From a virus: a stretch of DNA of 26,808 nt. The stretch's first letter is position 1, and each line of letters opens with the position of its first letter. This document shows positions 1 through 26,808 of this stretch, in pieces. The notes under the pieces were generated by a model that worked only from the letters and a program-made list of their open reading frames with translations, ran no database searches and had not been told where the DNA came from. The position numbers were made by a program, and so were the translations under genes. The stretch covers positions 1-26,808 of IMG/VR virus record IMGVR_UViG_3300020183_000390, one strand, 5' to 3'.

Positions 1-1895
1 GCCGGTTCAGATTTCTTAATGTTGAGCCAGGGAGTTGGTTTAGAAAAATCAACACGATGGTGAAAAATCCAACCGCCAAGTTCAGACTTCATCCTAATCG
101 CAAGATCCTTGATCTCGTGGTCGGTTACATCCGACCACTTCTTGTCAAAGAACTTGTTGTTCTCAGGTACATCCTCTTGAACTTGATTATATAACGATGC
201 CCAGTGTCGCGACCAGAAGCCTTTGTAGGTATGGATTTTCCTTTCAAGATCGTACCATGAATAGTGGTAGACTCCAGGAAGTTGTTCTGCGACCTGATTA
301 AGCCAATTCTCGTATGCATCAAGCGCTTGTTTATTTCCGTTCATTGCCGCCCGTCGAGCAGCATCGACTTCGTTGGTGTAGAACGAAACGCATGGTACAT
401 TTTCCAGCGAATCCTTGTAGATATAGTCATCTCCATCGGAGCCGACAGAATACATCGTACCTTCTTCGTCAAATCTGCGATGAGACTTCGGTAGACCATG
501 AGTAATATTAGGGTTGTTCCGACTTAGACGCCATTTCCAAGGATTGACGTCGACACGAACCTTTTCTGGTCCACCCCAGTATTCAATTACAGGCAGCGCG
601 ATGAGATCGACACCTTTTGGAAACTTCTTGGCCAGATCGACGACCTTTGCGTAATCGTCCTCGTGTACGATCTCGTCGATATCGACCTGCCAACAAAAGT
701 CACTTGTACAACGGGCACGAGCCTCGGCCTTTTGTTGTCCGTTATACAACGCAAATCGTTTATCATTCCAATCTCTGACTACTTGAAAAGGTTTAACTCG
801 CGGATCTAATTTTTGAATCTCAAGAAGACGTTCCCACGTACCGTCGGTTGAACCACCATCGACAATAACCACCTCGTCGCAGAAACCCAAGAGAGACTTG
901 ATCGATTGCTCCCATGGATAATTTTGTTCGATACAGTTTCTCGTCTGCGTGTAACCGCTAATAGTAGGTTTATAGTTCATCATAGTTCTAATACTATTCC
1001 AAAATAAGCCCGGCGCTGCGTAAAGATATTCTTCAATCGTCTCGAGATTATCGGTCGCAAACCACTCTTCGTCTTTATGTTGAACGTTATCGTTCAACTG
1101 TAGCTGGCAACCGAGAAGTTTAGCTTCGATAACCATGCGAGGACACGTATCTTTACCTTTTGGAAGGTAAACGAATCCTTCCGAGGATGCTAAGCGAGCT
1201 AATGTTTGTTCGTAAGGTAGGTTCCACAAAACGTCGATGATTTTATTGTTCGCTTCGCACCATCGTTTCGCATCATCGAAACCCTTAACCCACGATTCCG
1301 AACCCAAAACGACCCATAAACCATTGCGATCCTTTGTAACGCCCTTTCTGAGAGCCTTAATAGCGCCTAAAGTATTCTTTGAAAATACGCTGGATAAAAC
1401 AACGTTGGTTTTTTCTGATAAAAATGGAAACAACCTGAGATACCATTCCTTTTGGGTCTCGGACATCCACCACAAAGAATTAGCTCCGTGGAAAAAGGCA
1501 GAAATTAATTTCCCATTAACTTGATCATGACAATCGCAAGGCGTTCCTGTCGTAGCGTGGTGTTTTTCTGGGGATCTAAATCTGCAATATTTGTAATCGT
1601 ATTCTAAAATAGAATATTGCAAATTGGCAACGATACTAGGAATAAGTTGGGGATTTAAGGCTGCAAAATTTCCAAAAATCCAGTATTTTCCAACGCCTTG
1701 TTGCAATAGTTCCATCGTAACTTGTTGGGATTTTATCTTTTCGATCTTGAGAGGACACTCGGATATCAGAGCTTCGGAAGTTAATTCAGCACCACCAGTA
1801 TAGTCATCTACGAATAAATCAGCAACAAAAACTATCTGAGTATCAGCTGATAATTTCTTTCCAAATATTTCTTCTTTGAGATTAAATGTGTTCAT
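1..1895 (-). CDS. Two-domain glycosyltransferase (GT4-like + GT2), partial
   Basis: An uninterrupted reading frame runs from ATG at 1895-1893 to the left edge, about 631 codons, with no stop reached, so the C-terminus lies outside the window. The N-terminal part (about residues 1-270) resembles the C-terminal half of a GT-B enzyme: a beta-alpha unit around FVYLPKGKDTCPRMVIEA with the acidic residue usual in GT4 enzymes. The second part (about 300-500) is a GT2/GT-A domain: VVIVDGGSTDGTWE at about 337-352 is the nucleotide-sugar binding loop, and QVDIDE at about 403-408 carries the metal-binding DxD-type motif. Such enzymes move sugars from nucleotide-sugar donors; in phages they can decorate virions, DNA or host surface glycans, and the substrate here cannot be read. 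No clear Shine-Dalgarno precedes the ATG. The gene is divergent from the 1987 gene. The family call is firm, the role is inferred. Confidence 0.85.
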   Translation of the reverse strand, partial: MNTFNLKEEIFGKKLSADTQIVFVADLFVDDYTGGAELTSEALISECPLKIEKIKSQQVTMELLQQGVGKYWIFGNFAALNPQLIPSIVANLQYSILEYDYKYCRFRSPEKHHATTGTPCDCHDQVNGKLISAFFHGANSLWWMSETQKEWYLRLFPFLSEKTNVVLSSVFSKNTLGAIKALRKGVTKDRNGLWVVLGSESWVKGFDDAKRWCEANNKIIDVLWNLPYEQTLARLASSEGFVYLPKGKDTCPRMVIEAKLLGCQLQLNDNVQHKDEEWFATDNLETIEEYLYAAPGLFWNSIRTMMNYKPTISGYTQTRNCIEQNYPWEQSIKSLLGFCDEVVIVDGGSTDGTWERLLEIQKLDPRVKPFQVVRDWNDKRFALYNGQQKAEARARCTSDFCWQVDIDEIVHEDDYAKVVDLAKKFPKGVDLIALPVIEYWGGPEKVRVDVNPWKWRLSRNNPNITHGLPKSHRRFDEEGTMYSVGSDGDDYIYKDSLENVPCVSFYTNEVDAARRAAMNGNKQALDAYENWLNQVAEQLPGVYHYSWYDLERKIHTYKGFWSRHWASLYNQVQEDVPENNKFFDKKWSDVTDHEIKDLAIRMKSELGGWIFHHRVDFSKPTPWLNIKKSEP

Positions 1896-1902
1896 ATTTA
1901 TA
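1895..1902 (-). promoter_or_regulatory. T4-late-type octamer TATAAATA overlapping the glycosyltransferase start
   Basis: On the minus strand TATAAATA runs directly into the start codon (TATAAATATG). It matches the T4 late promoter consensus exactly. A T4-type late promoter placed here would start transcription inside the reading frame, so either a downstream start is used or the match is fortuitous in AT-rich DNA. Confidence 0.3.
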
Positions 1903-1909
1903 AAATTTT

Positions 1910-1946
1910 ATCTAGATCTAATTTGTAAATTTTTTTAAATCTAGAT
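1910..1946. repeat. Pair of ATCTAGAT palindromes in the divergent intergenic region
   Basis: The self-complementary 8-mer ATCTAGAT occurs at 1910-1917 and 1939-1946, 29 bases apart, in the 91-base gap between the divergent genes starting at 1895 (minus) and 1987 (plus). The second copy lies in a 12-base perfect palindrome (1937-1948). The spacing is close to three helical turns, so it could be a paired operator. The two copies could also pair with each other as a hairpin. Nothing else was recognised in this gap. Confidence 0.35.
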
Positions 1947-1986
1947 TTTTATTTCTTAAGAAGAGAAATACTTATAGAATAATACA

Positions 1987-2523
1987 ATGAACAAAAAAAA
2001 TAATCGTCAACAATCTTTTCCGCCAGCGATAGATGGCAAGCCGGCCGACGAAAAATCCGTTCGTTTATTACACGATATTCAACAAAAACTAGATGGTAGT
2101 CCTGCCTTAAATGGCGGCTTCGATAGGTTACTTTACAAGATTGATGGCATCGAAAAAAGTCAGATTCAGATTGTTGAAAAGGTTGATAAGATACACGATG
2201 CGATATACCACCCTGATGATGGTTTATTTGCGAGAATAGCTGCGAATAAAGCTTCGCAAGTCGAATCTATAAATAAAGTTGAAAAACAAATAATTGATCT
2301 TGTAGATTGGCGAAGCGAAGCAAAAGTTGCTGACGAAGATTGCGAAAAGGAAACCGATCAACTTCAACTAAAATTACAACAATTAGAAATTTCTATAGCA
2401 AATATTGAGAAATTTCAATCTTTTATTGTATCATCGCTTAAGTGGATAGGCGCCGCGCTCGGCGGTGGTATGCTAACATTTGTGGCGAAAATTTTGTATA
2501 ATTCGATAAGATTATTACCTTGA
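1987..2523 (+). CDS. Coiled-coil protein with C-terminal membrane segment
   Basis: The product has 178 residues and no recognised family. Residues 1-25 are polar. About 45-145 are heptad-like and charged (repeats such as IEKSQIQIVEKVDKI and LQLKLQQLEISI), suggesting a coiled coil. A single hydrophobic helix spans about 147-171 with small-residue packing (GAALGGGML), followed by a short polar tail. A long coiled coil ending in one transmembrane helix resembles XhlA-type holin-associated proteins and some phage inner-membrane proteins, but there is no specific motif. It starts with ATG after AATAATACA with no obvious Shine-Dalgarno. It precedes the chaperonin-like gene by 36 bases on the same strand, so co-transcription is likely. 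A lysis or membrane-anchoring role is only a suggestion. Confidence 0.7.
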   Translation: MNKKNNRQQSFPPAIDGKPADEKSVRLLHDIQQKLDGSPALNGGFDRLLYKIDGIEKSQIQIVEKVDKIHDAIYHPDDGLFARIAANKASQVESINKVEKQIIDLVDWRSEAKVADEDCEKETDQLQLKLQQLEISIANIEKFQSFIVSSLKWIGAALGGGMLTFVAKILYNSIRLLP

Positions 2524-2559
2524 TTTGTACACAGTTTTTGTAGTAATATAGTTTTTAAT

Positions 2560-3717
2560 GTGCCAATTTATGGTCCAGAACACGTATTAAAAAGTTATAT
2601 CAATGTTTGCGATAGTTTTGCGAATTATTCAAAATTATCAACACCTACTCGCACGATGCAAACGATGCATGAGTTGACGTTCGAAGATACTTGCGAATCA
2701 AAAATATATCAACTTTTACTTTCTTATCTTCTAAAAGCAGAAGCAATATCTCCCGGTGGATTCGAGGCTTTCGTTTCCTATATACAAAAAGATATACACG
2801 AATCGAATTATCAAGTCTTTCATAAAGACTCTTTAGATAAACTATTGTCGACTTTTACCGACGAAGACGACGAATTATTATACGAATGTTTCAATATCGT
2901 TGGTTTAACTGGGAAAATTGTATTGTCGCAACATCCGATTAATGGAGATAAAAATCTTATAGAAGTTAATAGAGGCTGTTTATTTCCCGATCTAATGCCG
3001 GCTTTTGAGCTAAAATCGACGAAATTTTTAAATCCAAAAATAATTTGCATTGATGGATTTATTGAAAACGTTTCTGAAATTCACAGAATACTAGAAGATA
3101 CCACGGCTAGTAAAGAAACAATTATTTTATTTTTAAGAGGCTTGGCAGAAGAAGTAACAAGAACGCTAAAGGTAAATTACGAGCGAGGTTCGCTCCAAGT
3201 AATACCAGTAATCGTTAAATACGACTTGTCCGACGTCAATACTTTAGTCGATCTTGCTATAGCTAGCAATAGCGATATCGTGTCTTCGTTAAAAGGAAAT
3301 TTAATTACTAATATTGATATTTCTAAATACGATAGAGTTGATAGCGTCGATATAACTGCGGCCGGCGTACTTGTAGAAAATAATAAAACAACTATTAAGA
3401 TTGATGGTCATATTAAAAAATTGCAAGAAAAACTATTATTGTCTAATAATCAATATGAAAAAGATGCTGTAACCCGTCGCATACAAAATTTAGGTACTAA
3501 TCGAATAACAATTAGACTTATCGACTGTAAATCTAAAAAAGATAGATCTCTCAAAATTGATCGAGCGCTTAGATCTATTAAGTCTTCGATGTCGTATGGT
3601 ATATGCGCATGGAACAATCGTTTATTTCCATACGCGGGAATAAAGGCAGGATATTTCTTTGCGACAAGATTCGAAACTCTTGTAGAAAACTTGGGAGCGA
3701 TGGTTATCGATAATTAG
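2560..3717 (+). CDS. Divergent GroEL-like chaperonin, truncated and probably ATPase-deficient
   Basis: The 385-residue product follows the order of a GroEL subunit from the intermediate domain onward. DDELLYECFNIVGLTGKIVL (104-122) corresponds to the GroEL stretch ending in GKEGVITVE. KIICIDGFIENVSEIHRIL (160-178) corresponds to the ILLVDKKISNIREL strand of the apical domain. AAGVLVENNKTTIKIDG (267-283) corresponds to RVVINKDTTTIIDG. The following long helices and LGTNRITIRL match the KLAGGVAVIKVG region, and IDRALRSIKSSMSYGI (333-348) matches VEDALHATRAAVEEGV. GroEL has about 548 residues. Here the nucleotide-binding GPKGRNV and DGTTTATV motifs are absent, the residue aligned with catalytic Asp398 is Arg335, and the C-terminal equatorial part is cut short. 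GTG at 2560 is taken as the start; no good Shine-Dalgarno is seen. The gene ends convergently with the 3728-4924 gene, 10 bases apart. Family membership is from my own reading of the alignment. Confidence 0.7.
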   Translation: MPIYGPEHVLKSYINVCDSFANYSKLSTPTRTMQTMHELTFEDTCESKIYQLLLSYLLKAEAISPGGFEAFVSYIQKDIHESNYQVFHKDSLDKLLSTFTDEDDELLYECFNIVGLTGKIVLSQHPINGDKNLIEVNRGCLFPDLMPAFELKSTKFLNPKIICIDGFIENVSEIHRILEDTTASKETIILFLRGLAEEVTRTLKVNYERGSLQVIPVIVKYDLSDVNTLVDLAIASNSDIVSSLKGNLITNIDISKYDRVDSVDITAAGVLVENNKTTIKIDGHIKKLQEKLLLSNNQYEKDAVTRRIQNLGTNRITIRLIDCKSKKDRSLKIDRALRSIKSSMSYGICAWNNRLFPYAGIKAGYFFATRFETLVENLGAMVIDN

Positions 3718-3733
3718 ACTTGGCTATCTAATT
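3712..3733. terminator. Symmetrical hairpin between convergent stop codons
   Basis: AATTAGA (3712-3718) and TCTAATT (3727-3733) form a perfect 7-base-pair stem with an 8-base loop. The TAG stops of the converging genes (3715-3717 plus, 3730-3728 minus) both lie in the stem. It is AT-rich and has no U-tract, so it is at best a weak bidirectional terminator. Confidence 0.35.
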
Positions 3734-4924
3734 TACCGCGCCAGCGGAACCTGGAGCATTCGGCTGAAGATTATTTTGCGCGCCGGAAGGTTTCTTTGTT
3801 CGTCCTTTTTTCCTTTTTGCTGCAGCTTCTTCGGCTTTTTTATCAACTAATTGTTGAATTTTTGTTTTTACTTCTTCTTGATTAATTGCTAAGCCATCGA
3901 CGAACCCGTCTAATTGACCTTTAGTAACTTTCGCTCGATTATAAGCAAAATCTTTTAGAACATTAATCGCTATGTCGGAGTTGGGATTTTTAATTCCGTC
4001 ATCCCACCCCATGATTTTACTTAAAAATCTTGTCACAGTTTCTTCTTCCGAAATACCAGCGTCTTTTGCAGCAGCCTGCACGGCAATTATTTGGGCTTTT
4101 TGTTGTTGAGGCGTTAATTCACCTTGTATACTAGCTTTTTTACTCTGGTCTACATCGCCCGTTTGTGATGCTTTTGCAGCATCAACGCCAGTTTTACTAG
4201 CTTGAGGTCCCGCTGCGACAGCTTCTTTTAAACTATTTAAAGTTGATAACGTTAGGTCCATTAAACCTGTATAAAATTGCTCGATCTCTGCCTCGTCAGT
4301 AATTCCAGCTAATGAACCTTTAGTTACGAAAGCTTTTTTAAAAGAAGCTGTTATAATTTGTTTTGCCTTTAAATATTCGGCCTTCTTGGTTTGATCTTCC
4401 AGCCCATCGACATTCAACAATTGATTGATCGTTTGTTCTTCAATTTTATCATCTTGTGTTTCTTCTACCTTAATGTTGTTTTTTACTATCGCTGGCAGCG
4501 CCTTAAATCCTTCTTCTAAAGTAGAAATAAACGCAAGAGTTTTAATCAACGGATTTTCTTTCGGTTTTTTACTACTTATAAGACTTTTAATTTTACCTAA
4601 AAAACCTTTTTCTTCTTCGTCTTCGTCTTCCTTGCTCAAAGCCTCATTGACATCTTCGATATTTTTTCGAATTATTTTTGTCGTTAAAGTCTTTTTAGCG
4701 GCATCGACGTTTTTAGCTTTATCAGAATTTATAATATCTTCAAATTTTCTAAGTTTTTTTACAATTTCGCTAATTTCTTCAACGTTAAGTTCTAAAGCTT
4801 CTATCAACAAAGAAGTTTTTATATATTCGTTATTCGAAATGAAAGTGTTTTCTGCAATTCTTAATTTTGATTTAAGTTTTTGCAATTTTTTGTGTTGATA
4901 ATTGTCCTTTAGAGTTTGAGACAT
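3728..4924 (-). CDS. Charged, helix-rich protein of unknown function
   Basis: This 398-residue product is not recognised. It is rich in Lys, Glu, Ala and Gln. It contains an acidic run (SKEDEDEEEKG, about 99-109) followed by a basic amphipathic stretch, a low-complexity Ala/Gln/Ser middle part (about 240-280), a helical region that may be globular (about 285-370), and a basic, proline-rich tail (AAAKRKKGRTKKPSG, then QPNAPGSAG). There is no signal peptide or membrane helix. The start ATG at 4924 follows TTAGGTTTAT, a weak Shine-Dalgarno. It lies opposite in direction to its neighbours, converging with the chaperonin-like gene and diverging from the late-promoter cluster. An internal virion or scaffold-like role would fit its composition, but nothing in the sequence proves it. 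Confidence 0.75.
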   Translation of the reverse strand: MSQTLKDNYQHKKLQKLKSKLRIAENTFISNNEYIKTSLLIEALELNVEEISEIVKKLRKFEDIINSDKAKNVDAAKKTLTTKIIRKNIEDVNEALSKEDEDEEEKGFLGKIKSLISSKKPKENPLIKTLAFISTLEEGFKALPAIVKNNIKVEETQDDKIEEQTINQLLNVDGLEDQTKKAEYLKAKQIITASFKKAFVTKGSLAGITDEAEIEQFYTGLMDLTLSTLNSLKEAVAAGPQASKTGVDAAKASQTGDVDQSKKASIQGELTPQQQKAQIIAVQAAAKDAGISEEETVTRFLSKIMGWDDGIKNPNSDIAINVLKDFAYNRAKVTKGQLDGFVDGLAINQEEVKTKIQQLVDKKAEEAAAKRKKGRTKKPSGAQNNLQPNAPGSAGAVN

Positions 4925-4951
4925 ATAAACCTAACTTTTGTTTACCGGTGG

Positions 4952-4960
4952 CTATAAATA
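4952..4960 (+). promoter_or_regulatory. T4-late-type promoter CTATAAATA
   Basis: The exact T4 late consensus TATAAATA (4953-4960) lies 27 bases upstream of the ATG at 4988, in the 63-base gap between divergent genes and oriented toward the 4988-6549 cluster. In T4 this octamer is the only promoter element recognised by the gp55-containing polymerase. The location and spacing make it a good candidate for driving the ClpP cluster late in infection. Confidence 0.55.
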
Positions 4961-4987
4961 TTGTATTGTGTCGATAGTGGTGTAAAA

Positions 4988-5254
4988 ATGAATCAAGTCG
5001 ACAAAATTTCAAAAGAAGCCTTCACTCTACTTCAATACGCAAAAGATACAGCTATTGCGAATTTGACAACAGCTAATGGTCAAAATAAACTAGAACCGCA
5101 ACTTGATGGTGCTCAACTATTAGCCGTGATCAATCTGCTGAATCTATCGTTGTCTCAAGGTTTTCAAAAAGGACTACCTTCATTTCAAAAGGTTGTAGTC
5201 AATCAATTGAATGCTCCTCAAGCTGCGACGAAGATTGAAACAAAAAAGAAGTGA
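4988..5254 (+). CDS. Small protein of unknown function, first gene of the ClpP cluster
   Basis: The product has 88 residues and is mostly alpha-helical by composition, with hydrophobic heptads around LLQYAKDTAIANL and LLAVINLLNLSLSQGF and a basic end (KIETKKK). No family is recognised. The ATG at 4988 is preferred over the in-frame TTG at 4961, because TTG would begin immediately at the promoter octamer and add no plausible domain. The upstream GTGGTG is only a weak ribosome site. The stop is one base from the next ATG, so the two genes are probably translationally coupled. Confidence 0.7.
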   Translation: MNQVDKISKEAFTLLQYAKDTAIANLTTANGQNKLEPQLDGAQLLAVINLLNLSLSQGFQKGLPSFQKVVVNQLNAPQAATKIETKKK

Positions 5255-5255
5255 T

Positions 5256-5720
5256 ATGTTTGGGCAAAAGCACCTGATTAAATGTCGATGCGTTCTTCCT
5301 CAATATAAAACCTTGAAAGAACCACCTGCACATAAATTTGTTGTTTTTTCTATCATCAAAGACGATGGTGATGTCGTCGTAAAATATTCGCAATGCAATA
5401 ATTGCGGAATAGTTCATAGAGTCACCAACATATGCACGTCGGAAATAATGGCGGGCAAAGATCACATGAATTCTATTATAAAATTAGATGATATAAGAGC
5501 TTCTCTTGCACCAACATTTGTTAATGTACTTGAGGCTAATTCTGCTGATTTACCAACTTGGGAAGCTATTCAGTTTATTGTAGAAAATAAAAGATGGGGA
5601 GACTTTACCATATTAAATTCTGAAATTGAAGGCGAAGAAGTTTATGGAAAGTATATTAGGGTTTTAGGAGAAACATTGTGCAAAATCGAATCTTTTACTA
5701 GGACATCAGGTATTATATGA
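5256..5720 (+). CDS. Cys4 zinc-ribbon-like protein of unknown function
   Basis: The product has 154 residues. Four cysteines form two pairs: C10-x-C12 (KCRC) and C47-xx-C50 (QCNNC), followed by GIVHRV. This arrangement suggests a small zinc ribbon in the first third. The block between the pairs (PPAHKFVVFSIIKDDGDVV) looks like beta strands, and the remaining 90 residues form an uncharacterised helical/beta region. I recognise this as a type seen in marine phage genomes but know of no assigned function. The ATG at 5256 is used because the longer reading from 5211 overlaps the previous gene with a low-quality basic leader. The last bases overlap the next start (ATGA type). Its place before ClpP suggests a linked role, possibly as an adaptor, which is speculation. 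Confidence 0.75.
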   Translation: MFGQKHLIKCRCVLPQYKTLKEPPAHKFVVFSIIKDDGDVVVKYSQCNNCGIVHRVTNICTSEIMAGKDHMNSIIKLDDIRASLAPTFVNVLEANSADLPTWEAIQFIVENKRWGDFTILNSEIEGEEVYGKYIRVLGETLCKIESFTRTSGII

Positions 5721-5953
5721 CTGAACTCTATGGTAAATCCGATGGTGATAAACTAGCGGAAGAAAATCTATTAGCTAGAAAAATAGTAAAAGAAATATCT
5801 GATTTCGGTATATCGGAAAGACAAAGATGCCTGATCATATATTATCTTAGTCTAGAATTAGAAGACATAGAGAAAGCACAAGTTATTTCATCGTTTTTAA
5901 AAGAGTGCATTCCGGATTTAACTATTGTTGGCATGTACGATGGAGGCAAGTGA
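5717..5953 (+). CDS. Small helical protein upstream of clpP
   Basis: The product has 78 residues and is unrecognised. It contains an amphipathic helical core with ISERQRCLIIYYLSLELEDIE (about 32-52), where the long aliphatic/aromatic stretch looks like a buried helix rather than a membrane span. It is locked between its neighbours: its ATG overlaps the previous stop (ATGA at 5717-5720), and its TGA overlaps the ClpP ATG by one base. Its last codons contain the GGAGG Shine-Dalgarno for clpP (5942-5946), so its translation probably sets ClpP expression. Confidence 0.7.
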   Translation: MTELYGKSDGDKLAEENLLARKIVKEISDFGISERQRCLIIYYLSLELEDIEKAQVISSFLKECIPDLTIVGMYDGGK

Positions 5954-6549
5954 TGGGAAGAATAATTAATCAAAATTCTAAAAGTAAATCGAACGGTATA
6001 GACGACGTATACTACGTAGCAAATTCTTCTGCAATGGATGATAGACTCGTAGTACTTCATGGAGAAGTAAACGAACACTCGATCTCTAATGTAATCGTTC
6101 AGTTACTTCATCTAGCTAATCAAAATCACAAACCCATCCATCTTGTTATTTCAACTTATGGTGGTTCGGTCGATGAAATGTTTTCATTGTATGATACTAT
6201 CAAGTTCCTGCCGTGTCCTGTGCATACCATCGCTCTCGGTAAAGTTATGTCGGCAGGAGTTCTTTTACTAGCTTCTGGTGTCAAAGGCAAAAGGATGATA
6301 GGCAGATCTGCTCGTATCATGATCCACCCAATTTCTGGTGGCGTACTAGGTAACGTGTTCGAGGCGATGAACGAGATGAAAGAATTTGAGAGATTACAAA
6401 GCTTAATGGTGACGGCTTTAACCAATGAAACAAAATTGAAAAAAGAGGACGTCGATAAGTTGATGAAAGCTGGACACGATTTTTTCTTGACCCCAGAACA
6501 AGCAATTGAGATGGGAATTGTTGATAAAATTATTGGCGACAAAAATTAA
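5953..6549 (+). CDS. clpP: ClpP-type serine protease (S14)
   Basis: This 198-residue product is close to the usual ClpP length. It carries the complete catalytic triad: Ser100 in KVMSAGVLLLASG, His125 in RIMIHPISGG, and Asp176 in GHDFFLTPEQA. The substrate-binding glycine strand STYGGSVDEMFSLYDTI (67-83) is also present. ClpP assembles into tetradecameric barrels fed by ClpX or ClpA unfoldases. No Clp ATPase is seen in this window, so a host partner, or use as a prohead or scaffold protease, are the two likely alternatives. The ATG at 5953 has a strong GGAGG at 5942-5946 with six bases of spacing and overlaps the previous stop by one base; the longer reading from 5905 lies inside the previous gene and is rejected. 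It probably belongs to the transcript from the late-type promoter at 4952. Confidence 0.93.
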   Translation: MGRIINQNSKSKSNGIDDVYYVANSSAMDDRLVVLHGEVNEHSISNVIVQLLHLANQNHKPIHLVISTYGGSVDEMFSLYDTIKFLPCPVHTIALGKVMSAGVLLLASGVKGKRMIGRSARIMIHPISGGVLGNVFEAMNEMKEFERLQSLMVTALTNETKLKKEDVDKLMKAGHDFFLTPEQAIEMGIVDKIIGDKN

Positions 6550-6587
6550 ATTGCAAATTGTACGCAGGATGATGTACTCATTAGTGG

Positions 6588-8237
6588 ATGCCAAAGTATC
6601 CATACGATCATTACTTCCCTTTTCCTCAAATTAGAAAAGAACAGAGGCAGGCGATTGAGTTTGCGCTCGACTCTTACGAGTCGGGCAAAAAATATGTCAT
6701 ATTAGAACTGGGTACTGGCGTGGGTAAGTCGGCCACCGGCCTAACAATCTCGCGGTACATGGAGGCCCATGCCGAACCAATCTTAAAAGAAGACAACGAG
6801 GTTTTAACAGGCGCCTACGTGGTAACGACGCAGAAGATTCTACAGGCCCAATATCTCAACGATTTTGGGCCGACGTCTGGTAAGAATCTCGTAAGATCTA
6901 TTAAATCTTCGACAAATTATCGGTGTTCTTTTTATGAAGACCAAACTTGTGCAGAATCAAAGCGTATCCTGTCTAGACTAACCAAACAATTAGCTGGTAC
7001 CGAGTTTCAAAAACACTGTAAGGCTTCTTGTCCATATTCGATCGAAAAACAGCAATTCATTGATTCACCAGTTTCCGTCACCAATTTCCCATATATCCTG
7101 GCCGAATCAGCGTACGCTGGCAAACTAGAACCTAGAGCACTATTGGTTGTCGATGAAGCTCACAACACGGAAACTGAACTCGGCAAGTTTATTGAAGTGA
7201 CATTTTCTGAAAAGTTTGCTCGTGATATTTTAAAGTGCAAGCCGCCCCGCAACGAATCGCAGGCTGCCATTCATGAATGGATCAAGACAACTTATAAGAG
7301 AACTCTGACGAAACACATATCTTCGCTAGAGAAGTCCTTGATGAAATTAAGCAACGACATCGAAGGTTATGGAATCCACTCAAAACAATACGAGTTACTT
7401 GAGAAACACGCCTCAAAGATCGAAACGTTCGTCGAGGTATACAAACCAGAGAACTGGGTAATGAACGTGGCATTGCCACTTCCCGACAACAAGAAGGCTG
7501 GTAAAAAATACGAATTTAAACCTATCGATGTTTCACCATACGCATTTTCTTCATTTTTTAAATTGGGAGGTAGGGTCTTAATGATGTCGGCAACCATCGT
7601 CGACAAGCAAGTATTTTGCGAATCGTTGGGATTAAAAGATCTAGACGTTGCTTACCTCTCAATTCCATCTCCATTCCCGGTAGATAATAGGCCTATTCAT
7701 TATCTACCCGCCGGAAGCATGTCAAAAGGTGCTATCGACAAAACTCTACCAATTGTAGTCGAAACTATCAAGTTATTGTTGGAAAAACACGCTAGCGATA
7801 AAGGCATTATTCATTGCACCAACTACAAGATTGCAAAGTTTATTAAAGAAAATATTGACTCGTCAAGATTAATGTTGCACGATTCTACTAACCGAGACGA
7901 GGTGCTAAAAGTTCACATTAATAGTGAAGACCCGACTGTGCTGTTGAGTCCATCGATGATGGAAGGTATAGATCTCAAAGACGACCTAAGTAGATTTCAG
8001 ATAGTTTGTAAAGTACCGTTCCCCTATTTGGGAGATCTAGTAGTAAAGAAGCGAATGGAGAGAAACGAAAAATGGTATCCTTATATGACAGCGAAATCTA
8101 TAATCCAAGCTCTGGGTAGATCTATTAGAAATGAAACCGATCACGCAGTTTCATACGTTTTAGATGCGGATTGGGACAGGTTCTATGGCAGAAACAAACA
8201 TTTATTTCCCGATGAATTTATCAAAATGATCAAGTAA
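6588..8237 (+). CDS. DinG/XPD-family Fe-S superfamily 2 helicase
   Basis: The 549-residue product has all major SF2 motifs: Walker A GTGVGKSA (42-49, Lys47), DEAH box VVDEAHN (187-193), motif III MSAT (333-336), IHCTN (408-412), MMEGIDL (457-463), and motif VI QALGRSIRN (507-515) with the arginine finger. Between Walker A and the DEAH box are Cys113, Cys121, Cys144 and Cys148, matching the four ligands of the 4Fe-4S cluster of XPD/DinG helicases. It is therefore a 5'-3' DNA helicase likely to unwind forked DNA, D-loops or R-loops. At 549 residues it is shorter than E. coli DinG (about 716). The start ATG at 6588 has only a weak upstream purine stretch. It follows clpP by 38 bases with no visible terminator and may be co-transcribed. 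Family assignment is firm; the precise role in replication or recombination is inferred. Confidence 0.92.
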   Translation: MPKYPYDHYFPFPQIRKEQRQAIEFALDSYESGKKYVILELGTGVGKSATGLTISRYMEAHAEPILKEDNEVLTGAYVVTTQKILQAQYLNDFGPTSGKNLVRSIKSSTNYRCSFYEDQTCAESKRILSRLTKQLAGTEFQKHCKASCPYSIEKQQFIDSPVSVTNFPYILAESAYAGKLEPRALLVVDEAHNTETELGKFIEVTFSEKFARDILKCKPPRNESQAAIHEWIKTTYKRTLTKHISSLEKSLMKLSNDIEGYGIHSKQYELLEKHASKIETFVEVYKPENWVMNVALPLPDNKKAGKKYEFKPIDVSPYAFSSFFKLGGRVLMMSATIVDKQVFCESLGLKDLDVAYLSIPSPFPVDNRPIHYLPAGSMSKGAIDKTLPIVVETIKLLLEKHASDKGIIHCTNYKIAKFIKENIDSSRLMLHDSTNRDEVLKVHINSEDPTVLLSPSMMEGIDLKDDLSRFQIVCKVPFPYLGDLVVKKRMERNEKWYPYMTAKSIIQALGRSIRNETDHAVSYVLDADWDRFYGRNKHLFPDEFIKMIK

Positions 8238-8240
8238 TAA

Positions 8241-8268
8241 TTGACAAAATATTTACTAATTGTATCAA
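8241..8268 (+). promoter_or_regulatory. Candidate sigma70 promoter for the Hc1-like gene
   Basis: A perfect TTGACA (8241-8246) is followed after 16 bases by TATCAA (8263-8268), a moderate -10. The 68-base gap after the helicase gene holds this and a strong Shine-Dalgarno (AGGAG, 8293-8297), eight bases before the ATG at 8306. It implies host-polymerase expression of 8306-8890. Confidence 0.5.
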
Positions 8269-8305
8269 AAGCATATATTTCTATCACATCTTAGGAGATG
8301 AATAA

Positions 8306-8500
8306 ATGGAAAACAATCTTGTATTACAAAAATGGGACGAACTGAAAACGTTAGTCGAATCGCTTGAGCAAGACGTATCTAAAAACGCAAAAGGTACCGC
8401 CGCAGCTGGCGTTCGAGCCCGTAAAGGTCTTCGACAACTTCAGGCAAAGTCTAAGGAACTTGTCAAGTTAACAATCGAACTTGAGAAGTCTAAGGAGTGA
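8306..8500 (+). CDS. Histone H1-like (Hc1-type) small DNA-binding protein
   Basis: This 64-residue product matches the pattern of bacterial Hc1-like proteins: an N-terminal helix LKTLVESLEQDV, a short Gly/Ala turn KGTAAAGVRARKGL, then LRQLQAKSKELVKLTIELEK. The Bacteroidetes/Chlamydia family reads similarly (LVESLEKDAEKF, AAGTRARKALQELK, LAQEIR). These proteins bind DNA without strong sequence preference through the Arg/Lys-rich central helix and compact nucleoids. Here the RARKGLRQLQAKSK segment (37-50) carries most of the positive charge, and the long Lys/Ala/Pro tail of chlamydial Hc1 is absent. The AGGAG site and the sigma70-like promoter upstream suggest strong expression. The next gene starts four bases after its stop, within a Shine-Dalgarno overlapping the stop (AAGGAGTGA). 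Resemblance is by eye, over a short length. Confidence 0.65.
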   Translation: MENNLVLQKWDELKTLVESLEQDVSKNAKGTAAAGVRARKGLRQLQAKSKELVKLTIELEKSKE

Positions 8501-8503
8501 AGA

Positions 8504-8890
8504 ATGGCGCGTCACCACAACAATGCCATTTTGGCTGCTATAACCGAGCAAGGTTTAGATCCAACTAAGGCTTACGTAGCTGGCAAGAATGGCCTAGTGC
8601 TTTCTACAAATGAACTAAAGAAAATTCGTTCTTTAGCAACAACATCAAAGCCAGTTCAGGTTTTGCCTCAAGTTAAAGAGGTTAAAGAGGTCGAGAATCA
8701 AAAAGTTATTCCTCCCGAGGAAGAAGAACTTGCAAAAGTTGTTATCGAAACTATAGAGAAACAACAAACCGTAGAAGAGTCGCAAGACTCTGCGCAAGTT
8801 AAAGCGCTAGAAGAAACGCTACCAATCGAAGATACTAAATTTAAAAAGAAAACAAAAAAAAAGATCGATCAAACTATCGATCAATCTTGA
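8504..8890 (+). CDS. Acidic-middle, basic-tail protein of unknown function
   Basis: The product has 128 residues and is not recognised. Residues 1-45 look folded (MARHHNNAILAAITEQGL, then GKNGLVLSTNELKKIRSL, reminiscent of a small helix-turn unit). About 50-110 is a disordered, Glu-rich linker with short repeats (VKEVKEVE), and the end is strongly basic (FKKKTKKKIDQ). The split between acidic linker and basic tail resembles nucleic-acid- or chromatin-associated proteins. It is coupled to the Hc1-like gene by AAGGAG (8492-8497) with six bases of spacing. Its last ten codons overlap the 3' end of the minus-strand sigma-like gene and contain that gene's terminator, so the basic tail and the terminator share the same DNA. 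Confidence 0.7.
   Translation: MARHHNNAILAAITEQGLDPTKAYVAGKNGLVLSTNELKKIRSLATTSKPVQVLPQVKEVKEVENQKVIPPEEEELAKVVIETIEKQQTVEESQDSAQVKALEETLPIEDTKFKKKTKKKIDQTIDQS
8854..8882 (-). terminator. Rho-independent terminator of the sigma-like gene
   Basis: GATCGAT (8863-8869) and ATCGATC (8876-8882) form a perfect 7-bp stem with a 6-base loop. Read on the minus strand it is followed at once by nine T residues (complement of 8854-8862). The stop TGA (8883-8881) of the minus gene is built into the stem. On the plus strand there is no immediate U-tract, so it acts mainly in one direction. Confidence 0.7.
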
Positions 8891-9150
8891 ATTAAATTTT
8901 TAACTTTTTGATAGATACTTTTTTCAATTTGGCAGATCCTCATTCGAGTCAAGTTATAGATTGAACCTATCTCTTGGAGCGTTTTTGGACCTGCCTTTGA
9001 AGCAATTATGACGCAATTTTTGCCGTCCTTGTAAGATACCCAATTTTTACATGATTTTTTTTGACAATCGACGTCGTGTATATCGTGTAAATTAAAGCAA
9101 ATATTATCTTGTACCATTTTTAATTTTCTTTTTTTTGTTGATTGCTTCAT
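8881..9150 (-). CDS. Small Cys-rich protein with sigma70 region-4-like HTH
   Basis: The product has 89 residues. The C-terminal third, TLQEIGSIYNLTRMRICQIE (57-76), is the classic sigma70 region 4.2 helix-turn-helix pattern (compare TLEEIGKRFGLTRERIRQIE), the part that reads -35 elements. Ahead of it is a compact cysteine cluster, C29, C34 (DCQKKSCKNW) and C46, with C18 further out, that could bind a metal. The N-terminus is basic (KQSTKKRKLK). Sigma regions 2 and 3 are absent, so it cannot be a full sigma factor; it is more likely a transcription regulator, or a region-4-only polymerase-binding factor analogous in layout to split phage late factors. The ATG at 9150 is preferred over the in-frame TTG at 9159. 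It is divergent from phoH and convergent with the Hc1 operon, with a dedicated terminator. Confidence 0.75.
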   Translation of the reverse strand: MKQSTKKRKLKMVQDNICFNLHDIHDVDCQKKSCKNWVSYKDGKNCVIIASKAGPKTLQEIGSIYNLTRMRICQIEKSIYQKVKNLIQD

Positions 9151-9193
9151 ATAGCGCAAACACTATAAAATTAAAGCGTATTTGTTTAAACTG

Positions 9194-9202
9194 TGTTATA
9201 AT
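9194..9202 (+). promoter_or_regulatory. Extended -10 promoter of phoH
   Basis: TGTTATAAT matches the extended -10 consensus TGnTATAAT exactly and sits 13 bases before the ATG at 9216. No good -35 hexamer is present at the expected distance, as is normal for extended -10 promoters. The leader would be very short. It faces away from the sigma-like gene in a 65-base divergent gap. Confidence 0.5.
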
Positions 9203-9215
9203 TGTTAGTAGCAAT

Positions 9216-10637
9216 ATGAAAAAAACTTATGTTTTAGATACTAACGTGCTGTTGAGCGATCCAAATTCTATTTTTTCGTTCGAGGATAATGATCTGATTA
9301 TTCCTATGGCTGTCTTAGAAGAGTTAGATAAGCATAAGAGTAGGTTGGATGAAGTTGGTAAAAATGCGAGACACACGTCTAAAACGTTGGACGATCTAAG
9401 AATAAAAGGTAGTTTGATAGATGGTATCGAGTTACAGAATGGTGCTACTTTACGAATCGTAGCGATTAATCCACAGATTTTAACTAATCTTCCCCCGGAA
9501 CTCGAATCGTCCAAGGTTGACAACATGATCATATCATTTATGTTGCAGCAAAAACAAGAACAGGAAAGTTCTTTCAACTCGGATGGAAATTCAAATACAG
9601 CTATATTGGTAACCAAAGACATTAACGTCAGAATTAAATGCGATTCTTTGGGAATCAAATGTGAAGATTATCTAAAGCTTAGAGTAACTGCGGACGTCGA
9701 ACATTTTTATAGGGGAGTAGCAATAGTTGAAATTGACGAAAAACGTGTAGAGCAGTTTTATAAAGAAAACGAACTATTATTGACTAAAGAAGAGACAGAA
9801 AATAACTCACTATATCCTAATCAAATAGTTGTAATAAAAAATACAGGCGTAGACGGCAAGACAACAAAGTCAGCTTTGTCTAAGTGTATTTCTACAGATC
9901 GTCCATTAGTTCCAATAAGCAAGATAGAACAAGCCTTTGGGTTAAAACCAAGAAATAAAGAACAATCATTTTCTCTTGATTTATTATTCGATAATAATGT
10001 AAAGTTATTAACTCTAACCGGACCATCAGGCACGGGCAAGACGCTCCTCGCGATAGCAGCAGCGTTAGAGCAGTTAAAAGGAATAGGCAATTCCGACAAT
10101 GCAAAATACGAAAAACTAATAGTTACTCGCCCAGTACAACCAGTCGGTAAGGATATCGGATTTCTTCCAGGAACCCTTGAAGAAAAAATGGAACCATGGA
10201 TCGCACCAATAAGAGACAATATTAACTTTCTTATGAACAGCAAGAAAGGAAATAAGAAACGAGCTTCTAGCGATCCCACAAAGACTCGTTTAGGCGATGA
10301 GTATTACCTCGCTCTCATGCAAGAAAAAGGACTGATCGAAATAGAAGCCATAACGTTCATTCGGGGTCGTTCTATTCCAAACGCGTACATTATTATAGAT
10401 GAAGCGCAAAATCTTTCGATGCACGAATTAAAGACCATCATTACACGGGTCGGTGATGGTACCAAACTCGTTTTGACGGGTGACATAGAACAAATTGACA
10501 ATGTCCACGTCGACGCTTTTACCAACGGATTGACATACGCAGTAGAGAGATTCAAAGAACATTCTATCGCTGGTCACGTTAACTTAATTAAAGGTGAAAG
10601 ATCCGAACTTGCTACGCTAGCCTCCAAGATACTCTAG
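9216..10637 (+). CDS. phoH: PIN-PhoH fusion: RNase domain plus PhoH ATPase
   Basis: The 473-residue product joins two domains. Residues 1-150 form a PIN nuclease domain: Asp8 in VLDTNVLL, acidic VLEELDKHK (33-41), Asp102 in VDNMIISF and Asp135 in VTKDINVR are the four-acid metal site. Residues about 235-473 form a PhoH ATPase with Walker A GPSGTGKT (269-276, Lys275), TRPVQPVGKDIGFLPG (304-319) and Walker B IIIDEAQN (392-399). This is the PhoH2/YlaK type, in which an ATP-driven RNA helicase is joined to an RNase. PhoH genes are very common in marine phages, although a link to phosphate starvation is not established by sequence. The ATG at 9216 is chosen over the upstream TTG at 9135, because the PIN fold begins at KKTYVLDTN. 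It is followed by a hairpin and then the virion cluster. Confidence 0.93.
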   Translation: MKKTYVLDTNVLLSDPNSIFSFEDNDLIIPMAVLEELDKHKSRLDEVGKNARHTSKTLDDLRIKGSLIDGIELQNGATLRIVAINPQILTNLPPELESSKVDNMIISFMLQQKQEQESSFNSDGNSNTAILVTKDINVRIKCDSLGIKCEDYLKLRVTADVEHFYRGVAIVEIDEKRVEQFYKENELLLTKEETENNSLYPNQIVVIKNTGVDGKTTKSALSKCISTDRPLVPISKIEQAFGLKPRNKEQSFSLDLLFDNNVKLLTLTGPSGTGKTLLAIAAALEQLKGIGNSDNAKYEKLIVTRPVQPVGKDIGFLPGTLEEKMEPWIAPIRDNINFLMNSKKGNKKRASSDPTKTRLGDEYYLALMQEKGLIEIEAITFIRGRSIPNAYIIIDEAQNLSMHELKTIITRVGDGTKLVLTGDIEQIDNVHVDAFTNGLTYAVERFKEHSIAGHVNLIKGERSELATLASKIL

Positions 10638-10659
10638 AATTATTTGGGTGACATTCTAG
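10634..10659 (+). terminator. Hairpin over the phoH stop codon
   Basis: CTAGAAT (10634-10640) and ATTCTAG (10653-10659) form a perfect 7-bp stem with a 12-base loop. The phoH TAG stop is inside the stem. There is no U-tract, so attenuation or transcript-end protection is as likely as termination. Confidence 0.35.
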
Positions 10660-10687
10660 TAAAAGAGCATATTTGTTATGTGGAAAC

Positions 10688-11770
10688 ATGAGTGGAATAT
10701 TAGACAATAAATCTAGGGTCATCGATGCTATTCTGACGACGGAAGGTCGTCGGCAGATGGCTGACGGAAATTTTATTGTCAAATTTGCTACATTTTCAGA
10801 CTCTGGCGTTTTTTATCAAAAAAACGCGAATAGCGGCCACGAAGACCCTACTAATAAAATTTATTTAGAATGTTTTAATCTACCTCAAGACCAAATTATA
10901 TTTGAAAGCGATGATTCAGGTAATTTAGTACCTTTTAAATCTACGGACACTCTTCGAACATCTGCAGCAGAGTCCACTACGTCCGCAAGTTTAGCTTTTA
11001 CGATCTTTAGAGAAGGTCAATTAAGGCAATACGATAAAACTTATGGTAAAAATTATCTAGTAACCGGTAGTATTACAACAACAAAAATTACAGACACAAA
11101 TTTTGCTTCTCAAATAGAAGGTATTCTTACTGCGTCTTTCGATAACTTTAGAAAATTAAAAATAATAGGTTCGAAAGACGACGTTTTTGAAGATAACGAG
11201 TTTGCCTTAAGCAATAACGAAATAACTTTTCAAATTGTTCCCGATGAACTAAGTCTGCAAATGCAGAATGCATCTACGCTTGATGATATCGACGCAATTT
11301 TTAATGATGAAAAATTAAGAAATGTCGAAAACTTCATGTACTTACCGCCTATAAAAAAATCTTCTGGTGCTAACGTCGATAAAAAAAATATAAAAGAACT
11401 AGAAACAGCGGGTTTATTTTTGGGTCAATATAGACCCTGGGGACCGATCGATAAATTAACTTACGAAGATATTTCTAGCGAACTTTCTAAATATGAGTCG
11501 TCTGCCAAAACAATATACTTCGATCCGACTTCTAGAGACAATGAGCTCATTGCACAAATGTTTGAAATAGCTCCGGATAAAGTATCTAAATTAGATGTAA
11601 TCGACTACGGCAAAGTAAACAATAACGCGAATAATCCGTTCGCCGATACACATCACATTTTTTTTATTGGAAAAGTTTTACAAGATTCAACGGGGGCAGC
11701 TAATTTCATTCATTTGTTCACGTTGGTATTTGAAACAAACGAGGAAAACAGTGGCAATAGAGCTTATTAG
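10688..11770 (+). CDS. Virion-type protein with N-terminal LDN-LT-GR motif
   Basis: The product has 360 residues; I know no functional name for it. Residues 1-45 (MSGILDNKSRVIDAILTTEG, then RRQMADGNFIVKFATFSDS) form a motif shared with the 19708 gene product in this window, which suggests a common small fold used by two virion proteins. The rest is Ser/Thr- and Asn-rich beta-type sequence with YLPPIKKSSG and GQYRPWGPIDKLTYED as compact segments. The ATG at 10688 is used because it begins the motif; the reading from 10673 adds only a few unconserved residues. It opens the large structural cluster, and its 3' end overlaps the next gene by 20 bases. A tail, neck or baseplate component is inferred from context. 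Confidence 0.75.
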   Translation: MSGILDNKSRVIDAILTTEGRRQMADGNFIVKFATFSDSGVFYQKNANSGHEDPTNKIYLECFNLPQDQIIFESDDSGNLVPFKSTDTLRTSAAESTTSASLAFTIFREGQLRQYDKTYGKNYLVTGSITTTKITDTNFASQIEGILTASFDNFRKLKIIGSKDDVFEDNEFALSNNEITFQIVPDELSLQMQNASTLDDIDAIFNDEKLRNVENFMYLPPIKKSSGANVDKKNIKELETAGLFLGQYRPWGPIDKLTYEDISSELSKYESSAKTIYFDPTSRDNELIAQMFEIAPDKVSKLDVIDYGKVNNNANNPFADTHHIFFIGKVLQDSTGAANFIHLFTLVFETNEENSGNRAY

Positions 11771-14015
11771 TCAACCACTCAAAACGTCTACACTTTCAGT
11801 GCCAGATTATTACGCTTCGATAATATCTGAAAGTAGAAATGAATATCAGGTTAAATTTATTTTTAACATTCGCAGAACCGATATCACCGAAAAAAACATA
11901 TCAAAATTAAAAATAAAATTTTATCCTGAAAATTACAACAATCAAAAAAAAGACAAAACCAAAAAAATTATCGATAAACAATTAATTGAATACGCCAATA
12001 TCGAAGATTCAAAATTAGAAGTAGATCAATTGTTGCTTGATACTAGCATCGACCTAGAAAATCTTACCAAAAAACCTAACAAAAAAAGAAGAATTTTATC
12101 GCAATTACCGACGCGACCTACTAATTCTACGAATTCAAATATCAATCTAAAAGACATCAATCTTTTTATCATAAAAAATATTAAACAAGATCCGGCTGAC
12201 GTTTTGCAAAATTATTCAGAGTTTTTAAGCTATTCAAATAATATTAAAAACTTAGTTGATTATTATACGTCGACTGCAATTAAAAACGTGGTCATTAATT
12301 ATCCACGCTATAGCACTATTGACGAACAAAGCGAATCACCAATCATTTATGCAAGCCATATCGTAAAGATACCAAAATTAATTAAAAACGCAAAATTTGA
12401 CAAATTTGATATTAATTTTGAACTTTATGCGAAGAATGAAACGATTTCTTCGTTCCAGAGTATATCAAAACAATTAGACATAGAATCGCTTTTCAATAAG
12501 GCGCGAAGTATAAAAGAACCCTTCTTTTCTGGAAATACAATTTCGAATCGAAGTATGTTAACAGCGACAGTTAAAGACGATTTAGCTGATAAGCTAATTT
12601 TTCAGAAAAAAACTATAGACTACAATGGTCTTATATCTCGTTATGAAACTATTTCTGAGGACACGGCGCTAAAAGACAATTCTATAGTAATTTTCGACGA
12701 TAAAGAATCTGCTAAATTAAAGATTTATAGATGCATATCGACTGTCGATAAAAACAATAGTGATCTTTCGGCGTATAAAAACATAATTGATGCAGAGATA
12801 TCGTTTTTTGACTCGACAGTCATGCTAATCTCTAATTCGAACGACGAGAAGGCGGTTCAAATAGAGTTACTTAATGTTCCAGAAGAAGTAGGTTCTTATA
12901 AAATAGAAAAATTACTAATACTTCCCGGATCAAATGGTGGTATCGACGGCAACGCGATTGTAGTATCTAATTACAAAACCAAAGATAACAATATCGTTAT
13001 TGACAAGAACGTCATGAATGGTAAAACATACGAATATATGTTGACGCTTTTGTTAAAAAATGGAAGTAGTAGAATTTCTGTAAAAAAATTACACAAATAC
13101 ATAGAAAAAAAAGTAGTAATATCCGCCGAGGTATCTGACGCGCAATTAGGTACGACGCAAAATGGTGAAGCGTCGGTGTCGTTTAATATAACCTCCAAGA
13201 TAGAGCAAAATACTAATGAGTTAGTCAAGGCGGCTCTTGAGTCCGCAGGTATCTCTGAACAATTTGCTGATGAAATCAAAGGAGAAAAAGCTTTTTTTCA
13301 AAATCTATTGTTTTTTAAAGTAAAAAGAATAAATTTATCAGTATCGCCTGGCGTAGAAGAAGAGTTTAACCAATTTTTTAATACAGGCGGCGTCTTCAAT
13401 GATGATGAGTTAACTAGATACGTTTCTGCGGTGTCGAACTTAGACCTAAGTCATTCTTATAGATACGAAATTAGAGCGTTTTTAAAAAATCCAATTACTC
13501 TTTTGCCTAGATACGTGAAGGTCATAGAGGGTGGAACGATTAATGGAACATATTATAAGAAAAGAGCTTATCGCCCGTATAAATGGTTTCAAAAGAGCGC
13601 GTTAGAAACTGGCACTCTTGGCGCTGAAAACGAGGAAGGTATTTTGCTCGATTCGCAATTTTTACAATATGATGAAATAGGCGTCGTAAAAACCGTACAG
13701 ATGGATGTCCTAAAAAAAATATTGGGCGTTAAGAACTTTTTGGCCAATCGAATAACACTCGATAAGATATCACTAAAATGGAGCATAAATAACTCAGGAG
13801 ATCATTACGATCACTTTGTCATAGTAAAAGAAGTTAATCATATAAGAACAATTTTAACCACTACGCACAACAACAGTTACGTAGATAACGTGAATTTTTC
13901 AGATGCAGGCAATATAAGATATTATATAACGCCAGTGTATTACGATTATACGGTAGGTACAACGGTCAGCAGTCAATTAATAACGATCGATCCGGAAGAA
14001 TATGACCAAAGCTAA
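11751..14015 (+). CDS. Large virion-type protein with C-terminal FN3-like domain
   Basis: The 754-residue product starts with GTG at 11751, where GAGGA (11741-11745) gives a good ribosome site; a longer reading from 11667 would lie inside the previous gene. Lys-rich linkers (about 60-110 and around PNKKRRILSQLP) separate beta-type blocks. A segment near SYKIEKLLILPGS followed by GKTYEYMLTLLLKNGSS looks like an immunoglobulin/FN3-type sandwich. The last 85 residues, from ITLDKISLKWSIN through GNIRYYITPVYYD, have the strand order of an FN3 domain. Such domains are common on phage tail and baseplate surfaces. It overlaps the next gene by 14 bases. The exact structural role cannot be named. Confidence 0.75.
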   Translation: MAIELISQPLKTSTLSVPDYYASIISESRNEYQVKFIFNIRRTDITEKNISKLKIKFYPENYNNQKKDKTKKIIDKQLIEYANIEDSKLEVDQLLLDTSIDLENLTKKPNKKRRILSQLPTRPTNSTNSNINLKDINLFIIKNIKQDPADVLQNYSEFLSYSNNIKNLVDYYTSTAIKNVVINYPRYSTIDEQSESPIIYASHIVKIPKLIKNAKFDKFDINFELYAKNETISSFQSISKQLDIESLFNKARSIKEPFFSGNTISNRSMLTATVKDDLADKLIFQKKTIDYNGLISRYETISEDTALKDNSIVIFDDKESAKLKIYRCISTVDKNNSDLSAYKNIIDAEISFFDSTVMLISNSNDEKAVQIELLNVPEEVGSYKIEKLLILPGSNGGIDGNAIVVSNYKTKDNNIVIDKNVMNGKTYEYMLTLLLKNGSSRISVKKLHKYIEKKVVISAEVSDAQLGTTQNGEASVSFNITSKIEQNTNELVKAALESAGISEQFADEIKGEKAFFQNLLFFKVKRINLSVSPGVEEEFNQFFNTGGVFNDDELTRYVSAVSNLDLSHSYRYEIRAFLKNPITLLPRYVKVIEGGTINGTYYKKRAYRPYKWFQKSALETGTLGAENEEGILLDSQFLQYDEIGVVKTVQMDVLKKILGVKNFLANRITLDKISLKWSINNSGDHYDHFVIVKEVNHIRTILTTTHNNSYVDNVNFSDAGNIRYYITPVYYDYTVGTTVSSQLITIDPEEYDQS

Positions 14016-17000
14016 AGCTAAAAATAACACCCAACAATCGATGCACTCTAAACCTAAAGAAAAAAGTGCAACGCAAAAGGCGCTCGACGAAACGCCTATT
14101 CAAGTTTATTCAATCGATAATCAAAAAATTGATGCAACTTTTTCAGAAACAACTTCGCAGCCGTTAGATTTGTTTAAGAACGTCAGTTCAGACAGACCAG
14201 AAATAATTGCGTTATCTAATTTTCTTCCATGCTATACCAACGCTGGTAATCTTAACGAAATAGGCGAATTTTTTCAAATAAAACAAGATGCTCTATTGAT
14301 AACTTGCGTTGACACTATTAATAACATTCTAGAAACCATACCTACTGAATCAGAACAAACGACGATTAATTATATCGATAATACGCGAACCGAACTTTTA
14401 GATTTTTGTACAAAAATAGAAGATGATATAACGGATTTGGTTAGCGCGTTTGAAGATACAAAAAAAATTCTAAATCCTAAAAAAGACATTAGCGTTGAGG
14501 TAAAAGGTTTACAGGATATACCATCGACTTTTAAGATTTTTGATAAATTTGAAACAATAACCAAGTGTAATCCTGACACTATAAAAAATTGGACGAATAC
14601 GAAACTTTGGTTACAGTTGTGCAAAGAATATAAAGAAGCGTTAAGATCGGGCGTTTGCAAGGACGATGGATTGTTCGTAATGAAAAAATCGTCTCCTTCA
14701 GATTCGTCGATGCAGGATCCTTTTTCAATTTTTAATCCTAAAAACTACGATCAAAAATTTGATTTTAATTCAAAACAAAGCGAAGTTCCTTCCGACGTAT
14801 TCAATCCAGAATTACAATTTAACGTCGATGTAAAAAACACTTATTACAACGTTTTTAAAAATGTTTTTACGAACGACGAAAAATCAATTTTAAATGTACC
14901 AATGGGAGATTTGATACGCAGCGGTGACAAAAAAGAAAAAGGCAAAACTTTAGCAAGATTAAGTTATCTAATAAGTAGAGAATTTAGGTATTCTGATAAA
15001 TTACGTTTAATGTCCCAAGCACAGTCTCCTTCACATTCTTTGTTAACTAGTCTTGGTTATTCATCAACAAAAATTTCGCCGAGTACGACAACTGACAATA
15101 GGTTATTTTGGGATTTTTTTATTGGAAGATTTGGCGATGATATAACACAAATACCATCTCAAAATCGACTAATAAACAATTATAACTTAACGAGCTTATC
15201 TCAATTTGTCGCAACAAGGACAACGACGCAACAAACGGCGCAACAAGAATTTGAAGTTTTAAGTTTTGAGAATCGATATATTAATGACGACATCGGCGCT
15301 AACAGACAGTCAATTTTAACACCAGGTTCAGCGTTTTTAGTCGACGACGTTTTTACGTCGAATACCAGCGATTTGTTTAACACAAGTGACATAAACCTTT
15401 TTAGAAATAAACTAAAAACTACGATAACAAATTTAAAAGAAATAACGGGATTAAACTCGAGTGTAAGATCGTGGATGTTTGACAATATATCGCCCAGAAC
15501 TAAATTACAGATAGTAACTGGAACGACCAATGATTCTGCAGATCAAGATGCAGATACGGATCAAACACCCGAAAATAAACCTGGACAAGATTTATTAGAT
15601 AAAGAAATAAGAAATCCACTGTTGTTATTAAGAAGACTAGAACAAGATTTATTGAACAGCGAAGGTTTTTTAACTAGAACCGGATTGCCTAATAGCATAG
15701 TCGACAATGACACCACGGATTTAGGTCGAGTTTTAATTGCTCGCGCGCTGGCAGATTACGAAAATTCTGGTCGTCACTTGTTAACTAACATTTTCTTATA
15801 TGTAGTTTTTAAAACGAACTCGATTATAAAAGCTCAAAATGGTAATGATTCTTATAGCTCTGCATTTAGTTCTTTAAGGACCGAATTCAAAACGTATCTA
15901 GAAAATTATTATAAAAACAATAAAAACGAAATTAAACTGGGGACTGGTGGAGATCCAAACGTAAAAAGCGTCAATCTAAATGCGCCTATAAACTATAAGA
16001 CTTTTGATAACATCGCCGAGTTTATGTCGAAGCTCTTGAAAAAATTCAAAGTAGCAGATTCGACGGCGGACATTAGCGATCAATTTTCTTTTAGAAATCC
16101 ATTTACCGCCAACGTCGATAGGCAGAAAACGTACTATTCCAGAGTTTCGTTAGAATCTATGATGGTACTTTTATTTTTAATGTGTTGTTTAATTTTAGAC
16201 GACACCAATCAAGAAATTATAGTTGGCTATGCTTCGAACGCAGCGACAATTAGAAAATCAAACAAAGAAGCAATAAGCAAATATGTTTATGTCGATGAGC
16301 AAGGTTCGATTGTAACTTTAACGTTAGAACTTGCCAAAAGCTTTAGAAACGAAAAAGATACAATTCAAGTTTATAACTATTATCACTACGACGATATCAT
16401 CTTGTATGCTGAAAATTTTATAAACGATGAAATATTAAGTGTAAGAAAACTTTCTTCTTATTTTCTGTGTTATTTGTCGGTATTAGAAGCTAAGTTTAAT
16501 GACTTTATTAATAATTTCGAAGCAGGAACTATAGCCAATAACGCTATTAGTATTCGAACTAACTTAAATCTAATACTGTCAACATCAACGACGTTAGGCA
16601 CTCAACAAATAGATAGATTGATATCTGAAATTTTTTCAATAGAACAACTAAGATTAGTAAAAAGTAAATTAGCTTACATGAAAGTTAGATTTCAAGAAAA
16701 TTATAATTCTCTTGTTAGATCGTTAGTAGTTCCATATTTTACTTCTCTAAAGGATGAAGATTCAAAAATTATAGATGGATGTTTACCGTTGGAAGATGTT
16801 CATTTAGTTTCTTGGAAATTTTTCTTAAAAAGTTATTTGAATAAATGGGAATTTAGAAATCCATGGGCGAATAATTCTAAAATTTTATCGGTCGGTATAC
16901 CACATAAACTATACAGAAAATTACAAAAACCTATCGACGCGTCGTCGCTACAGAGCACGATCAACGATGCAAATCTTATTTGTATAAATGTTTATTTGGT

Positions 17001-17766
17001 CGACAATCTAAGACCGTTATTGGTTTATAAGCCACAAAAATTTATTTTTGACATCAATAAATTTTCGATTAGAACGTTAAACAGTTACGAAGATTACCTC
17101 GCCGAACTACCGCCGTCTTTTGACAAAGAAAACATTGTTTTTCCATTTTTAAATTTAAACGATTTTCAATCAAAGTTTTCAAAATCTACGAATTTAAAAA
17201 AAGTTGATTATCAAAATAATCTTGACGAATTATACGCCTTAAAATATAAAAATTTCATCGATCCATCACAGTATATGCAGTTAATAAAAAATCACACAAA
17301 TAACTTCATGTTAGAAGAATATTTGCGTTTCATTACGGGTCAATCTTTCGATGAACATGCATTTTACAACTATAATAAAACACTAACAAATTTCGATGAA
17401 ACGCTAATAAACTCTCAAATATCGTTAACCGAAGGCGCGATACAATATCTAAAGAATACGAGTTTTATTGGGGTCGATGCAATAAAAAATTCTTTAATTT
17501 GTCCAAAAAAATTCGACAGGGTATTTCATTTATATTTCGATCCAGAAAAATTTATTGTTGACGAGGAGAAGATTCAATCGCTTAATTCAGGAAATACTGG
17601 CATAATACAATATTACGAAAACAACAGTGACATAGTAAAAGTACAGTTATCTTCTTCTTCTAATGAATATTATTATCGCCGAGGTGGGTCTATTCAAACT
17701 GGACAAACAGACGATAGAAAACTTGAATTTGATAGTTATTTTGTAGAATTAGAGATGATAGCGTAA
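14002..17766 (+). CDS. Very large virion-type protein (1254 aa), unknown
   Basis: This is the longest gene in the window, and no homologous family is recognised. The N-terminus is polar and disordered (AKAKNNTQQSMHSKPKEKSA). After about residue 50 the protein is a long alternation of helical and beta segments rich in Asn, Asp, Thr and Phe/Tyr. It has one notable buried hydrophobic helix, MMVLLFLMCCLIL (about 720-732), too isolated to be a signal peptide. Low-complexity DQDADTDQTPENKPGQD (about 510-527) may be a loop. The length and position, between two FN3-type virion proteins and overlapping the upstream stop by 14 bases, fit a baseplate wedge or large tail-associated protein, but no catalytic motif is visible. 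The ATG at 14002 follows GGAAGAAT, an acceptable ribosome site. Confidence 0.75.
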   Translation: MTKAKAKNNTQQSMHSKPKEKSATQKALDETPIQVYSIDNQKIDATFSETTSQPLDLFKNVSSDRPEIIALSNFLPCYTNAGNLNEIGEFFQIKQDALLITCVDTINNILETIPTESEQTTINYIDNTRTELLDFCTKIEDDITDLVSAFEDTKKILNPKKDISVEVKGLQDIPSTFKIFDKFETITKCNPDTIKNWTNTKLWLQLCKEYKEALRSGVCKDDGLFVMKKSSPSDSSMQDPFSIFNPKNYDQKFDFNSKQSEVPSDVFNPELQFNVDVKNTYYNVFKNVFTNDEKSILNVPMGDLIRSGDKKEKGKTLARLSYLISREFRYSDKLRLMSQAQSPSHSLLTSLGYSSTKISPSTTTDNRLFWDFFIGRFGDDITQIPSQNRLINNYNLTSLSQFVATRTTTQQTAQQEFEVLSFENRYINDDIGANRQSILTPGSAFLVDDVFTSNTSDLFNTSDINLFRNKLKTTITNLKEITGLNSSVRSWMFDNISPRTKLQIVTGTTNDSADQDADTDQTPENKPGQDLLDKEIRNPLLLLRRLEQDLLNSEGFLTRTGLPNSIVDNDTTDLGRVLIARALADYENSGRHLLTNIFLYVVFKTNSIIKAQNGNDSYSSAFSSLRTEFKTYLENYYKNNKNEIKLGTGGDPNVKSVNLNAPINYKTFDNIAEFMSKLLKKFKVADSTADISDQFSFRNPFTANVDRQKTYYSRVSLESMMVLLFLMCCLILDDTNQEIIVGYASNAATIRKSNKEAISKYVYVDEQGSIVTLTLELAKSFRNEKDTIQVYNYYHYDDIILYAENFINDEILSVRKLSSYFLCYLSVLEAKFNDFINNFEAGTIANNAISIRTNLNLILSTSTTLGTQQIDRLISEIFSIEQLRLVKSKLAYMKVRFQENYNSLVRSLVVPYFTSLKDEDSKIIDGCLPLEDVHLVSWKFFLKSYLNKWEFRNPWANNSKILSVGIPHKLYRKLQKPIDASSLQSTINDANLICINVYLVDNLRPLLVYKPQKFIFDINKFSIRTLNSYEDYLAELPPSFDKENIVFPFLNLNDFQSKFSKSTNLKKVDYQNNLDELYALKYKNFIDPSQYMQLIKNHTNNFMLEEYLRFITGQSFDEHAFYNYNKTLTNFDETLINSQISLTEGAIQYLKNTSFIGVDAIKNSLICPKKFDRVFHLYFDPEKFIVDEEKIQSLNSGNTGIIQYYENNSDIVKVQLSSSSNEYYYRRGGSIQTGQTDDRKLEFDSYFVELEMIA

Positions 17767-17771
17767 ACAAT

Positions 17772-19625
17772 ATGACAACCGTTTCGAAACGATCAAACGA
17801 AATTTATTCTATTCAGGTAACTGAAATAAGTAGATTTACTTCTAAATTTATTTATAATTTTTACGTTGCCGACGAATACGTGCAATCTACTCCAAGCGTC
17901 CCCGAAGTTTATAAAAAACCCACGATAAATAAAAACGATATAAGCTTATCTTCATTTTCGTTAAGAGTGCCTCGATACGTCGAGCTTGAGTGGATGTTAG
18001 ATCGTTTTGGAAATAAAAAAAATGTTGCCGTAGATTTACGAGCGAACGAATGGCGCGCCATTTCGCAAGACAATTTAGCTATAAGCAACTATATGCCCTA
18101 TAGCTTTTCAAGTTTTAAAACAATTGAAAATGCGTCGGAAGATATCAATAAGGGTGTAGATGGCGAATTATTAACCGATTCGGCATTAAGTCAGGCTACA
18201 ATAACCGAAGATTTTTTGGCTAAATTGATGGAGGATTATCAAGAAACGCCAGAGTCTTCAAATCTAGAATTTTTTAGAAAAGAAATAGAAACGTCGAGCA
18301 AGTGTATAGAAAAAATAGGAAATAAGTCTTATGAAACTCTAGGCGTTACTTTCTTTAAACAAGACGAAATTATAAGTCCTAGGTTATTTCAAACGATAAA
18401 AGATAATGAAAAAAAATTCTATACAATGTTGAGTACCGCCATACTTCCTGATATTTTTTCATCTACGAGTCTAACCAAGCAAAATTTAGATCAAATAAAT
18501 AAATTTTCTACTTCACAAAGACAAAACGACTCTTCTTTAAAGTTGCATGGCGATGTTGGAGCAACTACTACAGAAATACCAAATGGCGTAATTAGTACGA
18601 TCGGGTACGTTATAGAAAAACATCGTATTAGCGAAGATGGTTTCGTAAAAGAAAATACTTTATATATAGCCAATCCGAATATTCAATCTACAATAGATGT
18701 TAACGTACGTTATGGTTCAACTTACGTATATTCTATTAGAGCATTTCTACAACTTGAAATAGCGGTTAAACCGTCAAATTCTTCGAATTATCATAAAACA
18801 ATTTTTTACTTAGTAGGTAATCCCACAATAACAAGAGTGAGTTGTGAAGAAAATATACCTCCCCCGCCGCCTACTGAACTCGACTTTGTTTGGGATTATA
18901 AGAAAAAAGAATTTCACGTTAATTGGCAAATGCCATTTAATTCGCAAAGAGATATAACACAGTTCCAGATACTTCGTCGCAATTCTATACACGAATCATT
19001 CGAGCTCTTAGAACAACAATGCTTCGATTTTTCGAGCGTAAAAAAAACGACAGGAGAGATTATAGATGGTAATAATTTCGAAATGTCGAAAGATAATTTA
19101 GCGTATGTAAAATATCAAAAATATCCTACTTTTACCTTTAAAGACGTAGAGTTTATAATCGATGCTGAAAATCTAAAAGCCTCGAAATATATTTACACAA
19201 TCGCGGCAGTCGACGCTCATGGATTGATATCGAATTATGGTATTCAAGTCGAAGTAAGTTTCGATTTTTTCAAAAATGAATTAACAAAAAAGATAGTTTG
19301 CGAAAGTGGTTCGCCCCGACCGTATCCTAACATGTATCTAAAGACCGATTTGTTCAAAGACGTGATTCAAGTATCTGGCTTGTCGTCTCAAAAATTAAAA
19401 ATATATTTTATGCCTGAATATTTTAAAGTAATTTCTTATAAAACGGGAATTAATAAATTGGTAACTACGAATCAAGACGGCAGCAACGGAGGCTATTATA
19501 AGCTTCAGTTCATTAATACGCAAAATCAAAAAACAGATTATTTAAAAATAAAAATAGATGATCCTAGGCTCTTAACTGCAAAAACGGAAACCGAAAGAAT
19601 AGAAGAACTTTATTATTTGATATAA
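17772..19625 (+). CDS. Virion-type protein with FN3-like domain (617 aa)
   Basis: The product has 617 residues. The first third is polar beta/helix sequence (SLSSFSLRVPRYVELEWMLD around 55-75). At about 358-363 a short proline run (IPPPPPTELDF) marks a hinge into an FN3-like domain (about 363-497): FHVNWQMPFNSQRDITQFQILRR is the B-C strand pattern and KYIYTIAAVDAHGLIS the F-G strands. The remaining 120 residues form another beta-rich part. FN3-type modules with proline hinges are usual in phage tail-tip and baseplate proteins that contact host glycans. The ATG at 17772 is five bases after the previous stop, so translation is probably coupled. A clear terminator follows, making this the last gene of the first structural transcript. 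Confidence 0.75.
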   Translation: MTTVSKRSNEIYSIQVTEISRFTSKFIYNFYVADEYVQSTPSVPEVYKKPTINKNDISLSSFSLRVPRYVELEWMLDRFGNKKNVAVDLRANEWRAISQDNLAISNYMPYSFSSFKTIENASEDINKGVDGELLTDSALSQATITEDFLAKLMEDYQETPESSNLEFFRKEIETSSKCIEKIGNKSYETLGVTFFKQDEIISPRLFQTIKDNEKKFYTMLSTAILPDIFSSTSLTKQNLDQINKFSTSQRQNDSSLKLHGDVGATTTEIPNGVISTIGYVIEKHRISEDGFVKENTLYIANPNIQSTIDVNVRYGSTYVYSIRAFLQLEIAVKPSNSSNYHKTIFYLVGNPTITRVSCEENIPPPPPTELDFVWDYKKKEFHVNWQMPFNSQRDITQFQILRRNSIHESFELLEQQCFDFSSVKKTTGEIIDGNNFEMSKDNLAYVKYQKYPTFTFKDVEFIIDAENLKASKYIYTIAAVDAHGLISNYGIQVEVSFDFFKNELTKKIVCESGSPRPYPNMYLKTDLFKDVIQVSGLSSQKLKIYFMPEYFKVISYKTGINKLVTTNQDGSNGGYYKLQFINTQNQKTDYLKIKIDDPRLLTAKTETERIEELYYLI

Positions 19626-19638
19626 TCCGTCAACATAG

Positions 19639-19668
19639 TTACTTTGAATATAACAAGGTAGTTTTTTT
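19639..19668 (+). terminator. Rho-independent terminator inside the virion cluster
   Basis: TTACTTTG (19639-19646) pairs with CAAGGTAG (19654-19661), eight pairs including two G-U wobbles, around a 7-base loop, and is followed directly by seven T residues (19662-19668). It lies 14 bases after the stop of the 617-residue protein gene and splits the structural genes into two transcription units. Confidence 0.6.
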
Positions 19669-19707
19669 GTCTTATTGATAGGTATCAGTAGTTTTGGAGG
19701 GTGTTAA

Positions 19708-20433
19708 ATGGGATGGTTAGATAATTCTACAAACAACATTATTTTAGACGCCGTGTTGACGGACTTCGGCCGCGAAGCCTTGGCAAGAAACAATAATTCT
19801 TTTAAAATAGCAAAGTTTTCTTTAGGCGACGACGAAGTCAACTATGGAATTATTACCAAGTATGGAAGAACAATCGGTCGAGAAAAAATAGAAAAAAATA
19901 CGCCGATATTCGAAGCCTTGACCAACAGCAACTTAGCTTTAAAATATAGACTAGTATCCATTCCAAATCCCCTAGTTTATTTACCGAAACTAGTACTATT
20001 AGGTTCGGCGATCGATACGATAGTACCAGGAGCTGGTCCTATATCATTTATAGTACAACAAAAATTATCGTCCCAAGATTCGACCTTACAAATTGATCCT
20101 CAATTAGCTGAGACTACTTTCGAAGTACAATATCCATCGCTTTTCTTGCTAGTCGGTCAAGTCGATGGACAGCAAATTGTAGGCTCAGTTCTTCAAGATT
20201 CTTTCCGTACGGCAACGAAATCGGTCGCTGTAAGCCCAGGTTCGAATGCGGGCATAAAACAAGCAACAATCACTTTGAGCGCGCCAGCAATATCTGACAC
20301 TACTTTTAATACGTATGGTAGAACAATAGACGCTAGTGGAAAATTGCAAATTTCTACATCTATAAAAATAACAGGCGTAATGTCGGGTTTAAGCCTTACG
20401 GTACCTGTTAACATAAACAACAAGTCGACATAA
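19708..20433 (+). CDS. Virion-type protein of the LDN-LT-GR family
   Basis: The product has 241 residues. Its N-terminus, MGWLDNSTNNIILDAVLTDF followed by GREALARNNNSFKIAKFS, matches the start of the 10688 product in order and spacing (LDN, I-D-A-x-L-T, GR, K-F/x-x-FS). The block GRTIGREKIEKNTPIFEALT (about 54-73) is a second distinctive element that I associate with uncharacterised proteins of marine T4-like phages. The C-terminal half is beta-rich and ends in hydroxyl/Asn-rich residues, typical of tail or head-surface proteins. The ribosome site is the strongest in the cluster, GGAGG at 19696-19700 with seven bases of spacing, directly after a terminator. High, separately controlled expression is therefore likely. 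Tail tube, neck or decoration protein are all possible. Confidence 0.78.
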   Translation: MGWLDNSTNNIILDAVLTDFGREALARNNNSFKIAKFSLGDDEVNYGIITKYGRTIGREKIEKNTPIFEALTNSNLALKYRLVSIPNPLVYLPKLVLLGSAIDTIVPGAGPISFIVQQKLSSQDSTLQIDPQLAETTFEVQYPSLFLLVGQVDGQQIVGSVLQDSFRTATKSVAVSPGSNAGIKQATITLSAPAISDTTFNTYGRTIDASGKLQISTSIKITGVMSGLSLTVPVNINNKST

Positions 20434-20452
20434 ACAATAGGAAAATTATACA

Positions 20453-21715
20453 ATGTCAACGTTTCGAACATTATTATCAAACGACATAAAAACCGCAAAA
20501 TCTTTTTTAAATCAATTGATCGATGTACTGCAAGAAGACATCAGCGGTTCTACGTCACGACGTAAATATCAACATTTCGTAACGGGTGGCGTAGGGCCCG
20601 GCGTAACGTCATCGTTGTTTCAAACCGTTTATGATCAAGACTTCACTCTACAAACAGCAAATCCAATATTCGATATAACGGTTGGTTTAGCTCCGCCCAC
20701 AGACGACTACGCAGACGGCGTTTTATACGATGCCAAAATAGGCGAAGACTCAACAGGCAAATTATTGTTCCCCAGCAGCTCATTAATGGCTCGAGAAAAA
20801 GGAGAAATTTACAGACAATTTGCACAAACTCTCTTGGGAGACGGTACTGCACAATTTAAGGTTCCACTCGAGCCTCAAGTTAGCGTGACACAAGACACGA
20901 TAGATGTAGGTTTATTTTTAGCTTTTAAGCGACTCTTTGCAAGAGACCAAATTAAACGTGAAACGTTCGCAATGAGATTCTATCAATCGGCGTCTTTTGT
21001 TTCGAGATTAGGTACTAGCATAGATATGCCACCAGCAGCAGACGCCGATGGATTTTCAAACTTAAACATAACGTCGATTTCTGGTTCTGCGATATTTACG
21101 GACATAGGATCCAATGACGCAAGGTTTACAACATTCGGTGGACAGTATGGAACGATAGTCGATTCTTCCAATACTTCGCGAAGAGTTGGATTGATGTTTT
21201 ACGACGCTGGCGTCGCAGTTTTAGATCTCGCAAAAATCACTTCAGGTAGTCAGTTTGTATCTGGAACGATCGCCGCGATGGCGCCAACGGGTACTACAAT
21301 ATTGGGTAACACTGGCACTGCAACTGCAAAAAAATCAAAATTTATACCTGACTTTGTAATGTCAGGAAGCATGGACGACATCATAGATCACATATGCGCT
21401 ACAAGATTTCAATCGGGTTCTTTGACGGCAATTACGTTCCAAAATATTACAAACATCAATAGCACCTTGATATTCTGTAGAGCTCCTGCGGATGAGTTTA
21501 ATTATTCTTCTAATCCGACCTTCGTCGATTCTACTTCGCAAAAAATAGTAGTTATTGATGAAGGACAGGAAGGTTTACAAGATACGTTTACTTACGTTAC
21601 GACCATCGGATTGTACGACGGTTCTAATAACCTGTTGGCAGTAGCAAAGTTGAGCCGTCCTGTAGAAAAAAGTCCGGAAAGAGATCTTACGTTTAGAATT
21701 AGATTAGACTTTTAA
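20453..21715 (+). CDS. Virion-type protein with shared C-terminal module (420 aa)
   Basis: The product has 420 residues. The N-terminal part (1-240) starts with a helical segment (TLLSNDIKTAKSFLNQLIDVL) and continues as beta-rich sequence with VTGGVGPGVTSSLFQTVYDQ. From about 245 to the end it carries a module also found in the next protein: a strand pair VGLMFYDAGVAVLDL, a middle block FNYSSNPTF, and a terminal signature TTIGLYDGSNNLLAVAKLSR followed by PV, a charged turn and FRIRLDF at the C-terminus. The exact C-terminal ending suggests that a trimer interface or attachment point lies there. It follows the 19708 gene by 19 bases, with AGGA about 10 bases before the ATG. Tail fibre, fibre-joint or neck protein are the reasonable options. 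Confidence 0.78.
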   Translation: MSTFRTLLSNDIKTAKSFLNQLIDVLQEDISGSTSRRKYQHFVTGGVGPGVTSSLFQTVYDQDFTLQTANPIFDITVGLAPPTDDYADGVLYDAKIGEDSTGKLLFPSSSLMAREKGEIYRQFAQTLLGDGTAQFKVPLEPQVSVTQDTIDVGLFLAFKRLFARDQIKRETFAMRFYQSASFVSRLGTSIDMPPAADADGFSNLNITSISGSAIFTDIGSNDARFTTFGGQYGTIVDSSNTSRRVGLMFYDAGVAVLDLAKITSGSQFVSGTIAAMAPTGTTILGNTGTATAKKSKFIPDFVMSGSMDDIIDHICATRFQSGSLTAITFQNITNINSTLIFCRAPADEFNYSSNPTFVDSTSQKIVVIDEGQEGLQDTFTYVTTIGLYDGSNNLLAVAKLSRPVEKSPERDLTFRIRLDF

Positions 21716-21767
21716 TTTATCGCAGCGATTTTATAGTTGTGTAATCATCCAGAAGACAAAATCTGAT

Positions 21768-24188
21768 ATGGCGATATTTCCAGTTACAAATGACGATGTA
21801 GAATTTTTTACTACTATTATAAATCCTAAAAGACAATATTCCTCATCGTCGACGGGCGGAATAGTCGGTAATTTAAATTTATTTCCAAGAAGATCTTTAA
21901 TAGAAAAAGAAGTTACTCCATTAGAAAATTTTCTTGAATCTTACGTTAAAGACACCGATGTAGAATCGTTAAGAAAAAGTGTAGTTCAAATCGCTAGATC
22001 TACAGTCGTCAGTGGATCTTTTTTTGGATCGCTACAAAAATATTTGGGTGATGTAACCAACCAAGCTACTTCTGCAAAAAAACAAAAACAGATTAATATA
22101 AATCGTTTTATTCCTTCACCGTCTTTTACGTCAAATACGTTAAGAAAATTAAACGTAAAAGATATGTTAATGAAATATTATGCGTCGGCATATCCAACTG
22201 CAGGATGGGGATATACCAACTACAATACTTTAAATTTTTTTTCTACGAATAACACGCCAAACTCTTCAGTGTTATTATATCCATCGATCGAAAGACCAGA
22301 ACTTCCTGTTCATGCAAATCACGTAACAGGTGCTTATGCGCTTTCGGGCGCCTTTTCTTTCGATTTTAGAATTAATCCTAGGTACAAAGAAGATTCTATA
22401 ACTACCGGTCATTTCAAGGCGGGAACCATTTTTCATTTATCTTCCAGTTATGCGTTATCTTTAGTTACTGGATCTTTAAAGGATGAAAATGGTTATCCAA
22501 AAGGTTTTAGACTACAACTACAACTAAGCCATAGCGCAGACATCTCGCCTTCGAAAGCTATCCCTGGTGTTTATCCAAAAGATTTAATATTTTTATCTAA
22601 CGATAATTCTTTGAGCTATAACAATTGGCATCGCGTCGTTGTTCGTTGGGGAACAAACATTATTAACGATGGAACGGGTTCGTTCAATATTGACGGAACA
22701 GACGCAGGAACATTTGTAATCCCATTAGGCACAATTATGCCACAAGTCTATACGGGAAAAAGTGACCCGAAAGTCTTATGCGTCGGTAATTATTATGAAG
22801 GAAACAACACAGATTCTTCGAGTCAGCTGTTGTTCTTTAGCGACACGGTAGCGAACAGAGAAGGTCTTGAAACGCTAATCGTCGACAACGCTAGTGTACC
22901 TATCAATTATACGTTTAACCATCCTTTAAAAGCAGAAGTACACGAATTATCTATAAAAAGAAATTACATGTCGAATCAAAATATTTATTCGACATCGGGA
23001 AGCGGTATCCAAAATATCGACGCTACAGTCGCATTCTACGCGCCGCCGTTCTTCACCAAAACATCGCCAGCAAGAACTAGTGTAAATGGATATGGAGGCG
23101 TATTGTTTACTCCTTTCCAAGAAGTCGATGGTACCACAGACGATCCATTTAATGTCGCCTTGGCTTATTCGGTCGGTGGACATTATATAAATTTGGAAAA
23201 CTTTACTAAAGATTTTGCGAACGATATATACCCGCGCCTCCATCACCTAACGGGTGTAGCAATAGATTATACGACGTCAGCGGAAACAGCTTCAGACGCA
23301 CTTTATAGAAGTTCTTTCGTCAAAAAAAGAAATCTAACGATATTACCTTGCGACGAAGGGAACTTTCATCCAAACTATAGTTTATTAAGCGCAGAAGATA
23401 GCACTAAATATATCGATCAATTTGGTAGATCAGATCTAAGCATAATTAATCTAGATGATCTAGTCAGTACCTCATCTCTAATAATCAACGAAGTCAACGA
23501 CCCGAGCGGATCTCTATTTAATTCCTTGGTTGGATTTACGCCAGAAAATCCTGGTTTAGCTCCTGGCCCTGCGATATTAAAATATAATGGTAGTTTATCA
23601 GGAGCTCCTCTTACAATATACCAAAGAACTCGAGACGCTTCTTCAAATCAAGTTACCTTTTTTGATATTAGCAATTTATTCTACGGAAGTAGAATATTAC
23701 CTGGGTCTTTTACGTTAACAGATACTTCTTTGTCTGGCTCGAACGGAAGAGTTTCTATAACAATAAAAGATGATGGTGCGGGTAACCTATATCGCGCCGA
23801 CTCAGCGACTCCTCATGATACCAAAAATTCGATAGGTAATATATTTTATAGCGAAGGAGTTGTGGTAATAAAAAGCCCACACTTGTATTTCTTCGGTAAA
23901 GATCAATATGAAATGTCGTTCAAGGGCGACCAAAAATTATTCTCTTCAAAATACGAACTACTAGCGCCGAGAGGATTACTAAATTCGTCATCTAATTCTT
24001 CTTATGCGATGGTTCAAAATTCCATCAGCGCATCGGCAGAAGTATGGGATACGGAAAAATTTGTCTACATATCTGACGTTAATTTTCATGATGAAAATTT
24101 GAACGTCGTCGCGAAGGCAAAATTAGCACAACCAGTCTTAAAAAGAGAAGGCGAAAAAATTCTATTTAAAATAGCTTTCGATTTTTGA
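21768..24188 (+). CDS. LamG-like domain virion protein with shared C-terminal module (806 aa)
   Basis: The product has 806 residues. About 190-400 has the layout of a laminin-G/concanavalin-type carbohydrate-binding domain: SGAFSFDFRI, WHRVVVRWGT, FNIDGTDAGTFVIPLG, VLCVGNYYEG and VHELSIKRN in order. This makes it a likely host- or glycan-contacting surface protein. The C-terminal 118 residues (IGNIFYSEGVVVIKS to the end) repeat the module of the preceding gene, ending in YISDVNFHDENLNVVAKAKL and a final FKIAFDF. The pair therefore differs in the front part and shares the tail part. Only weak purines (AGAAGA) precede the ATG at 21768. Its stop lies two bases before the next ATG. An adhesin, tail-fibre or whisker function is inferred from the LamG-like domain. 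Confidence 0.78.
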   Translation: MAIFPVTNDDVEFFTTIINPKRQYSSSSTGGIVGNLNLFPRRSLIEKEVTPLENFLESYVKDTDVESLRKSVVQIARSTVVSGSFFGSLQKYLGDVTNQATSAKKQKQININRFIPSPSFTSNTLRKLNVKDMLMKYYASAYPTAGWGYTNYNTLNFFSTNNTPNSSVLLYPSIERPELPVHANHVTGAYALSGAFSFDFRINPRYKEDSITTGHFKAGTIFHLSSSYALSLVTGSLKDENGYPKGFRLQLQLSHSADISPSKAIPGVYPKDLIFLSNDNSLSYNNWHRVVVRWGTNIINDGTGSFNIDGTDAGTFVIPLGTIMPQVYTGKSDPKVLCVGNYYEGNNTDSSSQLLFFSDTVANREGLETLIVDNASVPINYTFNHPLKAEVHELSIKRNYMSNQNIYSTSGSGIQNIDATVAFYAPPFFTKTSPARTSVNGYGGVLFTPFQEVDGTTDDPFNVALAYSVGGHYINLENFTKDFANDIYPRLHHLTGVAIDYTTSAETASDALYRSSFVKKRNLTILPCDEGNFHPNYSLLSAEDSTKYIDQFGRSDLSIINLDDLVSTSSLIINEVNDPSGSLFNSLVGFTPENPGLAPGPAILKYNGSLSGAPLTIYQRTRDASSNQVTFFDISNLFYGSRILPGSFTLTDTSLSGSNGRVSITIKDDGAGNLYRADSATPHDTKNSIGNIFYSEGVVVIKSPHLYFFGKDQYEMSFKGDQKLFSSKYELLAPRGLLNSSSNSSYAMVQNSISASAEVWDTEKFVYISDVNFHDENLNVVAKAKLAQPVLKREGEKILFKIAFDF

Positions 24189-24190
24189 TC

Positions 24191-24598
24191 ATGTCTACCG
24201 CAGGCTCCAAAAAGAGAAAACGAAAGAAGAAGGGTCGCTACCATCGCGGAACTCACTCTTCTCCGATCGCAGGCGAGTGTAAGTATCGTTCGGGTTGGGA
24301 GCAAAAGTACATGGAATATCTCGACTCAGATCCTAATATCGTCGCGTGGTCCTACGAAAAACTAGCGATCGAATACGTTTCCAATCAACGCACAAAAAAG
24401 ATTCGCAAATACTATCCAGACTTTCAAGTCGAGTACAAGGATGGTAAAAAAATTATAGTTGAAATTAAGCCTTCTCGTAAACTAGGTCAAGCCACCGTGG
24501 TCAAGAAGATTAGAGCTGCAAAAGAATGGTGCACTGCCCACGATTTGACCTATAAAATACTTACAGAAATAGAATTAAAAGATATGGGTCTGCTTTAG
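24191..24598 (+). CDS. T4 gp4-like head-completion nuclease (TnsA-like PD-(D/E)XK fold)
   Basis: The product has 135 residues. A basic N-terminus (KKRKRKKKGRYHRG) precedes YRSGWEQKYMEYLDSDPNIV (32-51), the signature of phage head-completion proteins of the T4 gene 4 type. The nuclease core follows: Glu37 (SGWEQ), Asp77 (YYPDF) and Glu91-x-Lys93 (VEIKP), the order expected for a TnsA/PD-(D/E)XK metal site. T4 gp4 acts after DNA packaging to ready heads for tail joining, and a DNA-end-trimming activity is plausible. The ATG at 24191 is chosen; the TTG at 24185 overlaps the previous stop and adds only two residues. The position directly after the virion genes fits a capsid-finishing role. Confidence 0.85.
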   Translation: MSTAGSKKRKRKKKGRYHRGTHSSPIAGECKYRSGWEQKYMEYLDSDPNIVAWSYEKLAIEYVSNQRTKKIRKYYPDFQVEYKDGKKIIVEIKPSRKLGQATVVKKIRAAKEWCTAHDLTYKILTEIELKDMGLL

Positions 24599-24639
24599 TA
24601 GGATTTTACTGATGGTCAATTCTGCTTTAAGAAACATGC

Positions 24640-25200
24640 GTGGCTAACCTGATACTCGGTTTAGACGTTTCAACTTCAGTGACAGGTGTTTGCATCATCG
24701 ATCCGGGGAAGCTGTCCGACGATCGAGGGTCTCACATACTTCACTTAGATCGAATTGAGTTCAAAAAGTGCAAGACATTATGGGAAAAGGCGGACACGGT
24801 CGCAGTTGAATTAGCGAACTTATTGGAGAAATACCCGGGAGCCTATCGAGTCGCCCTCGAGGAACCTCTTATGGGATTCCAGAAAGGAATGTCATCGGCC
24901 GCTACTATCACTACCTTGATGCGTTTTAATGGCATCACGTCCTATATCTCTCGCGAAATATTCAGGGTAGATCCGGAGTACATCGCCTCTTCTTCCGCCC
25001 GAAAATTGTGTGGGATCAAAGTGCAGAGGACGTCGATCGCTGGGATGAGCGGTAAGGAACAGGTCTTTAAGTATATGGCAGAACACGACCTAAAGCATAT
25101 CCAGTGGCCTCTAAAAAAGAATGGTTCTCCTGTCGACTGGGCATGCGACGCTACCGATTCTTACGTGATAGCCCGAGCCGCAACTCTATCTCCACCTTGA
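24640..25200 (+). CDS. RuvC-like (RNase H fold) Holliday-junction nuclease
   Basis: The product has 186 residues. It begins with GTG at 24640 and opens with LILGLDVSTSVTGVCIID, the first strand pair of the RNase H fold with Asp9. The second acidic motif is ALEEP (Glu74/Glu75), and the C-terminal motif DWACDATDSYVIARA gives Asp170 and Asp173. This four-acid set is that of RuvC-family resolvases. Compared with E. coli RuvC (173 residues) the length is typical. It would cleave recombination intermediates or branched DNA before packaging; T4 uses endonuclease VII for this, so here it may be the functional replacement. The ATG at 24636 is out of frame and stops after three codons. By eye its coding DNA is richer in GC than the virion genes. 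Confidence 0.88.
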   Translation: MANLILGLDVSTSVTGVCIIDPGKLSDDRGSHILHLDRIEFKKCKTLWEKADTVAVELANLLEKYPGAYRVALEEPLMGFQKGMSSAATITTLMRFNGITSYISREIFRVDPEYIASSSARKLCGIKVQRTSIAGMSGKEQVFKYMAEHDLKHIQWPLKKNGSPVDWACDATDSYVIARAATLSPP

Positions 25201-25242
25201 AAATTTATTGCTGGGTGTGTGGGTAGTTACATAGTTATTTTC

Positions 25243-25889
25243 ATGGAAGAAAATAAAGAATTTTATGTTTATGTCGATTATCGTTTAGACACAAATTTAC
25301 CTTTTTATGTGGGGAAAGGTAAAGAAGGAAGAGTCAAATTACTAAAACGTAATAAAAAACATCAATGAATAGCTAGAAATTTTGGAATGAAAAGAGAAAT
25401 TGTTTGCGGTCCAATGACAAACAAAGAAGCTATGTCTGAAGAAGTTAGACTTATCGCGGAATTAAAAAACTTTTTCAAAATTTGGAGGAGCTAATCTTAC
25501 GGAGGGAGGAGAGGGAGTTTCTAGAATTTGGACGGATGAAGAAAAAAAGTAAAATTTCTTCAAGCTGGACAGAAGAACGGCGTGGTGCCATGTCAAAAAG
25601 AATGAAAGAAAATAATCCCATGAAAAACAAAGAAGTTTCTCGCCCAGTTGTAGAAAAATTAATCCAATTTCATACAGGAAGAAAAAGGAAACCCGAAGAA
25701 ATTGAAAAATGCAGACAGGCTAAGTTAGGATCAAAAAATCCTGCATATGGGAAACCTCAATCAGAAGAAGCAAAAAGAAAAAACGCTGAATCAAATAAGA
25801 TTAGAGCGCTTGAAAGAGCAGAAAGAAAAAGACGAGAAAGAGAAGAAGCATTAAATGGTATCGTTAACGAGCCTAGTCAAACTGATTGA
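25243..25889 (+). pseudogene. Decayed GIY-YIG homing endonuclease with NUMOD3 motifs
   Basis: Three reading-frame segments join into one GIY-YIG endonuclease. From ATG at 25243, FYVYVDYRLDT and PFYVGKGKEGRV are the GIY-YIG strands and the catalytic-Arg loop; then TGA at 25366-25368 interrupts KKHQ(stop)IARNFG, where Trp (TGG) is expected. The frame continues through REIVCGPMTNKEA to IAELK. Dropping one A from the A6 run 25464-25469 gives IAELKTFSKFGGANLTEGGE, the usual motif after the catalytic Glu. Dropping one A from the A7 run 25542-25548 joins IWTDEEK to SKISSSWTEERRG and then to NUMOD3-type repeats (RKRKPEEIEKCRQAKLGSKN, NPAYGKPQSEEA). Three lesions thus lie within about 180 bases, while all other genes nearby are intact. 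The 25482-25889 remainder is open and might be translated alone. Homopolymer sequencing errors remain an alternative for two lesions. Confidence 0.82.
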
Positions 25890-26808
25890 ATCAGTTTTTG
25901 GAAAAGGAAGATTATCAAAAAATAATAATTTTGATATTAAATGCCCAATTTGTAATCCTTTAGACGCACAAAAAAAGAAACTTTCAATTCTTTTGCCCAG
26001 CTGCGTCTCTCACTGTTGGGTATGCGGGTGGAAAGCTAGGAGCCTCGCTCCTTTATTGCGAAAATATGGAACGCAAGAACACCTCAATGCTTATCGAGAA
26101 TTAACTGGACAAGGCGGTAGGTCTGATCTAATAACGGCGGACGTCGAAGACATAAAAAAGATTGAGCTACCAAAAGACTTTAGGTTGTTGACTCTAGCAA
26201 ACGACGTGGATCCTGACGTCAAAGCAGTTTGGCGATATGTTTATTCTCGTGGGTTGACAGATCGAGATGCCTGGTATTTCAAGTTCGGCATATCGGACGA
26301 GGTTAGATGGAAGCGCAGGGTCATTATGCCATCCTTCGATTCGAAAGGAGACTTGAATTACTTCGTCGCCCGAGCGATTGACAAAGACAAAAAGCCCAAG
26401 TACGACAATCCGGACGTCGACAAAAATCCTGTCGTATTCAACGAGATTAACATAGACTGGACAAAGCGACTCACACTCGTCGAAGGCCCTTTCGACCTCG
26501 TCAAATGTCCAGAAAACACAACGGCGTTATTAGGATCGGACCTCGACGAACGTCACGAGGTTCTTAACCAAATTCTCTTACATAATACACCAGTCGCTCT
26601 TGCCCTCGATGGAGACATGTGGAACAAGAAGATGCCGAGGATAGTAAAGAAACTGCAAGAGTACGACGTCGATGTGGTCGTTGTAGATGTTAGGCCCTGG
26701 GGAGACCCAGGCAATATGTCAAAGGCCGAGTTCGAAAAGGCGTTATCGGACGCTAAACCGTTAGAGTGGAACGATATATTCGGCGATCGCTTGAAGAAAG
26801 CTATGGAA
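25855..26808 (+). CDS. DNA primase (zinc finger + TOPRIM), partial at right edge
   Basis: The frame is open from ATG at 25855 to the window end, 318 codons with no stop, so the C-terminus is outside or just at the edge. The N-terminal zinc site is Cys30-xx-Cys33 (CPIC) with Cys54-xx-Cys57 (CWVCG), the form used by DnaG/T4-like phage primases to read the template trinucleotide. The TOPRIM catalytic core is VEGPFD (Glu210) and LALDGDMWNKK (Asp252, Asp254), followed by DVRPWGDPGNMS (278-289), the third acidic segment. It makes RNA primers for lagging-strand synthesis with a replicative helicase not in this window. The start overlaps the 3' end of the decayed homing endonuclease by 35 bases in another frame, and a purine-rich AGAAGAAG is upstream. 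Confidence 0.9.
   Translation, partial: MVSLTSLVKLIESVFGKGRLSKNNNFDIKCPICNPLDAQKKKLSILLPSCVSHCWVCGWKARSLAPLLRKYGTQEHLNAYRELTGQGGRSDLITADVEDIKKIELPKDFRLLTLANDVDPDVKAVWRYVYSRGLTDRDAWYFKFGISDEVRWKRRVIMPSFDSKGDLNYFVARAIDKDKKPKYDNPDVDKNPVVFNEINIDWTKRLTLVEGPFDLVKCPENTTALLGSDLDERHEVLNQILLHNTPVALALDGDMWNKKMPRIVKKLQEYDVDVVVVDVRPWGDPGNMSKAEFEKALSDAKPLEWNDIFGDRLKKAME

Follow-up and report, generated by a model that had tools for sequence, protein, structure and literature searches.

The window analysed here is a stretch of 26,808 nucleotides of viral DNA (IMG/VR record IMGVR_UViG_3300020183_000390, positions 1 to 26,808). Within it two adjacent genes on the same strand, encoding the proteins P1 and P2, follow a conserved small gene, P0005 (Table 1). 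Both proteins carry the elements noted in the original prediction, namely an FY-x-x-G-V strand, an A-K-L-x-x-P-V motif (AKLSRPV at residue 398 of P1, AKLAQPV at residue 784 of P2) and an LDF or FDF end, the last residues being RLDF in P1 and AFDF in P2. The P1 module is further marked by DEFNYSSNP and Y-x-T-T-x-GLYD ahead of AKLxxPV and the terminal strand LDF. AF2 models of the two proteins (pLDDT 80.8 for P1, 88.9 for P2), each predicted separately, end in the same series of strands: E325-344, E380-388, E394-406 and E412-419 in P1, and E713-733, E765-774, E780-793 and E798-805 in P2.

Table 1. Genes and protein features at the P1/P2 locus (positions in the window)
Feature	Position	Strand	Basis
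P0005, 241 aa, conserved partner immediately upstream of P1	19708..20433	+	gene order in relatives
P1, 420 aa, core-only paralogue	20453..21715	+	open reading frame
P2, 806 aa, LamG-bearing front, core at C-terminus	21768..24188	+	open reading frame
LamG/pentraxin-like (concanavalin A-like) domain of P2, about residues 150-412	22215..23003	+	fold match
Shared core in P1, residues 150-420	20900..21712	+	mapped through fam0
Shared core in P2, residues 626-806	23643..24185	+	hhalign vs fam0, fam3, fam4
C-terminal module of P1, residues 319-420	21407..21712	+	BLASTP, profile-profile
C-terminal module of P2, residues 708-806	23889..24185	+	BLASTP, profile-profile
FYDAGVAV strand of P1, residues 249-256	21197..21220	+	sequence, profile comparison
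FYSEGVVV strand of P2, residues 693-700	23844..23867	+	sequence, profile comparison

The claim that these neighbours have a C-terminal module in common holds. BLASTP aligns their last 44 residues (15/44 identical, E 3e-6), profile-profile comparison aligns 106 columns (E 5.6e-12; 91 columns and E 8.8e-10 without realignment), and a second, weak profile match joins the FY..GV strands (P1 238-257 with P2 682-701, E 0.0022). Smith-Waterman alignment of the last 110 residues of P1 with the last 118 of P2 gives z 12.7, a score reached by 0/500 shuffles, and in 25 control comparisons of five other window proteins with five module families the best E was 0.047. Chance likeness of the last few residues, which the original prediction had named as the result that would tell against it, is thus ruled out by BLASTP, profiles, shuffles and controls. 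The proposed limits of the shared part (245-420 and 689-806) proved too short. Through intermediate families the common core extends over residues 150-420 of P1 and 626-806 of P2, with 39/162 aligned residues identical. P1 is collinear over its full length with fam0, a family of ~350-aa proteins of Flavobacterium phage immuto and Mel-JY01 (1-420 with 1-357, hhalign E 1.9e-29), which rules out P1 as the mere C-terminal tail of a longer protein; mapping through fam0 also places P1-specific inserts in the core at about residues 179-230 and 264-323. Residues 626-806 of P2 match fam0 (E 1.2e-9), fam3 (E 1.9e-14) and fam4 (E 1.2e-11) in hhalign. Evidence that P1 and P2 also begin alike is weak and no such claim is made, as 9/500 shuffles reach the score; the collinear hhalign match of the P2 N-terminus to fam3 has E 0.25 only. 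P1 and P2 are therefore paralogues built on one core that ends at the protein C-terminus.

At a threshold of E 1e-3, 504 non-redundant ORFs contain the module; they come from retrieved loci, with several of the loci overlapping on a single contig, and identical ORFs were merged while near-identical ones were kept apart. Each of 16 large contigs related to the window has exactly two copies, Microcystis phage Mel-JY01 five in a row, immuto and LR756508 two each, and RM378 one together with a weak match (E 0.0087). Neighbouring module genes are separated by at most 100 bp in 285/345 pairs, overlapping loci not being removed from this count. A P0005-like gene lies upstream of the module genes in all five phage types, and in 148 of 164 distinct loci a member of the P0005 family precedes the first module gene by no more than 150 bp. 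The idea that P0005 represents the first half of the collar domain of phage P2 gpH was rejected by profile comparison (E 0.39). With the hypothetical proteins of immuto, Mel-JY01 and RM378, P1 and P2 share homology over the length of the core, the C-terminal position of the module and tandem genes after a P0005-like gene. In a tree P1 groups with RM378 gp128 (97/84), while fam3 and fam4 stand apart from the rest (96/88).

Among 50,697 phage records the P1 module occurs in seven, P2 gave no match, and the module proteins of cultured relatives are named hypothetical protein or are unannotated. A search of genome contigs returned four relatives, all on contigs of uncultured or metagenome-assembled genomes. 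No PHROG matched any of 60 P1 orthologues, the window proteins had no significant match to a PHROG or Pfam family, and no Pfam family matched five long proteins of the Mel type (L003, L273, L290, L293, L299). Sequence searches of the PDB yielded nothing useful, the three matches at E 0.35-1.5 looking like chance. No paper naming the module was found in the portion of the open literature that was searched. The arrangement is of a known kind; the family is new and unnamed.

The 'assembly tail' of the original prediction is a role that the module may have. One alternative is that the module would be an assembly aid, that is a trimerisation or intramolecular-chaperone domain, perhaps later cut off, rather than a docking platform. 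Fibre chaperone domains sit at the C-terminus, and so does the module, which forms the C-terminal end (within 3 aa) of 453/502 ORFs with a stop codon; however, 49 of the 502 run at least five residues past it. Nor do other features fit: Pfam scans of 70 diverse modules (E up to 0.5) returned 19 families but no S74-type peptidase, the columns that never or hardly vary hold N, Y, T, P and K and lack a Ser-Asp type pair, and the module residues of fam0 and P1 are part of a core that is collinear over the full length. We regard an assembly aid as unlikely.

The LamG-like domain predicted for one of the fronts was recovered in the model of P2, whose fold matches PAPP-A (8d8o_B, Z 18.5, rmsd 3.3 over 220) and 4dqa (Z 18.2, rmsd 2.9 over 207). 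By these matches the P2 front has a predicted jelly-roll fold, and some of the fold matches continue to about residue 530. A Pfam scan of P2 itself gave no family at E up to 1. The P2 region matches, in turn, a LamG insert of fam4 placed inside the same core (hhalign E 7e-5), and this insert is recognised as Laminin_G_3 by Pfam (E 3.2e-14). The LamG assignment of P2 rests on its predicted fold and on this link through fam4. LamG-like domains are present in many viral structural proteins.

Whether different fronts are swapped on a fixed C-terminus, as had been proposed, depends on the phages compared. One comparison drew on the 30 loci that contain fam4 and no fewer than three module ORFs, and used the 23 complete proteins encoded two module genes before fam4 in Mel-JY01-like phages. 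Their C-terminal 350 aa align in 253/253 pairs, their fronts in 29/253. In the window's lineage the fronts are conserved. Residues 21-80 of P1 are about 86% identical among 60 orthologues, like its tail, and the LamG stretch is among the best conserved parts of P2. The fronts of P1 and of P2 align in all 2775 pairs each, a count that is partly circular because likeness of the fronts was what defined the families. An independent check is given by the following gene: of 82 distinct P1 cases, six, in which no other module gene follows within the locus, are outside the count, and in all 76 others the next module gene encodes an orthologue of P2. It would be wrong to call the fronts unrelated throughout, as all 442 complete fronts form one cluster with loose linkage, because the core extends past the first module boundary; stricter linkage separates 16 groups. 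Front exchange is thus a property of one gene position in one group of distant relatives, and does not take place between P1 and P2 today.

These observations bear on the proposal of a host-range cassette, in which both fronts would be receptor-binding heads that are exchanged. The LamG-like fold of P2, the LamG insertion of fam4 and the exchange in Mel-JY01-like phages all speak for it. Host-range determinants usually vary fastest, whereas the front of each protein is conserved across orthologues, and the next module gene after P1, where the locus has one, is always that of P2. We consider such a cassette unlikely.

In two relatives the gene context is that of baseplate and fibre. In Mel-JY01, gp25- and gp6-type wedge genes lie upstream of the five module genes; in the immuto record, baseplate assembly and baseplate wedge genes lie upstream of the module genes and tail fibre/spike genes just downstream. 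A gp25-type gene was found in 10/11 large relatives of the window (eight above the curated cut-off), which are therefore probably contractile-tailed. In the window's own lineage gp25 is tens of kb away from the P1/P2 pair, so that local gene order alone does not put the two proteins in the baseplate, and no baseplate family matched among the window proteins scanned. With 70 diverse modules, the commonest named weak matches were PHROG tail-fibre families, phrog_1162 being matched by 12/70 (best E 7.4e-4).

Foldseek of P1 against the PDB gave no match at E up to 0.001. The top fold match of the P1 model, which is weak, is Listeria phage A511 gp105 (baseplate wedge 3, 6HHK; Z 5.5, rmsd 3.4 over 80), spanning N- and C-terminal residues of P1; at 9% identity it is not evidence of kinship. 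According to a passage in PMC11406892, gp105 forms the proximal fibre part and attaches receptor-binding proteins. T4 gp6 also matches (Z 3.5, rmsd 5.8 over 115); these weak matches are below what the tool treats as meaningful. The second and third matches are the neck/connector chains 9c39_K (Z 4.8, rmsd 2.8 over 69) and 9mt4_K (Z 4.5, rmsd 2.9 over 69). Together with the occurrence of LamG-like domains in viral structural proteins, they would suit a head, neck or sheath decoration, in which a shared bead clips different domains onto the virion body. Those Z values are, however, inside the tool's stated noise range, and the baseplate and fibre context in Mel-JY01 and immuto argues against it; we hold this reading to be very improbable.

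The proteins of immuto, Mel-JY01, RM378 and LR756508, with a P0005-like gene upstream, are true relatives of P1, copy number differing between five in Mel-JY01 and two in the window. Among known systems P1 and P2 resemble in layout T4 gp10, gp11 and gp12, the products of consecutive genes with one core fold and differently placed loops and subdomains. The T4 likeness is seen only in structure, that of P1 and P2 also in sequence profiles; the T4 proteins form trimers at the baseplate periphery, a place that is proposed for P1 and P2. That gp10, gp11, gp12 and phage P2 gpH are absent from the fold matches listed for the P1 model excludes nothing. A further resemblance is to the tail-collar fibre domain PF12571 (Phage_tail_fib, DUF3751; phage P2 gpH, R-pyocin fibres), whose GLYDDxGxLIAVA recalls GLYDxxNxLLAVAKL of the module. 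All 77 matches of a profile of phage P2 gpH relatives at E up to 1 fall on module ORFs (12.6 expected if matches were independent, which they are not), and all 103 domain matches of this profile to module ORFs lie inside the module. Only about 15-25 residues match; none of 70 modules exceeds the curated cut-off of PF12571 and five match (best single E 0.021), while phage P2 gpH itself gives E 2.8e-58. Placement is reversed, the PF12571 domain being N-terminal in the fibre and the module C-terminal. A passage in PMC6363177 proposes fibre-baseplate contact as the role of the PF12571-type tail-collar domain.

We conclude that P1 and P2 are probably structural paralogues in the virion of a large phage with a contractile tail, where the baseplate periphery or the tail-fibre root is their most likely place. 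Duplication of the C-terminally placed core would have produced the tandem paralogues, and the core may serve as a docking platform joining each protein to the baseplate or to its neighbours. The varying parts, that is the P1 inserts, the LamG-bearing front of P2 and the long fronts in Mel-JY01-like phages, would then be decorations with different tasks, for example contact with surface polysaccharide. More tentatively, and with somewhat less than even confidence, the module could define an unnamed phage baseplate/fibre superfamily of reversed polarity. In the usual fibre the anchor is at the N-terminus; here the C-terminal core would be the fixed anchor, with the exchangeable part in front or inserted, and large environmental phages would build the tail tip from two to five consecutive paralogues.

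Members of the family occur on hundreds of contigs from environmental phages, and some of these contigs exceed 300 kb. If these interpretations are true, the C-terminal profile combined with a P0005-like neighbour would flag the tail-tip genes in such phages; the Mel-JY01-like group would offer a natural series of fronts on a fixed core for finding the proteins that touch the host.

P1 and P2, two adjoining genes of the window (table below), encode proteins with a real likeness at their C-termini. The last 44 residues are 34% identical (BLASTP, E 3e-6), and alignment of the last 110 residues of P1 with the last 118 of P2 gave a z score of 12.7, above 500 of 500 shuffles. Profiles built from 60 P1 and 69 P2 orthologues aligned over 106 columns with an E value of 5.6e-12. 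These three comparisons bear out the predicted C-terminal similarity, and the motifs lie where they had been placed in both proteins. The C-terminal strand series is also alike in the AlphaFold models (pLDDT 80.8 for P1 and 88.9 for P2).

Features of the window
Feature	Position	Strand	Length (aa)	Remark
ClpP-type protease	5905-6549			Pfam/PHROG matches
Helicase	6588-8237			Pfam/PHROG matches
Histone H1-like (Hc1) protein	8306-8500		64	Pfam/PHROG matches
PIN domain fused to PhoH	9135-10637			Pfam/PHROG matches
P0007	10673-11770			
Three long ORFs	11667-19625		782, 1254, 617	
P0005	19708-20433		241	just upstream of P1
P1	20453-21715	+	420	
P2	21768-24188	+	806	
TnsA-like/head closure match	24185-24598		137	

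Module ORFs were collected (171 in the first loci, 504 in all loci), their fronts were grouped and the profiles compared. The shared region, or core, is wider than the terminal module. The fam0 proteins of phages immuto and Mel-JY01 (about 350 aa) are collinear with the entire P1 (E 1.9e-29). Residues 626-806 of P2 match fam0 (E 1.2e-9) and fam3, another module family (E 1.9e-14), and the match of the LamG-bearing fam4 to P2 begins at residue 646 (E 1.2e-11). Mapping via fam0 equates P1 150-420 with P2 626-806, 39 of 162 aligned residues being identical; P1-specific inserts occupy about residues 179-230 and 264-323 of P1. As a control, five other window proteins were compared with the five module families by the same profile method, and the best of the 25 comparisons reached E 0.047.

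Over about residues 150-412 or beyond, the P2 model resembles jelly rolls of the pentraxin/LamG type (8d8o_B, Z 18.5, rmsd 3.3, 220 aligned; 4dqa, Z 18.2, rmsd 2.9, 207 aligned). No Pfam family was found in P2 at E values up to 1, the jelly roll being invisible by sequence alone. In fam4 of Mel-JY01 a Laminin_G_3 domain (Pfam, E 3.2e-14), also matched by the P2 profile (E 7e-5), is inserted within the core. The same domain type thus stands before the core in one paralogue and inside it in another.

The 26.8-kb record is probably a fragment. Whole records of 16 large contigs of its kind carry exactly two module copies each; Mel-JY01 has five, immuto and LR756508 two, and RM378 one plus a weak match. 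The module ends within 3 aa of the C-terminus in 453 of 502 ORFs having a stop. Neighbouring copies are separated by at most 100 bp in 285 of 345 pairs, a count that includes overlapping loci. P1 and P2 co-occur in 74 distinct loci, with a gap below 200 bp in 52. Gaps of at least 200 bp (22 loci, including L021, L027, L038, L045, L048, L049, L057, L058, L061, L065, L066, L068, L074 and L138) often hold an ORF resembling, as judged by eye, an HNH or GIY-YIG homing endonuclease. In 148 of 164 distinct loci the first module gene has a relative of P0005 no more than 150 bp ahead of it; this small gene is the immediate upstream neighbour in the window and in immuto, Mel-JY01, RM378 and LR756508. 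A second P0005-like ORF, weakly matched (E 6e-4), immediately follows the module gene of RM378 (L004 13635-14342).

The original prediction read the pair as a layout for swapping receptor-binding heads on a fixed assembly tail. As a layout of exchangeable fronts with the fixed part at the C-terminus, this holds for relatives but not for P1 and P2 themselves. Among 23 distinct Mel-JY01-like proteins (823-1329 aa) encoded two module genes before fam4, the C-terminal 350 residues are common to 253 of 253 pairs, whereas the fronts can be aligned in 29 of 253; fronts are swapped at this position. In the window's lineage there is no front swapping: P1 residues 21-80 show about 86% identity to the window across 60 orthologues and P2 residues 221-300 show 62-78% across 69. 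A further module gene follows P1 in 76 of 82 distinct cases, and in 76 of 76 it is a P2 orthologue. The observation is confirmed, its interpretation supported in part.

Several lines of evidence together favour a place for P1 and P2 at the baseplate periphery or fibre root, as judged from sequence and models. In Mel-JY01, gp25- and gp6-type baseplate wedge genes precede the five module genes; in immuto the annotation places baseplate genes before the module genes and tail fibre/spike genes right after them. A gp25-type gene occurs in 10 of 11 large relatives of the window (8 over the curated cut-off), tens of kb from the module pair. Tail-fibre PHROGs predominate among weak matches of the module. 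The module's GLYDxxxxLLAVAKL stretch is similar to the collar domain at the N-terminus of gpH of phage P2, a domain proposed in PMC6363177 as the joint of fibre and baseplate. The best fold match of the P1 model, at most a hint, is A511 gp105 (Z 5.5, rmsd 3.4, 80 aligned), which PMC11406892 describes as a wedge protein bearing the fibres.

The window also holds another pair of related genes, P0007 and P0005, whose products are alike over about 55 N-terminal residues (profile E 4e-5). The 137-aa protein following P2 has two matches, the N-terminal domain of a TnsA-like endonuclease (E 1e-16) and a PHROG named head closure (E 2.4e-26). For the three long ORFs, significant matches were found neither in Pfam or PHROGs nor in the immuto, Mel-JY01, RM378 and LR756508 loci.

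A tree was built from 70 diverse modules over only 123 columns, and many of its forks are unresolved. In it P1 groups with RM378 gp128 (support 97/84) and fam3 with fam4 (96/88); P1 joins fam0 with weak support (93/61), and the branch leading to P2 is long. These groupings are consistent with a duplication before these phages diverged and with additional copies arising later in the Mel-JY01 group. Among known systems the closest parallel is T4 gp10, gp11 and gp12, consecutive genes whose products have a common core fold decorated at different places (PMC3004832), a likeness of layout that need not mean kinship. The P1/P2 module is a new, unnamed family in a kind of arrangement already known.
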